This document shows positions 1-64,000 of a stretch of DNA of 64,000 nt, one piece after another. Location of the stretch: contig NZ_CP036348.1 in the NCBI RefSeq assembly GCF_007753095.1, positions 2,976,001 to 3,040,000 on the forward strand, written 5' to 3'. How positions within the stretch are numbered: position 1 is the first letter of the stretch; each line of letters begins with the position of its first letter. This stretch comes from Rosistilla carotiformis. GTDB lineage: Bacteria > Planctomycetota > Planctomycetia > Pirellulales > Pirellulaceae. Both the position numbers and the translations under genes were made by a program. The notes beneath the pieces are model-generated. The model was given only the letters and a program-made list of their open reading frames with translations. It was not told the origin of the DNA and ran no database searches.

Positions 1-884
1 TTGAGCTGGGGATTCAGCACGAACAACAACATCAAGAACTGATCCTGACCGACCTGAAACATCTGCTCAGCCGCAATCCGTTGGCCCCCGCCTATCGCTC
101 GCTTCCCGATGTCGCCCAATCTTCCAATGGCAAGGCGGCAACAAATTCCGTGGCGACGGCGGCTCCGATTCGCTTTGTCGATTTCCCTGAACAGCTCGCC
201 TGGATCGGATACGACGGCGACGAATTTGCCTTTGACAACGAACGGCCTCGCCACCGCCAGTTTGTCGAAGCGTTTGGCATCGCCAATCGTTTGGTGACCA
301 ATGGCGAGTATCTGGAGTTCATGGAAGTGGGCGGCTACAACCGTCCGGAATATTGGTTGTCGATGGGCTGGTCGGCGGTCAGCGAAAACCGATGGCAATC
401 GCCGCTCTATTGGACGCAGCGCGATGAACGCTGGTGCGAATTCACGCTCGATGGGATCCAGCCGTTACAGCTCGACGCGCCGGTTTGTCACGTCAGCTAT
501 TTCGAAGCGGACGCCTACGCGCGGTTTGCGGGGCTGCGTTTGCCGACCGAAGCCGAGTGGGAGATCGTCGCCAGCCAGACGCCAGTCGAAGGCCACTTTG
601 CTGAATCGCTGCGCCTGCAGCCCGGCCCGGCCGCCGATAGCGGCCCGATCGAACAGATGTTCGGCGACTGTTGGCAGTGGACCTCCAGTCCCTACATCGG
701 CTATCCCGGCTATCGGCCTCCCAGCGGCGCGATCGGTGAATACAACGGCAAATTCATGTGCAACCAATACGTGTTGCGAGGGGGAAGCGTCGCGACCAGC
801 CGAACGCATATCCGGGCCAGCTACCGCAACTTCTTCCCTCCGCAAGCGCGGTGGCAGTTCACGGGCATCCGTTTGGCGAAGTAG
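1..884 (+). CDS. egtB: EgtB-type sulfoxide synthase, C-terminal part (5' end cut by window)
   Basis: The reading frame is open from base 3, so the gene starts outside the window. The first visible residues contain HEQQHQE, which fits the HX3HXE iron-binding motif of the EgtB DinB-like domain. The remaining ~265 residues form a formylglycine-generating-enzyme/SUMF1-like fold, with [10 protein letters not shown], a CWQWTSS segment and a late LRGGS. In this family the enzyme is a non-haem iron oxygenase joining hercynine to cysteine or gamma-glutamylcysteine for ergothioneine synthesis. The iron motif separates it from a sulfatase-maturating FGE, which lacks a DinB domain. An EgtD methyltransferase would be expected nearby but could only lie upstream of the window. 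The family call is firm; the exact thiol substrate cannot be read from this fragment. Confidence 0.88.
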
Positions 885-1042
885 ATCCGCTTTACTCGAT
901 TTGGTTCGCAAGGGCCGTGAAAATCTCTCCGAGCCCACCCCAATGGCATTTGCGACACTATACTGTTGCTTCGGATTTGGCAGATTGCGGCATATGACCG
1001 TCGCAATCTTCCGATCGGCTTCCCCGTTTCTGACCTACCTCG

Positions 1043-4000
1043 ATGAACATGCTTGCGATGAATAGACTCTCCCTGCTTTCTGCCGTGCTGATGTGCTGCG
1101 CGGTCTTCCAACTCTCCGACGCAACCGCTCAAGGTTCCAAAAAACTTGCCTGGTTGAAAACCAAGCCGGAGGCGCAGTGGATTTGGTCTGAAGGGGAGAT
1201 CACCGCGCAGCAACCGATCTATGTCCGGAAGTCGTTCGAGATCACCGGTCCGGTGAAATCGGCGAAGGTCTTCACGACCTGTGACAACCGAATGACGCTG
1301 TGGATCAATGGCAAGGAAGTCGGAAAGAGTCCCGATTGGCCCAATCCCATCCACAAAGATGTCACCAAGCTTTTGAAGTCGGGACGCAATACCATCGCGC
1401 TCGCGGGGCAGAACAATGGTGGGACCGCGGCGTTGGTCTTCAAACTTGCGATTAATGCCCAAGAGAAGGCCGGCGCGCAAACCATCGTTTCGGATGGATC
1501 GTGGAAGCTTTCGAAGGCAGCACCCGCCGACGGATGGACCGACACCGCGTTTAACGATTCCGGATGGGCTGACAAGGTCAAAGTCATCCGGCCGCTTGGT
1601 GGTGCTCCTTGGGGAATTCCCGGTGCCAACGGCTCACCCAGCGCCGGTGAAGTCACTGCGCCGGAAGATCTGAATGTCGCTGACGGATTTGCTGTCGAAC
1701 TGATCTACACGGTTCCCAAAGACGAGCAGGGCTCTTGGGTCGTGTTGGACAAAGGGCCCGACGGTTCGCTGATCGCGTGCGACCAGGGAGGCAAAGGGCT
1801 CTATTCGATCCAGATCAAAGAATCGGCAGACGGCCCGCAAGCCGATGTGCAACCGATGAACATCTCCAACCCCAACGGCAACGGTACGCTGTCGGGAGCC
1901 CAAGGTTTATTGTGGGCGTTTGATGCACTGTGGTTCCACAAAAATGGAGGGCATCTGTATCGGATCACCGACAGCGATGGCGATGGCAAGCTGGACAAGA
2001 GCGAACAGCTGCCGAGCAAGACCGGCGGCGGTGAGCATGGCAACCACGCGTTGATCCTGAGCGAAGATGGCAAATCGATCTACATGGATGGCGGCAACCA
2101 CGCTCCGCTGCACGATGTCACTCGCCAGCGGGTGCAATCGTGGCAAGAGGATCATCTGCTGACGCGGATGTGGGACGCCCGTGGGCACGCTCGCGGCGTG
2201 ATGGCTCCCGGCGGATGGGTCACCCAGCTCGATCCCGTCAGCCTGCAACAGGAACTGGTCTGCATCGGTTTCCGCAACCAATACGACATCGCGATGAATC
2301 GCTTCGGCGACATCTTCACCTTCGACGCCGATATGGAATGGGATCTGGGGATGCCGTGGTATCGCCCGACGCGGATCTGCCATGTGGTCAGCGGCGCCGA
2401 CTTCGGCTGGCGAAGCGGAACGGGCAAATGGCCAACGTATTATGAAGACAGCTTGCCTCCGACGCTGGAGATCGGCCCCGGTTCGCCGACCGGAGTCGCG
2501 TCGGGCGTGGGAGCAAAATTCCCCGCGAAATATCAAGACGCGATCTTCGCGTTGGACTGGACCTTTGGAACGATCTACGCGATCCATCCGACTCCCGCAG
2601 GAGCCAGTTACACCGCGACCAGCGAAGCCTTTGTCACCGGCGTCCCGTTGCCAGTGACCGATGCGACCGTCGGCGTCGATGGACACTTGTACTTCACCGT
2701 CGGCGGACGCGGCACGCAATCGGGGCTGTATCGCGTGCGATACGTTGGCAACGAAAGCACCGTCGCAAATCAGACCGAAGCGTTGCCTAGCGACGTCGTC
2801 AAGGCACGTGCTATCCGCAAGCAGTTGGAAGACTTTCATGGGCGTCACGACAAGGCAGCTGTCGACACGGCGTGGCCACATTTGAGCAGCTCCGACCGCT
2901 TCATCCGAAGCGCCGCCCGCGTTGCGATCGAATCGCAGCCGACCGACCAATGGGCTGAACGGGCGATGAACGAATCCGATCCACAAGCTCGGATCACCGC
3001 CGCCGTGGCGTTGGCTCGCATGGGCGACGCCAAACTGCAGCAGCCATTGATCGAAAGCCTGTTGGAATTGGATCCCGCCAAGCTTTCCGTATCGCAAACG
3101 CTCGGAATGTTGCGCGCCTACGCGTTGACTTTCATTCGGATGGGCCGTCCGACGTCGGAACTCGCCGATCGCGTGATCGATCGTTTGAACCCGCATCTGC
3201 CGAACAAAAACGCAGACATCAACACGGAACTCGTCCGCGTCTTGACGTATCTGGAAGCGCCTCAGATCGTTGCCAAGACGCTGCAATTGATCGAGGATCG
3301 CGCGGCACCGGAGATTCCCGATTGGACGGAACTGGCCGACCGCAACGCTGGCTACGGCGGGACGGTTCGCGCGGTCTTGGAGAACCATCCGCCATCGCGC
3401 GAGATCGGGTATGCCTTGATGCTGCGGAACCTTCGCAACGGCTGGACGGTCGATCAACGCCGCAGCTACTTTGAATTCTTGAACGCGGCGGCGAAGGGAT
3501 CGGGCGGCGCAAGCTTCCCCGGATTCATGACGAACATCCGCGAGGAGGCGTTGGAGAATTCGACGAACGAACAACGGGCAGCGGTCGCCGATATCACGGG
3601 GGAAGATTTTAATCCCGTTCCCGATTTCGAAATCAAGCCGATCGAAGGTCCGGGGAGAAAGTGGACGACCGAAACCGCGATCCAACAGTCGGCGAACAAG
3701 TTCAACCAAGCCGATTTCGAACGCGGCCGCAGGCTCTATTTCGCAACCAGCTGTGGCAAGTGCCATCGCGTCGGCGGCTTGGGCGGCAGCATCGGGCCCG
3801 ATCTGACCAGCATCCGAAATAAGTTCGATGTTCGCTACTTGGTCGAACACATTATCGAACCGAGCAAGGTGATTTCGGATCAATACCAATCGTCGGTCGT
3901 GCTGACTCTCGATGGACGTTCGATCACCGGATTGGTCTCCGAGGAGGAGGGGAAACTTGTGATCTTCCCGGCCGACGCCAATGCCGACCCGGTGGTCGTC

Positions 4001-4156
4001 GATGCGGACGATGTCGACGAAGTCCGGCCTTCTCCTGTGTCGCAAATGCCGGTAGGCTTAATCGACGGCTTAAACCCCGATGAGCTTCGCGATCTGCTTG
4101 CTTATCTAATGAGCGGCGGCGATCCGAAGGAGACCAAAGTCTACGGAAAACGCTAA
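1043..4156 (+). CDS. PVC-type haem-binding CxxCH protein (sugar-binding-like, beta-propeller, HEAT, cytochrome c)
   Basis: A secreted protein of 1037 residues. A hydrophobic N-terminal segment ending near DATAQG looks like a Sec signal peptide. Residues ~35-160 resemble a galactose-binding-like sandwich with paired WIWSEG and LWINGKEVGKS segments. Residues ~220-560 resemble the sorbosone-dehydrogenase-type beta-propeller of planctomycetes. Residues ~590-800 are alpha-helical and HEAT-like. The C-terminal domain carries a c-type haem site, CGKCH at 904-908, and a late SQMPVGLI that could supply the methionine ligand. The family is expanded in Planctomycetota and is thought to oxidise carbohydrate-derived substrates in the periplasm; the substrate here is unknown. 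In-frame ATGs at 1043, 1049 and 1058 all leave the signal peptide intact. pckA follows 17 bp downstream. Confidence 0.85.
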   Translation: MNMLAMNRLSLLSAVLMCCAVFQLSDATAQGSKKLAWLKTKPEAQWIWSEGEITAQQPIYVRKSFEITGPVKSAKVFTTCDNRMTLWINGKEVGKSPDWPNPIHKDVTKLLKSGRNTIALAGQNNGGTAALVFKLAINAQEKAGAQTIVSDGSWKLSKAAPADGWTDTAFNDSGWADKVKVIRPLGGAPWGIPGANGSPSAGEVTAPEDLNVADGFAVELIYTVPKDEQGSWVVLDKGPDGSLIACDQGGKGLYSIQIKESADGPQADVQPMNISNPNGNGTLSGAQGLLWAFDALWFHKNGGHLYRITDSDGDGKLDKSEQLPSKTGGGEHGNHALILSEDGKSIYMDGGNHAPLHDVTRQRVQSWQEDHLLTRMWDARGHARGVMAPGGWVTQLDPVSLQQELVCIGFRNQYDIAMNRFGDIFTFDADMEWDLGMPWYRPTRICHVVSGADFGWRSGTGKWPTYYEDSLPPTLEIGPGSPTGVASGVGAKFPAKYQDAIFALDWTFGTIYAIHPTPAGASYTATSEAFVTGVPLPVTDATVGVDGHLYFTVGGRGTQSGLYRVRYVGNESTVANQTEALPSDVVKARAIRKQLEDFHGRHDKAAVDTAWPHLSSSDRFIRSAARVAIESQPTDQWAERAMNESDPQARITAAVALARMGDAKLQQPLIESLLELDPAKLSVSQTLGMLRAYALTFIRMGRPTSELADRVIDRLNPHLPNKNADINTELVRVLTYLEAPQIVAKTLQLIEDRAAPEIPDWTELADRNAGYGGTVRAVLENHPPSREIGYALMLRNLRNGWTVDQRRSYFEFLNAAAKGSGGASFPGFMTNIREEALENSTNEQRAAVADITGEDFNPVPDFEIKPIEGPGRKWTTETAIQQSANKFNQADFERGRRLYFATSCGKCHRVGGLGGSIGPDLTSIRNKFDVRYLVEHIIEPSKVISDQYQSSVVLTLDGRSITGLVSEEEGKLVIFPADANADPVVVDADDVDEVRPSPVSQMPVGLIDGLNPDELRDLLAYLMSGGDPKETKVYGKR

Positions 4157-4173
4157 CGATTGGATTGACGGGC

Positions 4174-5763
4174 ATGACCACGATCGACCTGAAGGAACTT
4201 GGGATCACAGTTCAAGACATCAAGCGCAACACAGCACCGTCGGAACTGTATGAAGAGGCGATTCGACGCGAACCGGGGACGACGATCTCCGATCTGGGAG
4301 CGTTGATCGCCTACTCGGGGACAAAAACAGGTCGCTCCCCGTCGGACAAGCGGATCACCCGATCGCCCGAGGCGGAGGATGAAGTCTGGTGGGGCAGCGT
4401 CAATATTTCGCTGGAGAAGCACAGCTTTGAAGTCAATCGCGAGCGTGCCAGCGATTACCTGAACACCCTCGATCGGTTGTACGTCTTCGATGGCTACGCC
4501 GGTTGGGATCCGAAGTATCGGATCAAGGTTCGCGTGATCTGCGGGCGGCCCTACCACGCGTTGTTCATGCACAACATGCTGATTCGGCCGACGCAGGAAG
4601 AGCTGGCCGATTTCGGCGAGCCCGATTGCACGATCCTCAACGCCGGTGCCTTCCCCGCCAATCGCTACACCACCGGGATGACTTCCAAGACCAGCGTCGA
4701 TCTCGACCTGGCGAACCGCCAAGTGGTAATCTTGGGGACCGAATACGCTGGCGAGATGAAGAAGGCTGTCTTCACGCTGATGAATTATTTGATGCCCAAG
4801 CAGGGCGTCTTGTCGATGCACTGCTCGGCCACCGTCGATCCCGAGCGGACCCATTCAACGATCCTGTTTGGCCTGTCGGGAACCGGAAAGACGACGCTGT
4901 CGGCCGATCCGCATCGCTTGTTGGTCGGCGACGATGAGCACTGTTGGTCCGACGACGGCGTCTTTAATATCGAAGGGGGCTGTTACGCCAAAGCGATCTA
5001 TTTGACGCGCGAAGCCGAGCCGCAGATCTTCGACGCGCTGCGTTTTGGCGCGGTGCTGGAGAACGTGGTCTACGACAAAGCCGATCATCACGTCGATTTC
5101 GACAACACCTCGATCACCGAAAATACGCGAGGCGCTTATCCGATCGAGTTCATCGACAACGCAGCAATCCCCTGCGTCGCGCCCCATCCGACCAACATCA
5201 TCTTCCTGACGTGCGACGCCTTTGGTGTCCTGCCGCCGGTGGCCAAGTTGACCGCTGAACAAGCGGAATATCATTTTATCAGTGGTTACACCGCCAAAGT
5301 GGCTGGAACCGAAGTCGGCGTGACCGAGCCTCAGGCGACGTTTTCACCCTGCTTCGGCGGGCCGTTTTTGGTGTGGCATCCGGGGAAATATGCCGAACTG
5401 TTGTCAAGCAAGATCGCTCAGCACAACGTCAACGTCTGGCTAATCAACACCGGCTGGACCGGCGGTGCTTACGGCACCGGATCGCGCATTCGACTGAAAC
5501 ACACCCGCGCGATCATCGATGCCATCCACGCCGGCTCTTTAAACGACGCCCCAACCAGCACCGATCCGTGGTTCGGATTCCAGACGCTCCGCGACGTCCC
5601 GGGCGTGCCTGAAGAGATCCTCGCGCCGCAGTCGACCTGGAGCGATCCGGATGCGTATGACCAAACTGCAGCGAAGTTGGTCGAACTGTTCCGCAACAAC
5701 TTTAAGAGCTATGAATCGGGCGTCCGCGCCGATGTCCTAGCCGCCGGCCCCTCGCGAAAATAG
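4174..5763 (+). CDS. pckA: ATP-dependent phosphoenolpyruvate carboxykinase
   Basis: A 529-residue protein of normal length for the ATP-type enzyme, which converts oxaloacetate plus ATP to phosphoenolpyruvate, CO2 and ADP in gluconeogenesis. The kinase P-loop GLSGTGKTT lies at residues 233-241. It is followed by the metal/substrate segment DDEHCWSDDGVFNIEGG and the adenine-side segment SGYTAKVAGTE. The early TGRSPSDKR matches the oxaloacetate-binding region. The ATG at 4174 was preferred over an in-frame TTG at 4165, since it gives the usual N-terminal length. The gene starts 17 bp after the cytochrome-propeller gene, so the two may share a transcript. A short hairpin follows the stop codon. 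Confidence 0.97.
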   Translation: MTTIDLKELGITVQDIKRNTAPSELYEEAIRREPGTTISDLGALIAYSGTKTGRSPSDKRITRSPEAEDEVWWGSVNISLEKHSFEVNRERASDYLNTLDRLYVFDGYAGWDPKYRIKVRVICGRPYHALFMHNMLIRPTQEELADFGEPDCTILNAGAFPANRYTTGMTSKTSVDLDLANRQVVILGTEYAGEMKKAVFTLMNYLMPKQGVLSMHCSATVDPERTHSTILFGLSGTGKTTLSADPHRLLVGDDEHCWSDDGVFNIEGGCYAKAIYLTREAEPQIFDALRFGAVLENVVYDKADHHVDFDNTSITENTRGAYPIEFIDNAAIPCVAPHPTNIIFLTCDAFGVLPPVAKLTAEQAEYHFISGYTAKVAGTEVGVTEPQATFSPCFGGPFLVWHPGKYAELLSSKIAQHNVNVWLINTGWTGGAYGTGSRIRLKHTRAIIDAIHAGSLNDAPTSTDPWFGFQTLRDVPGVPEEILAPQSTWSDPDAYDQTAAKLVELFRNNFKSYESGVRADVLAAGPSRK

Positions 5764-5784
5764 CTCTCATCGCCGCGAATGCTC

Positions 5785-5803
5785 CGCTGGTGTAAAGCCA
5801 GCG
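5785..5803. terminator. Hairpin after pckA (6-bp stem)
   Basis: CGCTGG and CCAGCG flank a 7-base loop 21 bp after the pckA stop. There is no T-run, so it may be a repeat-derived hairpin and not a true intrinsic terminator. Confidence 0.35.
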
Positions 5804-6180
5804 ATTGGGCGTGGCGACGACATAAGAGAAGCGTTGGGAATCTGAAGAAGGCTTGTCACGGATCTTTCAACGAGCGAACGCCTCGTCTTCGGGGCGGCTT
5901 TCAATCGGTGGTCGATAGGGTTGGGAACGCACTGGCAATCGTTGGGCTGGAAATCCGTCCGTCCATCTCCCGGGGAGCGTCCCATCTTTCGGTGCTGGGG
6001 CATTTGACGTAACCCGCGCTGCACGCGATATCATCGCTGTAAATCAGAGGCTCAAAAGATTCGCAGGGTACACGTGGGGGCGTCCTCATGGCGTTCACAT
6101 CCATGATCCGCATTGGCGTTGTACAGCTGGTATACTGGCGGTCCCCGTCCCGACCAGCTCACACCCGCCGGAGAACCAAC
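5804..6180. other. Intergenic stretch without a supported gene
   Basis: No reading frame here has a convincing start, ribosome-binding site or protein-like composition on either strand. The first ~220 bp are rich in short GC palindromes and may be one of the degenerate intergenic repeats found elsewhere in the window. The final ~100 bp should hold the promoter of the sialidase gene, but no clear -35/-10 pair was identified. Confidence 0.4.
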
Positions 6181-7359
6181 ATGATGGATCCCATTTCCCG
6201 CCGCACGTTATTAGCCGCCTCGGCCGCTGGCGTTTTAGTCAGCCAAACCGGGCGACTGTTTGCCGCCGATGAAGCCTCAGGGATCGATGTCGATCCGATT
6301 CGCACGATCAGTCTGCAGCGCGATCGCTACCATGGTTGGCCGACGCTGCTGCGGACTCGCGACGGCGAACTGTTGGTCGTTTGTTCGGGCGGCCGTGACA
6401 GCCATGTCTGTCCGATGGGACGCGTCGAACTGATTCGATCCGGCGACGACGGAAAGACATGGACGTATGCCCGAACCATTTTGGATGGTCCGCTGGACGA
6501 TCGCGACGCCGGGATCGTGGAGACAGCGAAAGGGACCTTGTTGGTGACCACGTTTACTTCGATGGCCTACCAACCGAATTACGAAAAAGCGGTTGCGGCC
6601 GCCGAAGCGGGCACTCCGTATCCGTTGTCGGGAGCTCAATTGGAACGCTGGAAGGGAGCTCACCGACGTGTTGCCGAAGGAGAACATGCATCGCATCTGG
6701 GATGTTGGATGATCCGCAGCGAGGATGGTGGGCTGAACTGGTCTCCCGCCTACCGCGTTCCGGTCAACAGTCCTCACGGGCCGACCGAGCTGCGCAGCGG
6801 ACGCCTGTTCTACGCAGGCGTTGCGCTCTGGGAAGAAGGCCGGAAAGTTGCCGCCTACACTTCCGATGACGACGGTTTGACGTGGCAATCGATCGCTGAT
6901 ATTCCAATCCGCGATGGCGACCAAGGTTCGCAATATCACGAACTGCACGCCGTCGAAGCGGCCGACGGACGATTGATCGTTCAGATCCGCAATCACAACA
7001 AGACCAATAACCGCGAGACGCTCCAAACGCATTCGACCGATGGCGGCAAGACCTGGACCTCGCCTGAGCCGATCGGCGTCTGGGGCCTGCCGACGCATCT
7101 GCTGCGTTTGTCCGACGATCGGTTGTTGATGACCTATGGCCATCGCCGCAAGCCGCTGGGAAATCAGGCTCGGATCAGTGACGACAACGGCGAAACATGG
7201 TCGCCGCCGATGCTGATCCAATCCGACGCCAGCTCGGGCGATCTCGGCTACCCTTCGACCGTCGAACTGGCACCGGGATCGTTTGCCACGGTCTGGTACG
7301 AAAAACTTCCCGACAGCTCCAACGCACAACTGCGCTTGGCCACCTGGCGTCTAAAATAG
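6181..7359 (+). CDS. Tat-exported sialidase/BNR-repeat family protein
   Basis: A 392-residue protein with a twin-arginine signal (SRRTLLAASAAG) and a cleavage region near LFAADE. The rest is a six-bladed propeller of the sialidase superfamily with several Asp-box motifs: SGDDGKTW, SEDGGLNW, SDDDGLTW, STDGGKTW and SDDNGETW. Planctomycetes have many such proteins. They may be exo-sialidases or glycoside hydrolases on other sugars, or only carbohydrate-binding, so the substrate is open. ATGs at 6181 and 6184 both suit the Tat signal. The frame stays open upstream to 6088, but that would bury the signal peptide. It stands alone, with non-coding DNA on both sides. Confidence 0.85.
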   Translation: MMDPISRRTLLAASAAGVLVSQTGRLFAADEASGIDVDPIRTISLQRDRYHGWPTLLRTRDGELLVVCSGGRDSHVCPMGRVELIRSGDDGKTWTYARTILDGPLDDRDAGIVETAKGTLLVTTFTSMAYQPNYEKAVAAAEAGTPYPLSGAQLERWKGAHRRVAEGEHASHLGCWMIRSEDGGLNWSPAYRVPVNSPHGPTELRSGRLFYAGVALWEEGRKVAAYTSDDDGLTWQSIADIPIRDGDQGSQYHELHAVEAADGRLIVQIRNHNKTNNRETLQTHSTDGGKTWTSPEPIGVWGLPTHLLRLSDDRLLMTYGHRRKPLGNQARISDDNGETWSPPMLIQSDASSGDLGYPSTVELAPGSFATVWYEKLPDSSNAQLRLATWRLK

Positions 7360-7390
7360 TGCGACACGCTCAGGATCGCTGAACCTGGAT

Positions 7391-7440
7391 TCCGGCGACT
7401 TACGCCGCCGGCACTTTTGTGTCGGCCTTCGGCCTCGGGA
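7391..7440. repeat. Double-hairpin dispersed repeat, copy 1
   Basis: Two palindromes lie in tandem: CCGGCGACTTACGCCGCCGG, then a GGCCTTCGGCC hairpin after TGTGTC. The same pair occurs in inverse orientation at 18809-18861. This marks it as a dispersed REP-like intergenic element and not a gene-specific terminator. Confidence 0.65.
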
Positions 7441-7447
7441 CGCAACG

Positions 7448-7470
7448 AGGGGACAGGCGTCAAGCTCGAG
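7448..7470 (+). repeat. GGGACAGG-type dispersed repeat, copy A
   Basis: AGGGGACAGGCGTCAAGCTC is closely related to copies at 9553 and 11087 (GGGACAGGyrTCAArytCG). Only the core is conserved here; the longer CGACACCTTTAC extension of copies B and C is not evident. It lies directly after the double-hairpin repeat. Confidence 0.6.
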
Positions 7471-7931
7471 TATCTGCGACACGTCAATAATTGGCAGTTA
7501 CGCAATACACGTCCCAGCTCCGTTCTGGCCACTCTTCCCGCGAGCAAGCGGTTCGGAAGCATCGTGGCAAGTTTTCAGAGAATCTGCATCCGGCTACATG
7601 CCTTCACGACAATCGACGCGACGTAAGCCGCAATTTTGTTGGAAGCGAGTGGAACCATGAACACGCCCGAAGGGCACCGCCGGACAGCCATCGTTTCACA
7701 ATGTATTGGCTGTTTTTTCCATCAGCCGGAGTGGTATCCAGCCGCCGACGGCAATCATGGTGAAAGAATGTTGCATTGCCACTGGCGGTGATTTATAAAA
7801 ACACACGCCCCCCAGTTGTGGTGTTTTCCGCGATGTCGAACCCAGCGACCTGGTGCATCATCGATCCCGATATCTCCACGCCGGCTGTGGTCCGTGTATT
7901 CGCAAAATGAAGATATTAGGAGGGGGGGCAG
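7471..7931. other. Intergenic stretch without a supported gene
   Basis: No convincing coding frame was found on either strand. Composition becomes AT-richer from ~7780 (TTTATAAAAACACACG), which could include a promoter for the downstream pair of frames. A strong purine-rich ribosome-binding site, AGGAGG, ends the stretch at 7918-7923. Confidence 0.4.
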
Positions 7932-8081
7932 ATGAGCTGTCTTGAATGTTTGAACGTTGGGCATCCCAATATTGCAGCCACCCTTTTACCGAGCTCAGGT
8001 CGTTGGTTTAGCTTCCTTTCGCTACAACGTCGCGTATTTGGGAAATCCCCCCGCAGCAACAGTCAACTTTGCGAGGAATGA
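7932..8081 (+). CDS. Small ORF (49 aa) translationally coupled to the next gene
   Basis: An ATG lies 8 bases after a strong AGGAGG. It opens a frame of 49 codons whose TGA stop (8079-8081) overlaps the ATG of the next gene (8078-8080) in an ATGA junction. The peptide begins MSCLECLNVGHPNIAA, has a basic Ser/Arg-rich C-terminus and matches nothing I know. The ribosome-binding site and overlap are the only evidence. It could be a genuine small protein or a leader whose translation delivers ribosomes to the downstream gene, which has no good site of its own. Codon use is not clearly like that of neighbouring genes. Confidence 0.4.
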   Translation: MSCLECLNVGHPNIAATLLPSSGRWFSFLSLQRRVFGKSPRSNSQLCEE

Positions 8082-9388
8082 CCATGGTACTTCCCCAATG
8101 GATCACCAATCGTCCATCGATGGCGACAATCTTGTCGATTTGTCTGGCGACACAAGCCGTTGCGGCTGAACTGGATAAAACAATAGTTCCCGATCGCGAA
8201 CTTGTTCCCATTTTGAAGTCCTCCTCGGAAGGTTTTCGAAATCGCTCCACGCGCAAACCCGTCATTTACGACTTACGCGCCCAAACCGTACTCCCGGATA
8301 TCAAGACATCGCAAGGAAGGGTGCTTCTGCGCAACGTCATCTCGAGAGACGAGTCGAATAAAGAGGTCTATGAACGTAGCCGCGATTATGAGTCGTCGAT
8401 CCAAGCTTTGAATCGTACGCAAATCGAAGCAGTCACTTTAACAACTGCTGAGGCGCTGCTCGATGTACTCGCCTACGATGAAGTCGATTATCGCAATTTA
8501 GGCATCAACATTCTTTCGTATTCTGTGGAGATAGTATCAGCGCAGCAAAAGTGCTTTTACCGGCTCGATAAATTGATCGATGCGCAAAGCGACGCGTTAC
8601 TCAAGCAGATCGAGATGGTGGAACAAGTCGAATCACATTTAGTGTCCCGCAGCTTAGCTAAAGGATTGACGTTTGGAGAAGTGAATAAGCCGTTCGGAAA
8701 AATTAAAGAACTTTTTACCGTCTCGCGTCCCCCGGCCAAAACGCATCAGAATGGTGACTTTACGGAATTTAGAGCGTTTCGATGTAACCATCCCCTACAC
8801 AATGTTTGTGCAATCGTCGATGTGCACTGCACGGACGAATTGGTTTCGGGAGATTTTGATTCGCGCGAGTTCACCGAAATGATGAATGATATCCGGCCTT
8901 CTTCCAATGCTCAGTTGGATGCCTGGAAAACCGCGTTGGGGTTTGCATCCCCATTACAGAAACGTGCTAAGTTCTTGCAGGCCTATTCCAAGGCGACAAA
9001 GCGACATGTCTATTACTTGGGAGATATTAGTAAAAACGATTCCTTCGAAATACCGTTGCTACCCTGTGGTGAGCTCGTTGGAACCGCGCTCTTCTTTAAA
9101 GTTTCGTTTTTTTCCGACGAGTGTGTAGCCCAACAAGTCTTTGAGTTTCAACGCAATACGATTGAAAATGCGATCGCAGAATTCTTGTCGCGGGATGAAC
9201 GCGAGTCGCGGGCAAATGCGGAAGAGGTACAGATCAAGCGTCTACGAGCAAAGCGCGCGGTCGATATGCGCGTTAAAAATCAAAGAAGGTTTGAAAGTGC
9301 AATGAGCTCGGTTGCAAGTCAGGTTGCTAGCCAGCAAGAGAAGAACAATCGGATGTCCGCTGGATGGCGGGGATTGTCTGTACCGTAG
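8078..9388 (+). CDS. Hypothetical secreted protein, unrecognised family
   Basis: A 436-residue protein I do not recognise. The first ~35 residues, with a hydrophobic run ATILSICLATQAVAA, could be a Sec signal with a long n-region. The C-terminal ~60 residues are charged and probably coiled-coil (Glu/Arg/Gln-rich, ending in a Ser/Gln-rich tail). Codon choice and base composition are visibly more AT-rich than in surrounding genes, which suggests recent acquisition or relaxed selection. ATGs at 8078 and 8084 are possible starts; 8078 overlaps the stop of the small upstream ORF. Dispersed repeats lie on both sides (7391-7470 and 9552-9600). No catalytic motif could be picked out. Confidence 0.7.
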   Translation: MTMVLPQWITNRPSMATILSICLATQAVAAELDKTIVPDRELVPILKSSSEGFRNRSTRKPVIYDLRAQTVLPDIKTSQGRVLLRNVISRDESNKEVYERSRDYESSIQALNRTQIEAVTLTTAEALLDVLAYDEVDYRNLGINILSYSVEIVSAQQKCFYRLDKLIDAQSDALLKQIEMVEQVESHLVSRSLAKGLTFGEVNKPFGKIKELFTVSRPPAKTHQNGDFTEFRAFRCNHPLHNVCAIVDVHCTDELVSGDFDSREFTEMMNDIRPSSNAQLDAWKTALGFASPLQKRAKFLQAYSKATKRHVYYLGDISKNDSFEIPLLPCGELVGTALFFKVSFFSDECVAQQVFEFQRNTIENAIAEFLSRDERESRANAEEVQIKRLRAKRAVDMRVKNQRRFESAMSSVASQVASQQEKNNRMSAGWRGLSVP

Positions 9389-9551
9389 GACGCTTATGTG
9401 TTGGGGGCACTTTTCTAATCACGTTGGAGTCGCGGTTGGCAACTGATAGGCTTTCCCTGACTCGGCTCCACGCTGCGGAATCATCGGGAACGCAGTAGGA
9501 AGGCAGCCGTTGTGATAGATGAAGAAGTCGCCGCATCGTAAACGGGCAACC

Positions 9552-9600
9552 TAGGGACAGGTATCAAGTTCGAGTGAAGGTCGACACCTTTACCGTCGGG
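9552..9600 (+). repeat. GGGACAGG-type dispersed repeat, copy B
   Basis: AGGGACAGGTATCAAGTTCG followed by GTGAAGGTCGACACCTTTAC. It matches copy C (11087-11131) over ~45 bp with only a few differences, and its first ~20 bp match copy A. It sits between the lower-GC hypothetical gene and the transporter. The rest of 9389-9643 shows nothing else. Confidence 0.65.
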
Positions 9601-9643
9601 CGCCTGTGAATGGATGTCGACATTCCGCTCATGTTCGAGTCCG

Positions 9644-10822
9644 CTAATCGACAGTTCGCGCGGCGGCAGCTCCCAAGCCCATCGCCAGCTTCAGGACCGC
9701 AACCGCCATCAGATACAGAATCGAGCAGGTCCAGGCTCCCGTCAAATCGAAGAGGCTGCCGAACAGCAAGGGACCTGTCCCGGCGATCAAATAGCCGATC
9801 GACTGGGCCATCCCCGACAACTCGGTTGCCGTCTCTGGGTGCCGGGTTCGCAGCACGATAAACAGCAGGGCCAACCCAAACGATCCGCCCAACACAAGAC
9901 CGATCAACGAAACCCAGAGCGCGATCCAGCCCGCCGGATTGGCCAGCAAGCCAACAAGGCCCACTGCTTCTACCGAGGCTAAAAGCCAAATGATGCCACG
10001 CTGGTCCGGCTTGCGCCCCGCGAGGGTAGGAATGATCAACGAACCGACGATCCCCATCCCTTGCGACAGCGAGAGCATCCAGCCCGAAAACGATGCGTCA
10101 TACCCTCGGCTGATCAAGATCGCTGGCAACCACGCCAAGACCGCATAGTAGGTGAGCGATTGGAGGCCCATAAAAAAGGCGACCTGCCAGGCCAATCGCG
10201 ACCCGCCCAAATCTTTCATCGCTTTTGCAAAGCTTCGATTTGGCTCCGATCTCGTCAACCGACGCACCTGCGGCAACCACGCCACAAAAGCGATCGCGGC
10301 CGGAATCGCCCAGATCCCCAGCGCCCCGCGCCAACCGAGCCCCAATCCGTTGGCCAACGGGATACTCAATCCCGCTGCCATCGACGCGCCCAAGGCCATC
10401 CCGCTCGAATAGAGACTTGTGACAAACCCGGAATTCGCGGCAAAGTTGCGTTTCGTGATGCTCGGCAGCAGCACGTTCCCAAACGCGATCGCAATCCCCA
10501 GACAGAGCGTCCCAAAATACAGGGCAGGGAGCCACGCGACGTATCGGATCGCGATCCCGAAGGCCAGCAACGCCAACGCTCCGAGCAACGTACCGCCGAT
10601 CCCCAAACGCCGCGTGAACAGCGGGGTCAGGGTCGATATGACACCAAACGCGATCAACGGCAGCGTCGTCAGCAATCCCAATTGCGAACTGGATAGCCCA
10701 GTCGATTGCCGGATCTCTTCCACCAAAGGACCAACGCTCGCCAACGCAGGCCGGAGATTGACAGCGACAAGCAGGATGCCGGCGAGCAACAACAGATTCA
10801 TCGGTTGCGAAGGAACCACCAT
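9644..10822 (-). CDS. MFS transporter, CynX/NimT (cyanate/nitroimidazole) type
   Basis: An integral membrane protein of ~392 residues with about 12 hydrophobic segments. The N-terminal NLRPALASVGPLVEEI signature and TTLPLIAFG are typical of the CynX/NimT branch of the major facilitator superfamily, named for E. coli cyanate and 2-nitroimidazole exporters. The real substrate of most members is unknown. Possible starts are a GTG at 10831 and ATGs at 10822 and 10801, none with a strong ribosome-binding site; all keep the first transmembrane helix. It stands alone between repeat-containing intergenic regions. No cyanase gene is near, so cyanate transport is not supported by context. Confidence 0.85.
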   Translation of the reverse strand: MVVPSQPMNLLLLAGILLVAVNLRPALASVGPLVEEIRQSTGLSSSQLGLLTTLPLIAFGVISTLTPLFTRRLGIGGTLLGALALLAFGIAIRYVAWLPALYFGTLCLGIAIAFGNVLLPSITKRNFAANSGFVTSLYSSGMALGASMAAGLSIPLANGLGLGWRGALGIWAIPAAIAFVAWLPQVRRLTRSEPNRSFAKAMKDLGGSRLAWQVAFFMGLQSLTYYAVLAWLPAILISRGYDASFSGWMLSLSQGMGIVGSLIIPTLAGRKPDQRGIIWLLASVEAVGLVGLLANPAGWIALWVSLIGLVLGGSFGLALLFIVLRTRHPETATELSGMAQSIGYLIAGTGPLLFGSLFDLTGAWTCSILYLMAVAVLKLAMGLGAAAARTVD

Positions 10823-10831
10823 CGAAGGCAC

Positions 10832-11319
10832 GGGCTCAGGTTCGCGCTGTGGGACGTGGTCGACGCAATCCTGCCGCTGGACGACCTCCGTTGAATTCGG
10901 ACTTTCGATACTGAACCTTCCCTATGGAATCTGAGGACGCAGGCCGGATGCTGCTGAATGCCAGCGTTGCAGTCTACCGTCGGCCCCACGAACCCGTCGA
11001 GCGCCCCCTCAAGAAACACGATCCACGGCCAGCATGCAAAGGGCTCGCCGACGCCCTCCCAAAGCTGTGAATTCAAGGTTTAACTTAGGGACAGGCATCA
11101 AACTCGGGTGAGCGGCGACACCTTTACAGATGGGAGCCAGGGAATGCAAATCCTCACTCCACTGGTCTGCGACTGCTCGACGCCACCCGCTGCATGTATC
11201 GCGAAGGCCAAGCGAATTATAGAAGCGGGCGTCAAAGAGACCTTCGATCGCCCCCTGGCAACGCTTTCGAGCTCGCCCAATCGAGCATCAGGTAGTGTGC
11301 CAGATGTCACGTTATCGCG
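10832..11319. other. Intergenic stretch holding one repeat copy
   Basis: Apart from repeat copy C near 11087, I see no gene here. Frames open across it have low-quality composition (runs of Arg/Ser/Cys, no ribosome-binding site). The segment separates divergently oriented genes and should contain the promoter of the transporter. Confidence 0.4.
11087..11131 (+). repeat. GGGACAGG-type dispersed repeat, copy C
   Basis: AGGGACAGGCATCAAACTCG followed by GGTGAGCGGCGACACCTTTAC. Same orientation and near-identical to copy B. It lies ~280 bp upstream of the HNH gene pair. Confidence 0.65.
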
Positions 11320-11348
11320 TTGCTGTCGTTGCCGACTGATCATATAAT
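11320..11348 (+). promoter_or_regulatory. Sigma-70-like promoter of the small-protein/HNH pair
   Basis: TTGCTG (11320-11325) and a perfect TATAAT (11343-11348) are separated by exactly 17 bp, about 63 bp before the ATG at 11412. An AGGTGA ribosome-binding site lies 6 bases before that ATG. This is one of the clearest vegetative promoters in the window. Confidence 0.55.
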
Positions 11349-11411
11349 TAAATGTTCTTTGCATTTGCCATCGCAAAGGGCAATTGGCTGCGATCACATA
11401 GGTGAGCGAAA

Positions 11412-11672
11412 ATGACGATTCTTGACTCAGCTAGCCTGCACAGATTTCTAGTTCACTTTACCGATACGCTTACGCCCGAGCTGGCTCTTCAATTCTCGGA
11501 GCTTTCAACAGATCCAAATTTCCAGCAGCGATTGGATGAACTAGGTGCCAAAGCGAACGAGGGTGAGCTAACGGATCAAGAGCAACGAGAATACGACACC
11601 TACATTGAGGCGATGGATGTCGTAGCATTATTGAAAGTCAAGACACTCGCAAAGTCTAACAAAACCGGTTGA
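11412..11672 (+). CDS. Small acidic helical protein paired with HNH nuclease
   Basis: An 86-residue, predominantly helical and acidic protein with a central LGAKANEGELTDQEQREYDTY segment. I recall similar small proteins encoded just before HNH nuclease genes in cyanobacteria and planctomycetes, with no assigned function. The gene has an AGGTGA ribosome-binding site and the promoter at 11320-11348. It ends 10 bp before the HNH gene, so the two are certainly co-transcribed. The arrangement resembles an antitoxin- or immunity-first toxin module, but that is inference from gene order and size only. Confidence 0.75.
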   Translation: MTILDSASLHRFLVHFTDTLTPELALQFSELSTDPNFQQRLDELGAKANEGELTDQEQREYDTYIEAMDVVALLKVKTLAKSNKTG

Positions 11673-11682
11673 GCAGCAAGGA

Positions 11683-12087
11683 ATGGATGCTAACCTTCGC
11701 GAGTACGTCGTTGATCGTTCGCAAGGTTTTTGCGAATACTGCCTTATCTCACAGCGATACTTCAGTGAGCGGTTTCAAATCGAACACGTAATTGCCCATC
11801 AGCACCGAGGCGAAACAATCGCCTCGAATTTGGCAATCGCGTGCTCGCGATGCAACCGACACAAAGGACCAAACTTAGCTGGTATCGATCCGGAAAGTGG
11901 TGCTTTGACTCGGTTGTTTAATCCTCGTTCCGATACTTGGATTGAACACTTTGTCCAGCGGTCAAGCGGTATCATCGAAGGATTAACGGCTATTGGTCGA
12001 ACCACCACTTACGTTCTGGATTTTAACGCAGAGCGACGTGTCGAACTGCGAGCCGCCATCGAAAAGCTGGCTACCAAGGAACTCTGA
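11683..12087 (+). CDS. HNH endonuclease family protein
   Basis: A 134-residue protein with a complete HNH/zinc-finger core. CEYC is at residues 17-20, IEHVIAHQHRG carries the catalytic-type His35 with a further His39, Asn49 sits in the SNLAIAC segment, and CSRC-x2-H is at 54-60. The two CxxC pairs should bind a structural zinc. HNH domains cut DNA in restriction, homing and toxin systems, and this compact form has no extra recognition domain. It is the second gene of a two-gene operon behind the 86-residue protein, and repeat sequences flank the pair. The nuclease fold is confident; its biological target is unknown. Confidence 0.85.
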   Translation: MDANLREYVVDRSQGFCEYCLISQRYFSERFQIEHVIAHQHRGETIASNLAIACSRCNRHKGPNLAGIDPESGALTRLFNPRSDTWIEHFVQRSSGIIEGLTAIGRTTTYVLDFNAERRVELRAAIEKLATKEL

Positions 12088-12122
12088 TCACAAATGCTGC
12101 AATGCTTGCTAAATGTGGCAAC

Positions 12123-12145
12123 TTGGGGACACGCACTAACAGTTC
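12123..12145 (+). repeat. Degenerate GGGGACA repeat, copy D
   Basis: TTGGGGACACGCACTAACAG resembles the core of copies A-C but is more diverged. It lies 36 bp after the HNH stop, in the 148-bp gap before the convergent serine hydrolase gene. Confidence 0.35.
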
Positions 12146-12235
12146 CAACGCGCAGCGGTGTCTGGCGACTTAGCTTCTAACCTAATGTCAATTCGACGCC
12201 GCCCGAACTGCGACGTCGCGCTCGAGCTTTGAATC

Positions 12236-13363
12236 TCAGCGGCCGATGATCGTGGCTATTTCGCCAGCCAAACGATTGACTGATCCCTTGCCGTCGGGAT
12301 ACAGCCGGCTGCTTAAAAAGACAAACACGCGATCTTTTTCGGGGTCGATCCAGAGGACCGTTCCCGTGAATCCGCCGTGCCCGACGGCGGAGTCGGAGAA
12401 GGTGGTTCCGCGATTCGACGAGTAGGGGCTTTGGTGATCCCAGCCCGGAGTCCGCGTGCCGCGCGGCACGCGATGCGGTTGGATCATCGCGGCGATTGTT
12501 TTTTGATCCAATACGCGTGGAGCTGATGTCGTCTCGTCATCGACGCTCAGGATCATCTGGCCGTAGCGGACCAAATCCTCCGCCGTCGAAAAGAGTCCCG
12601 CGTGACCGGCGACTCCGTCCAACAAGGCCGCTCGCGGGTCGTGAACCTTTCCACGCAACAGCGCTCCATCGCGCGGTTCGGTTGCCGCGATCCGGTCGCG
12701 CAAAGCGGGATCGGGGTTATAGGATGTCGTTTCCATTCCCATCGGCTGAAAGATCTCTTCCTGCGTAAATTGATCCAACGTTGTGCCGCTGACCCGTTCG
12801 ACCAGCTTGCCCAAGATCAGGAAGCCGACGTCGCTGTAGGCGAACTTCTCACCGCGCTCGGACCTCGGCTTCAATGCAAACAAGCGTTCCCACGCCACAT
12901 CGATCCCCTGTTGATAATCGCGGATCGAATTGTCGGGGATCATGCCTCCGACGTGTAACATCAGATCGCGAACCGTGATCGCTTCTTTGCCCGCGTCCGC
13001 AAATTCGGGAAGGTATTTGGCGACAGGTTGATCGAGATCGACTTCGCCCCGTTGCACCAAAAGCATCACCGACGTCGCCGTCGCGACCGGCTTGGTCAGC
13101 GAAGCGAGATCGAAGATCGTGTCGGTCGTCAAGGCTTCGCGAGTCGGATCGATTTGACGATCGCCAAACGCACGCAGGTACAAGATCTTTGTCGAATCGG
13201 CGACGGCAACCACCGCGCCGGGCAGCTGGCCCGCTTCGATACCGCGTCGAACAATCGGTTCGATCGCATCGAAACGGGAGTCGTCGGAATCGGCAGCGCG
13301 GACGGCGACGACGGATACGAGCGAGAATAGGATCAGCAAACTGCACTGGACGAGCATCTTCAT
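12236..13363 (-). CDS. Secreted serine hydrolase, beta-lactamase/class C fold
   Basis: A 375-residue protein with a Sec signal peptide (MKMLVQCSLLILFSLVSVVA). The catalytic SxxK is SLTK, inside FDLASLTKPVA. The second motif is YSD in place of the usual YxN. A C-terminal HGGFTG supplies the HxG-type motif. Family members are beta-lactamases, D-amino acid peptidases and esterases; FDLASLTKP is typical of the esterase/PBP4-like group, so a true beta-lactamase is unlikely. The ATG at 13363 follows an AAAAAAGG stretch. The frame remains open upstream to 13561 without a signal peptide. It diverges from the SGNH hydrolase gene. Confidence 0.88.
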   Translation of the reverse strand: MKMLVQCSLLILFSLVSVVAVRAADSDDSRFDAIEPIVRRGIEAGQLPGAVVAVADSTKILYLRAFGDRQIDPTREALTTDTIFDLASLTKPVATATSVMLLVQRGEVDLDQPVAKYLPEFADAGKEAITVRDLMLHVGGMIPDNSIRDYQQGIDVAWERLFALKPRSERGEKFAYSDVGFLILGKLVERVSGTTLDQFTQEEIFQPMGMETTSYNPDPALRDRIAATEPRDGALLRGKVHDPRAALLDGVAGHAGLFSTAEDLVRYGQMILSVDDETTSAPRVLDQKTIAAMIQPHRVPRGTRTPGWDHQSPYSSNRGTTFSDSAVGHGGFTGTVLWIDPEKDRVFVFLSSRLYPDGKGSVNRLAGEIATIIGR

Positions 13364-13652
13364 CGGCGGGACCTTTTTTGTGCAAAGGGAAAAGACGGGG
13401 CGTTCCAAGTTCGTCGCTGACGATCGCCAATGCAAGCGGGCAACGCCCGATTCTCGATCGCTTCGGAACATTGGGTTCGCCACGGTCACGCGAACAATCG
13501 CCGGGCGAATGGTTGAGCAGATGTAAAACCAGAGTCGCAGCCAAGAATTCTCAGCCGTCAATTCGCGTCGGCGGATTCAACGAGATATGATTTCCCTACC
13601 TTCCAACATTCGTTATCCCTCGCCTCTCCCTCCCGCCGACGAGACTCCTCTC

Positions 13653-14789
13653 ATGATCCGAAATGTTTGCACGCTCCTAATGTTTTGCCTGGTCGTTCCC
13701 GCCTGGGGGCAACAGACTGAAACCGATCTTCAGCTGACCCTGCCACCGGAAATCTATGCCGTTCCGGGGGTCCCAACGAATATCTACTTCGACAACATCG
13801 TGCTCACGCAGACTCCCGACAAATTCCGCTTCGACGTCGTCTGCGACTTTGGCCAATCCGAACAACACCATTGGACTTGGACGCCAACCGCTGGGGATGT
13901 CGGCGTCTACCCGCTACGTGTCGACCTCTATGCAGCCGATGGCACATTGTTGGACTCCGCGTCGAGCGTATTGCGTGTGACGGCGGGAGCTGCATCGCCC
14001 AGCCCTGAACCGATTCGAATTTTGATCATCGGTGACAGCCTGACGCACGCGTCGGCCTACCCCAACGAGATCGCGAGGCTGATGACGGAAGAGGCGAAGC
14101 AACCTTGGAGGATGCTGGGAACCCATAAGCCCGCATCGGCCGCAGCGGATGTCGCGCACGAAGGTTACGGCGGATGGACCTGGTGGAACTTTGTCAACAA
14201 ATACGAACCGAATCCCGACGGCACGTACCGTAAACGAAGCAGCCCCTTTGTCTTTTTGAACGACGAATCGAAGCCGGTTCTCGACATGCCTCGCTACTTC
14301 AAAGAGCAGTGCGATGGCCAGTTGCCCGACTACGTCGTGATCAAACTGGGGATCAATGATCTGTTCACTGCACCCGCGGGGGACGTCGCGGGGATCGATG
14401 CCAAGATCGATACCGTGTTTGGATACGCCGACCAATTGATCGCCGCCATCCGCTCGGCGGCGCCCGACGCGACGATCGGCATCTGTCTGACCACGCCTCC
14501 CAACGCGCGGCAGGAAGCGTTTGAAGCGAACTACAAGGATCGCTATTCGCGTTGGGGTTGGAAACAGATTCAACATCAACTGGTTCAGCGGCAGATGAAG
14601 TACATCGCCGACAAATCGGACCCGCAGATCCAGATCGTCCCCACGCAATTGAATCTCGATCCCGTCGACGGCTATCCCGCCAACAACGGTGTGCACCCTA
14701 ACAAGTCGGGATACCAGCAGATCGGCGGTTCGATCTACGCCTGGCTGCAGCATGAGTTGGCCGCAGCGGCCGCGAGGTCGGGCGAGTAA
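13653..14789 (+). CDS. Secreted SGNH/GDSL-family hydrolase
   Basis: A 378-residue protein with a signal peptide (IRNVCTLLMFCLVVPAWG). It has a beta-rich N-terminal domain of ~110 residues followed by an SGNH hydrolase domain. Block I is ILIIGDSLTHA with the nucleophilic serine, block III is KLGINDLF with the Asn, and block V is NNGVHPNKSGY with the catalytic His. Members are esterases or lipases, often deacetylating polysaccharides; the substrate is not evident. The ATG at 13653 was chosen because it starts the signal peptide; an ATG at 13587 would add 22 non-signal residues. It diverges from the serine hydrolase gene. Confidence 0.85.
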   Translation: MIRNVCTLLMFCLVVPAWGQQTETDLQLTLPPEIYAVPGVPTNIYFDNIVLTQTPDKFRFDVVCDFGQSEQHHWTWTPTAGDVGVYPLRVDLYAADGTLLDSASSVLRVTAGAASPSPEPIRILIIGDSLTHASAYPNEIARLMTEEAKQPWRMLGTHKPASAAADVAHEGYGGWTWWNFVNKYEPNPDGTYRKRSSPFVFLNDESKPVLDMPRYFKEQCDGQLPDYVVIKLGINDLFTAPAGDVAGIDAKIDTVFGYADQLIAAIRSAAPDATIGICLTTPPNARQEAFEANYKDRYSRWGWKQIQHQLVQRQMKYIADKSDPQIQIVPTQLNLDPVDGYPANNGVHPNKSGYQQIGGSIYAWLQHELAAAAARSGE

Positions 14790-15362
14790 TAACGAGAAAT
14801 GCTCGCGATGCCTACGATCTGATTTTCCGTCGTCGCGCGGCTACATTGCGCGGCGTCGGCGCGGGGAAGTTTTCCGGACCGGCGCGTCGCCAAAACCAAT
14901 ATGGGGTGGCAGCTTCGGGCATCGGTTTGATTCGTTCGCGGACGCGGTTGCACTGGCGACTCCATTCCAATGGAGAGATTTCCCCGGCGCTTCGGCTATC
15001 CAATCGCGACCAAGTCCAGCTCCGATTCGGGCCCCACATTGGCCGGCCTCTGACCGTGACCATCCGGACTTTGAAGTTGCAAGCGTTCGAAGCAAGGTAA
15101 CGCTGCGGACGTCCATGGAGCGTGGTCGGGCTTCAAGCATGGGTACCGGATGGCGATCCACCAATGCAGGGGGGCGGTGTTGACGTTCTTTGGCACCCGA
15201 AGCAACATTAGCCCCGTGTAAGGGCGTTCGAGGCGAATTCTAAACGCAATCTTAATGTTTGGTGTTGCGAATGGGCTTCGAATCGCGAGCTTCCATGGCT
15301 TCAATTTTGCCATTCGCCCATGGCCAGGCCGTGGTTTCGCGCTCGCTCGTTTGTTTTTATTT
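14790..15362. other. Intergenic stretch without a supported gene
   Basis: About 570 bp with GC-rich sequence resembling decayed coding DNA. Frames exist in several phases, including ~107 and ~126 codons on the minus strand, but none has a ribosome-binding site or a recognisable domain. The DUF1559 promoter is expected at the right end. Confidence 0.4.
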
Positions 15363-15382
15363 CCGGCAACATTCATTGCCGG
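15363..15382. promoter_or_regulatory. Perfect inverted repeat before the DUF1559 gene
   Basis: CCGGCAA and TTGCCGG are separated by 6 bases and lie ~33 bp before the chosen ATG. This could be an operator or a hairpin in the 5' leader near the ribosome-binding site (TAGGAA). Confidence 0.35.
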
Positions 15383-15414
15383 ATAGTCCCTTCGTTTTTA
15401 GGAATATGGTCACT

Positions 15415-16407
15415 ATGGTCCGCAAAGGATTTACGCTCGTTGAATTATTGGTCGTTATCGCAATTATTGGAATTTTGGTCGGGCTGTTGTTGCCAGCGGT
15501 TCAATCGGCGCGCGAAGCAGCGCGACGGATGCAGTGCAGCAACAACCTGAAACAGATCGGATTGGCGATTCACAATTACCATGACACCTATCAAAGCATG
15601 CCTCCAGGACATGTCAACGTGGGTGGCACCATGGCCAACGCCGACCCCGATTACCGCTGGGGCTGGAACGCCCAGATTTTGCCGTTCATCGAACAGCAAG
15701 CGGTTCTCGACGCGATTCACTTTGGCAATTGGAATATCCGTTCGTGTGCCGACAACGCGACCACCCGCGCTGCGATGGCGAATCCTATCTCGGCATATCG
15801 TTGTCCCTCGGATATTGCGCCGGAAACCAACAATGAGTGTCCGATGGCAAGCCAACGAACCGCGACGTCCAACTACATCGGCGTTCACACAAGCGATTAT
15901 TGGCTTGATCAAGCCTGCTCCGATAGCCAACAACGGGGTGGATGCTTCTACGGCGAAGGAGTTGTCAAATTTCGCGACGTGTTGGACGGCCTTAGCAATA
16001 CGTTGATGGTGGGTGAACGCAAATGGCAGACACGCGACAAAAATGGTCAAGTCGAGACGTCGGGAGCTGCCCACGCATTTGGCATTGTTCGCTGGGACGA
16101 CTGGCATCGCGGCTACATTTATGGCATCGGTGTCTATCGTCAGAACATGGATGGATTGGATTTCCTTAATGGCAGTACGAACCGCACCAAGCAAGGCTTC
16201 TCGAGCTTTCATCCCGGTGGTGCCCAGTGGGTGTTGGCCGACGGTAGCGTTACTTTCCTGGCCAATACGATCGATGCTCATTTCGACTCGCGGGGAGTTC
16301 AAGCGGATCCCACCGGTAGCGTTACCGATACGACGCGCCGTGTGATCGATACCGTTTGGGAACGTCTGCTTGCACGTGCGGATGGCCAGCCAGTCGCCCG
16401 CCCGTAG
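15415..16407 (+). CDS. DUF1559 protein with prepilin-type N-terminal methylation motif
   Basis: A 330-residue protein starting with a type IV prepilin signal: a short basic leader, [16 protein letters not shown], and a hydrophobic stalk helix. The PilD-like peptidase would cut after the glycine and methylate the phenylalanine. After [18 protein letters not shown] comes the planctomycete-expanded DUF1559 domain, with [15 protein letters not shown] near the start and [16 protein letters not shown] near the end. These pseudopilin-like proteins number in the dozens per planctomycete genome and their role is unknown. An alternative ATG lies at 15406; the TAGGAA site fits 15415 better. A small lipoprotein gene follows 55 bp downstream. 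Confidence 0.92.
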
Positions 16408-16462
16408 TCGTCTTGCGATGTCAAGCTTGTCCTTCTTTTTTAGGTTGAAAGGTATTGGAATC

Positions 16463-16609
16463 ATGCGTTACTTAGGTTGTCTGTTTTTGGCCGTTCTGTT
16501 GTCCGCTGCGGGGTGTTCGGGGGAATTGGGAGTCGAAGAAACACCGATCGATCCTGCGGCCGAGGCACCCGTTGCCGAAGGGGCTGGAAGCACCAGCGAA
16601 AATCCTTAG
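16463..16609 (+). CDS. Small lipoprotein downstream of DUF1559 gene (48 aa)
   Basis: A 48-residue protein with a lipoprotein signal, MRYLGCLFLAVLLSAAGC, where LSAAGC fits the lipobox. A short acidic tail rich in Glu, Pro and Ala follows. A GAAAGG ribosome-binding site lies about 10 bases before the ATG. Tiny lipoproteins of this type often follow DUF1559 genes in planctomycetes, so the two are probably one operon. The mature peptide, ~30 residues and anchored by lipid, has no visible domain. The longer frame upstream (to 16370) overlaps the DUF1559 gene and lacks a signal peptide. Confidence 0.75.
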   Translation: MRYLGCLFLAVLLSAAGCSGELGVEETPIDPAAEAPVAEGAGSTSENP

Positions 16610-16774
16610 GCGTCGTTTGATTGGGTGAAATCGACCAACCGGCCTGCTACGATGGAGGCCGTCTTCGTTGGCGGGACGGGAATGTGGTAAGCCGGCACTG
16701 CCGCGCTCGTCTCGCCGGAGAACCTCCAATCCGTTCTTACCCGTGTTTCCTTTTCCTCAACCATCGAGCCCATC

Positions 16775-18226
16775 ATGACCTCTCGACAGCGCCGACAGTT
16801 TTTGAAGACCGCAACCGCTGGCGCCATGTTGGGACCGGCAGGTTTGTTGATTCATCAGCGGGCCAACGGAGAGGTTCTGCAAGATACGGGAAGCTTTCCC
16901 GACATCAGCCGCGGCCAAGTCGTCCGAACCAGCGGCAAGCTGGTCGATGCGGCGGCGTTTGAAGAAAACAGCCGGCGGATTCCGGTCGCCGGACACAGGC
17001 AGGTGCTGGTCTGTGGCGGTGGGCCCGCGGGAATCGCGGCGGCTTTGGCGTCAGCTCGCAGCGGAGCGAAGACGCAGCTGTTGGAGCTGGCCGGTTGCCT
17101 TGGCGGCGTTTGGACTGCGGGCATGCTGACGAAGATCCTCGATGCTGGTGGCAAGTCGGGGATTATGAAAGAGATTCTGGGGGCGCTTGCGGCCCAGGGT
17201 AGCGACGTCGCCAAAGATTCCGGCGGGACCGTCTACGATCCCGAACTGGCCAAGGTCGTCCTGGAGGAGATGTGTGTCGACGCGGGCATCGAGATCTGCC
17301 TGCACACGATGGTCGTTGGTGCGGTCGTTAACGACAAGAATCAATTGGTTGCTGTGATCACTGAATCGAAGTCGGGACGTCAGGTTTGGACCGCCGATCG
17401 CTTCATCGATTGCACCGGCGATGGCGATCTGGCTGCCCAAGCCGGCTGCCAGTTCGATCTCGGGTTTGGTGCCGATTGCGTCTGCCAACCGATGTCGATG
17501 ATGGCGTTGATCACCGGTCCAGAACCGGAAGATGTGCAGGAGTTCATTCGCGAGACGGGGGCGTCGGCGAAGCCGCGGTTTCTGAAGTTCATGCGCGATG
17601 CGGGGATCGATCCGTCCTATCGGGCTCCGACGCTGAGGCATCTGCACAGCGGAATCTATTCGATCATGACGAATCACGAATACGGCGTCTCCGCCTTTGA
17701 CGCCGCAGCGATCACCAAGGCGACGATCGAGGGGCGACGCGAAGTGCACGAGATCGTCCGCGGGCTGCGGAAACTCGGCGGCGTCTGGAAAGATTTGGCA
17801 GTCGTTGCGACAGCCGAACAGATTGGCGTTCGCGAGGGGCGACGCGTTAAAGGTCGGTACACGATTACCAGCGAAGATATCGCGACGGGACTGAAACATC
17901 CTCAATCGGTCTGCAACGCGAAGTTCCCGATCGACGTCCATTCGTTGGAGCTGGCGGGGAATCCCGAGGATATCGAAAAGCTGCGAGCGCGTGGCGTGAA
18001 GCGGTACGATATCCCGTATCCATCGTTGGTCGCGGCGGATGTCGATGGGCTGCTGATGGCCGGGCGTTGTATCAGCGGCGACTTCTTCGCCCATTCCAGC
18101 TACCGCGTCACCGGCAACGCGGTTCCGATGGGCGAAGCGGCTGGGCAAGCCGCTGCCGAATCGATCCGCCAAGGCGTGATGCCTCACGAATTGCAGTGGA
18201 AATCGGGCAGCCCACGGCCGAGCTGA
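16775..18226 (+). CDS. Tat-exported FAD-dependent oxidoreductase
   Basis: A 483-residue protein with a Tat signal (SRQRRQFLKTATAGAM). The dinucleotide-binding motif is VLVCGGGPAGIAAALASARSG, followed by a glutamate-type acidic residue in LLELAGCLGG. A second FAD-contact region, FIDCTGDGDLAAQAGC, and a late VDGLLMAGRCISGD are typical of the FAD-dependent oxidoreductase family common in planctomycetes and often linked to carbohydrate or secondary metabolism. The substrate cannot be inferred. The Tat signal implies export with bound FAD. It converges with the small hypothetical gene at 18278-18670. Confidence 0.87.
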   Translation: MTSRQRRQFLKTATAGAMLGPAGLLIHQRANGEVLQDTGSFPDISRGQVVRTSGKLVDAAAFEENSRRIPVAGHRQVLVCGGGPAGIAAALASARSGAKTQLLELAGCLGGVWTAGMLTKILDAGGKSGIMKEILGALAAQGSDVAKDSGGTVYDPELAKVVLEEMCVDAGIEICLHTMVVGAVVNDKNQLVAVITESKSGRQVWTADRFIDCTGDGDLAAQAGCQFDLGFGADCVCQPMSMMALITGPEPEDVQEFIRETGASAKPRFLKFMRDAGIDPSYRAPTLRHLHSGIYSIMTNHEYGVSAFDAAAITKATIEGRREVHEIVRGLRKLGGVWKDLAVVATAEQIGVREGRRVKGRYTITSEDIATGLKHPQSVCNAKFPIDVHSLELAGNPEDIEKLRARGVKRYDIPYPSLVAADVDGLLMAGRCISGDFFAHSSYRVTGNAVPMGEAAGQAAAESIRQGVMPHELQWKSGSPRPS

Positions 18227-18277
18227 TCGCAAGCGATTACGCTCTTCATCGATCGCATTTTTGTGCACGGGGCTGAC

Positions 18278-18670
18278 TCAGCCACCCTCGAAACGATCGA
18301 TGTCGGGTTCGCCGATCACGATCGGAGGGAGCCTTTGTCGAAGGTTTGCGAGCCGTTGTTCGAAGGACGTCGATTCCTCTGGCATTTCGTTGGTGGCGCA
18401 GTGGATGAATTGGACGGCATCGAGCAATAATTGCCGTTCGGATTGTGTGGCGATGGTGAGTTCGAGAGTGACTTTCTCATTGCCTTGGCGCTCGATAACC
18501 GTTGGTTCATACGGTAGGACTCGAAAGATCGGCTCATCGGGCACGGCGACCTTGCGCTCATAAGCTTCCTGTTGAGCGGCGTTGAGTTCGGCAAAACTCT
18601 CTTCGGTAAACTCGATCCCCGATCGGAAGATTGCCTGCAGTGCTGGGATCAGCCGGATTGCTTCAAACAT
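18278..18670 (-). CDS. Hypothetical protein, 130 aa
   Basis: I do not recognise this protein. It is soluble, acidic and probably alpha/beta, with a Phe/Glu-rich N-terminus (AIFRSGIEFTEESFAELNAA) and a central strand-like VTLELTIATQSE. GGAGG lies 11 bases before the ATG at 18670. A GTG at 18688 overlaps that site and is less likely. Composition resembles the neighbouring genes. It converges on the FAD oxidoreductase gene, with 51 bp between stops. Confidence 0.65.
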   Translation of the reverse strand: MFEAIRLIPALQAIFRSGIEFTEESFAELNAAQQEAYERKVAVPDEPIFRVLPYEPTVIERQGNEKVTLELTIATQSERQLLLDAVQFIHCATNEMPEESTSFEQRLANLRQRLPPIVIGEPDIDRFEGG

Positions 18671-18808
18671 GATAAATATCGCCTCCACGATCTATTGTTA
18701 ACGAACGATTCAGCCGACACGACATCTTTTCCTTGTGGAAACTCGCTAAAGTTGGATAGCTTCGCACCACAGAGGGAGAATCGAATGGTCCCGCCTCAAC
18801 TCTGCTCG

Positions 18809-19131
18809 TCGAGGCCGTAGGCCGACACAGGACCTGCCGGCGGCGTAAGTCGCCGGTAGGTCGGTTTTCAAAGCCGCGGATGCGGCGATCGCATAAAGCC
18901 TGTGGCGCGAGCCGCAGGTGCGCAATCGGCAATCAATGCAAAGCCCCGGTCGTGGCGGCAGCAACTACGGATCTGTCGCCCCTTCCGGGGCTCGCGCTAA
19001 AGCATCGCCATCGCGGACCTTTGGCTCACGCCACAGGCAATACGCAGCCGCCGCGTCCACGGCTTCGTGCGTGGTGATCGTCGCGGACGCATTACCCAGG
19101 CCGCCGCTACCGCGGCTTCGTGTTGTGTGGA
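18809..19131. repeat. Block of degenerate intergenic repeats, including double-hairpin copy 2
   Basis: The block opens with the inverse of the element at 7391-7440: GGCCGTAGGCC, then a hairpin at 18832-18861 (ACCTGCCGGCG / CGCCGGTAGGT). Further right, a ~53-bp unit with GGCTTCGTG and TCGCGGAC cores appears twice (GGCTTCGTG at 19061 and 19114), and a partial third TCGCGGAC at 19011. No transposase or other gene was found in it. The block runs right up to the 3' end of the DUF421 gene. Confidence 0.6.
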
Positions 19132-19728
19132 TCATCGCGGACACGGTTCTGTGAATCGACCGCTTGTTTGGGACTGACAACGTTGCAGGTTCAGGCGATC
19201 GCTGTCGATAACACCTTCAAAAATCTCTTGATCTGGCGGCGCGTTGCGGTCGTCGCGTTGCAAGACCGAGACGTCGCCGGTGGTTTCAAAAACAACGGCC
19301 AACACATCGTCGTATCGATAGACATTCGATTGGCGGAGTTTGCCGCGCAAATCGGCTTCGGTTAGATTCGCTCGACGCAAGTTCCCTCGCAAGATCTCGC
19401 TGCCGGCCATCAGCAGCAGCGGTTGGTTATCGACAAGTTTGCTAATCGCGGGTGACTTGCGACGCAACCAGGCGACGACGGTTTGGCCGACGAAGACGCA
19501 CAGCAGCGCAAAGCCTCCCATCAACAGCGTTGGCGAGGGGGTGGAGATCGTCGCACCAAACAGCGATCCAATCGCAATCGTCATGGCAAAATCAGCGGCG
19601 GACATTTTGGAGAAACTGCGTAGCCCACTGACGCGTGTGTAGACCAAGATCGCGGCATAGACGCAAACGGTCGAAAGCAGAATCATTCCCAGTTGATTCG
19701 GCGACGCATGGATCCATTTTTCAAACAC
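19132..19728 (-). CDS. DUF421 membrane protein
   Basis: A 198-residue protein with three N-terminal transmembrane segments (~13-32, 45-65, 68-88). After these comes a cytoplasmic alpha/beta domain with NQPLLLMAGSEILRGNLRRANLTEADLRGKLRQ, characteristic of the DUF421/YetF family. Its function is not established in general. The start is a GTG at 19728 after AGGAG with 10-base spacing. The last ~12 residues (QTSGRFTEPCPR) lie at the edge of the degenerate repeat block, so the C-terminus may have been altered by repeat insertion. It lies 99 bp downstream of the glycosyltransferase operon on the same strand. Confidence 0.85.
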   Translation of the reverse strand: MFEKWIHASPNQLGMILLSTVCVYAAILVYTRVSGLRSFSKMSAADFAMTIAIGSLFGATISTPSPTLLMGGFALLCVFVGQTVVAWLRRKSPAISKLVDNQPLLLMAGSEILRGNLRRANLTEADLRGKLRQSNVYRYDDVLAVVFETTGDVSVLQRDDRNAPPDQEIFEGVIDSDRLNLQRCQSQTSGRFTEPCPR

Positions 19729-19827
19729 GGTTCTTCGTCTCCTGTATTGGGTAGCGAAATGGCGTCGTTGTGACGGATTCCCGTCGACGGAAACGTGGCG
19801 CAGAGGTATCGGCAGCGTGCGACGACA

Positions 19828-20772
19828 TTAGAACCCTGCAGCGGTTGTGGTCCGCGCCTGCCGAACCTCTTCGGGACTCGGTTCGCGAACGATCGTCAGT
19901 AGATCGTCGGCGGGCTGAAACTCGACCAGTCCGCGTTGAGCGAACCCGTGCAGCCACGATTCCATCGGCCAGACGCCCCATTTCTGCTGGAATCGCTTCG
20001 CATTGCGAACGATCGCGTGGAAGTGATTCAGCGGCGGTTTGCAGACTGGATGGTGTTGGTGGTACGCGGTCGCAGCGACAAAACCAAACGGGACCTTTTG
20101 TTGACGGGCGGCAAACGCAAAATCGGTGTCTTCGCCTCCATAACCATCAAACGATCGATCGAACCCGCCGATCCGATCAAACGTCGGTCGGGTGGCGGCG
20201 AAACAGAGGGACCAAAATAACTCGTAACGCCGCGACTTTTGTCGTTCTCCCGGCTGCAGGCGTGGTTGCAATGGATGGTCGACGGCCAAGCGATCCAAGT
20301 CGTCCATTTGCCACCCGTCGCTCGCCGCTCCTTCTGGCAGATACCGCACGTTCCCCATCCACAATCGCGGATCGTCCCGCAACGCCTGACGAAACGTCTC
20401 GAGCATCGTAGGGGCCGGAATGCAATCGACATCCAGAAAGATCATCCCATCGGTCTGGCACATCTCCGCAGCCCGGTTCCTCGCCTCGGCGAGAGGCAGC
20501 TGGTCGCCATCCCCATCGACGCGAGCGGTTCGCACGTCGATCCTCGTCTCGAGTGTTTGCGTCGCCGTGGCGGCAGCGGCTTCGTGGTGACGGGCCGTCG
20601 CCGGCTGAACCGGCCTGCGATGGCTGAGCACCTCCGGAGGCAACGCGACGTCCTGATCCATCCCTACGATGATCCACTGGGCTGGCGACAGCGAGGAACG
20701 CATCAAGCCAAGCCATTGGTTATAGAGATGTTTTTCGCGACCGCGCACGATCGTTAAGACGCTTAACTGCAT
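19828..20772 (-). CDS. Family 2/27-like glycosyltransferase
   Basis: A 314-residue GT-A fold glycosyltransferase. LSVLTIVRGREKHL opens the nucleotide-sugar-binding fold, and FLDVDCIP carries the metal-binding DxD. A GFDRSFDGYGGEDTDFAFA segment is typical of the galactosyltransferase/GT27-like C-terminal region with the catalytic acidic residues. No transmembrane segment is seen, so it is cytosolic or peripheral. It is the third gene of an operon with GT4- and GT28-type enzymes. Its start lies 10 bp inside the preceding gene, which indicates translational coupling. The sugar and acceptor are unknown. Confidence 0.87.
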   Translation of the reverse strand: MQLSVLTIVRGREKHLYNQWLGLMRSSLSPAQWIIVGMDQDVALPPEVLSHRRPVQPATARHHEAAAATATQTLETRIDVRTARVDGDGDQLPLAEARNRAAEMCQTDGMIFLDVDCIPAPTMLETFRQALRDDPRLWMGNVRYLPEGAASDGWQMDDLDRLAVDHPLQPRLQPGERQKSRRYELFWSLCFAATRPTFDRIGGFDRSFDGYGGEDTDFAFAARQQKVPFGFVAATAYHQHHPVCKPPLNHFHAIVRNAKRFQQKWGVWPMESWLHGFAQRGLVEFQPADDLLTIVREPSPEEVRQARTTTAAGF

Positions 20773-21878
20773 GGGACTGCCCGTCGGTTGGATTCACGTT
20801 GACGTCGAGACCAGGTGGCGACCCGATGCAGGTGGGCCGCCGCTTGAGCCGCTCCGTCGCCAGCGAAGATGGCGTCCCATCGGCGCGGGGCGAGACGCTC
20901 GGCCCGTTGGAGCAGATCGGGCCATTGGTCGGTGTCGGGCCACTGCGACAGCCCGATGGCTAAGCCTTCCCGGTCCAGGATCGCCGCTTTGCAGATCTGT
21001 TCGTCGAACGGACGCTGTTGTGCGATGGCGATCAGACGCTGCCGAGCGTGTCCCAACTCCATCACACTATTGTGCCCCGCCGCGGTGACGACGATTTCGG
21101 CCCCGGTGACGTAAGGCATCGGATCGTCGACCCAACCGACGTATTGGAGGTTGTCGGGCGGTGCGGTCGATTCGGGAGCCGCGATGCCGATCACTTGCCA
21201 TCGATATTCGGGAACACGCCGGGCGGCTGCCGCTAAGCGGACGTGGACGTCCGCATTGCCGCCGCGGCCAAACATGACAACGATCGTTGGGACGGCAGGA
21301 CCATCGCCCGCCACGGTCTCGCGATCGTCCTTTGGTGCAGATTGTTGCCGACAAAATCCGTCCAAATAAATCGTCTTGGTGCGAACCCAGTCGGGAGTCT
21401 GGTCATCCTCCATCGACTTGGGGAAGGGGGCCAACATCGAGTGTGCCGCGCGATAGGCATCTTGGTGCGCAGGATCGTTTCGGTCGCCGTGCTGTCGCAT
21501 CACAACCTGCGGTATCGATGCCAATCGGGTTAGCATCGAAATCTCGGCGGAGACATCGACTACCATCACATCGGGGCACGCCGCGTCGAGCCAGGCGGTG
21601 TACTGCGCCACGCGGCGCGTGATCGTTTCGCACCACAGCGGCGCGTAGTGCAGCGACTGGACGTCGCGTGCGTAAGGGATTCCACGCGGGCTGACATCGT
21701 CGATATCGCACGCGATGCCAACCACCTGCTGCAACGTTGGACCATTCCAATCGAGCGTATCGATCCGGCTGGTGACAACCGTAGCTGGGATCTGCAAGTG
21801 CTGCAGAATCGCTTCGGTTCGATGCTTATGTCCCAGCCCGTGATAGTGGACGTAGAAACCGATCGTTGGACCCCTCAT
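20763..21878 (-). CDS. Family 28-like glycosyltransferase
   Basis: A 371-residue GT-B glycosyltransferase. The N-terminus FYVHYHGLGHKHRTEAI resembles the acceptor-side GxGH motif of MurG-like enzymes. The C-terminal half holds IVVTAAGHNSVMELGHARQ, similar to the family 28 nucleotide-sugar site. Its ATG overlaps the stop of the preceding GT4 gene (ATGA), and its own stop lies past the start of the next gene by 10 bp. The frame extends upstream to 22112, but that would overlap most of a GT4 domain and lacks a start site. Middle gene of a three-enzyme glycan operon. Confidence 0.85.
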   Translation of the reverse strand: MRGPTIGFYVHYHGLGHKHRTEAILQHLQIPATVVTSRIDTLDWNGPTLQQVVGIACDIDDVSPRGIPYARDVQSLHYAPLWCETITRRVAQYTAWLDAACPDVMVVDVSAEISMLTRLASIPQVVMRQHGDRNDPAHQDAYRAAHSMLAPFPKSMEDDQTPDWVRTKTIYLDGFCRQQSAPKDDRETVAGDGPAVPTIVVMFGRGGNADVHVRLAAAARRVPEYRWQVIGIAAPESTAPPDNLQYVGWVDDPMPYVTGAEIVVTAAGHNSVMELGHARQRLIAIAQQRPFDEQICKAAILDREGLAIGLSQWPDTDQWPDLLQRAERLAPRRWDAIFAGDGAAQAAAHLHRVATWSRRQRESNRRAVPCS

Positions 21879-22945
21879 GCCGCCACACCCAACTGAACGC
21901 GTCGGTACAATGCTTCGTAATCGTCCATCATGCGATCCATGCTGTAACGTTCCTGAGCGACACGGCGACAGACCTCGCCGTTCAACGCGACCGCTTCGGA
22001 AATCGCGAGTGCCAGATCTTCGACGTCGCCTGGATAGGCCAAACGGCCCACCGATGGAGCGAGGATCTCGGGGAGCGCGCCGCGAGCGAACGCGGCCACG
22101 GGAGTTCCGCACGCGAGCGCTTCGGCAACGACGAGTCCGAAGGGTTCATCCCAACAGGGAGTGATGACCGCCACCGCTGCGCTGCTAATGATCTCGCAAA
22201 GCTGTTCGTGCGTTTTGTGTCCCAAATAGCAGCAGTCGCTTCCTACGTTGGGAGCGACCAAGTCATCGAAGTAGGCTTGATCGGAAACGGGACCGACGAC
22301 GTCGATCGGCAGCCCTGCGCGACGGGCCGCAGCGATTGCCAGATGCGTTCCCTTTTCGGGAAGGATTCTTCCAAACCACACGGCTCGTGGCTGGGCGGCA
22401 GTTACACGCCCCTTCCAAAAATCGGTGTCGATGCCATTGTAGATGACCGTTTGGTCGCTAACCAATCGTCCCCAAGCCATCGCGTTGGCGTGGGAGATGT
22501 TGACGAAACGTCCACACTGTTGCCATTGTCGCGCCGCCAATTCCTCTTCGACGCGTGGAAGCACGGGGGCGTGCAGCGTGGTGATCATTTGTGTGGGGAG
22601 CGTGCTGGCGAACCGCAGCGGAATCGGGTTGAGCGAATGGTTGTGAATCAGGTCGAAATCGGCAGCGGCCAGCCGAGCCATCAGCGATGCATAGGCTTCG
22701 TCTTCGGTGGCGTCGACCCAGCCGTCGTGGACGCGTCCCAACCGTCGCAGCGATTCAGGAATCGTCGCGTGCGGGAGAATAGGTTCCACAGGCAACCGCG
22801 GGTCCGAATCGCCCGCGGCAAACAACGTCACATCGTGACCGCGTGCAACCAATGCGTCGACAAAGCTATGGGTGAACGCTTCCAGCCCCCCTGCGAAAGG
22901 CTTTGCCATGGGGAACTTCAAATGCCCAATGATTCCGATTTTCAT
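21875..22945 (-). CDS. Family 4 glycosyltransferase
   Basis: A 356-residue GT-B enzyme. The N-terminus MKIGIIGHLKFPMAKPFAGG and GLEAFTHSFVDALVARGHDV form the acceptor domain. The C-terminal domain has VWFGRILPEKGTHLAI and the EPFGLVVAEALACGTPVAAF signature with the E-x7-E motif of retaining GT4 enzymes. It is the first gene of the operon. An open frame continues upstream to 23428, but only the ATG at 22945 begins a normal GT4 fold. The operon probably decorates a surface polysaccharide or lipid; an exporter of the MATE family is divergently encoded nearby. Confidence 0.9.
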   Translation of the reverse strand: MKIGIIGHLKFPMAKPFAGGLEAFTHSFVDALVARGHDVTLFAAGDSDPRLPVEPILPHATIPESLRRLGRVHDGWVDATEDEAYASLMARLAAADFDLIHNHSLNPIPLRFASTLPTQMITTLHAPVLPRVEEELAARQWQQCGRFVNISHANAMAWGRLVSDQTVIYNGIDTDFWKGRVTAAQPRAVWFGRILPEKGTHLAIAAARRAGLPIDVVGPVSDQAYFDDLVAPNVGSDCCYLGHKTHEQLCEIISSAAVAVITPCWDEPFGLVVAEALACGTPVAAFARGALPEILAPSVGRLAYPGDVEDLALAISEAVALNGEVCRRVAQERYSMDRMMDDYEALYRRVQLGVAA

Positions 22946-23055
22946 CGCCACCGACTCCTGTTGCCCTTGTGTGCGTAAATAAAAACGTTCCTTCGTGGTG
23001 TATCGCGTCCCATCGAGCGATTCGGTAAAGCAACAAGCGTGCCATTGGTTACGAT

Positions 23056-23235
23056 CTAGCGTTTTGCAATCGGCACGATCGGCTGCCCCGCGGAGCGTGC
23101 GACTGCGACTCCCGAACGTCGCATTTGCCGTTCGACGTGGTCGATCGTGCCGATAAATCGCAGCCCAATGCGACGCACCGAACGGATCAGAATGGAAAGG
23201 GACGAAGGTCGGGTGGGTGTTGTGACAGCGGACAT
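23056..23235 (-). CDS. Possible small basic protein (59 aa)
   Basis: A frame of 59 codons lies in the 486-bp gap between the glycosyltransferase operon and the MATE gene. The product is very basic, with RSVRRIGLRFIGTIDHVERQ as its central helix-like part and a TAG stop at 23056. Codon use is comparable with neighbouring real genes. Only a weak TTGGAAA ribosome-binding site is visible. It matches nothing I know; it could be a small nucleic-acid- or membrane-associated protein, or a chance frame. Confidence 0.4.
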   Translation of the reverse strand: MSAVTTPTRPSSLSILIRSVRRIGLRFIGTIDHVERQMRRSGVAVARSAGQPIVPIAKR

Positions 23236-23431
23236 CGGTTGGTTTCCAATCGTTCGTAGTGATGGCACACGGATCGCATGTCGGTTGAGGAACATGCAAC
23301 CGGTGGACGGCTAAGGCGCACGCGATCGAGGCAGAAACGTCTGCCGCATCGCCGCGGTGGCGAACCGCCAGTCCGATTGCAAGCTGCATAAAGTGAACCA
23401 AAGCAAACGATTTCCCGAACGAAACCATTGG

Positions 23432-24829
23432 ATGCCGTCGAACCCTCCCAAAACTCGCCCCGATCCGTATGGATATCGCGCGTTGTTGGCCGTTGCATTG
23501 CCGTTGGCTGCAACCGTTGGCTGTTTCTCGATCACCCTGTTCACCGACCGGACGCTCTTGATGTGGTACGGGCCGACATCGGCGGCGGCATCGGTCGCGG
23601 CGGGGAATCTTTATTGGGCGGTCGTTTGTATCCCCGTCACGGCGATGGGCTTCTTAACTCCGTTGGTCGCGATGGCGATGGGGAACAAACGACGCCGCGG
23701 TGCGATGATCGGCCGTGTCTGGGCGCTCGTTTGGCAATGTCTGTGGTTGACGCTGCTGTTCATTCCGCTGTTGGCGTTGATCGGATGGGGAGCCCCCGCG
23801 ATCTTCGCAGCCTTCGGACATCCCGACGATCTCGCTCGGCAAGAGTCCCGCTACTTCCGCACGCTGCTGCTGGTCGCCCCCGCGTCGATGTTGGAAGCTG
23901 GGCTGACGGCGTTTTTTGTCGGTCGCCGAGTGACCCGACCGATCTTACGAGCCAACATCGCGTCGGCTGTCTTGAACGTCCTGCTCGATTATTGGTTTAT
24001 CTTCGGAGGTGTCGGTCTGCCAGCGATGGGCGTTTTCGGAGCGGCGCTCGCGACGGCGGTGGCGATGTGGTGCAAGGTTGCGATCTTTGCAGTGCTGTTG
24101 TTGCGTCTGCAATCGTTTGGTCGTCATCGGCCGCAGGCTTGGCGGCCCAACCTAAAACTGATTCGCGAGATCATCGTTCCGGGTTCGGCGCTGGGGATCC
24201 AGCAACTGGTCCGCTCCAGTTTGTTCAGCTTCATCCTGTTGGTGATTGGAGCGGCATCGGTTCAAGGACTCGCAGCGACGTCGGCAGCGCTCAGCTTGTA
24301 TCAATTGCTGTCGATCCCTGCGATCGGACTGGCCACCGCCGTCACCGTCTTGACTGGGCAAGCGTATGCGTCGGCAGGGTTCGCACCGGCGCTGCAGGTC
24401 ATCCGCCGCAGTGCGAACGTCGGCGCCGCGGTCGCTTTCGGATTGGCCGCCGCGTTGTGGACCTTCCCCGACGCGTTGCTGCAGATTCCGTTGGGCGGTC
24501 TGCCAGCGGAGCAGCGGCAGAGTCTTCAGCCGCTCGCCGCACAGTTGTTAGCGTACGCCGCCGTCTACGGCATCGTCGACATTAGCAGTTTGGTTTTGGG
24601 AGCAGCGATCAAAGGCATCGGCAAAACGTTTATCGTCTTGTTCGCCACCGCCCTGCCGGGTTCCATCAGCGTCGTGGTGGGATGGATCTTCGCTCCCGAC
24701 GATGCGTCAGCGGTGACGTATTGGTGGACTGTCTTGATCCTCTGGGCTGCCTGCCAGACTGCGATCATCAGTTTGGGCATTGCCCGTGCGGCACGGAAAT
24801 CACAACGAATCGCGGGATCCGGCAGCTGA
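23432..24829 (+). CDS. MATE-family efflux transporter
   Basis: A 465-residue integral membrane protein with ~12 transmembrane segments in two similar halves, as in MATE/MatE and MOP-superfamily exporters. LPLAATVGCFSITLFTDRTLLMWYG is the usual N-terminal helix pair, and residues around NVLLDYWFIFGGVGLPAMGVFGAA match the conserved loop of the family. MATE proteins exchange Na+ or H+ for drugs or metabolites. The nearby glycosyltransferases make a lipid-linked glycan flippase worth considering, but the sequence fits MATE better. The ATG at 23432 was preferred to a GTG at 23357. It converges on the FtsK-nuclease gene. Confidence 0.88.
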   Translation: MPSNPPKTRPDPYGYRALLAVALPLAATVGCFSITLFTDRTLLMWYGPTSAAASVAAGNLYWAVVCIPVTAMGFLTPLVAMAMGNKRRRGAMIGRVWALVWQCLWLTLLFIPLLALIGWGAPAIFAAFGHPDDLARQESRYFRTLLLVAPASMLEAGLTAFFVGRRVTRPILRANIASAVLNVLLDYWFIFGGVGLPAMGVFGAALATAVAMWCKVAIFAVLLLRLQSFGRHRPQAWRPNLKLIREIIVPGSALGIQQLVRSSLFSFILLVIGAASVQGLAATSAALSLYQLLSIPAIGLATAVTVLTGQAYASAGFAPALQVIRRSANVGAAVAFGLAAALWTFPDALLQIPLGGLPAEQRQSLQPLAAQLLAYAAVYGIVDISSLVLGAAIKGIGKTFIVLFATALPGSISVVVGWIFAPDDASAVTYWWTVLILWAACQTAIISLGIARAARKSQRIAGSGS

Positions 24830-24951
24830 CAGACGCGGCCGTTCGGGTACCGGCATTGGGCGTGTGCGATCCAATGCGTGCAATCCAACATCCGCTGACG
24901 CAGCGTCCCTTACTCGCCAAGCAGACGAGCCGGTTGTGTTCCTCGTGACCT

Positions 24952-26880
24952 CTAGGGCGTGGGGACGTTTCGCGTCGAGGACAAATAGATCGCGCGGCGT
25001 TGGTCGTCGGAGAGGTAGACCGCTTGGTAGCGCTGCGGGGCACCAATGTCTTTGAACATCAGATCCCCTTTCATTAGCAGGTCTTCGGCGCCACGTTGCT
25101 CAAACAGCATCCGACTCTCGGTTGCCGACGTCATGGTCAGTCCGACGCGGCCGGGAAGATTCGATTGGATCGGTCCGGTGATCGTCCTGCGGCTCGGCTG
25201 CTGTGTCGCCAGGATCAGATGGATCCCGCAGGCGCGTCCTTTGGAGCCCAGTCGCGTGATACGGCTTTCGATCGTCTTCTGCTGCTTCGTCGATGCGAGC
25301 ATGATGTCGGCGTATTCGTCGCAAACACAGACGATGCGCGGAACCGGTTTCCCGTGACGATTGATCCATTCGGCGAGCGACGCGCACCCGTCCAAGGACG
25401 CGTAACGTTCCTCCATCTCTTCGATCAATTCATCCAACACCGCGATGATGTCGGCGTCCGCGTCGCCCGGGAAAACGACGGGGCAGCGGAGGTAGGGGGA
25501 ACCTTGCAGATCATGGAACGCCACGCGCTTGGGATCGATGGCGACAAGCTGTAATTGCTCGGGCGTGTTCGTTGCGATCAACCCAGCGACGGCGGTCCGC
25601 AACCATTCGCTCTTGCCGCTGCCCGAGACGCCAGCGACCAACAGATGCGAACAGGTGGTATCCGCCAAGTCGGCGGTCCTCACTTTCCCATCCAGGCCGA
25701 CCCCGACGAGTACCTTGGCACAACCATGCAGCGGATCGGACGCGGGAAGATCGATATCGTCCCATGCGACAAACTGCCGGTCGGGACGTTGAACGTCGAT
25801 GGTGATCGCGGCCCCCGTTTGTATCACGGGTGGTCGATTGCTTTGCAGACGAATCTGCAACAGGTCGCCGATCGACAGGTATTTCTTTGGCGACACGCCG
25901 CGTGCTGGATTGACGGTGAATCGGATAAAGGTCGGTCCGATGATCGGTTCGCCGACAAAGTTCGATTCGCAATCGGCCTCGTTCAACGCCGCCTTCAGCC
26001 GTTTGGCGATCGATTGCACGTCGGCTTCCGTGGTTGGATTCGACGTGGAGACGACTGGTGTGGCGGTTGGCGCTGGTTTGCGTTGCGGCAGCGGCGCGAC
26101 GCGCGGACGGTCGACTCCCGCCAGCTTGCCAATCAACGTTTTCAGTTGTTGCTGCAAGTCGCCGATCTGATCGCCTTCGATCAAACGTTCCGATCGCTTG
26201 GGCAGGAATCCGATCACAGCGAGCGAGCTGTTGCCGGCGTCATTCAACATTTGATGATAGAGTGTCGTCTGACAGAGATCCGCTTGGGGAGCCGTCTTGC
26301 CGAGCTTGTATTCGATCACGCAGCGACGTCCTCCCGGCAAGCTCAGGACCGAATCGGCGACGCCCTTCAGGATCACGGGCTGCGTCCAGGCTGCGTCGGT
26401 CAATTCCAAACGCAGTGGCACCTCGGCCTGAAACCAATTTGCAAGCTCGCAGGGATTGAAACGTTTGCCGTCGCGAAGCTGGCGTTGGCGGTGATCCCAA
26501 AACAGTTCGGCCAACCAGTGGGTCGCTTCGTTGACCGCGGCCCAAAGGTTCATCACCGCGTCGCCACGTCCATGCAGGGCGGCGGCATTCCCAACCAGAA
26601 ACGGTCCCAGTTCCCGCCGATATCCGAAGTCGCGCAGCTCCGCGGACCAGTCGTCGACTGACGCCCCGCTGAAGATCGTCGATAATTCGGATAGGCTGCT
26701 GTTCAGCAGAGACGCGATCAAGCGATGGAATGCCGATCCTAATTCACAACAGGATGGACTGCCGGTACCACTGGAAGGGTCGGCGAGATAGATCTGCTGG
26801 CGTACGTCGCTGACCGAAATCTCGACGCCACTTCCGGCGGCTTCCCGCGAAAACGATGGGGGCTGTAATCTTTGATTCAT
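24952..26880 (-). CDS. RecB/Cas4-like nuclease fused to a soluble FtsK-type DNA motor
   Basis: A 642-residue protein with two parts. Residues ~45-215 carry all the marks of a RecB-type PD-(D/E)XK nuclease: GSAFHRL with His52, GVAD with Asp176, VIEYK with Glu190 and Lys192, and QTTLY (204-208). Residues ~285-385 resemble the FtsK beta domain (VGEPIIGPTFIRFTVNPARG). The motor follows: Walker A GVSGSGKS at 417-424, IDPKRVAFHDL at 448-458, Walker B IVCVCDEYAD with Asp521/Glu522, and GIHLILATQQPSRRTITGPI. There are no transmembrane helices and no C-terminal KOPS-reading gamma domain, unlike chromosomal FtsK. The ATG lies one base after the stop of the ATPase gene. Cytosolic DNA translocation coupled to cleavage is the inferred activity. 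Confidence 0.85.
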   Translation of the reverse strand: MNQRLQPPSFSREAAGSGVEISVSDVRQQIYLADPSSGTGSPSCCELGSAFHRLIASLLNSSLSELSTIFSGASVDDWSAELRDFGYRRELGPFLVGNAAALHGRGDAVMNLWAAVNEATHWLAELFWDHRQRQLRDGKRFNPCELANWFQAEVPLRLELTDAAWTQPVILKGVADSVLSLPGGRRCVIEYKLGKTAPQADLCQTTLYHQMLNDAGNSSLAVIGFLPKRSERLIEGDQIGDLQQQLKTLIGKLAGVDRPRVAPLPQRKPAPTATPVVSTSNPTTEADVQSIAKRLKAALNEADCESNFVGEPIIGPTFIRFTVNPARGVSPKKYLSIGDLLQIRLQSNRPPVIQTGAAITIDVQRPDRQFVAWDDIDLPASDPLHGCAKVLVGVGLDGKVRTADLADTTCSHLLVAGVSGSGKSEWLRTAVAGLIATNTPEQLQLVAIDPKRVAFHDLQGSPYLRCPVVFPGDADADIIAVLDELIEEMEERYASLDGCASLAEWINRHGKPVPRIVCVCDEYADIMLASTKQQKTIESRITRLGSKGRACGIHLILATQQPSRRTITGPIQSNLPGRVGLTMTSATESRMLFEQRGAEDLLMKGDLMFKDIGAPQRYQAVYLSDDQRRAIYLSSTRNVPTP

Positions 26881-26881
26881 C

Positions 26882-28903
26882 TCAAGAGTTATCGCTGTGT
26901 TGGGGTGAATCGATTTCGTTATCCGATGCCACGGGGTCATCCACTCGAAAGACGACCGCCGCGTCTCCGTGAATCACTCCAATCCGGTCTGCTGCGAGGC
27001 CGGCGAGTTCTTTCACGCGTTCCTGGTCGATGCCGGTGGAGGCTGCGATGGCATCGACCGATGTGATCGGGGCGGATGCAAGGCATTCGAGGACCGCGTC
27101 GATATCGTTGTCGTCGGGCGTCGGATCGTCGTCGATCCAGCCGGGACGCTGCGGAGTGCGGAATTCATCGATCCATTCACGGACGACAGAATCGAGGTGA
27201 TTGGACAACCACTGCCGGACCGTCGACGCTCCCACCGCATCCCCTGCGACCGTGAGATCTCCACAGGTTGCGTCGGCGATCAAAGAACGGACGGCATCGA
27301 GCACCGCCATAATCTCACGCGTCGGACGCAGCAGCACGCCTTCCTCTTTGGTCAATTGATCCAAACGATCACGGGTGGTTTGGGCACCCGGGGAGATCGG
27401 CAATCGTCCGTCGCGAATCAGCACCAGTTTGTGCAATCCAAACGCCTCGCGATTTTGAATCAAACGCCGCAATTGGGCCGCCAAGCTCGTCATGTTCGGC
27501 TGATTGCAGAGCGCCACGCCGACCCGTGCTTCCTCTTCGGGGCCGACCAGTACCATTTCGATATCGTTCTGCGCATTGTGTGGCCCCGTCGGATACTCGG
27601 CGGTCCACCCCGCATCAACGATCCGGAGGAGATTGGGAAGCGTTGCCGCGATCAATTCGTTGGTCGCTTCGGGCGTCTGGGTGCGGAGCGCTTGCTCGAT
27701 CCGTTGGTCGAAGACTTCGGCCAAGGCGGCTTCGGGGCCAACCGGCGCTGGGGGGCTTGGCTTTTTGGAGGCCAGTTCATCGAAGCGAATCGCTGCTTGG
27801 TGCAGCAGTTCACGCGGCGTTAAACGCTGTGCGAACAAGGCTTCCTCGTCACCGAACGGCCATTGCGGATCGTTTCCGGCGGCCTTGGCTGTCACCGACA
27901 GAGCGGCAACTCGGGAACGGATGATCTGCCGCATCTGGGACGCATCCAGTTTCTGCAGCGCCGTCTGGCCGGCAGTGGTCATCCGCGGACGGTCTTGCCC
28001 ACGCACCTCGTTGTCGGCGAAGTTGGCCAACACGCACGAGATCACCGCCACGGTGGTTTCATCGGTGAGGTCAGCGATCGCGCGGGCGAGGTACCAGACG
28101 GGCCGACGCGTTGGATCCTCGACCTCGATCGCTTCGATTTGATCGAAACAGAAGACGATCGGAATCTCGGAGCCGGCGATCTGGCAAAGCGATTTCACCG
28201 CTTCAAACGCATCGTCTTCGTTGTCGGGAGCGTAATGACTTGGATCGACGTTGCCAAACAATGCCCGGAAACCCGCTTCGTTGACCAGCCCGCCGCCGAG
28301 GTACGCGCGGACATGACGTCGATGTTGTTGCCGAATAAACCATTCGATCACATGAGCAAAGTCGTCGCGAAGACTGATCTGACCCGCGAGTTCGTACCAG
28401 TGATCGACAAGTTCTTCGATCCGCGCTTGGCGAAAGTGATTCCACCACAGTGCGAGGTCCGCGCTGCCATCAAGCGGTTTGGCCAGTTGTTTCGCGAGCA
28501 CATGGTCTAGTTGCGTGAGCCCGTCGGGCATCGGGCGCATCAGATCGGTCACCAATTCGGAACGGATCTTACGCCAGATCCGCCCCGAAGCGGTTCGCAT
28601 CCTCAAATAGACGAAGATCTGCCAGTCATCTTCGACGTCGGGATACTTTTTCTTCGTATCGGTGAGGTGTTCGTGCAAGCGGGCCAGCAGATGGGTCTTT
28701 CCGCTGCCCTGTTCGCCATGAATCAGGACCGACGCGCTTCGCTGTTCGTTGCGCACGATCCGCACGGCGTCGAGACATTTGGAAAAGACGTCGGCATGAA
28801 TCTCCGGCACATCGGCCGATGCCCCACGCCAAGCATCGGGAACGATGCTTCCAAGAAACGGATTGGGCATCGACGGATCGATTTTCAATTTTGCGGCAGC
28901 CAT
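26882..28903 (-). CDS. Large P-loop ATPase of a three-gene nuclease/motor cassette
   Basis: A 673-residue protein. The Walker A motif is GEQGSGKT at residues 63-70, preceded by a helical lead-in (VPEIHADVFSKCLDAVRIVR) typical of AAA+/STAND ATPases. A plausible Walker B is PIVFCFDQIEAIE (248-260), followed by TTVAVISCVLANF as sensor-1-like strand. Residues ~320-440 are helical. A second alpha/beta region follows at ~445-540, and residues ~600-655 look like a winged helix (DAIAASTGIDQERVKELAG). Orc1/Cdc6-like and BREX-type ATPases share this layout, but I could not assign it to a named family. It starts 3 bases after the winged-helix gene stop and ends 1 base before the nuclease/motor gene, so the three are one operon. 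Confidence 0.75.
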   Translation of the reverse strand: MAAAKLKIDPSMPNPFLGSIVPDAWRGASADVPEIHADVFSKCLDAVRIVRNEQRSASVLIHGEQGSGKTHLLARLHEHLTDTKKKYPDVEDDWQIFVYLRMRTASGRIWRKIRSELVTDLMRPMPDGLTQLDHVLAKQLAKPLDGSADLALWWNHFRQARIEELVDHWYELAGQISLRDDFAHVIEWFIRQQHRRHVRAYLGGGLVNEAGFRALFGNVDPSHYAPDNEDDAFEAVKSLCQIAGSEIPIVFCFDQIEAIEVEDPTRRPVWYLARAIADLTDETTVAVISCVLANFADNEVRGQDRPRMTTAGQTALQKLDASQMRQIIRSRVAALSVTAKAAGNDPQWPFGDEEALFAQRLTPRELLHQAAIRFDELASKKPSPPAPVGPEAALAEVFDQRIEQALRTQTPEATNELIAATLPNLLRIVDAGWTAEYPTGPHNAQNDIEMVLVGPEEEARVGVALCNQPNMTSLAAQLRRLIQNREAFGLHKLVLIRDGRLPISPGAQTTRDRLDQLTKEEGVLLRPTREIMAVLDAVRSLIADATCGDLTVAGDAVGASTVRQWLSNHLDSVVREWIDEFRTPQRPGWIDDDPTPDDNDIDAVLECLASAPITSVDAIAASTGIDQERVKELAGLAADRIGVIHGDAAVVFRVDDPVASDNEIDSPQHSDNS

Positions 28904-28906
28904 TCG

Positions 28907-29776
28907 TTACCTCCTGACGACAAGCATGTCATAAACTTTTCCATCGCCACGAAGCATGCGGGCCTCGCGCTCCGCAGCGCTTAACGCCCCTGGATCGGGG
29001 TGCGTTGTCAGATCGATTTGCGCTTCGTCTTCCAGTTGTCGGATCGCCGCGTCGAACGAAGGGCCTGCCAATTTGAACTCCATCGCTCGACGCAATTCGG
29101 CGATCGATACGATCACTCCCGCCGGCGACGGACTGGTGGACATTTGAGCGATCGTTTCCATCACAAGGGCTGCATCGGACAGGTCGGTTTCGGTCGGCGA
29201 CGTCGAACGTGGCGCGGATGGCTCGGGCGGCAAGATCGACGCTCGCACCGCGTCGGGGCTGATCGAGCAGCGTTTGGCAATTTGTGCGATCGCGTTCTCG
29301 AGCATCGCTTGAGGTCCGATCGGGCGAGCGGAATATCGCAAGGCTTGGCTTCCCAGGAAGCGTCCAACATGCAATTGGCCCACCGTGGCCAATTGGTTGA
29401 TAAAGTCGCCCAGCTGCTTGACGTTCATATCTTTCAGTCGCGCCCGGCATCGGCTGCTGAGATCGCTCTTCGTGCCGATCTGCTTTTCCGCTTCGGAAGT
29501 GATCACGCGCGTCGCGTAATGATCGAGCGATCGATCCCAAAATCGATCTGCTTTCCCGCGATAGGGAGCAAAGCGATGGATGGCCTGTTGCTGGACCAGT
29601 CGATCCAGTTGTTGTTGGATGGCTTGAGGATCTCGTTGATCCTGCGCAGAAAACGCTCGGCACAGCTCGGCCACCGTCACCGGGGCATCGGCCGATGCCA
29701 ACGCTTGAATCAACTCTTGATTCGGCATCTCCACGTTTGTGGCGCTGCCGTTGGAAAGAACCGCGGACTCGAGCAT
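28907..29776 (-). CDS. Winged-helix-like protein, first gene of the cassette
   Basis: A 289-residue protein I do not recognise. The N-terminal ~60 residues (PVTVAELCRAF ... QQQLDRLVQQQAIHRFAPYRG) read as a winged-helix domain with helix-turn-helix and wing. The last ~75 residues (VSIAELRRAMEF ... AAIRQLEDEAQIDL) may be a second one. A helical, Ser/Pro-rich region links them. GGAG lies 9 bases before the ATG at 29776; an in-frame TTG at 29791 is less likely. It could load the motor on DNA, bridge DNA and ATPase, or regulate the operon. Its 3-base spacing to the ATPase gene ties it functionally to the downstream pair. Confidence 0.7.
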   Translation of the reverse strand: MLESAVLSNGSATNVEMPNQELIQALASADAPVTVAELCRAFSAQDQRDPQAIQQQLDRLVQQQAIHRFAPYRGKADRFWDRSLDHYATRVITSEAEKQIGTKSDLSSRCRARLKDMNVKQLGDFINQLATVGQLHVGRFLGSQALRYSARPIGPQAMLENAIAQIAKRCSISPDAVRASILPPEPSAPRSTSPTETDLSDAALVMETIAQMSTSPSPAGVIVSIAELRRAMEFKLAGPSFDAAIRQLEDEAQIDLTTHPDPGALSAAEREARMLRGDGKVYDMLVVRR

Positions 29777-30165
29777 CAAAATGAACTCCAATCGGGACAG
29801 GTAGATATGAGGATCGTACCACAGGTGGATGGGGGGTGGAACTCGTCATGAAAAGCTCCCTAGGTTTCGCAACTTTGCAGACGTCGGTCGGCGGTCGCTG
29901 TCAGTCGCGGCGTCGCCATCCGCCGCTGAGACGAGCGCGCTCGTCCGCGTCGGCGAGGACGGTTTGGAGGAGATGCGCGGCTTTTGTGGCCGCGGATTGG
30001 CGATCCTCCGACTTAACTGCAACAATCGACCCAGTTCCTCGGACGGCGGATGTTGTTTGGCTTTGAAGTTCGCTTCATAATAGGTAGGCGTCTTGCGTTG
30101 GCGTACGATACATTCGTTTTCGAAAGGCCCTCCGAGCGGCCTGTCGCGTTGGGATCAGCGATTTC
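29777..30165. other. Gap between the cassette and the cytochrome gene; open minus-strand frame without start
   Basis: Both flanking genes point away, so promoters for both should lie here. A minus-strand frame is open for ~102 codons between stops at 30155-30157 and 29846-29848, and its conceptual product (…YYEANFKAKQHPPSEEL…) reads like protein. It has no ATG; the first start-like codons are two TTGs at 30025 and 30022, preceded by GAGGAA. It could be a short upstream cassette gene with a TTG start, a remnant, or chance. A plus-strand frame near 29829-30080 has poor composition. Confidence 0.35.
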
Positions 30166-31092
30166 ATGAAAGCTTTAAAAATAGTTTGCTTGCTGGGGCT
30201 GATCGTGGCCCCCGTGTTTGCCAAGGAACGCCGCGCCGCGCCGCCTCGGTTTGGTGCCGATTCGTTTCGTGGCGTCTTTTTCGAGGACCTCTCCGAATCG
30301 GTCGCCGCGTCGCGACCGAGTGTTCAAGCGTTGCGCGGGATCATGCCTCGGGCAGCCGGTCCGGCTGCTGGCGAGCCACAAGAGAGCGAGGATGCGGGAG
30401 GCGGTTGGGGCAAGCTGGCAAGCGCTCAGAGTATCGAGGATGAGATCAAGCGACAGAAGCTGAAGTTTGACGCGGATGTGTCGCAACCTGGCGCTTTTAA
30501 GAGTGGCGGGTATGTGAACGCCCGGACGGAATTGTCGATCCTGGCGACCTTATTCGGCGTGGTGACGCTGTACGAAGGGGATATTCGTTGGAAAGAGCAA
30601 GCCGAGGCGGCGCGCAATCTGTTAGCGCGGACGGCGGGCAATTGCAATTCAGGCTCGATTCAGGTGTTCAACGAGTGCAAGACGCGGAAACAGGATCTGG
30701 ACGATCTGCTGGGGGGCGGTTCCCTCTCGGGCCCGCCAGCGAAGGCGGAATCGGATTGGCCGATGATCGCCGATCGCTCGGTTTTGATGGGATATTTGGA
30801 GACGCTTTCGAAGGAAGAATTGCCCAATTTGACAAACGATGACACAGGGGTCAAAGAGACTCCGGATAAAGTCAAACAATTCAGCGACATGGTCGCGTTG
30901 GTCGGCAATGTATTGATTCAAGAAGGGATGGACGAGGCCGACGACGAGGAATATGTCAAACTCTCCAAACAGATGCTCGACGCGGCGATCTTGGCTGGCC
31001 AGGCCGCGAAGCAGGGAGATGCCGATGGGGCTCGGAAAGCGGTTGGCATGATCAATCAATCTTGTGATGCCTGTCACGAGCAATACCGCTAA
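30166..31092 (+). CDS. Secreted cytochrome c'-like (class II) protein
   Basis: A 308-residue protein with a signal peptide (MKALKIVCLLGLIVAPVFA). It ends in SCDACHEQYR: a CxxCH haem site followed at once by the basic residue and C-terminus, as in class II cytochromes c', where the haem motif lies on the last helix. The body is helical, with paired segments around ARTELSILATLFGVVTLYEG and KLSKQMLDAAILAGQAAKQG. It is over twice the length of a normal cytochrome c' (~130 residues), so it may hold two four-helix units, only one of which binds haem. It could be an electron carrier or a gas/ligand sensor in the periplasm. The next gene follows after 55 bp. Confidence 0.75.
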   Translation: MKALKIVCLLGLIVAPVFAKERRAAPPRFGADSFRGVFFEDLSESVAASRPSVQALRGIMPRAAGPAAGEPQESEDAGGGWGKLASAQSIEDEIKRQKLKFDADVSQPGAFKSGGYVNARTELSILATLFGVVTLYEGDIRWKEQAEAARNLLARTAGNCNSGSIQVFNECKTRKQDLDDLLGGGSLSGPPAKAESDWPMIADRSVLMGYLETLSKEELPNLTNDDTGVKETPDKVKQFSDMVALVGNVLIQEGMDEADDEEYVKLSKQMLDAAILAGQAAKQGDADGARKAVGMINQSCDACHEQYR

Positions 31093-31147
31093 CCGCCACG
31101 TCGCAGCGCGTCGGGGCACCGCCAACGCATCCATCCCTGGGTATTCG

Positions 31148-32035
31148 ATGGGAATTCGATTCCAATGCCATGAGTGTCAACATCGTTTAAACGTCAAAGA
31201 GTTCTTGGCGGGCAAACGGGGAAAGTGCCCCAACTGCCAAACGATGTTTCGGATCCCGATGGGCGATCAAGCGTGGTCGATGCCTGTGGATTCGGATCTG
31301 ACAGACAGCCACGATTCATCCGTCCCGGAGGAATCTCCACAGCTCGCCGCGTATCGTTCCGAAACGCTCGCCGCGGCGGAATCGGCTGCCGTTTCGACGC
31401 CTTCCCACGCAACCGCACCCGACGGTCCCAAGCCGTCCAGCAAGGTCGCGACGGCCCAGCATCCGGCACCGGAATCCGTGCCTCAGGCCGATCCGTCCGC
31501 CGCCACGAAATCGGATCCGCCAAGTGAAACAGCTCCGGCCGAATTGCCTCCGGATCAATCGCAGCACGAGACTTCGCAAGACGAATCGTCACCGCTGGCG
31601 ATGCCCGTGGACGTCGTTTGGTATGTCCGGCCGCCCAGCGGTGGGCAATATGGACCTGCGGGCGGCGCGCTGATGCAGCAGTGGATTCAGGAGCATCGAG
31701 TGGTGCCCGGATCTTTGGTGTGGCGGGATGGATGGTCGCAATGGCGCGAAGCCGAAGATGTGTTTGGTCCAAATTTTGGCACGTCGGGGATTGCCGATAT
31801 CGATCTCAACGCCGATTTGCCCGAAGCGCCCCTCGGTTCGCAGGGAGGCATCGATCTGGGCCGATCGACGTCCGGGGTGCACCTGGAACAAGAACCAAAG
31901 CTGACGGAATTCGAACGGCGGCAATTGGCCAAACGCAAACGGCGGACGCGGATGATCGCGATGCTGGCCGCCGTGAGTCTGTTTTTAATCGTGGTGATCA
32001 TCCTGGTGATCGTTGTCAAAAGTGGCGACGCGTGA
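31148..32035 (+). CDS. Zinc-ribbon/GYF-domain membrane protein
   Basis: A 295-residue protein. The N-terminus has a zinc ribbon with Cys7, Cys10, Cys27 and Cys30 (CHEC ... CPNC). A Ser/Pro/Ala-rich disordered stretch of ~110 residues follows. A GYF_2/DUF4339 domain then starts VVWYVRPPSGGQYGPAGG and ends LVWRDGWSQWREAEDVFG. A single transmembrane helix (MIAMLAAVSLFLIVVIILVIVV) lies near the C-terminus, leaving a 6-residue tail. GYF domains usually bind proline-rich peptides; here the partner is unknown. Most of the protein should be cytosolic and tail-anchored. Its TGA overlaps an ATG of the next gene (TGATG at 32033-32037). Confidence 0.82.
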   Translation: MGIRFQCHECQHRLNVKEFLAGKRGKCPNCQTMFRIPMGDQAWSMPVDSDLTDSHDSSVPEESPQLAAYRSETLAAAESAAVSTPSHATAPDGPKPSSKVATAQHPAPESVPQADPSAATKSDPPSETAPAELPPDQSQHETSQDESSPLAMPVDVVWYVRPPSGGQYGPAGGALMQQWIQEHRVVPGSLVWRDGWSQWREAEDVFGPNFGTSGIADIDLNADLPEAPLGSQGGIDLGRSTSGVHLEQEPKLTEFERRQLAKRKRRTRMIAMLAAVSLFLIVVIILVIVVKSGDA

Positions 32036-32100
32036 TGCGGTCGTTTTCGACCGATTGGATGCCTGGTAAGCCGCACAACCTTTTGCAATTGAGTGTCTCA

Positions 32101-33456
32101 ATGTTTCGATGTTTTGCGTTGTTGTGGGTGATGTTCTGTAGTAGCGTCGTGGCGTCGGAACCGGCGGAGCTGCGCTTGGCGACCTTTTCGGCTGACATCA
32201 CGATTCCGCTGGGGCATCGTTGCATGGGCGTTTTGCCGACGAAGGCGTTGCGCATCGAAGATCCGTTGGAAGCCCGCGGCCTGGTGCTGTTGGGATCGGG
32301 CCCGCCGGTGGTGCTTGTTGCATTGGATTGGTGCGAAGTTCGCAACGGTGCGTATGATCAATGGCGCGATCAGATCGCCCAGGCGGCGAACACCGTCCGC
32401 AATCGAGTGCTTGTTTGTTCGCTGCATCAGCACGACGCACCGGTTACCGACAGCGGTGCCCAAGCGCTGTTGGACCGTGTCGGCATGCAGGGCGAACTGT
32501 ACGATGTCGCCTTTCACGCGGATTGCATCGCTCGCGTGGCCGAAGCGATTCGCAAGGCGATCCCGTTGGCTCAGCCGCTGACACACGTTGCCGCCAGTCA
32601 AGCCAAGGTGGACCAGATCGCGTCGAACCGCAGGGTCGAGTATCCCGATGGCCGGGTCGGTTACGACCGGGGCAGTCGGATGAGTCCCGATTCGCCAGCG
32701 GCGCTGGCTGACGCCGGAGAGATCGATCCGTTTCTCAAAACGATCCACTTCTACAACCAGGATCGCGAACTGGCGGTGATCTCATCGTATGCCACGCATC
32801 CGATGAGCTATTACGGGCAAGGGGGCGTGACCGCCGACTTTGTTGGCATGGCTCGACGGCGACGCCAATTGGATACCGAAGGGAGCATGCAGATCTACAC
32901 CACCGGCTGCAGCGGCGACGTGACGGCTGGAAAATACAACGATGGAGCGGCGGCGACGCGTGCGGTTTTGGCAGATCGGCTGTATCAAGCGATGGTTCAG
33001 TCGGCGGCGGTGGCCCAACGCCAACCGATTTCCGAATACCGTTTCCGATGCGAAACGTTGCAGCTGCCGTTTCACGAAGGGGATGAGTTCACGCGCGAGG
33101 CGATGACCGCGGTATTGGAAGACGAACAGGCCAGCGAGAAGAATCGGATTTTGGCGGCGATGGGGCTGAGTTCGTTGGATCGTTTGGAGCGTCAGCCGAT
33201 CGATTTGCCCTGTCTCGATTTAGGGATTGCTCAGATCGTGTTGTTGCCAGGGGAATCGTTTGTCGGATACCAATTGATGGCGCAACGCTTGCATCCGGAT
33301 TCATTTGTGATGGCGATCGGATTCGGCGAAAGCTGGACGGGATATATCCCTACGAAACGGGCCTTTGACGAAGGCTTTGGCCACAGCTGGCGGTGGGTCG
33401 GCCGCGGTTGCGAGGCGATCATTCGCCAACAGCTGACGCGGGTGTTGGCGGAATAA
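32101..33456 (+). CDS. Secreted neutral/alkaline ceramidase-like protein
   Basis: A 451-residue protein with a signal peptide (FRCFALLWVMFCSSVVA). The fold seen in FSADITIPLGH, LVLLGSGPPVVLVALDWCEV and VCSLHQHDAP resembles the N-terminal domain of neutral ceramidases, including the zinc-binding HxH segment and a later SSYATHPMSYYG. Planctomycetes have many such proteins, usually called neutral/alkaline non-lysosomal ceramidase-like; amidase activity on sphingolipid-type substrates is not proven. The C-terminal immunoglobulin-like domain of true ceramidases seems absent. The start may instead be the ATG at 32035, which overlaps the stop of the GYF gene and would lengthen the signal peptide by 22 residues. 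Confidence 0.72.
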   Translation: MFRCFALLWVMFCSSVVASEPAELRLATFSADITIPLGHRCMGVLPTKALRIEDPLEARGLVLLGSGPPVVLVALDWCEVRNGAYDQWRDQIAQAANTVRNRVLVCSLHQHDAPVTDSGAQALLDRVGMQGELYDVAFHADCIARVAEAIRKAIPLAQPLTHVAASQAKVDQIASNRRVEYPDGRVGYDRGSRMSPDSPAALADAGEIDPFLKTIHFYNQDRELAVISSYATHPMSYYGQGGVTADFVGMARRRRQLDTEGSMQIYTTGCSGDVTAGKYNDGAAATRAVLADRLYQAMVQSAAVAQRQPISEYRFRCETLQLPFHEGDEFTREAMTAVLEDEQASEKNRILAAMGLSSLDRLERQPIDLPCLDLGIAQIVLLPGESFVGYQLMAQRLHPDSFVMAIGFGESWTGYIPTKRAFDEGFGHSWRWVGRGCEAIIRQQLTRVLAE

Positions 33457-33678
33457 CCCGCCAATGGGAGGCAAATTGCACGCCCAGTTGGCCTCGGTTG
33501 CCCGTTATGATCCTAGCCGCAAGGCTTCTTTATGGTAGAATCCTCGGCGTGAACCTATGTCTGCGCGTTCGTTGCGTTCCGCTACCGGTGGCCGTTGGGG
33601 CGTAAGCGACGCGGTCGGACGATGCACGCAGCATCCTATCTCCCTTTTGTTTGAATCTGTGCTTTATCGGTTTGATTG

Positions 33679-35391
33679 ATGAACGAATCCAACGCTGAAA
33701 ACCTCGAAAACGCTGTTCCCCCGCAATCCTCCACAGCCGATGCACAGCCTCCCATCGATGCTGGTGACGCCGCGACTCCATCGCCCGCGCCCCTAGCGGC
33801 TGACGATGCGACGTTGTCCGACGCAGCGGCCGCACTTGCGGCGGCCGCCGATTCGCCGGCTCCCGCATCGGGAAGCGGTCCGTTAGCCGGTCGGCCCAGC
33901 GGCCCGTTGGCGCGGCGTTCACCTGGGCATCAACCCAGTTCGCCGCCTCCATCGGCCGGCCGTCCCGGATCACCGTTGCCCGTTCCACAACGGCCTAAAA
34001 AGCCGGCGGCCCCCGCCGCGGAAGGAGCTGCAACGGAGACGGGCGGCGAAGCGGCGAAGCCCGAGAAACCGAAGCACGTTGGCAAAGAGAAACATCCGCC
34101 ACGCGGCAAACAGATCGCTCCGCCACCAACTCCGCGGATTATGGTCCCCAGCAAACGCGCCCCTTTGTCGGACGACTTGGAAGAAATGTTAGCCCGCGAA
34201 TTGGCCGGCTCGGGACTTGAAGAGATTCTTGGCGGCCAAGCGGGCATGCCGATGCGCGATGCTTTGGTCGAAGGCCAACGCGTGCAAGCGAAAGTGATCA
34301 AGAAGAATGTCGATGCCGTGTTTGTCTCGTTGGGTGGTCCCGACGAAGGGGCGGTCGCATTTGAACAATTCAAAGAGGAACCTGAAATCGGTGCTTCGGT
34401 CGAAGTCATCGTGCGTGGGTTCAACAACGACGACGGGATGTACATGTTGGCGCTGCCTGGTCAAGCGCTCGACGCCAGCGACTGGGATGAGTTAGAAGAA
34501 GGAGACGTCGTCGAAGCGTATGTCGAATCGGTCTGTAACGGCGGTGTCGACGTCAAGGTCGGTTCGCTGCGCGGCTTCATTCCGATCAGCCAATTGTCGG
34601 AGTTCCGCATTGAAGACGCGGCGGAGTTCGTTGACAAAAAGCTGATGTGCGTTGTCAACGAGTGCAATCCACGCCGCAAGAACTTGGTGCTCAGCCACCG
34701 TGCGATCCTCGAACGCGAACGCGAGGAACGCCGCCAAGAACAGATGGCCAAGATCGCTGTGGGCGATGTCTTGGAAGGAACCGTCCGCAACGTCTTGGAC
34801 TTTGGCGCGTTTGTCGATCTCGGGGGCGTCGAAGGGCTGATCCACATCAGCAAGCTCAGCTGGGATCGAATCAAGCATCCTAGTGAAGTGATCGAGACGG
34901 GCCAAAAGGTGAAGGTCCGGATCGACAAGATCGATGAGGCCACCGGCAAGATCGGACTTTCCTATCGAGATCTGCTGGAACAACCTTGGGACAACATCGA
35001 CAGCAATTTCCCTGTCGGTTCGACGGTCACCGGTACCGTCACGCGGACCGCCGATTTCGGGGCCTTTGTTCGTTTGGGAACCGGCATCGAAGGGCTGATC
35101 CACATTTCCGAACTCGCCCATCATCGCGTCTTTAAGGTCGACAACGTGGTCAAAGTCGACGATGTGATCGAGGTGAAGATTCTCTCGGTCGACAAAGATT
35201 CGCAGCGGATCGGATTGTCGCTGAAGGCGACTCAGGTGAAACCGCAGACCGAGGAAGAGAAGGCGAAAGAGGCGGCTGAGGCAATCGATGAACCGGCACC
35301 CGAGCCGTACATCAAGAAACGCCACGTCGGTCCGCTCAAGGGTGGCAAAGATGCGGATGCCGGCGGAGCCAAGTTTGGTTTGAAGTGGTAG
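33679..35391 (+). CDS. rpsA: Ribosomal protein S1-type RNA-binding protein with disordered N-terminus
   Basis: A 570-residue protein. The first ~160 residues are low-complexity, rich in Ala, Pro, Ser and Gly, ending in a basic KPEKPKHVGKEKHPPRGK. Four S1 domains follow at ~196-262, 275-345, 360-433 and 446-518. Domains 3 and 4 have the full VLDFGAFVDLGGVEGLIHIS-like signature; domains 1 and 2 are more diverged. E. coli S1 has six domains and no such tail, so this is a planctomycete variant that may serve in mRNA binding on the ribosome or as another S1-type regulator. The ATG at 33679 follows a TTG that would add one residue. A hairpin shared with pheA follows the stop. Confidence 0.85.
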   Translation: MNESNAENLENAVPPQSSTADAQPPIDAGDAATPSPAPLAADDATLSDAAAALAAAADSPAPASGSGPLAGRPSGPLARRSPGHQPSSPPPSAGRPGSPLPVPQRPKKPAAPAAEGAATETGGEAAKPEKPKHVGKEKHPPRGKQIAPPPTPRIMVPSKRAPLSDDLEEMLARELAGSGLEEILGGQAGMPMRDALVEGQRVQAKVIKKNVDAVFVSLGGPDEGAVAFEQFKEEPEIGASVEVIVRGFNNDDGMYMLALPGQALDASDWDELEEGDVVEAYVESVCNGGVDVKVGSLRGFIPISQLSEFRIEDAAEFVDKKLMCVVNECNPRRKNLVLSHRAILEREREERRQEQMAKIAVGDVLEGTVRNVLDFGAFVDLGGVEGLIHISKLSWDRIKHPSEVIETGQKVKVRIDKIDEATGKIGLSYRDLLEQPWDNIDSNFPVGSTVTGTVTRTADFGAFVRLGTGIEGLIHISELAHHRVFKVDNVVKVDDVIEVKILSVDKDSQRIGLSLKATQVKPQTEEEKAKEAAEAIDEPAPEPYIKKRHVGPLKGGKDADAGGAKFGLKW

Positions 35392-35426
35392 AAGGGGCGA
35401 TGCCGTTTGAGACTGAGCTCAGGGAA

Positions 35427-35447
35427 CTGCCGCCACCATGGCGGCAG
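35427..35447. terminator. Perfect hairpin between convergent rpsA and pheA
   Basis: CTGCCGCC and GGCGGCAG form a perfect 8-bp stem around a 5-base loop. It lies 35 bp after the rpsA stop and 1 bp from the pheA stop, so it could end transcription from both sides. No T-run is present on the rpsA side. Confidence 0.55.
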
Positions 35448-35448
35448 A

Positions 35449-36501
35449 TCAGCCTTCGGTTCGGTTGCTGTCTTTGGGGTACGACCCCAGGATATCGCGG
35501 CGAACCGTAAAAGCTTTCAGATCTTCAATCGCAGCTTTCACTGGGGCGTCCTGTTTGTGCCCCTCCAATTCGACGAAGAACAGATATTCATTGGGCCCGG
35601 CGGGCATCGGATAGGATTCGATCCAGGTTAGATTCAGGTTATGGGTTTTGAAGACGTTCATTGCATCGGCCAAGGCGCCGGGGCGATGGATGATTTGCAG
35701 GACCAAAGCCGTCTTGTCGTTGCCACTGGAATCGGGTTCATGGGCTCCCAGTACAGCAAATCGTGTGACGTTGTTGGGGTTGTCTTCGATGCTGGCCGCG
35801 ATCACGTTTAAGCCGTACTCACGCCCGGCCGCTTCGCTAGCGATTGCGGCAACCCCTGGTTTTTCGGCCGCCAGTTTGGCCGCCGCGGCGGTGCTGGAGA
35901 GCTCTTTCAGCTGCGCCGCCGGCATGTGTTGGGCCAACCAGCCTCGGCATTGCGATAGCGCTTGCGGCTTGCTGTAAATTTCAACGATCTGTTCGCGCGG
36001 CGTGCGGCTCAATAGATAGTGGTGGATTGGCAGCAGCACTTCGCCACAGATATTGACGGGGGTTTGCACGAACATCCCCAGCGTATCGACCACGCGGCCG
36101 TCGGTTGAATTTTCGACGGGAACGATGCCCATCGCGGCTTGGCCCCGACCCACCGCATCAAAAACGGCGGCGATGGTTGTTTCTGGGGTGAACGATGCGG
36201 CGTCGCCAAAGTATTTGATCGCGGCCAGATGGCTGTAGCTGTGCTGAGGGCCCAGGTAAGCGATCCGGCAGGTTTCCAGTTCCGCATTGGACAGACTGGC
36301 GACGTGCCGCAGCAGCGTTCGCAAGCGATCGGGATCGATCCGATGCGTGGCAGCGCTTTGCTTGACCGTCGATTCGATCCGCGCGCTGACATCTGCTGGC
36401 GATTCCGCAGCGTTTTCCTGACGCAGGATTTCCATGCGTTGCCCGACTAGGTCAAGGATGGCTCGATCGATCTCGTTGAGGCGTTCAGGGTCTCGCGGCA
36501 T
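35449..36501 (-). CDS. pheA: Prephenate dehydratase with chorismate-mutase-like N-terminus (P-protein)
   Basis: A 350-residue protein making phenylpyruvate for phenylalanine. Residues ~1-85 resemble an AroQ chorismate mutase (LNEIDRAILDLVGQRMEI), but the conserved lysine of the usual GxxK segment is not evident, so mutase activity may be weak or lost. The prephenate dehydratase domain follows with IAYLGPQHSYSHLAA, PVENSTDGRV, STAAAAKLAA and the catalytic NVTRFAVL. The C-terminal ACT domain contains NLTWIESYPMP, the ESRP-like site that binds phenylalanine for feedback inhibition. The ATG at 36501 fits the family N-terminus; the frame stays open to 36564. It converges on rpsA. Confidence 0.93.
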   Translation of the reverse strand: MPRDPERLNEIDRAILDLVGQRMEILRQENAAESPADVSARIESTVKQSAATHRIDPDRLRTLLRHVASLSNAELETCRIAYLGPQHSYSHLAAIKYFGDAASFTPETTIAAVFDAVGRGQAAMGIVPVENSTDGRVVDTLGMFVQTPVNICGEVLLPIHHYLLSRTPREQIVEIYSKPQALSQCRGWLAQHMPAAQLKELSSTAAAAKLAAEKPGVAAIASEAAGREYGLNVIAASIEDNPNNVTRFAVLGAHEPDSSGNDKTALVLQIIHRPGALADAMNVFKTHNLNLTWIESYPMPAGPNEYLFFVELEGHKQDAPVKAAIEDLKAFTVRRDILGSYPKDSNRTEG

Positions 36502-36748
36502 CGTGGATTGGCTCTTCGAGGGTGTCAGGATGGCTGAGTTGCCGGTGCTCCAACGACACGGCAAAATTCATACGGGCGAAGTCTGTCATTTTGACCGGCA
36601 ACGCATTGCTCATCGAAACCGAAACGGGCTCAAAAGTCAAACTGGAGCCGTGACGATGACGAATATTAGGCGGTTGGAACCGCAAAACGGTGCCTGATGT
36701 ACCGAAACGTACAGGAATTGCAGTTTTTTGGAAGCCGTGGTTTGGTTC

Positions 36749-36763
36749 TGGCACGCTCTTTGC
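36749..36763 (+). promoter_or_regulatory. Sigma-54 (RpoN) promoter upstream of dnaK
   Basis: TGGCACG, 4 bases, then TTGC is an exact match to the -24/-12 consensus. The GG and GC dinucleotides are spaced 10 bases apart as required. Transcription would start near 36775, leaving a leader of ~130 bases. No CIRCE-type inverted repeat was found in the 36502-36905 gap. No bound activator site could be identified; the rest of the gap shows no gene. Confidence 0.7.
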
Positions 36764-36905
36764 TTTTGTTCACATTCGTTCGCGTGACGGCCAAACATGT
36801 CGCCGACCGAACGAGACGCGGCACGACATGCAATGCTCCACAGGGCGAGCTTTGTCGCACAACGAATAGACTAAAATTCTGACGATACGACTGGAGGAGA
36901 GATCC

Positions 36906-38834
36906 ATGGCACAAGGCGAAAAAATTATTGGTATCGACTTGGGGACCACCAACAGCGTCGTTGCCATCATGGAAGGTAACGATCCCAAGGTGATTCCCAA
37001 TGCGGAAGGCAACCGTTTAACTCCCAGCGTGGTGGCGTTCACCGACAAAGCGGAAACGATCGTCGGCGAACCGGCGCGTCGCCAAGCGGTCACCAACCCA
37101 ACGCGAACGATCTATTCGGCGAAGCGTTTCATGGGCCGCCGGCACAACGAAGTTCATTCCGAAGAGAAGATCGTCCCATACGAAGTGACCGGTGCGGAAT
37201 CCGACTTCGTCAAAATCAAGGTGGGCGACAAGGAATACACGCCGCAAGAAATCTCGGCAAAGGTGCTTCGTAAGCTGAAGGAAGCTGCCGAATCCTACTT
37301 GGGGCACAAGGTCAACAAGGCGGTCATCACCGTTCCCGCGTACTTCAATGACAGCCAACGACAAGCCACCAAAGATGCGGGTGACATCGCGGGTCTGGAA
37401 GTGATGCGGATCATCAACGAACCGACGGCTGCGGCGATCGCGTACGGACTGGATAAGAAGAAGGATGAAAAGATCATCGTCTTCGATCTGGGGGGTGGTA
37501 CGTTCGACGTGTCGGTTCTGGAAGTTGCCGATTCGGGCGACGACGAGAGTTCGACGCGCGTCTTCCAAGTGGTCAGCACCAGTGGCGATACGCACCTCGG
37601 TGGCGACGACTTCGATGAAGCTTTGATCGGTTACGTTGCCAGCGAATTCAAGAAAGATCACGCAATCGATCTGCGCAGCGACCCCATGGCACTGCAGCGT
37701 TTGCAAGAAGCGTGCGAAAAAGCAAAGAAAGAATTGAGCACGCTGCCAGAAACCGACATCAACCTGCCATTTATCACGATGGATCAAACCGGGCCCAAGC
37801 ACCTGACGATGAAGGTCACGCGGGCGAAGTTTGAAGAGTTGATTGCCGATCTGATCCAACGTTGCCGTAAGCCTGTATTGCAGGCACTGGAAGACGCCGG
37901 GATGAAGCCTAGCGACATCGACGAGGTCGTCTTGGTGGGTGGTAGCACGCGTGTTCCTAAGGTTCGCGAAGTTGTTAAAGAGATCTTCGGCAAAGACCCT
38001 CACCAGGGTGTGAACCCCGATGAAGTGGTTGCGATCGGTGCTGCGATCCAAGGTAGCGTTCTGGCGGGTGATCGTACCGACGTGTTGCTGTTGGATGTCT
38101 GCCCATTGACCCTGGGGATCGAAACCGAAGGTGGTGTGATGACACCACTGGTCGAACGCAACACGACGATTCCGGTGGAGAAGAAGAATACGTTCAGCAC
38201 CGCTGCGGACAACCAAACCGCGGTCACCGTCCGCGTTTTCCAAGGTGAACGCAAGATGGCGGCGCAGAATCGATTGTTGGGCGACTTCAACCTCGAAGGG
38301 ATTCCTCCACAACCACGCGGTATGCCTCAGATCGAGGTCAAGTTTGACATCGACCAGAACGGTATTTTGAATGTCAGCGCGAAGGACCTCAATTCCGGTA
38401 AAGAAGCCAAGGTGCAGATCGAACAATCGGGCGGTCTGGACGACTCCGAAATCGAACGCATGAAGAAGGACGCCGAAGAGCATGCCGATGAAGATCGCAA
38501 GCTGTTCGAATTGGCCGAAGCACGTAACAAGGCGAACAGCCTCATCCACGAATCGGAAAAGCAGCTCAAGGATAACGAAGAGAAGCTGACCGATGCGGAC
38601 AAGGAGCCCATGAACGCGGTGATCAAGAAGGTGCGCGACGCGGTTGCTGGCGACGATACCGCGGCGATTGTTTCGGCGACCAGCGAATTGGAGCAAGCTT
38701 GGCAAGCGTTCAGCAAAGTGCTTTATGAAAAAGCGGGAGCTGAAGGCGCGGCGGCGGATGGTGCATCAGCGGAACCAGCACCAAGTGCGGATGACGATGC
38801 CATCGATGCGGAGTTCGAAGTGAAAGACAAGTAA
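36906..38834 (+). CDS. dnaK: Hsp70 chaperone DnaK
   Basis: A 642-residue protein of typical length. The nucleotide-binding domain starts [18 protein letters not shown] and contains the conserved [27 protein letters not shown] and [14 protein letters not shown]. The substrate-binding domain begins near [17 protein letters not shown]. The helical lid and an acidic tail ([14 protein letters not shown]) follow. It folds and protects proteins with DnaJ and GrpE, neither of which is in this window. A strong GGAGGAGAG ribosome-binding site precedes the ATG. Control by sigma-54 is suggested by the promoter at 36749-36763. clpB follows, but a stable hairpin lies between. Confidence 0.98.
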
Positions 38835-38852
38835 ACGTCTTCAACGATGATT

Positions 38853-38888
38853 GATCACCGGGCCGGTCCGATGGGCTGGCCGGTGATC
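38853..38888 (+). terminator. Stable hairpin after dnaK
   Basis: GATCACCGG and CCGGTGATC form a perfect 9-bp stem that extends by a bulged inner stem (GCCGG/CTGGC). It starts 19 bp after the dnaK stop and is strong enough to end transcription before clpB, although there is no T-run. Confidence 0.6.
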
Positions 38889-39041
38889 GCTACGCGGGCC
38901 ACAGACGATTATCCCAACACGCGACAGTGACCGATTGGTTGCAAGCGTGTCTTCAACGGCTGTGGCTTTTTCGTGCGCGGTCCGCAGTTTTTTTGAATCT
39001 TACAGGCATGTTAGGCAGTATCAGAAACAGGAGTTTGAATC

Positions 39042-41720
39042 ATGGCATTTCGATTTGACAAATTGACACATAAGTCGCAGGAAGCGGTCGGCCAAGCTCA
39101 AGGAGAGGCGACCGAAGCGGGAAATCCTGAAATCACTCCGTTGCACCTGCTTGCGAGCATGCTCAGCACCGGCCAGGGGATCGTTCGCCCGATGCTGCAA
39201 AAAATCGGTGTCGACATCGATCAATTGAATGGGATGTTGGCGAGTGAATTGGAGCGATTGCCTAAGAGTTCCGGAGGACGTCAGGCCGGTGTTTCCCCCG
39301 AACTGCAAAAGGTCTTCGAGGCCGCTGCGCGACGCGCCGAGACGATGAAGGACGAATTCGTCAGTAGCGAGCATCTGCTGTTGGCGATGACCGATACCGA
39401 CGGCAAGGCAAAGAACCTCTTGAAATTGGTCGGCGTTGGGACGGACGACGTGCTTTCGGCGCTGAAAGAAGTGCGGGGCAGCGCGCGGGTCACCGACCAG
39501 AACGCCGAAGACAGTTACCAAGCATTAGAAAAATATGGCATCGACCTCGTGCAATTGGCCCTGCAGGGCAAATTGGATCCGGTGATCGGTCGCGACGCAG
39601 AGATCCGACGCGTGATCCAGGTGTTGTCGCGACGCACGAAGAACAATCCCGTGCTGATCGGTCAACCGGGGGTTGGGAAAACAGCGATCGCTGAAGGGCT
39701 AGCGCTTCGAATTGTCGAAGGCGATGTTCCGACCAGTTTAAAAGACAAGCGGGTGATCTCGTTGGACATGGGCGCACTGGTTGCCGGGGCGAAGTTTCGC
39801 GGCGATTTTGAAGAGCGTCTGAAGTCGGTTTTGCGTGAGGTCAAAGAGAGCGCCGGCAGTGTGATCCTGTTCATCGACGAACTGCATCTGGTGGTTGGTG
39901 CCGGTAAAGCGGAAGGATCTGCCGATGCCGCAAACCTATTGAAGCCGGAATTGGCTCGCGGTGCCTTGCGCTGCATCGGGGCGACGACGTTAGACGAATA
40001 CCGTCAGCACATCGAAAAGGACGCGGCGTTGGAACGACGTTTCCAGCCTGTGTTTGTGGGCGAACCGAACGTCGAAGATACGATTGCCATTCTGCGCGGG
40101 CTGAAGCCGCGATATGAAGCCCACCATGGCGTCCGCATTACGGATTCCGCGTTGGTCGCGGCGGCAACGTTGTCGCATCGCTATATCGCCGATCGCTTCC
40201 TTCCCGACAAGGCGATCGATCTGGTCGACGAGGCGGCCAGTCGCTTGGCGATGGAAAAGGAAAGCGTTCCCGAACCGATAGACGAAGTTCAGCGAAGGCT
40301 GCGTCAGTTGGAACTGGCAGCACGTCAACTCGAACGCGAAGAAGATGCCTCGGCAAAATCGCGGTTGAATGAAGTGAATGCCGAAATGCAGCAGCAGAAG
40401 GCGGAACTGGCTTCGCTTCGCGAACAATGGGAAGCCGAAAAGTTGGGACTTGATGATGTGCAAAGCATTCGCAAGCAGATCGATCAGGTGGATCATGAAT
40501 TCCGAACTTTGGATGGTGAGATTCGCCGCAAACAATCCAGCGGCGAAGCGGTTACGGAAGCCGAGTACCAACAGTTGTATGAACTGGATAAACGCCGTAC
40601 CGATTTGACAGCGCGGGCCGAAAAGCAAGCCGAGACACAGTCGCAAGGTGCCGTTAGCGCCGACGATCCGTCGCATGGGGCTCGACGCTTGTTGCGACAG
40701 GATGTGACCGATGAAGAAATCGCGGAAGTCGTCAGCGCCTGGACAGGGATTCCGGTCCATCGCATGCTGGAGACCGAGCGGGCGAAATTGTTGGTCATGG
40801 AAGAGCGTTTGCATCAGCAGGTCGTTGGCCAGGATGCCGCCGTCACCGCAGTGGCCAATGCCGTCCGTCGCAGTCGCAGTGGATTGCAAGATCCGCATCG
40901 GCCGATCGGATCGTTCCTGTTCCTGGGGCCAACGGGCGTCGGCAAAACCGAATTGTGCAAGGCGCTCGCGCGGATCATGTTCGACGATCCCAATGCGATG
41001 GTTCGCTTGGATATGAGCGAGTTCATGGAACGGCACAGTGTCAGCCGATTGATCGGGGCGCCTCCCGGATATGTCGGATACGAAGAGGGTGGCAAGTTGA
41101 CCGAAGCGGTTCGTCGGCGCCCGTATTGCGTGATCCTTTTGGACGAGATGGAGAAGGCGCATCCCGATGTCTTCAACGTCTTGTTGCAAGTGCTTGACGA
41201 TGGTCGGTTGACCGATGGCCAAGGTCGGACCGTTGATTTTGCGAATACCGTGATCGCAATGACAAGCAATGTCGGAAGCCAAGCGATTCAAAAAATCGCT
41301 ATGGACGGTGGCTCGGATGCGGAATTGGAAGCGTCGGTTCAGGAATCGTTGAAGGCTCGGTTTTTGCCAGAGTTTTTGAATCGAATCGATGACACGATCG
41401 TGTTCCACCCGTTGCAGTTGGATCAGATTCGGAAGATCGTGCGGATCCAGCTGGAAGGGCTATCTTCGCGGTTGGAGGCCAATGAGATCGGCTTGGAAGT
41501 TACCGATGCGGCGGTCGAAGCGATTGCCGATCGAGGCTTCGATCCAACCTATGGTGCGCGTCCGTTGAAGCGGGAGATCCAACGGAGTCTGGAGAATCGG
41601 TTAGCGACCGAGCTGTTGCGGAATCAGTATGCGGCCGGATCGACGGTCCGCGTCGACTTTAAAAACGGCGACTACACGTTTGAAATGATCCCTGCAAACG
41701 CAGCCGTCGCGGCGGACTAG
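39042..41720 (+). CDS. clpB: Disaggregase ClpB (Hsp100)
   Basis: An 892-residue, two-motor AAA+ disaggregase that pulls proteins from aggregates together with DnaK. The Clp N-domain ([15 protein letters not shown] ... [11 protein letters not shown]) spans ~1-145. The first ATPase domain has Walker A GQPGVGKT at 207-214 and the [13 protein letters not shown] Walker B. The coiled-coil middle domain at ~410-540 (rich in Glu, Gln, Arg) distinguishes ClpB from ClpA/ClpC. The second ATPase domain has GPTGVGKT at 629-636, and [17 protein letters not shown] is the second pore loop. An ACAGGAG ribosome-binding site precedes the ATG. Pairing with dnaK fits the joint disaggregation role. Confidence 0.97.
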
Positions 41721-41752
41721 CCCTCCGCGACGAGCGTGACTCCGTAAGGGGC

Positions 41753-44050
41753 CTACTCGCCACCAAAGGAGAACTCGGGCATGGCACCTTCACCCATGCC
41801 CGGTTCGGGCATCGTGCTGGCAGCCTTTGCTTTTTGCAGTCGTTCGCGTTCATCGGCAAACGTATAGCGACGGAAACGGAACGCGTCTTCGATCTCATGT
41901 TGGACGACCAGGCCGCCATTCTCGTCGAACAACAGCATCTTTCCGGGAGCCAACATCGGCTCCTCCTCAGCGTCCAAGGCGGCTAGGTTTTCGCCTCCGG
42001 CAATGTCGACCAAGACGCCTCGTGATTTAACCGATGCGTTGTCCAGCTGTTTGATTTCCAAGGTCGAAGGATTGACGATCTCGTCGGTAAACGAGGGGTT
42101 ATCGAGAATCGAGCCACGCGTCGCCGATTCGAATTGGGCTGTCCGTTCGGTCGCAAATCCCCAATCCCAGTTTACCGCGACAATATCGGCGGTCGGAGGA
42201 TTCTTTTGGAAGCTCTTTCCTTCCTGCGACGTCATCACTTCGGGATGCGTCAGGCCGCCAGCGAACCATGACAGTTCGGGGAGCGACGCGGGCGGGCTCG
42301 GCTTACTCCAAGCCGACCACAAATAACCGGTTCGGTAGGTCGAGCCTTCCTTTTTGGTGATCTCTGCGTCGAGCATGGTTCGCTTTTGAATCCGTTCCAA
42401 GACATCGGGATCCAATGTTTTCAGCGGCGGTGCAAAGCGCCCATTGATTGGGTAGTTGGGATCTTCGATCGCAACTTGAATCCGATAAACGTACTTTCGA
42501 CCCGGCTGTGGCCCAAACTTGTTTCGGCGAGGGCTGTCGCGGAAATCATAGAATCGAATCAGTTTGTATTCGGATGCGACAACGACCGTCGATCCCATCA
42601 TGCCGTCGGGGCCCATCATGCCCATCATTCCCTCGGAACCCATCATCATTTCCGAGCCCATCATTCCCTCGGAACCCATCATCATTTCCGAACCCATCAT
42701 TCCCTCGGGGCCCATCATCCCTTCGGCACCCATCATGCCGGGGATGCCGGTGCGCGATGCGGGACCACGATTTTGCAGGGCTCCGAGATCCAGCCGAGTT
42801 CCGACGGCTGGGCCGGTGACATCGGGGGCATCGACGGGCGTTTTTTCAACGGCGGCATTGTTGTCACGCTTCTTATGGCCTGCCAGCGGCACCAAGCTGT
42901 GCACGGCAAACTTCATGTAGTCTTGAATCAATAGCGGCGGAATCGGCATCGTCAAAACCGAATCCATGTATTCGGGCGAGATCACTTCAGGCGAGAAGCC
43001 CGCCCAGTGCTTGATGTACATCGAGTTCATGAAGTTATTGCTGGTGGTGACGACCCAGTCCCCTTCTTCCGCCAAAATCTTGGCATCGTCGGGTTCTTCC
43101 AACTCCGAAACATCGCGGTCGGTGACGTCGGCGCGAATTACGCGGAATGCAATATATTTGGGGCGATCGCGGCGCGGATCAAACCCCGTGGCATCTCCTA
43201 ACGCATCCTGAAATGCCTCGTTCAGCAATTCGTTTGGCATGACGGCGGTGCCGGCAATAAATTGATGGGTGTAAGCGATCGGCCTTTGCGTTGCGTTTCC
43301 ACGCGGGCCGCCCATGCCACCTCCCATTTCTCCCATTCCCATCCCCATTCCAGCTCCGCGATAGCCACGGTCGTACTTGGGATCCAATTTTCGAGCCATG
43401 GAAGCACCTCCCATGCCCATGCCCATACCCATGCCCATCTCCATTTCGCCCGCACCCATTTCGGGCATCATCATTTCGCCACCCATCATCCCTTCCATCA
43501 TCATGCCGGCTTCGCCACCGCGCGGTTGGCGGCGGGGCCGTCGGCGGACAGGTTTTTTCTCCTCTTCGACTTCCATTTTCGGAGCATCTTCAAGCGCTTC
43601 AAACGGGTCGGGAGTACCTGCAGGCGGATTGAGGCTGAATGCACCTAAGACGGCAACCAGTTGGATTTCCTGAGGCGCATATTCGGGAGCATCGATTTCG
43701 GGATCGCGGCGTTTGATCTTCGAACGGCTCTTGGGGAAGCCTTTCTCTTTAAATTGAAGTCCGGCGTCGATCGAATCTCGGCTCAATTCGACGTTCTTTT
43801 CGTATTTGACCGTCGCCACACGCGGTTCTTCGCTTTCGATGGCTTCCCAGTGCGTGGTCTCCAGTTCGGTCATCACCTGATTCGCGGTTGAGGTCAGGTT
43901 TTCCGGATTCTTTGCTTCTGCAAAGGGCTCAATGCTAAGACCCTTGTAGATCAACAGCCCAAACACGGCCACGACCAGTCCCAGGACTAGCTTTTCCACA
44001 TGATTGATGGCGAACTTCTTCAGAGCATCGCCGTCCATCTTGCCTTTCAT
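41753..44050 (-). CDS. Single-pass membrane protein with Met-Gly repeats, third gene of pilM operon
   Basis: A 765-residue planctomycete-type protein with no domain I can name. A short cytosolic N-terminus is followed by a transmembrane helix (LVLGLVVAVFGLLIYKGL, ~17-34). The rest should be periplasmic. Low-complexity regions rich in Met, Gly and Glu lie at ~180-250 (including MGMGMGMGMGG) and ~445-485, where a 12-residue unit like MMGSEMMMGSEG is repeated. A basic/Pro stretch (RRRPRRQPRGGE) precedes the first. By position after pilM and the PilO-like gene it may be an assembly-platform or alignment-complex component. A GGGAG ribosome-binding site lies before the ATG. It converges with clpB. 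Confidence 0.75.
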   Translation of the reverse strand: MKGKMDGDALKKFAINHVEKLVLGLVVAVFGLLIYKGLSIEPFAEAKNPENLTSTANQVMTELETTHWEAIESEEPRVATVKYEKNVELSRDSIDAGLQFKEKGFPKSRSKIKRRDPEIDAPEYAPQEIQLVAVLGAFSLNPPAGTPDPFEALEDAPKMEVEEEKKPVRRRPRRQPRGGEAGMMMEGMMGGEMMMPEMGAGEMEMGMGMGMGMGGASMARKLDPKYDRGYRGAGMGMGMGEMGGGMGGPRGNATQRPIAYTHQFIAGTAVMPNELLNEAFQDALGDATGFDPRRDRPKYIAFRVIRADVTDRDVSELEEPDDAKILAEEGDWVVTTSNNFMNSMYIKHWAGFSPEVISPEYMDSVLTMPIPPLLIQDYMKFAVHSLVPLAGHKKRDNNAAVEKTPVDAPDVTGPAVGTRLDLGALQNRGPASRTGIPGMMGAEGMMGPEGMMGSEMMMGSEGMMGSEMMMGSEGMMGMMGPDGMMGSTVVVASEYKLIRFYDFRDSPRRNKFGPQPGRKYVYRIQVAIEDPNYPINGRFAPPLKTLDPDVLERIQKRTMLDAEITKKEGSTYRTGYLWSAWSKPSPPASLPELSWFAGGLTHPEVMTSQEGKSFQKNPPTADIVAVNWDWGFATERTAQFESATRGSILDNPSFTDEIVNPSTLEIKQLDNASVKSRGVLVDIAGGENLAALDAEEEPMLAPGKMLLFDENGGLVVQHEIEDAFRFRRYTFADERERLQKAKAASTMPEPGMGEGAMPEFSFGGE
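42630..42707. repeat. 36-bp tandem repeat inside the Met-Gly protein gene
   Basis: Units start at 42630 (CCCTCGGAACCCATCATCAT…), 42666 and 42702; the third is diverged. They encode the 12-residue MMGSEMMMGSEG period on the minus strand. Length variation between strains would be expected. Confidence 0.8.
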
Positions 44051-44142
44051 AATGTGTCTCCCTTTACTGCTGCCGTCGGTCGTTTGGTCGTGGGTATTGG
44101 TTGAATGGGGTTTTCGATTGCCCCATGGCTGTCATCGCAAAG

Positions 44143-45915
44143 CTAATTCGCCGCAGCGGGCTCCGCCGCGACCGCTGGATTCTCTGCTGCTGCGGGCGGA
44201 TCCTCTGGCGCGGCCACCGGTGGAACCGCTGCTGGTGGATCGACCGCCGCGGGGGCTGGTGGATTCTCCACTGGTGGTTCGCCAGCGGCAGGCTCCACGT
44301 TGGGGGCAGCGGGTTCCGGAGTGGCGGGGGCCTGCGTACCAGCGGCATTCGCCACTGGGGCTTCGCCGATCGATTGGTCGTTCACAACGGTTTCGGTCGT
44401 CACTTCTTCGACTCCCAATTTCTCCAGATCCGGTGGGTTGTAAATGTAGATCACACCATAGACCTCGATGGGAAGATCAAACGGGTATTCGTCGACCCGA
44501 TTCCCACCAGGCATCCCGCCACCGGTCATCCCCATCTCTCCGAACCCAGCTCCCATGCCTCCCATCTCCATTCCCATGCCACCCATCTCCATTCCCATGC
44601 CGCCCATCTCCATTCCCATGCCGCCGGACGCAGCCCCGGTGCTGGAGGTGTTGATGCGGACTTGGCGGACTTCGACCATCAAGCGGGCGTTGCCACAGGC
44701 GGTCAGCAGTTGGGGGAGTTTGCGTTGATCCATCTTCAAGGTCAGCTTGACGGGCAAGCGTTTGGCAACATTCAAAAATGCATTTTCTGGGCTGGGGCTC
44801 TCCATCGCCGAACGCAATTCGCTGGCCGAGATCGGTTCGTAGGCCGTGTTGACGTAGCGGTTTTCGGCGGGATCGACAGCTTCCATCCCTCCTTCGCCCA
44901 TCCCCATCTCGCTTCCCATGCCCATCTCCATTCCCATGCCCATGTCCATTCCCATCTCGCTTCCCATGCCCATGTCCATTCCCATGCCCATGGCGTCGCC
45001 CCCCATTTGCATGGCGGCGCGTGAGACCCGACCGACGCGGCCAGCGACGGCGCGGCCGAGCTGAATTTCGACGATCTCATGGACGGTGGCCTGAAACGGT
45101 TTGGTCGCGTTGCCGTTGACCGTTGAGACGATCTGCAGCAGATTTTTCAAGACCCAGAGGTCTTCTTGAGAATAAAGCACGTCCAGGGTCGATGGGGCTT
45201 CTTTGGTTCGCCAGGGGAAGACCTGTTCCAGCAGCATGGCTTGGCTTGCCGTGGACCAATTGACAAGCGTATCGGGTTCCTTGCTGACCGCCGGCCCCAC
45301 GCCGAATTCACCCGGGCCGCCCATGCCCATCGGTTCTTGAAAACCCATCTCCATACCGCCAGCGCCCATTCCCATCCCCATGCCTGCGGCGTTGGATGCT
45401 GCTTTAAAATCTGCGGTCCATTTGGCGCCAACCACCTCGGCCAGGCCGGGCAATTGGCCTTCGATGTACAGCTTGTAACGGTGACGCAACGTCTGATCAA
45501 CTTGGTCGATTTCGGGCATCGGGAATTCGGTCGTCGTTTCGATCGGCAGGTATTTGCTGAACGCATCGACAAAATCGCTGGTCCCCTTTTTGTTCAGCTC
45601 CGTCGGCCAGACCAAGATTTTTTCTTGGTATTCCCACTGACGCTCCCACGCGGCCAGAACATCTTGTTGCAAGATGTCGACACGCTTTTCCATTTCCGTA
45701 TGCGAATGCGGATTGGGGTGTGTCGACGCGGTGCCACGGATCTGTGTCAGGGTGCTGTAGGCGCCGTTGATCGCCGTTTTCTGCGATTCGGCGTTCGCCA
45801 CCAGCGATGACGTCGAGACCCACCAAATCGCGATCGAAACAATCATCACCAGTGCCCATACGCCCCAGAAAGCGTACTTAATCGCCGGTCCTAGTTTTTC
45901 TTTCAGCTTGTCCAT
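44143..45915 (-). CDS. Single-pass membrane protein with Met-Gly repeats, second gene of pilM operon
   Basis: A 590-residue protein. A cytosolic start (MDKLKEKLGPAIKY) leads to one transmembrane helix (AFWGVWALVMIVSIAIWWV, ~15-33), a layout like PilO/PilN. A helical part of ~130 residues follows. Three Met-Gly-Glu-rich stretches interrupt the rest, one containing a 7-residue MGGMGME repeat. Residues ~500-590 form a Pro/Ala/Glu tail rich in PAA and PPV. Its place between pilM and another one-pass protein suggests a role in the PilMNO-type inner-membrane alignment complex of a type IV pilus or type II secretion system. This is inference; no PilO domain was confirmed. Confidence 0.78.
   Translation of the reverse strand: MDKLKEKLGPAIKYAFWGVWALVMIVSIAIWWVSTSSLVANAESQKTAINGAYSTLTQIRGTASTHPNPHSHTEMEKRVDILQQDVLAAWERQWEYQEKILVWPTELNKKGTSDFVDAFSKYLPIETTTEFPMPEIDQVDQTLRHRYKLYIEGQLPGLAEVVGAKWTADFKAASNAAGMGMGMGAGGMEMGFQEPMGMGGPGEFGVGPAVSKEPDTLVNWSTASQAMLLEQVFPWRTKEAPSTLDVLYSQEDLWVLKNLLQIVSTVNGNATKPFQATVHEIVEIQLGRAVAGRVGRVSRAAMQMGGDAMGMGMDMGMGSEMGMDMGMGMEMGMGSEMGMGEGGMEAVDPAENRYVNTAYEPISASELRSAMESPSPENAFLNVAKRLPVKLTLKMDQRKLPQLLTACGNARLMVEVRQVRINTSSTGAASGGMGMEMGGMGMEMGGMGMEMGGMGAGFGEMGMTGGGMPGGNRVDEYPFDLPIEVYGVIYIYNPPDLEKLGVEEVTTETVVNDQSIGEAPVANAAGTQAPATPEPAAPNVEPAAGEPPVENPPAPAAVDPPAAVPPVAAPEDPPAAAENPAVAAEPAAAN
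44551..44625. repeat. 21-bp tandem repeat (~3.5 units)
   Basis: Units TCCCATGCCNCCCATCTCCA(T) start at 44551, 44572, 44593 and partially at 44614. They encode the repeated MGGMGME heptapeptide on the minus strand. Confidence 0.85.
44899..45000. repeat. Imperfect CCCATG-rich tandem repeat
   Basis: Alternating TCCCATGCCCAT, CTCCAT, GTCCAT and CTCGCT blocks run for ~100 bp and encode MGM(E/D)MGMG-type low-complexity sequence on the minus strand. A related but less regular block lies at 43395-43500 in the next gene. Confidence 0.75.
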
Positions 45916-46039
45916 TTATTTAATACTCGGATTAGGGACGGGGGTCTCGGCTGGCGGACAATGTTTTCGGTTCGTGATGCGTAACGGACTTGGAACGCGG
46001 TGGCTCGCGGATCAGGTTTGGCAACACCGCAACCCACGA

Positions 46040-48265
46040 TTAGATTTCGTTTGCGGACTCTTCGGATTCCATTGCGGCCGCTTCTTCTTCAGCCAACGCG
46101 GCCGCTTCGGCTGCCGCTTCGGCTCGCAACTGCAATCGTACCGTTCGCGATTTGGGCTGCCAGCAGAACTGAAACGTCACCGCGTATTTTTTTGCGTCAA
46201 AAGATGGCGGTTGTTTCGTTCCATCTTCGGCGGCGGCTTGGCCCTTCGGCGGCACAACCTCCACCTCACCAAACACGTTGGTGTTTGTTTGCGGACCACC
46301 GGGCATCATGCCACCGGCCTGTCCTGTCGCTGGACCTTCGTATTCGGGGTTGGGGATTTTGACTTCTTGCAACCCGGGATCACTTAACAACAACGGAAAC
46401 GAAATCCCCATCTCTTTTGTCGTGAAGGTTTCGGGCGTGATCGCGTTGTTCGAATCGGTCAACGGAATGTTAACCGAGCCGTTTAGGAATTTTTCGGTAA
46501 GGTACTTCCGAACATGGTTACCACCCTCTTCACCGATGATGTCGTTGTAGTAGTGGAAGCCTTTCATTTCCACGACCCAACCGGGACCTTCAGGACCGGT
46601 CAACGCGGTCAACTCTTCCAAGAACTTGGCTTCTTGTTCTTCGGTCGCTTTGTCGCGGCGCGTGATCCGGAACCAGTTCCTCATTTCGATGCGATATCGT
46701 TCGGCGATCGTTTCGGTGTACCATTCCGACAGATCGTCGAAGTATTGCGTTTCGATCGAATCGATGTAGATATCGGGGCGCTTTGAATAAGGCAATTCCA
46801 GCGGACTGGGGTATTGCGAGGGCGATTGATAATCGGGGTGATGCGGCATCAAGCCATCGAGCATCGTCAGGAATTCGATCCAAATCAGCCGTCGCTCTCC
46901 ATTGCCGGAGAGCTCTTGGCCGACGTTCTTCAGGTATGCCAATTTGCTAATGTAATCGTTGTCGGTACTTTTGTGCGTCGTTGCATACGATTGAGGCTGC
47001 GACGATTGAGAGATCGCCGACGCCCAGCGCTCTTGCCGTACGACCGACCAGTCGCGTTGCACAAACAGATAGTGCCCAACGAAACCGGCCATCAGCGCCG
47101 CCGCACAGGCCAACGCCCACGGTTTTTTGGCGCGGATGATCCGATCGGTCAGGATTTCCTTGGGGACCAACGTTGTTTCGATGGGGCCCAGGCCTAGCGC
47201 TTGCAGGCACAGCCCATAACAAACGCCAAAGGTATATTGGTTTTCTTTGAAGACCGGCGACATGAGCACTTCGGAACCTTGCAGTCGCTTGAAGCCATCG
47301 AGCACTTCCAAGGTGTAGCCGAGGTTTTTGCCCAGATAGGGCCCCAGCCCCGGCAGCTTGACCGTATTGCCGGTCAGCAACAGCTTGTCGATCGTCGCTT
47401 CTTTGTGAATCGATTGAAAGAAGCCGATCGAGCGTTGGATCTCGGTGACCAGGTCGTTGAAGACCGGCCGCATCGTTTGGATGATCAGCTTCGGATCGTC
47501 GGCGTCGCGCGTGTTCCGTTTCAGATGTTCCGCCTTGGCGAACGTCATCTTCAGATCTTTGGTCAGCTGGCGCGTGAAGTGGTTACCACCCAGCGGCATG
47601 CTGCGCTGCCAAACTCGAAAGCCGTTACTGATGATCAGGTCGGTCGAATCGGTTCCCAAAGAAACCATGACGGTCGACGACGGCGGATTCTCGACATCAA
47701 AATCGTTCGCCTCCAGACGATCGTTCATGCGATCGTAGGCGAGCATGTTGTACATCGCGATCGGCGCCAATTGGATCAGATCGACTTCCAATTCGGCAAC
47801 GTCGAAGGGCTTCAGTTGTTTGTAGACCTGATCGCGTTTCATCGCGAACAGCCCCACCTCGGTCTCCAGTGCATAGCCTTCTTCGATCGTGCTACCGGGC
47901 ATCATCTGGAAATCCCAGACAACGTCATCCAGGTCAAACGGGATCTGTTGACGCGCCTCGTAACGGACGATGTCGCCGACCTTTTTGGCTTCGACGGGTG
48001 GTGGCTTAAAAAACTTGGAAAGACCGCTCTGGCCGGGAACGCTGACGGCCACCCGAAAGCCTCGGGTTTCATTGCGTTCTAAAAACTGCTTGAGCGCATC
48101 GCGGACCAGCTCTTCGGGATCGGCTTCGGGGTGGCTTAAGATCTTCGGGTATTCGATGTAGTCGAACGCGTTGGCGACAACTTCGCCCCCGACGATTTCG
48201 CAGCGTAGGGCCTTTAAAGCTGTCTGTCCAACTTCGATACCCCATACACTCGCATTGCTGGCCAT
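46040..48265 (-). CDS. pilM: PilM-type actin-like ATPase with long membrane-anchored extension
   Basis: A 741-residue protein, about twice the ~350 residues of a normal PilM. Residues ~1-365 are the actin-fold PilM domain: VWGIEVGQTALKAL, VAVSVPGQSGLSKFF, YEARQQIPFDLDDVVWDFQ and LLLTGNTVKLPGL. A transmembrane helix follows at ~382-402 (WALACAAALMAGFVGHYLFV). About 340 periplasmic residues end in a charged Glu/Ala-rich tail. The extension looks like a covalently joined PilN-type partner, which in other bacteria is a separate gene binding PilM. It is the first gene of the operon with two one-pass proteins. It probably belongs to a type IV pilus or type II-like secretion assembly platform. Confidence 0.85.
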   Translation of the reverse strand: MASNASVWGIEVGQTALKALRCEIVGGEVVANAFDYIEYPKILSHPEADPEELVRDALKQFLERNETRGFRVAVSVPGQSGLSKFFKPPPVEAKKVGDIVRYEARQQIPFDLDDVVWDFQMMPGSTIEEGYALETEVGLFAMKRDQVYKQLKPFDVAELEVDLIQLAPIAMYNMLAYDRMNDRLEANDFDVENPPSSTVMVSLGTDSTDLIISNGFRVWQRSMPLGGNHFTRQLTKDLKMTFAKAEHLKRNTRDADDPKLIIQTMRPVFNDLVTEIQRSIGFFQSIHKEATIDKLLLTGNTVKLPGLGPYLGKNLGYTLEVLDGFKRLQGSEVLMSPVFKENQYTFGVCYGLCLQALGLGPIETTLVPKEILTDRIIRAKKPWALACAAALMAGFVGHYLFVQRDWSVVRQERWASAISQSSQPQSYATTHKSTDNDYISKLAYLKNVGQELSGNGERRLIWIEFLTMLDGLMPHHPDYQSPSQYPSPLELPYSKRPDIYIDSIETQYFDDLSEWYTETIAERYRIEMRNWFRITRRDKATEEQEAKFLEELTALTGPEGPGWVVEMKGFHYYNDIIGEEGGNHVRKYLTEKFLNGSVNIPLTDSNNAITPETFTTKEMGISFPLLLSDPGLQEVKIPNPEYEGPATGQAGGMMPGGPQTNTNVFGEVEVVPPKGQAAAEDGTKQPPSFDAKKYAVTFQFCWQPKSRTVRLQLRAEAAAEAAALAEEEAAAMESEESANEI

Positions 48266-48452
48266 GTGTTAATATCCTTGATCGGCCGCCGACCGACGCA
48301 TTGTCTAGGCCCTGAACGGTCAGTTCTTTGTGTTCGAAAAGAATGAAAAGCTCAGTCTATCCTACGGGTGCGTAAAAGATGAGAGTAAAATACATTGCAC
48401 CCCGACTTATTTAATTTATCGAGGTCGCCATCCCAATGTCAAATTTTCTCAG

Positions 48453-51236
48453 ATGACAAAATCCGTTTTTTCCAAAGCGCACGCCCCTCGTGACGCTTAT
48501 GTGCTGTTGCCCTGCCACAGTCTCGAAGACTTTCCCACCAAACTGACTGGCGATGACGCTAACGGGTTGCTGGTGGGTTGGTCTGTGTTATGGCATCCCG
48601 CGATCGTTGCGCTGACCGGAAAGATGCCGGTTTGGCATCGTGCCGATACGCCGCCGGAAGACCTCTCGGGATCGATCGTGATCGTCCCAAGTGCGTCTGA
48701 ATCGGATTTGCCGACTGGAACGAAAGCAAGGGCTGAAACGGCTACCGACTGCGTGTTCGTCCCGGTTGCGGGGGACCGCCGCGACGACATCGCCGATCGC
48801 TTGCTGAGCGAACCGTTGCCGCGCACCGAGCGTGTCGCCGATTTCTACGCGCTCGCCTACGCCTACCTGCAAGTTCAATTGATGACGCGTCAGTTGCGCT
48901 ACAGCAGCAATCTCGACGACGCCTATTTTGCGTTACAGCTGACCACCGCCGCGTTGGCGTGGCAGGCCGGCGACGACGACGCGACCAAGGACGCGCTGCA
49001 CAACTGCTTCGATTTGATCGCTCAAGAACGCGATCATTCCTTCTCCGCCGATCCCTATCTCATCGACCTGACGCTGCTGGCCGAGTCGACCCTTGGGACC
49101 GAATTGGCCGACAGTCTGGCCGCCGACCGTCCGACCAATCTCTTGGCCAACGTCACCCTGCTGACGCGATTGCGACAAGAAAATTCTCAGGCCTTTGAAA
49201 CGCTGAAGTCCCGTTTGAACGCCGACCAGATCGGCCTCGCCGGCGGCACGATCGATGACCACTTCTCACTGGATCTGCTGACGTGCGCTTCGGCGATCGA
49301 ATATCTCAGCGAATCGCGGCAACAGTATATCGATCTGTTGGGAAAACCGCCTCATGCGTTCGGCCGTTTTGCGGGCGGGCTGCCGGGAGACTTGCCCACG
49401 TTGCTCAGCCAGCTCGGCTACGAGGGAGCGATTTTTGCCGACTTCGCGGGCGGGACCGACTATGGGCAAGACGAAGCAAAATTGCTGTGGCAGTCGGGGG
49501 ATGCTGAGATCCAAGCGATCTGTTCGACTCCGCTGGATGCTTCGGACCCGCATGTCTTCTTAGGTTTGGGACCTCGCTTGGGCGAAGCTGTCGATGCCGG
49601 ACAGATTTCGACGGCGATGTTGGTCCATTGGCCAGGAGCGGAATGCTGTGCCTACGAGGACTTGCGGCGAGCCAGCACCTGGGGACTGGCGTTGGGCAAG
49701 TTCCAAACGTTGGGAGAGTATTTCAACGAGAGCGAACGCCCCTACCATTCGTTTCAACCTTCGGCCGGCAGCCGTGGCGACGGCGATTGGTTGGCAAACC
49801 TTGTCAGCGACAAGATTCAAAATCCCTTGTCGTCGCTGGCTCGTATCACGCGAGACCAGATCGGGCGCGAGACCACGCGACCGTTGCGAGCCTTGGCCAC
49901 TGCGGTCTCCGGGAAACCGAGCGCTAGCGACGCCGCAGCCGCGACCGATCCGGCGACGCAGCAGCGAGAGGAGCTTGCCGCCGCCAGCGCCGCGTTTTGC
50001 CAAGCTTTGGGAATCGAGCTTGCCGACGATTCGCAGACCGCCGATTCGATGGCGGTGCTCAACCCGCATTCGGCAGCTGCGCGACAACATGTTCCGCTGA
50101 CCGGGTTTCCCCCCGCGGTCGGAGGTCCTGTCTACGCAGGTCACGCAACGCCCAGCGGTGCGGTTGCTGTGATCGATGTTCCTAGCTGCGGTTTTGCGAT
50201 CGCTACGCCGGGAGACCGCGAGCCGCGTCAGAAGTGGTTTCGTGGTCCTAAGCCGTTGGCCGACGCGGAAGGTTTGCGAAACGATTTCTTCGAAGTTGCG
50301 TTGCATTCGCAAACCGGCGGGATCCTGTCGGTCCACACTCCCAAAACACGCAGCAACCGGTTTTCGATGCAGCTAGTGTTTGCTCAGCCGAACAACGCCG
50401 GAGAGCAGTGTTCGACGATGCGTTTGCGGAACAGCCGCGTGCTCCGCGCCGACACGACCTGTGGCGAGGTTTGCAATGACGTCGAAATCCTTTCCCCCGA
50501 AGGCGAACCGGTCGCGAACGCAACGATCCTCTATCGCCTGCAGCTCGGCTCGCGACAACTGCAGCTGGAGCTCGAATTCGAACCACTGCGGCCGCTCGAA
50601 CCGCAAGCCTGGCAATCGTACTTGGGAGCGCGGATCGCTTGGGCGATGGAAGCGTCGACGCCCAAATTGATCATTCGCGATCAAATCCAATCCAGCAGCG
50701 GCCGTTATCTGCTGGCTCCTCAAGGCGTTTGGATCGACGAAGCGGGACAGTCGACGCTCGTGCTGGCCGATGGAATGCCTGCCCACCGCCGCGTTGGCAA
50801 ACATATGCTGGATACGTTGTTTGTGGTTTCGGAAGAGACGCAGCGAAAATTTTCGCTCTCTTACGGTTTCGATATCAAGAACCCGGTCGCGGCATCGCGG
50901 CAGTCGCTTGCGCCACCCACGCAGCATCGTTGCCACAAGCCCCAAGCGTTCAATACCGGCTGGTTGTTCCATATCGATTCGCCGACGGTGATCGCCAGCG
51001 ATTGGAAAACCGAGATCGAAGGTGATCGCCGATTTGTGTCGATTCGCTTGGTCGAGACGATGGGAAAATCGTCGAATTGTTCGCTCAGCTGTTTCACCAA
51101 CATCGTGTCGGCAAGCATCGTCGACTTGCTTGGCAAGAAGCTTCGCGACGTGAAACCGTCCGGCGACGCGGTGATGTTAAAACTGACCGGGCACCAGATC
51201 GTTACCGTACGCGTGGAACTGGGGACCGATAGCTGA
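48453..51236 (+). CDS. Large glycosidase-like protein (GH38/57-type fold suggested)
   Basis: A 927-residue protein with no signal peptide, so probably cytosolic. The middle region (QIGLAGGTIDDHFSLDLLT, then GKPPHAFGRFAGGLPGDLPTLLSQLGYEGAIFADF) resembles the catalytic beta/alpha-barrel of family 38/57 glycosidases, where an analogous stretch pairs a catalytic Asp with a deeper substrate pocket. The C-terminal half is beta-rich, as in the sandwich domains of alpha-mannosidases (NDVEILSPEGEPVANATILYR). Catalytic residues could not be fixed, so an inactive or differently specific member is possible. ATG 48453 was chosen; an upstream frame to 48330 has poor composition. The gene diverges from pilM across a 187-bp gap. 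Confidence 0.65.
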   Translation: MTKSVFSKAHAPRDAYVLLPCHSLEDFPTKLTGDDANGLLVGWSVLWHPAIVALTGKMPVWHRADTPPEDLSGSIVIVPSASESDLPTGTKARAETATDCVFVPVAGDRRDDIADRLLSEPLPRTERVADFYALAYAYLQVQLMTRQLRYSSNLDDAYFALQLTTAALAWQAGDDDATKDALHNCFDLIAQERDHSFSADPYLIDLTLLAESTLGTELADSLAADRPTNLLANVTLLTRLRQENSQAFETLKSRLNADQIGLAGGTIDDHFSLDLLTCASAIEYLSESRQQYIDLLGKPPHAFGRFAGGLPGDLPTLLSQLGYEGAIFADFAGGTDYGQDEAKLLWQSGDAEIQAICSTPLDASDPHVFLGLGPRLGEAVDAGQISTAMLVHWPGAECCAYEDLRRASTWGLALGKFQTLGEYFNESERPYHSFQPSAGSRGDGDWLANLVSDKIQNPLSSLARITRDQIGRETTRPLRALATAVSGKPSASDAAAATDPATQQREELAAASAAFCQALGIELADDSQTADSMAVLNPHSAAARQHVPLTGFPPAVGGPVYAGHATPSGAVAVIDVPSCGFAIATPGDREPRQKWFRGPKPLADAEGLRNDFFEVALHSQTGGILSVHTPKTRSNRFSMQLVFAQPNNAGEQCSTMRLRNSRVLRADTTCGEVCNDVEILSPEGEPVANATILYRLQLGSRQLQLELEFEPLRPLEPQAWQSYLGARIAWAMEASTPKLIIRDQIQSSSGRYLLAPQGVWIDEAGQSTLVLADGMPAHRRVGKHMLDTLFVVSEETQRKFSLSYGFDIKNPVAASRQSLAPPTQHRCHKPQAFNTGWLFHIDSPTVIASDWKTEIEGDRRFVSIRLVETMGKSSNCSLSCFTNIVSASIVDLLGKKLRDVKPSGDAVMLKLTGHQIVTVRVELGTDS

Positions 51237-51281
51237 TCGCTCGGTTTGGAGGCGTGATTCGGCCGCCGACGACAAAACGGC

Positions 51282-52838
51282 TCAGCTGCCGACGTTCATT
51301 CGTCGCAGGATGTCGAGGATCTTTTTGCTCAACGGCGTCAGCCGCGTGCGACTGTATTGATCGCCAAGCTTGCGGATTGCTTCAGCCTGCGTGGGATAGG
51401 GGTGGATCGTGCCTCCGATCTTGCTCAGTCCCAGCCCAGCGGTCATCGCGAGCGTGATCTCGGAGATCATGTCTCCCGCGTTCTCCGCGACGATCGTGGC
51501 CCCAACGATCTTGTCGGTCCCTCGACGGGTGTGAACCTTCACAAAACCATCCTCTTGCCCTTCGAGGATCGCGCGGTCGACATCGGCGAAGTGCTGGGTA
51601 TAGGTATCGATCTCTATTCCGGCACTCTTCGCGTCGTGTTCGTACATCCCTACATGAGCGACTTCAGGCGAGGTATAGGTTGCCCACGGGATCGTTAGTC
51701 CGCTGGCTCGCTTTTTCCCAAACGGCCCGATCGAAAACAACGCGTTTTGGATCACGATCCGGGCCTGGAAGTCGGCGGCGTGCGTGAACTTGTATTTGGA
51801 ACAGATGTCGCCGGCGGCGAAGATCCGTGGATTGGTGGTCTGAAGGAAGTCATCGACCTCGATCCCCGATTGGTCGTGGTTCACGTCAACCGCTTCCAGG
51901 TTGAGTCCCGCGGTGTTGGGCGCTCTTCCGACGGCGACCAACAATTGATCCACAACAACCTCCCGCGTGGTGCCTTCTTGAACCATCTGGACGCAGATCG
52001 CACCGTCGTCGGCGGGACGGACCTGCAGGTCTTTGGATCCGAACAGCATTTGCACGCCATCTTTTTCGAAGTGCTTTTGCACGACAGCTGCCGCATCGGG
52101 ATCTTCGCGCGGCAGCAGCTTGTCACTGCGTTCCAATAGGAATACTTCGCTACCAAACCTTGCAAACGCCTGCGCCATTTCGCTACCGATCGGTCCGCTG
52201 CCGATCACCCCCAACCGCTTCGGAAGCTCTGTCAACGAAAACAGGTTTTCGTTGGTTAGGTAGGGGACGCTGTCGAGTCCCGGAATGGGAGGTGCCGAGG
52301 CGCGGGCACCCGCTGCGATCACCGCCTTCTTGTAATTCAGTTGGACCGCCGATCCGTCGGAGGCCGTTACTCCGATGGTCCCGTCATCGACAAAGCTCGC
52401 CTTGCCAAAGTAGACATCGATACCCATCTCAGCAAAACGTTGAGCCGAATCGTTGGGGCTGATCTGCGCTCTCAGTCGTCGCATCCGCTGCATCGCTTTT
52501 CCGAAATCAAATGCAACGCCCCGAGGTACCTCCACTCCGAAGGGTTCCGCATCGCGAACGGCTGCGGCTACGCGCGCCGCTCGGATCACGCCTTTGGATG
52601 GGACACAGCCGACGTTCAAGCAATCGCCTCCCATCAACTCCCGTTCGACCAATGCAACGCGGGCTCCCAACCCCGCCGCGCCTGCAGCGGTCACCAAACC
52701 CGCGGTTCCCGCACCGACAACCACCAATTGATATGGCCGCGTTGGAGTCGGATTGGTCCATCGCTGAGGGTGAACATTTGCCTCGAGGGCTTGGTTGTGT
52801 TCGTCGTGTGGCTGCAGCTGGATCAGTGGAGCGGTCAT
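51282..52838 (-). CDS. Class I pyridine nucleotide-disulfide oxidoreductase (MerA/Lpd-like)
   Basis: A 518-residue FAD enzyme. FAD-binding GxGxxG is VVVGAGTAGLVTAAGAAG, and the redox-active disulfide is CLNVGC within GGDCLNVGCVPSK. The NAD(P)H-binding GVIGSGPIGSEMAQAF and the late HPYPTQAEAIRKLGD, with the catalytic His-Glu pair, are all present. Such proteins are often named mercuric reductase, but the N-terminal heavy-metal domain and C-terminal CC pair of MerA are missing. Thus dihydrolipoamide- or other disulfide reductase activity is more likely. It lies 48 bp after a TVP38/TMEM64 gene on the same strand, a pairing that recurs in many bacteria, sometimes as one fused protein. Confidence 0.88.
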   Translation of the reverse strand: MTAPLIQLQPHDEHNQALEANVHPQRWTNPTPTRPYQLVVVGAGTAGLVTAAGAAGLGARVALVERELMGGDCLNVGCVPSKGVIRAARVAAAVRDAEPFGVEVPRGVAFDFGKAMQRMRRLRAQISPNDSAQRFAEMGIDVYFGKASFVDDGTIGVTASDGSAVQLNYKKAVIAAGARASAPPIPGLDSVPYLTNENLFSLTELPKRLGVIGSGPIGSEMAQAFARFGSEVFLLERSDKLLPREDPDAAAVVQKHFEKDGVQMLFGSKDLQVRPADDGAICVQMVQEGTTREVVVDQLLVAVGRAPNTAGLNLEAVDVNHDQSGIEVDDFLQTTNPRIFAAGDICSKYKFTHAADFQARIVIQNALFSIGPFGKKRASGLTIPWATYTSPEVAHVGMYEHDAKSAGIEIDTYTQHFADVDRAILEGQEDGFVKVHTRRGTDKIVGATIVAENAGDMISEITLAMTAGLGLSKIGGTIHPYPTQAEAIRKLGDQYSRTRLTPLSKKILDILRRMNVGS

Positions 52839-52886
52839 CGCGTGCTTTCGAGGCGAGAAAAGTGTTGGTTCGGTGTGGGGGACGCA

Positions 52887-53660
52887 TCATTCGGCTTGCG
52901 AATCGATTGCATGTTGCGGAGTGCCACGATGGATGAACTTCATCGCAAATCGAACGATCAGTGGGAAGAGTCCCAGCAGCACAAATGCAAACACAATCTG
53001 CGACAACTGGCGAGGCGAAAAGACCGCGCCGATTCCGTTGTCGGCCAAGGTCTGAAGGTTGGGAACGCTGGCTCCGGCGTAAACATAAACCACCGTTGCG
53101 GCGAACATCCCCAGCTGGCTGACCCACCAAAAGGTTCCGACGCGGATAGGAGTCAGCCCCATCACCGCATTGATGACAAAAAATGGGACCGCCGGGATTA
53201 ACCGCAGCGTGAATAAGAAGAACGGACCTTCCCGTTCAAAAGACTGGTTGAAGTTCTCCAGGCGTTTGCCAAATCGCTTCTGAATCGAATCACGAAACAG
53301 AAAACGGCTCAACAGAAACGCCACGGTCGCGCCCGCTGTCGATGCAAAGCTGACCAAGACAACGCCGCGGGCGAGACCGAAATACCATCCATAAACAAGC
53401 GTCAGCACGGCCGCTCCGGGCAGAGAAAGTCCAGCCACGGCAACGTAAACCAGAAACGCAGCTCCATAGACGAGCACCGGATGGTCGGTTTGGAACGCTC
53501 TCAACTGAGCTTCTTGTTTCGCCAGGTTTTCCAAGCTCAAGAGATCGCCAAACTGCGTGTAGGCGATCGCGATGGTAGCGACGACGAGCACCAGCAGTCC
53601 GATCTTGACGCCAATTCCAGACGTTTTGGGGGCGTCCTGCGGTTCACTGTCGGTCGTCAT
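52887..53660 (-). CDS. TVP38/TMEM64-family membrane protein
   Basis: A 257-residue membrane protein with ~5-6 hydrophobic segments and the VTT domain (DedA-like superfamily). The signature region is GLSLPGAAVLTLVYGWYFGLARGVVLVSFASTAGATVAFLLSRF, followed by FFLFTLRLIPAVPFFVINAVMG. Relatives act in lipid scrambling or transport. It is the first gene of an operon with the flavoprotein reductase, so the two may work together in a membrane-linked redox or detoxification step. The ATG at 53660 gives a normal N-terminus (DSEPQDAPKTSG…), with no signal peptide beyond the first helix. Confidence 0.88.
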   Translation of the reverse strand: MTTDSEPQDAPKTSGIGVKIGLLVLVVATIAIAYTQFGDLLSLENLAKQEAQLRAFQTDHPVLVYGAAFLVYVAVAGLSLPGAAVLTLVYGWYFGLARGVVLVSFASTAGATVAFLLSRFLFRDSIQKRFGKRLENFNQSFEREGPFFLFTLRLIPAVPFFVINAVMGLTPIRVGTFWWVSQLGMFAATVVYVYAGASVPNLQTLADNGIGAVFSPRQLSQIVFAFVLLGLFPLIVRFAMKFIHRGTPQHAIDSQAE

Positions 53661-54069
53661 GGTTTACCCTAATCTTTTGATGAAAAGCGGCGGCTGATCC
53701 CAAGCCGCACTCCACTGGCGGCTCCCTATTGGGACGGTCGGTACAAAAAATCCTTACAACCACTTCGAAAAATTTCACGCACGCACGTCTCATGGGGACG
53801 CCTTGCCGGAAGAGGTTTGTCGCTGGAGTCGATTCGCGTTTCGAACGTATCGAGACGAAAAACGGACTGCACGTTTATAGCTGACATGTCATGGGACGCA
53901 TTGGATTTCCGAAAGATTCTTCAAGCGAAAGCTCGGTTGCCACCGGCTCGCAGATCGAACATTCGGAAAGGAATTGGGAAATTTTGTAAGTCCCTCGAGT
54001 TTTCCACGTCTTGAGGGTAGGCGTTGCAAACGCGATGGAAAACACGAAGGATTTCAATGGAAAACGTTT
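53661..54069. other. Divergent intergenic region, no supported gene
   Basis: About 410 bp between TVP38 (leftward) and the DUF547 gene (rightward). A TTG-initiated frame of 65 codons at 53817-54014 has no ribosome-binding site and a doubtful composition. AT-rich patches around 53740-53770 (TACAAAAAATCC) could include promoters, but no pair of boxes with correct spacing was identified. Confidence 0.4.
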
Positions 54070-54900
54070 ATGATTCGAAAACTGACCACGCTCGGCCTCG
54101 TTACATTTTTGACCTTCGCGGCGAGCCTCTCGACGGCATTGGCGGGATCGGCGGTTTACGTCGGTACGCGCGTCGCCCAAGCCCGTCAGGTTTCAATCGA
54201 CAAGATTGACCATGCTGCCTGGGATGCATTAACTCGCAAATATGTCGACACCGACGGTATGGTGAACTATCGCGGCTTGAAGGCGTCCGCTGCCGACATG
54301 CAAGCATTGGCGAGCTATCTGCAGACGCTATCGACAGCAAACCCCAGTCTGCCCGCTTCATCGGACGCGACGCTCGCGTTTTGGATTAACGCCTACAATG
54401 CAGTCACGGTGCACGGCATCTTGCGGGAATATCCAACGACCAGCATCCGCAACCACACCGCCAAGTTGTGGGGATACAACATCTGGAAAGACCTACAACT
54501 GTACGTCGGCGGCAAGCCCTATTCGTTGGACCAGATCGAACACGAGGTCCTCCGCAAGAAAGGCGAACCACGCATCCATTTTGCCATCGTCTGTGCTTCG
54601 ATCGGTTGTCCCCGCCTTTTAAACGAAGCGTATGTCGCCGATCGGTTGCAGGAACAGTTGCAGCTGAACGCGAAGGACTTCTTCGCGCGTTCGCAAAACT
54701 TCCGCTTTGATCCCGCCAACCGACGCGTGCAGTTATCGTCGATACTCGATTGGTTCGGAGAGGATTTTGGCGGCGATCAAGCGGCTCAATTGAAGCGAAT
54801 CGCCGAGTGGTTGCCGTCGCAAGCGGCGCAGGCCGCGGCGCGACAGAATGCGGTCTCGATCAGCTATCTCGATTACAACTGGAACCTTAATTCACAATAA
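54070..54900 (+). CDS. Secreted DUF547 protein
   Basis: A 276-residue protein with a signal peptide (IRKLTTLGLVTFLTFAASLSTALA). The DUF547 domain is clear in AFWINAYNAVTVHGI, SLDQIEHEVLR, RIHFAIVCASIGCPRL and SILDWFGEDFGG. The conserved His, Glu, Cys and Asp positions suggest a papain-like or hydrolase-like site, but no activity has been established for the family to my knowledge. It is expected in the periplasm. The ATG at 54070 is chosen because it starts the signal peptide; an ATG at 54058 is in another frame. It is followed by a convergent YgfZ-like gene. Confidence 0.88.
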   Translation: MIRKLTTLGLVTFLTFAASLSTALAGSAVYVGTRVAQARQVSIDKIDHAAWDALTRKYVDTDGMVNYRGLKASAADMQALASYLQTLSTANPSLPASSDATLAFWINAYNAVTVHGILREYPTTSIRNHTAKLWGYNIWKDLQLYVGGKPYSLDQIEHEVLRKKGEPRIHFAIVCASIGCPRLLNEAYVADRLQEQLQLNAKDFFARSQNFRFDPANRRVQLSSILDWFGEDFGGDQAAQLKRIAEWLPSQAAQAAARQNAVSISYLDYNWNLNSQ

Positions 54901-54970
54901 GCCGCGTTGGAATGCATCAATTGTCAGGCAAACGCTTGACTTTCTCATCACCTCACCGCTGCCAAAGTCC

Positions 54971-55912
54971 TTAAAGCACGGTCGCGGTTTGATCCGAATC
55001 GGCGACTTGCAGCTGCGATCCGGCGTCGAACCACTTGCGACGGACGTAACCGATGGCGATCACTTGGCCATCGGTTGGCGATGCGATCGCCGATCGGATC
55101 TCGCCGCACGGCTTGTCCGCTTCGATCAACTTGGTTCCCGTCACCGGAACCGCTTCGCCACTGATCTGCATCTGCACCAGCTTCTTTTGTACCTGACCCA
55201 AAGCGTCCAAGCGGGCGATCGTTTCCTGGCCGAGGTAGCAGCCTTTGGTGAAGCTGATCGTTTGCTCGTTGCGGTCGACTTCTTGGGGCAAATTGGCGTC
55301 GCTGCAATCGATGCCAAAGCGAGGCCAACCGGCGGCGATCCGCGCCGCTTCCAAGACATGGCCATCGACGACGTTAAAACCTTGTTCGTTAAACCATTTT
55401 GCAACCGCTTCGGCAGCGTCGGCGCTGGCGAGAACCAGACAATCCTGCCCGCTGGTCCATGGCAATTGGAACCACGATGCGTCGGCATCACCTATCGTGA
55501 ACCGGCCGCATGCCAGACGAGGTGCTTCGGCGGGCGTGAAGCCTTCGATCGCTGGCGATTGATGGCCGCTGATCAACCAACCGACATACGCTTCGCTGCG
55601 ATCGGTGATCACCGCGTCTTCGCGGATGATGTAGCGATCGATATGCGACGCCAAGGTTTCTCCCTGCGATCCGCATCCTAACATCAGCATCCGTTGGGAT
55701 TCGTTGAATCCGCAGACGTGACCGATCGCGCGGCCGCGGACATCGGTGATGAAGGTCTCCCAACCGTGGTCGACTTCCAAACGTTTAAAGTCGTTGGTGG
55801 TCAAGTTGTTCAGGACGGTGATGCGATCTTCGCCGGTCATTTCTACGACGCACAGGTCGTCGATCCGCACGCACGCGCGGCCCGCGGTAAACGCTTCGTA
55901 TTGGGTCGTCAT
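54971..55912 (-). CDS. ygfZ: YgfZ/GcvT-like folate-binding protein
   Basis: A 313-residue protein with the GcvT-type tetrahydrofolate-binding fold. KGCYLGQETIARL matches the YgfZ/Iba57 signature KGCYxGQE with its conserved cysteine. Relatives help mature or repair iron-sulfur cluster enzymes, using folate. The ATG at 55912 begins the family-like MTTQYEAFTAGRACVRIDDL; a longer frame upstream is not supported. It starts 16 bp after the stop of the LarA-like gene, so the two form an operon. No iron-sulfur enzyme is encoded adjacently. Confidence 0.87.
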   Translation of the reverse strand: MTTQYEAFTAGRACVRIDDLCVVEMTGEDRITVLNNLTTNDFKRLEVDHGWETFITDVRGRAIGHVCGFNESQRMLMLGCGSQGETLASHIDRYIIREDAVITDRSEAYVGWLISGHQSPAIEGFTPAEAPRLACGRFTIGDADASWFQLPWTSGQDCLVLASADAAEAVAKWFNEQGFNVVDGHVLEAARIAAGWPRFGIDCSDANLPQEVDRNEQTISFTKGCYLGQETIARLDALGQVQKKLVQMQISGEAVPVTGTKLIEADKPCGEIRSAIASPTDGQVIAIGYVRRKWFDAGSQLQVADSDQTATVL

Positions 55913-55928
55913 CGGATGTTGCTCGTTT

Positions 55929-57158
55929 TTAGATTTCGTCGGGTTCGCCCACGGTCGCGACACAAAATTGCGCGGCTCGTACGACGACGGTGTGTGAATA
56001 TTGGTCGACCAGGTTTTGCAGCTGCTCACGAGTTTGGATCGCTCCCAATCCCATCTCCTCCAACGCTTCGCGAGGCAGCCCGCTGGCCACGACGATCCGC
56101 GATTCCTCGCGTGCTCGCAACAGTATGTTGGCGATCATTCCCTCGCGGGTGAGATCCTTGCGAGTTGCTTTCTGCAGATCTTCGTACGAAGCATCCGACG
56201 CCAGGCGACGGAGCGCCGGACCGGGAGTTTCGGTCAGATCGCAGCAGATCGCGATCGCGCCGCCAACTTCGACCAGCCCCTTGGCGACATGCAACGCCCG
56301 GGCGACGTTGTTCCAGTTCTGCTGTTGGTCGTCCCCATCGATACAGGCGATGACCAGCGAAGGAGGATTGGGAGCCGAGCGTTGCCAGGACGATTCGATC
56401 GACGCGGTCAGTTTCCGCCGGACGCCGCCCGGTGTTCCCGCGACGATCTCCGCCGCCAGAGCGTCGACGGTTGGCAAGACCTCGACGACCATCTGGATCC
56501 CCAGCAACCAAGCCGCTTCGTCGGCCTGCTGCCGAGCGGTGTGCGGCGCAGCTTCCGAGGGACGCCCGAAGAATTGAGCGTCTCGCACTCGCTGTTGGCT
56601 GCGGCGGTCGGCAAATTGAGGAAACACGCCTCCCGCTTCGCAGCGAGGGTCCAGTGCTCCATCGGGGCGGGCAATCGTCAGCGGAATGACAAAGTCGGCT
56701 TCCAGGATCATGCGGTTCAGATAGATCGGGTCGGCCGATTCGGAAGCGGCCAGATAGCCCAAGGTCGCTTGATCGTCGGGATCGTGCCGATGGACGGTCG
56801 CTTGGTTGCCAACGACTTCGGTCAACCGCTGCAGCGTCGCTTCGCTAGCATCCTCCCCCAGGACCACTTCGATCTCGCCGTTTGCGTCCGAAGCGATCGC
56901 GTCCAAAACGCCGGCGACACAATCGAAAAGGCTGGGCAGGTTCGGATCGACAACCACCGTAATTCGGTCTCCCGGCACGATCGCTTGATGAATTGGCGGG
57001 TAATCCTCGGCGTGCTGCAGCGCGTCGCGGATCGAACGCCGCGGATCGGGCAACGCTTGCAAATCGACAGGAGCTAGCGTCAGCACCTCCGCGCCGCAGT
57101 CGCTGCGGATTGCTAGCGGGCCATCCTGCCAGAATCTGTGAGGTTCCGGGGTAGACAT
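55929..57158 (-). CDS. LarA-like (DUF2088) protein
   Basis: A 409-residue soluble protein. The N-terminal region DRITVVVDPNLPSLFDCVAGVLDAIASDANGEIEVVLGEDASEATLQRL and a later ILEADFVIPLTIARPDG match the Rossmann-like domain of lactate racemase LarA and its DUF2088 relatives. LarA uses a nickel-pincer nucleotide, but I cannot confirm the lysine and histidines that bind it here, so racemase activity is not claimed. The ATG at 57158 follows a TTG in frame. The ygfZ-like gene follows 16 bp downstream. It diverges from the lipoprotein gene at 57306. Confidence 0.75.
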   Translation of the reverse strand: MSTPEPHRFWQDGPLAIRSDCGAEVLTLAPVDLQALPDPRRSIRDALQHAEDYPPIHQAIVPGDRITVVVDPNLPSLFDCVAGVLDAIASDANGEIEVVLGEDASEATLQRLTEVVGNQATVHRHDPDDQATLGYLAASESADPIYLNRMILEADFVIPLTIARPDGALDPRCEAGGVFPQFADRRSQQRVRDAQFFGRPSEAAPHTARQQADEAAWLLGIQMVVEVLPTVDALAAEIVAGTPGGVRRKLTASIESSWQRSAPNPPSLVIACIDGDDQQQNWNNVARALHVAKGLVEVGGAIAICCDLTETPGPALRRLASDASYEDLQKATRKDLTREGMIANILLRAREESRIVVASGLPREALEEMGLGAIQTREQLQNLVDQYSHTVVVRAAQFCVATVGEPDEI

Positions 57159-57305
57159 CAAATCTTCGGGCTCCAGGGTGACGATAGTAGGAATTATCGG
57201 GTTTAAGCATGCGAAATCAAACGACGGCCGCTGCCGTCGATTGCCAGCATCTTAGAACTGGGCGGTTCGAAGCGGTAGGGCAGGCCAACCTTTGAGGATT
57301 TAACG

Positions 57306-58736
57306 GTGCAGATCAAGACATTCGGTTCATGGATGATGGTGGCGTGTCTGGTCGGCACGCTCGGTTGCAGTTCGTCCACGAAAACACCGACCGCGGCGTC
57401 GGGCGAGGGCTCCGACACCGCTGCGGAAGCCCGCGCGTTGATCGATCTGACGGCCAACGCCTACCAGACCGCATCGGCTTATCGCGACAGCGGCTACGTG
57501 CGGCTTGCCTATTCGCTGGCGGGGGAACCGTTTGAAGACCGGGCTCCGCTGGCGGTCAGCTTCCAATCGCCCAACCTGCTATCGATCGACGCCTACGCGG
57601 TCCAGTTGTCCAGCGATGGCAAGCGGCTGCAGGCGACGATCCAGGATCCAGAGACGAATCATTTTGATGGCCAATGCCTGTCGGTTCCGGTTTCCAGTCG
57701 GCTGACATTAGAAGAGGTTTACGCCGACCCGATGGTCGCTCAGTTTGCAGGTTCGGGGATGGGCGGTCCGGCCCCTCAGTTGGAATTGCTGCTGTCCGAC
57801 AAACCGCTCGCCGCATGGCTGCAAGCTCCGGCGGAACTCGCTTTGGGCGAACGCCAATCGGTCGACGGTCGCGCCTGCCAATCGGTCGTGATCGACGCCG
57901 AACCGCTTCGCTACGTCCTTTGGATCGACGTCGAAGACTATCTGATCCGCCGGTTGGAATTGCCGTGGCAAGCGATCGCACCCGGATTGGCGAACGATCC
58001 GCAGCTGTCCGAAGCGTCGCTAACGATCGAATTGGCGGACGCTGAATTTGAACGCCGCTTGCCGCCGCGCGTGTTTGCTCTGCAAACACCCCCGATGTCG
58101 GTCCAGGTGACGACGCTGATCAATCCGCCCCCGGCGGCGCCCCACGCGTTGGTCGGTTCGCGCGTCGGCAGTTTTCGTTTGCCCGAATCGACCGGACGCT
58201 TCGACGTCAACGAATCGGGGAGCGGACGTCCGGCAACCGTCTTGATGTGGATCGCTAACCACGGTTCGTCGCAGCAAGCGGCGATGGCGTTGCAGCAGGC
58301 GATCGACGCGTTGCCGCAAGAGGTTCAACAACGGATCCATCCCGCAGTCGTAATGGCGGAACCACAATCGTCGGCCGACACCGGAAGGATGCTGCGATCG
58401 TGGGGCGTGGGCATGCCCTGGATCGACGACACGCAAGCCGTTGGCCGCGACGTCTTCCAGATCACCGAAGCGCCTTGCTTGGTCGTGATGGGAGCCGATG
58501 GTTCGGTCGAACTGCACCAACAACGTTTGAACGACGGTCTGTTGCAAATCTTGCCGGCGATCTTGACCGAGGTGGCCGATCGCCAACCGGTCGGCCGCCG
58601 GGCTCTCGATCAATACATCGCCAGCCAAGCCAGCTATCGCCGTCTGTTGTCGCAGCGCAGCGGCCTGCAGTTCCCGCTGTCGACCGAATCGAGCCTGCTG
58701 ACCGCGGAGATCCGATCGAACCAGAACCTCCGTTAA
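57306..58736 (+). CDS. Probable lipoprotein with LolA-like and thioredoxin-like parts
   Basis: A 476-residue exported protein. The start is a GTG at 57306 with GAGG 9 bases upstream. The leader (MQIKTFGSWMMVACLVGTLGC) ends in TLGC, a weak lipobox. Residues ~45-280 resemble a LolA/DUF2092-type half-barrel (YRDSGYVRLAYSLAGE, RYVLWIDVEDYLIRRLELPW). Residues ~300-440 resemble a thioredoxin fold (RPATVLMWIANHGSSQQAAM ... APCLVVMGADGSVEL) that lacks a CxxC redox pair. Proteins with this pairing are common in planctomycetes, and their role is unknown, perhaps in carrying or reading lipids or proteins at the outer membrane. Confidence 0.72.
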   Translation: MQIKTFGSWMMVACLVGTLGCSSSTKTPTAASGEGSDTAAEARALIDLTANAYQTASAYRDSGYVRLAYSLAGEPFEDRAPLAVSFQSPNLLSIDAYAVQLSSDGKRLQATIQDPETNHFDGQCLSVPVSSRLTLEEVYADPMVAQFAGSGMGGPAPQLELLLSDKPLAAWLQAPAELALGERQSVDGRACQSVVIDAEPLRYVLWIDVEDYLIRRLELPWQAIAPGLANDPQLSEASLTIELADAEFERRLPPRVFALQTPPMSVQVTTLINPPPAAPHALVGSRVGSFRLPESTGRFDVNESGSGRPATVLMWIANHGSSQQAAMALQQAIDALPQEVQQRIHPAVVMAEPQSSADTGRMLRSWGVGMPWIDDTQAVGRDVFQITEAPCLVVMGADGSVELHQQRLNDGLLQILPAILTEVADRQPVGRRALDQYIASQASYRRLLSQRSGLQFPLSTESSLLTAEIRSNQNLR

Positions 58737-58846
58737 GCTGACGTTTAGTGCTGGCTTGTCGCGGCGGAGAGATTTATCTTAGGTGATCCATTCTTTGACT
58801 CCCCGCTCCCACGCGACTTTTAGAACCGACAACCAGGCAAACTCAG

Positions 58847-60346
58847 ATGATTCGTTGGACCGCGCGTTGCTTACTGCTTGCTCTTTGCTTCTCACCACAG
58901 ATCGTTCACGCTGCCGACGCGCGCCCTAATGTGGTCGTCTTCATCGCCGATGACGTCAGCTGGAACGATTTCGGCTGCTATGGAAACTCGCAAGCGCGCA
59001 CGCCGAACATCGATCGCTTAGCTGCCGGCGGCCTGCGGTTGGACCAAGCTTATCTGACCGCCAGCAGTTGCAGTCCATCGCGAGCGAGCATGATCACCGG
59101 TCGTTATCCGCACAACAACGGTCCGGCGTCGGAGTTGCATCTGCCGATTTCGGCCAATCTGCCTTGGTTCCCCGAACGTCTGCGTGAAGCGGGATATTAC
59201 ACCGCGCTGTCGGGCAAAAATCACATGTCGGTCGCCAAGGTGGAACCGCGAGCGCCGGAACGTCCCAAGGCGTTTGATACGATCGATAAGGGACGCACTA
59301 AAAACAACGGTGGCGGCCACGCGAACTGGGTTTCCATCACGAAGGATCGTCCGCGCGACAAGCCTTTCTTTTTCTGGTACGCAGCGTACGACGCCCACCG
59401 CGACTGGGAAGCCGACCAGGAATGGGATGCCGATCGATACGGTCCGCGCCACTCGCCCGAGAGTGTTCGCGTTCCGAAGTTTCTGGTCGACGATCTGCCG
59501 ACCCGCCAGGATCTCGCCTCCTATTACAACGAGGTGACGCGGTTCGATTATTTCATCGGCGAAGTGGTGCAGGAACTGGCCAAGCAACAGGTGTTGGACA
59601 ACACGTTGATCTTCGTGTTGGCCGACAATGGCCGCCCCTTCCCACGCGCCAAGACGCGGTTGCACGATTCGGGGATGAAGACCGGGTTGGTTGTGCATTG
59701 GCCCGCAAAGATCAAGCCGGGTGAGGTCAGCGAAAGTCTGGTCAGTGCGATCGACATCGCGCCGACGGTGCTGAGCGTTGCGGGAGCGGAGATTCCCGAA
59801 ACGGTGCAAGGCGTTAGCATGTTGCCCTTGTTTACCGACCCGTCGGCTACGATTCGACGCTACGCCTTCTCCGAACACAACTGGCACGATTTCGAAGCCC
59901 ACGGCCGCAGCATCCGCGACGGACGCTTTTTGTTTATCCAAAACAACCGCCCACAGTTTCCTTGGCAAGGTCCTGCCGATTCGGTGAACTCTCCATCGCA
60001 CGAACAACTGCGTTTGCAACGCGATGGCAAAAAACTGACCGCCGCACAACAGGACGTCTTCACCGCGCCACGACCTGAGGAAGAACTGTATCTTGTCGAC
60101 GCGGATCCCGATCAACTGAACAACTTGATCGACGACAAGCGTTACGCCACCGATGCCGACCGATTGCGCAAGCTGTTGGCCGAGTGGTCCGAAGCGACCG
60201 GGGATACGGTTCCCGATCAGATCTCGTCCGATTCGTTCGATCGGGAAACGGGAGATCGGCTGCCGATGGAAAAGAACGCTTTCCGTGGAACGCCTGCCGG
60301 GACCGAGCGGAATGCGACGACGGTTAACAACCCAGGTCCAAGGTAG
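58847..60346 (+). CDS. Secreted type I sulfatase
   Basis: A 499-residue protein with a signal peptide (MIRWTARCLLLALCFSPQIVHA). PNVVVFIADDVSWNDFGCYG contains the metal-binding Asp35-Asp36, and CSPSR (75-79) is the site where Cys75 becomes formylglycine. A second motif follows in ITGRYPHNN. Planctomycetes use such sulfatases on algal sulfated polysaccharides. A formylglycine-generating enzyme is needed for activity and is not in this window (the gene at the left edge is EgtB). The DUF72 gene begins 6 bp after the stop, so they are co-transcribed. Confidence 0.93.
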   Translation: MIRWTARCLLLALCFSPQIVHAADARPNVVVFIADDVSWNDFGCYGNSQARTPNIDRLAAGGLRLDQAYLTASSCSPSRASMITGRYPHNNGPASELHLPISANLPWFPERLREAGYYTALSGKNHMSVAKVEPRAPERPKAFDTIDKGRTKNNGGGHANWVSITKDRPRDKPFFFWYAAYDAHRDWEADQEWDADRYGPRHSPESVRVPKFLVDDLPTRQDLASYYNEVTRFDYFIGEVVQELAKQQVLDNTLIFVLADNGRPFPRAKTRLHDSGMKTGLVVHWPAKIKPGEVSESLVSAIDIAPTVLSVAGAEIPETVQGVSMLPLFTDPSATIRRYAFSEHNWHDFEAHGRSIRDGRFLFIQNNRPQFPWQGPADSVNSPSHEQLRLQRDGKKLTAAQQDVFTAPRPEEELYLVDADPDQLNNLIDDKRYATDADRLRKLLAEWSEATGDTVPDQISSDSFDRETGDRLPMEKNAFRGTPAGTERNATTVNNPGPR

Positions 60347-60352
60347 CTGCGC

Positions 60353-61225
60353 GTGAGCCCACTCTATCGACTCGGATGTCCGCTGTGGGATTGCCCGGAA
60401 TGGCAAGGCAGCCTCTACAAACCTGGCGCTCCCGCTGCGCAGTGGTTGAGTCAATACAGCCGCGTCTTCAGAACCGTCGAAGAACCGACCAGCCGCGATG
60501 GCAAAGTCGATCTGCGAAAAGTGAAGCGTTGGTGCCGGACGACGTCCGACGATTTCCGGTTTGTTCTGCCCTTCCCACGCAGCGTCACCGACGACGCGAT
60601 GCTGCAAGGGGAACTGTTGGATCTGGATCCGTTTTTGGATCTCTTAAGCGTGTTGCAAGATCACGATCGCTTGGGCCCGTCGCGCCTGCAGTTGCCCGCG
60701 ACCTTCGATGTGCAGATGTTGCCTGTGTTGGAGCAATTTTTGGAGTCGATGCCGGTCGAGTTTCCGATCGCGGTCGAGGCGCAGCATCCCGACTTCTTTG
60801 CCGACGCACCGGCCGGTCGCAAGTTGCATCGGTTGCTGAAACGGCTGCGTCTGGATCGGTCGATCGTTGCGGAGTGGGATCCCGACGATCCGATCACGCA
60901 AGCCGCGGCCAACGGATCGCGGCGGATCCGCTTTCCCGAACAAGTTCGCTGCGATGCGACCGGCCCGATGCCGATGTTACGACTTTGCGGAGCCAGGTTG
61001 GATCAGCTTCTGGTCCCGACTTGGCTCGACGTTTGGGCCGATGTCGTCGCCGACTGGATCGTGAAAAAGAAGCGACCCTACGTTTTTATCGACGTCGAAA
61101 ATGTAAGCGATGGACCGGTGATCGCGGAGATGTTTCACGAGCGGGTGCAAGCGTTGTTGCCCGAAGTGGCGGCGATGTCTCGATGGCCCGGGCGCGGCAT
61201 GGCGGTGCAGTTGCAGCTTTTCTAG
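60353..61225 (+). CDS. DUF72 protein
   Basis: A 290-residue soluble protein with the DUF72 TIM-barrel. It opens LGCPLWDCPEWQGSLYKPG and has VFRTVEEPTSRD and FRFVLPFPRSVTDD, the usual early motifs. The late MLRLCGARLDQL and FIDVENVSDGP fit the family C-terminus. The function is unknown; resemblance to xylose-isomerase-like barrels suggests a metal-dependent enzyme. The start is a GTG at 60353 only 6 bp after the sulfatase stop, which points to a shared transcript but not to a shared task. Confidence 0.85.
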   Translation: MSPLYRLGCPLWDCPEWQGSLYKPGAPAAQWLSQYSRVFRTVEEPTSRDGKVDLRKVKRWCRTTSDDFRFVLPFPRSVTDDAMLQGELLDLDPFLDLLSVLQDHDRLGPSRLQLPATFDVQMLPVLEQFLESMPVEFPIAVEAQHPDFFADAPAGRKLHRLLKRLRLDRSIVAEWDPDDPITQAAANGSRRIRFPEQVRCDATGPMPMLRLCGARLDQLLVPTWLDVWADVVADWIVKKKRPYVFIDVENVSDGPVIAEMFHERVQALLPEVAAMSRWPGRGMAVQLQLF

Positions 61226-61464
61226 TCCATTGAAAAAGATCAGAATTGAAGATTGCGGAGGCTGCCGGCACGGGAACGTCGTCGGCCGGTTCAGCTGCGA
61301 TTCGCGAATCTCTTCATCGCGGCACCGGCTCCCGTTTTCGAACACTTTGTCCACCGCAACGGTTCGCGCATTTGCGGCGGACCGAATATTGGAAATTTGT
61401 TTTTACCCTGATATTTGTCTGTCGGAATCGGATCGGTCGACGACCGCCGGAGAATCCGAGGACC

Positions 61465-61490
61465 GTCGGGCTTGTCAATCCAGGCCCGAC
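61465..61490. promoter_or_regulatory. Inverted repeat in the dnaB leader region
   Basis: GTCGGGC and GCCCGAC form a perfect 7-bp inverted repeat with a 12-base spacer containing TTGTCA. A CATAAT hexamer follows at 61498-61503, about 40 bp before dnaB, but spacing from TTGTCA is 20 bp, so the promoter is doubtful. The rest of the 61226-61543 gap shows no gene. Confidence 0.35.
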
Positions 61491-61543
61491 AAGACAGCAT
61501 AATTAGACTCAACGGAATCGATTCGCTCAGGAGGCAGGCAGCT

Positions 61544-63004
61544 GTGATTGCAGAAGGCAACGACGAAAAATTCAAAGGTTCACGCCGCGACAAGAAGAAG
61601 CCCAAGTCGACAGCTAGCGAGATTCTGCAACGCCAGCCGCCGTTCGACTTGGAAGCCGAGATGGGGGTGTTGGGCAGTATCATCCTGTTGCCGGAGGTCT
61701 TGGATGATCTGGCAACGCTGCTGCGCCCCGACGACTTCTACGACGATGCCAATCGGATCCTGTTCACCCAGCTGCAAGAGATGCACGACATGGGTGAGAA
61801 GATCGACGTGACGCTGTTGGTCAGCCGGCTGAAGAAGGCGAAGCAATACGATTTGATGGGCGGCCCGGCGTATCTTGGACGGCTTAGTACGTCGGTCGCC
61901 AATGCCGCTCACGCGGTCTATTACGCGAAGATCGTCAACGAAAAAGCGATCTATCGCAAGCTGATCGAATCGAGCACCGACATTCTGCGCGACGCCTACG
62001 ATCAAACGCAGGAAGCTCGCGAATTGGTCGCCAGTGCGGAACAGAAGGTGTTTGCCATCATGGACGGCAAACAATCCAATTCGGTCAACAGCATTAGCGA
62101 TATTCTGCACCAGGCGATGGACCGCATCGACGCCCGTTTGCGGGGCGAGCACACCGATGGCGGTTGCGATACGCTGTACACCGATTTCGATGCGATGACC
62201 GGCGGCTTGCACAACGGTGAATTGGCGATTCTTGCGGCTCGGCCTTCGATGGGTAAAACCGCGTTTGCGATGAACATCGCCGAAAACGTTTCGATGCAGC
62301 TCCGCTACCCCGTCCTGTTCCTGAGCTTGGAAATGTCGGGGATCGAGTTGGCCGATCGTATGTTGTGTTCGATCTCCCGAGTCAGCGGTCACAAGCTGCG
62401 AAACGGTACGATCAGTAGCGAGGAGCGTGAACGGTTGGTCGAGAAGGCGAACGAGATCCACTCCGCGCCCCTATTCGTCGACGATTCGCCTAGCCGAACG
62501 GTCAGCGAAATCGCTGCGGCGGGGCGGCGTATTAAGCGTCGCGACGGCGCGTTGGGGTTGATCGTGATCGATTACCTTCAGTTGATCGAACCCGACAACT
62601 CGCGCGATCCGCGGCAGGAGCAGGTGGCGAAAATCGCGCGGCGTCTGAAAGGTATGGCTCGTGAATTGGAAGTCCCTGTTTTGTGCCTGTCGCAGTTGAA
62701 CCGGCAGTCCGAAGAGGGCAAGGACCACCGGCCCAAGTTGAGCCATCTGCGGGAATCGGGTGCGATCGAGCAGGATGCGGATATCGTGATGTTCGTGCAT
62801 CGCGAGGAGTATTACCACCGCGGCGAGGATCGCGAACAATACGCCGGCCAGGCGGAGATCATCATCGCCAAACAGCGTAACGGACCGGTCGGCGACGTCG
62901 AACTGACCTGGGAAGGGGCGTTCACCCGCTTCCACAACAAGGCTCCCGAACGGCACAGCGAATTCGATCAGTACGCCGAATTCAGCGGACCGACCGATTA
63001 TTGA
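61544..63004 (+). CDS. dnaB: Replicative DNA helicase DnaB
   Basis: A 486-residue hexameric helicase that unwinds DNA at the fork. A basic ~25-residue lead-in (KFKGSRRDKKKPKS) precedes the N-terminal domain (QPPFDLEAEMGVLGSIIL). The RecA-like motor has Walker A LAARPSMGKTAFAMNIA (~229-245), LFLSLEMSG, Walker B GLIVIDYLQLI and VLCLSQLNR. The start is a GTG with a perfect AGGAGG 9 bases upstream, preferred to an in-frame start at 61415 that lacks one. The stop overlaps that of the convergent glycosyltransferase by 7 bp. No intein was seen. Confidence 0.97.
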   Translation: MIAEGNDEKFKGSRRDKKKPKSTASEILQRQPPFDLEAEMGVLGSIILLPEVLDDLATLLRPDDFYDDANRILFTQLQEMHDMGEKIDVTLLVSRLKKAKQYDLMGGPAYLGRLSTSVANAAHAVYYAKIVNEKAIYRKLIESSTDILRDAYDQTQEARELVASAEQKVFAIMDGKQSNSVNSISDILHQAMDRIDARLRGEHTDGGCDTLYTDFDAMTGGLHNGELAILAARPSMGKTAFAMNIAENVSMQLRYPVLFLSLEMSGIELADRMLCSISRVSGHKLRNGTISSEERERLVEKANEIHSAPLFVDDSPSRTVSEIAAAGRRIKRRDGALGLIVIDYLQLIEPDNSRDPRQEQVAKIARRLKGMARELEVPVLCLSQLNRQSEEGKDHRPKLSHLRESGAIEQDADIVMFVHREEYYHRGEDREQYAGQAEIIIAKQRNGPVGDVELTWEGAFTRFHNKAPERHSEFDQYAEFSGPTDY

Positions 63005-64000
63005 TCCAACAGTTCGCTGTATAGATCGACGTGCCGGTCGATCATCTGGGCGACGGTGAAGTCGCTGGCGATCCGATCCTGCGCGGCCTGCCCCAGCCGG
63101 GCCGCACGCTCGGTGTCGGTGAACAGTAACTGGTAGGCGTGCTTGGCGAACTCCGCCGCTTCGCCGACCGGAGCGAGCATCCCGGTGACGCCGTTTTCGA
63201 TCAGGTCGCGGTTACCTGGAATGTCCGACGCCACGACCGGCAGGCCGGCCTGCATCGCTTCGATCAACGCATTGCTCTGCCCTTCGTAGCCGCTGCCGAT
63301 CCAGAACAGGTCGAAGTGCGGAAGCAGTTCGGCGACGTCGTCGCGTGCCCCCGCAAACAGGACCGCTTGGCCGGTCGTTGCCGAATCGCGGAACCGCTGC
63401 AGTTCACCCATCTGCGGCCCATCACCAATGATGACAAAGGTCGAATCGTTGCGAGCCGATTCCATCAACTGAGCGGCCCACACCAGGTCGCGAAGTCGTT
63501 TCTGAGGCCACAGCCGGCCGACGGCGACGATCAAGCGGCGATTGGGATCGATCCCCAGCCGTTGGCAAGCCTCTTCGCGCGTGATCGTGCTCGCGGTGCG
63601 AGGCGGAATCCCGTTGGGGATGATTCGAAACAGATCGGGGTCGATCCCGTGAGCGGCATAAAAATCGCGGACTCCGCTGCTGTTGGTGACGATCGCATCG
63701 GTTCGTTTGGCCAACGCGCGGTCGATCACAAAATGACGCGTGGTCTTCCATTGATCGACGCAGCGTTCCCCGGCCACGATTCGCCGAACGCCCAGGCTGC
63801 GAGCGGCCGCGCGTCCGTAGGAGTTCGCCGCGAACAGCCACGTGTGGACCAGATCGGGAGAGAGTTTTTTGAGCGTTCGCTTCAAGCGAAAGTAAGCCGA
63901 CGGATCGGCTTTAAATCGCTTGCCGACCACCGTGACTTCGACTCCGGCCGCCTCCAAGTCCGCTCGCAACGGACCATCGTGCGTTAACACGACGACGTGC
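62998..64000 (-). CDS. Family 4 glycosyltransferase (N-terminus cut by window)
   Basis: The frame is open to the right window edge. The visible ~334 residues start HVVVLTHDGPLRADLEAAGVEVTVV, which is within the N-terminal Rossmann domain, so only ~20-40 residues should be missing. Later segments are LVHTWLFAANSYGRAAARSLGV and the donor-site IVAVGRLWPQKRLRDLVWA. The GT4 signature SGYEGQSNALIEAMQAGLPVVASDI carries the E-x7-E. The enzyme is a retaining GT-B glycosyltransferase for an unknown sugar. It converges on dnaB with a 7-bp overlap of the stops. Confidence 0.9.
   Translation of the reverse strand, partial: HVVVLTHDGPLRADLEAAGVEVTVVGKRFKADPSAYFRLKRTLKKLSPDLVHTWLFAANSYGRAAARSLGVRRIVAGERCVDQWKTTRHFVIDRALAKRTDAIVTNSSGVRDFYAAHGIDPDLFRIIPNGIPPRTASTITREEACQRLGIDPNRRLIVAVGRLWPQKRLRDLVWAAQLMESARNDSTFVIIGDGPQMGELQRFRDSATTGQAVLFAGARDDVAELLPHFDLFWIGSGYEGQSNALIEAMQAGLPVVASDIPGNRDLIENGVTGMLAPVGEAAEFAKHAYQLLFTDTERAARLGQAAQDRIASDFTVAQMIDRHVDLYSELLDQ

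Follow-up and report, generated by a model that had tools for sequence, protein, structure and literature searches.

A three-gene operon of the planctomycete Rosistilla carotiformis raises the question of whether FtsK rings bearing a nuclease are loaded onto foreign DNA by Orc-like ATPases. In the literature found, the class of systems concerned exists as a computational prediction, made in a 2024 paper on HerA/FtsK capture systems reportedly authored by Rakesh, Aravind and Krishnan. The operon (24952-29776, minus strand) lies in a 64,000-base stretch, here called the window, which corresponds to positions 2976001-3040000 of a 7.44-Mb single-contig genome.

A compact three-gene operon

The three genes are intact, span 4.8 kb, and are separated by spacers of 3 bases (genes 1 and 2) and 1 base (genes 2 and 3). 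They share a strand and, as initially recognized, form one tight unit (Table 1), in an order retained at 41 of 51 related loci. The start of gene 3 at 26880, chosen in the sequence-only reading, is preferable to the start at 26940 in the list of open reading frames, which falls inside the ATPase gene; for gene 1, an upstream TTG at 29791 is a possible alternative start. Promoter-like sites numbered one against 1.3 expected, and terminator-like sites nine against 5.6 expected. A congener encodes all three proteins, at 76, 91 and 86% identity for genes 1, 2 and 3, and the corresponding dN/dS values, from one genome pair of the genus, are 0.24, 0.10 and 0.10, gene 1 evolving faster than its partners; a MATE gene pair with a wrong frame in one genome was left out of this comparison. 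These congeneric copies and dN/dS values, along with the conserved gene order, argue that the operon is not a chance assembly.

Table 1. Positions of genes and predicted domains in the window; residues are numbered within each protein.
Feature	Positions	Strand	Residues	Basis or details
Gene 1, triple winged-helix protein, predicted DNA-binding	28907-29776	-		289 aa, ATG start
Winged helix 1	29537-29731	-	16-80	AlphaFold2 model
Winged helix 2	29330-29527	-	84-149	AlphaFold2 model
Winged helix 3	28916-29176	-	201-287	AlphaFold2 model and alignment
Gene 2, Orc/Cdc6-type AAA+ ATPase	26882-28903	-		673 aa
Orc/Cdc6 AAA+ core	27755-28879	-	9-383	Fold evidence and alignment
Probable inactive restriction-endonuclease-like domain	27263-27673	-	411-547	Model topology, no (D/E)xK
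C-terminal winged helix	26939-27118	-	596-655	Structure model
Gene 3, RecB-type nuclease fused to soluble FtsK alpha and motor	24952-26880	-		642 aa
PD-(D/E)XK nuclease domain	26095-26826	-	19-262	H52, D176, E190, K192, Q204, Y208
FtsK alpha and motor	25006-26043	-	280-625	Walker A G417/K423, Walker B D521/E522, sensor Q560

Domain composition of the three proteins

A search of NCBIfam with the three proteins yielded no match above family cut-offs, and Pfam gave none above cut-off for the gene 1 protein. In its AlphaFold2 model (mean pLDDT 86.8, pTM 0.56), the latter consists of three helix-helix-helix-strand-strand units, which are winged helices predicted to bind DNA, and its profile matches the tandem winged helices of SelB (E 3e-6). 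The invariant or near-invariant columns of a 29-sequence alignment sit in the third unit. Self-BLAST of the winged-helix proteins of related loci disclosed no repeats; a direct scan found a tandem-duplicated unit of 71 residues in 2 of 50 (L093 and L094; 84% over 50 residues), which implies that the number of winged helices can change.

The product of gene 2 matches AAA_16 in Pfam (E 3.5e-9) and carries Walker A (GEQGSGKTH) and Walker B (FCFDQIE) motifs; the Gln following the Walker B Asp is present in 31 of 31 aligned ATPases, and R364 is invariant. Its first description as a STAND-type ATPase did not hold, and was dropped in favor of an Orc/Cdc6-type AAA+ assignment on the evidence of the fold. 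The middle domain is modeled as a helix, three strands, a helix and a strand, a topology that, with the (D/E)xK motif absent from the segment, probably represents an inactive restriction-endonuclease (REase)-like domain; a profile search against solved structures returned no relevant match for this domain. The C-terminal winged helix is modeled as a helix (596-610), a strand, two further helices (616-623 and 627-636) and two strands, and has weak sequence matches, with DprA_WH (0.004) below its cut-off.

Gene 3 joins a RecB-type nuclease to a soluble FtsK motor in one protein, as first proposed, with Pfam matches to FtsK_SpoIIIE (1e-32), PDDEXK_1 (1e-4) and FtsK_alpha (0.005, below its cut-off); the last exceeds the Pfam cut-off in the two cyanobacterial relatives scanned. 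In an alignment of 41 nuclease-FtsK sequences longer than 550 aa (the window's included; L100 and L108 come from the same genomes as L038 and L037, respectively), 39 have the complete nuclease residue set, allowing Glu or Asp at 190, with L112 and L138 as exceptions, and 40 retain the Walker A lysine of FtsK. The nuclease of L039 was assigned by profile alignment alone, having been missed by a direct search with the nuclease part of the window's protein. From the PDDEXK_1 match and the intact residue set, the nuclease is predicted to be active. Overall, these assignments bear out a make-up of DNA reader, switch ATPase and motor-nuclease.

Affiliation with described systems

A gene set of this kind, which the sequence-only reading had considered undescribed, was described from sequence in 2024 (Nucleic Acids Res.; PMC10853773). 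As set out in the available text of that paper, it comprises an Orc/CDC6 ATPase, an inactive REase, an active REase, a HerA/FtsK(alpha) protein and a wHTH protein; the inactive REase is inserted ahead of the ATPase's C-terminal winged helix, FtsK-alpha occurs in one set, a protein with two to four winged helices in a subset, and fusions of a 3'-5' exonuclease to FtsK in others. The operon corresponds to the available description (PMC10853773) in its Orc/CDC6 AAA+ ATPase with a C-terminal winged helix, and in its predicted active nuclease, FtsK motor with a (weak) FtsK-alpha, and separate, fast-evolving triple winged-helix protein, and exonuclease-FtsK fused relatives occur both in that class and in the operon's own family. 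The middle domain of the ATPase may be the counterpart of the inactive REase. A difference lies in the nuclease, a RecB-type enzyme (PDDEXK_1) that forms one protein with the motor. Two REase families are named in the available text, of which one also occurs in AbiJ; the strings 'planctomycet' and 'cyanobacter' do not occur in the main text. We consider it very probable that the operon belongs to the Orc/CDC6-type HerA/FtsK capture family. In view of the 2024 description, as available, all three genes fall largely within a known named system, but one that is itself a prediction, and for which a predicted role against invaders is given (PMC10853773). No experimental test of the class was found in the open literature, a body that leaves most subscription papers and preprints outside.

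Other described systems share parts of this theme. BREX-Related Capture systems (2026; PMC12839542, available text) likewise combine HerA/FtsK, an Orc/Cdc6 ATPase and a winged-helix DNA-binding module, but are built from seven components. PglZ, GNAT and TGT are among these, and searches of Pfam, NCBIfam and PADLOC recognized none of the three in the operon's proteins. Of the PglZ and methylase that accompany BrxC in BREX, neither was matched by the three proteins in the same searches or, in PADLOC, by ten neighboring ones. The three proteins pointed to no BREX, Dnd or other PADLOC system beyond P-loop or FtsK matches, those of the ATPase being at P-loop level, in keeping with the initial exclusion of BREX and Dnd.

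One of these matches, of the PADLOC SspH model to the FtsK end of gene 3 (E 1.7e-41), would be expected if the operon were a degenerate SspFGH or DndFGH restriction module in need of a phosphorothioation partner, and SspFGH also comprises three genes, with a Walker-A ATPase and an FtsK-like C-terminus (PMC8092258, available text). However, SspFGH pairs with SspBCD (PMC8092258, available text), and in a direct comparison a true SspFGH locus shared with gene 3 only the FtsK end (E 5e-28), SspF aligned with the operon's ATPase over just 113 columns around the P-loop, and no homologue of SspG was found among the operon proteins (hhalign probability 0.2). Moreover, at E 1e-60 the SspH model matches 104 of 199 planctomycete genomes, and all but one of the matches listed are confined to the FtsK end. 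SspFGH membership was rejected on the direct comparison, as the earlier exclusion of Ssp had anticipated, and a degenerate module of either type is highly improbable. DndFGH presents a similar division of labor among an ATPase, a triple winged-helix protein and a translocase-nuclease, but its DndH unites an inactive methylase, an REase and HerA/FtsK (PMC10853773, available text), compared with nuclease and FtsK only in the operon's 642-aa protein. For DndF, the only PADLOC match in the operon proteins was at chance level. HerA-NurA belongs to another motor branch, employs another nuclease and is not known to include an Orc-like ATPase. The operon resembles this end-resection pair in coupling a translocase to a nuclease (PMC9960219).

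Conservation among relatives

A scan of one genome per species (84,980 species) identified 51 loci, 41 of which have all three genes in the same order on one strand. The third gene exceeds 600 aa at 35 of these and is shorter at six, either reaching contig ends (L094, L099) or being truncated or interrupted (L101, L125, L126, L128). The complete set was not seen at the other ten loci, five of which end at or beside the ATPase (L095, L112, L113, L115, L119), whereas at the other five further sequence was available on one or both sides (L106, L117, L127, L134, L139). By record title, the loci whose set includes a full-length third gene belong to Planctomycetota, Acidobacteriota, Myxococcota, Verrucomicrobiota and Cyanobacteria. 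The desulfobacterial loci, and one from Chromatiales, carry incomplete sets. When the distance matrices of the three proteins were compared, correlations were 0.94-0.98 for 35 loci and 0.89-0.91 for the 23 remaining when cyanobacteria are excluded, with none of 2000 shuffles as high, although shared descent inflates both values. In a midpoint-rooted tree of FtsK sequences, from which 16 loci (near-copies or fragments) were left out beforehand and in which L007 and L039 are the same gene, 32 system rows and two fusions are split by a branch with support 96/98 from 35 housekeeping FtsKs, all from Planctomycetota; the single SspH included forms a very long branch.

Distribution, mobility and genomic neighborhood

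The ATPase occurs in 4 of 79 related genomes (its own included), in 6 of 240 genomes of the family at E 1e-30, and in 22 of 392 genomes of the phylum at E 0.001, two of which, its own included, match at E <1e-100. With the operon also absent from a sister species, the patchy presence that had been anticipated is confirmed, and the genes are linked rather than universal and dispersed. Two of three species compared in the genus carry the operon. In the third (G002), the flanks of the copy in G001 (28252-41551 and 53166-55540) lie only 80 bases apart, so that an 11.6-kb segment containing the three genes and neighbors is missing there. A dispersed repeat of about 230 bases, found in the window at 18867-19103 and in further copies in the genus, occurs in G001 at 46737-46948, 47010-47226 and 53162-53385, with a copy beside the operon, and in G002 at 43085-43317, with a copy at the empty junction. 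In the window genome the operon block is placed elsewhere, its right flank from 30048 mapping to another site in both relatives. Window segments 1-5750 and 30048-36000 are adjacent but inverted in G002, and parts of the intervening 24 kb map to several other sites in the two relatives. A stretch of about 165 bases at 15424-15600, which recurs dozens of times in similar form in each of the two relatives (75-85% identity), is presumably the conserved start of prepilin-like (DUF1559) genes. Against three Rhodopirellula-like genomes, the ATPase is 69-70% identical, compared with 55-57% for one chromosomal protein, a single comparison that does not decide for or against horizontal transfer.

The dispersed repeats and rearrangements at copies in the genus would fit a weapon or partition unit belonging to a mobile element, which plasmids or islands would carry to destroy or exclude competing elements and the host would keep only in passing. 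One copy does reside on a plasmid, the Pseudanabaena pPSE7367.01, typed as conjugative, where it adjoins an SNF2 helicase, a SWIM protein and IS21, and an association with ParA (below) would accord with such a unit. This plasmid is, however, the only one matched by the ATPases among 72,556 plasmid records, no tRNA gene was found in the 64-kb window, and the Nostoc copies are kept at one place; we regard a mobile-element function as quite unlikely. No relative was found in 50,697 phage records, nor was one confirmed in two scans of viral contigs.

The window's neighboring genes encode glycosyltransferases, a MATE transporter, a cytochrome c' protein, a GYF-domain protein and an S1-domain protein. 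None of ten neighbors matched a PADLOC model at E 0.001, and no DNA-modification gene was recognized among them. At related loci, neighbors of 200-900 aa within 4.3 kb were sampled at 29 loci (the nearest 114 of 160 candidates); three, being first genes of divergent modules, were left out. The remaining 111 matched 90 PADLOC families, the 25 commonest of which match three proteins each and are mostly PD-T4-6, which we take to be a kinase model; these 25 show no clear enrichment, in a sample with no control set. A location in defence islands is, on these 10 and 111 neighbors, not supported. Neighbors differ at the six planctomycete loci, having in common only one prepilin-like paralogue pair. 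Five Nostoc loci place the operon at one chromosomal site, next to an rplI-like gene and, in at least four cases, also a dnaB-like gene (names assigned from sequence), and a ParA gene lies downstream of the operon in nine cyanobacterial loci, an association that suggests segregation. The constant Nostoc site and ParA together fit a chromosomal role.

Such a role could be housekeeping, with the operon supplying an accessory motor-nuclease that processes chromosome ends or dimers or takes part in break repair, with an Orc-like loader and a logic like that of HerA-NurA. The FtsK alpha of its motor, purifying selection, and the failure to find defence genes around the operon in the window and at related loci would all be in keeping with this reading, as would the frequency of matches to the cyanobacterial ATPase in one cyanobacterial order, where 66 of 148 genomes have strong matches (best E <1e-100) and a further 32 have weak ones. 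Against it stand the rarity of the operon's ATPase among relatives, the sister species that lacks the operon, the plasmid-borne copy and the different neighbors at each planctomycete locus, and we judge it rather unlikely.

Proposed mode of action

The operon is best interpreted, with a probability of about 0.6, as an Orc/CDC6-type capture machine of the HerA/FtsK kind that acts, most likely, on DNA that invades as plasmids, by conjugation or from phages. Binding to DNA would fall to the winged helices of the gene 1 protein and to that of the ATPase; the Orc/Cdc6-like ATPase, judged from its fold to be an ATP-switched loader or clamp as at replication origins, would assemble at the bound DNA and load or open the FtsK ring. 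The FtsK hexamer would pump double-stranded DNA, which would be cut in passing by the RecB-type nuclease that precedes the motor in the same protein; the active sites of both are intact. Telling against an action on invaders are the lack of a defence-island signal and of phage relatives, the constant Nostoc site, ParA and an FtsK motor of the cellular kind, as well as the ten loci at which the whole set was not seen. A narrower version of this capture reading is possible, if tentative: a DNA destroyer independent of modification, in which the Orc/Cdc6-like loader sets a nuclease-bearing FtsK ring, in place of the replicative helicase, on chosen DNA. Being compact, having intact active sites and being absent from a sister species, the operon is well suited to a first test of whether Orc-like ATPases load such rings onto foreign DNA.

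Variant architectures

Fusions and arrays among relatives hint at contacts between the parts. In Minicystis rosea, ATPase, nuclease and FtsK form one protein of 1314 aa, and two planctomycete genomes from a single genus encode an ATPase-FtsK fusion that lacks the nuclease and has a protein-kinase gene directly downstream (L040 6970-12128 and L041 10891-16008; Pkinase 2e-36 in L040), possibly as a swapped effector. The third protein also contains the 3'-5' exonuclease domain PF01612 in both cyanobacterial proteins scanned (1.5e-28 and 7e-29); shorter cyanobacterial third proteins, in L158 and L162, begin at the nuclease. Tandem ATPases were present, among the matches listed, in 24 of the 66 strong-match cyanobacterial genomes, and the array of L158 (7689-17881) reads winged helix, ATPase, ATPase, winged helix, ATPase, nuclease-FtsK. 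If the modification-free loader proposal is correct, such arrays, with several loaders for one motor-nuclease, would make the loader a swappable reader of targets, and the nuclease-less fusions with a kinase gene would be effector-swapped forms.

Further variation was seen at individual loci. M. rosea has two more distant ATPase relatives of 1056-1087 aa (L160 7144-10407 and L161 5264-8434), and ahead of each is encoded a protein of roughly 310-350 aa. At L126, L127 and L128 (around 13450-15750), the nuclease-FtsK gene stops after the nuclease part and is followed by minus-strand genes, which in L126, the one scanned, encode HSDR_N and ParA-like domains. At L039 (15248-18235), a 995-aa protein with the look of a primase-helicase-phospholipase-D fusion adjoins the divergent module of G271, and may resemble TOTE conflict systems.
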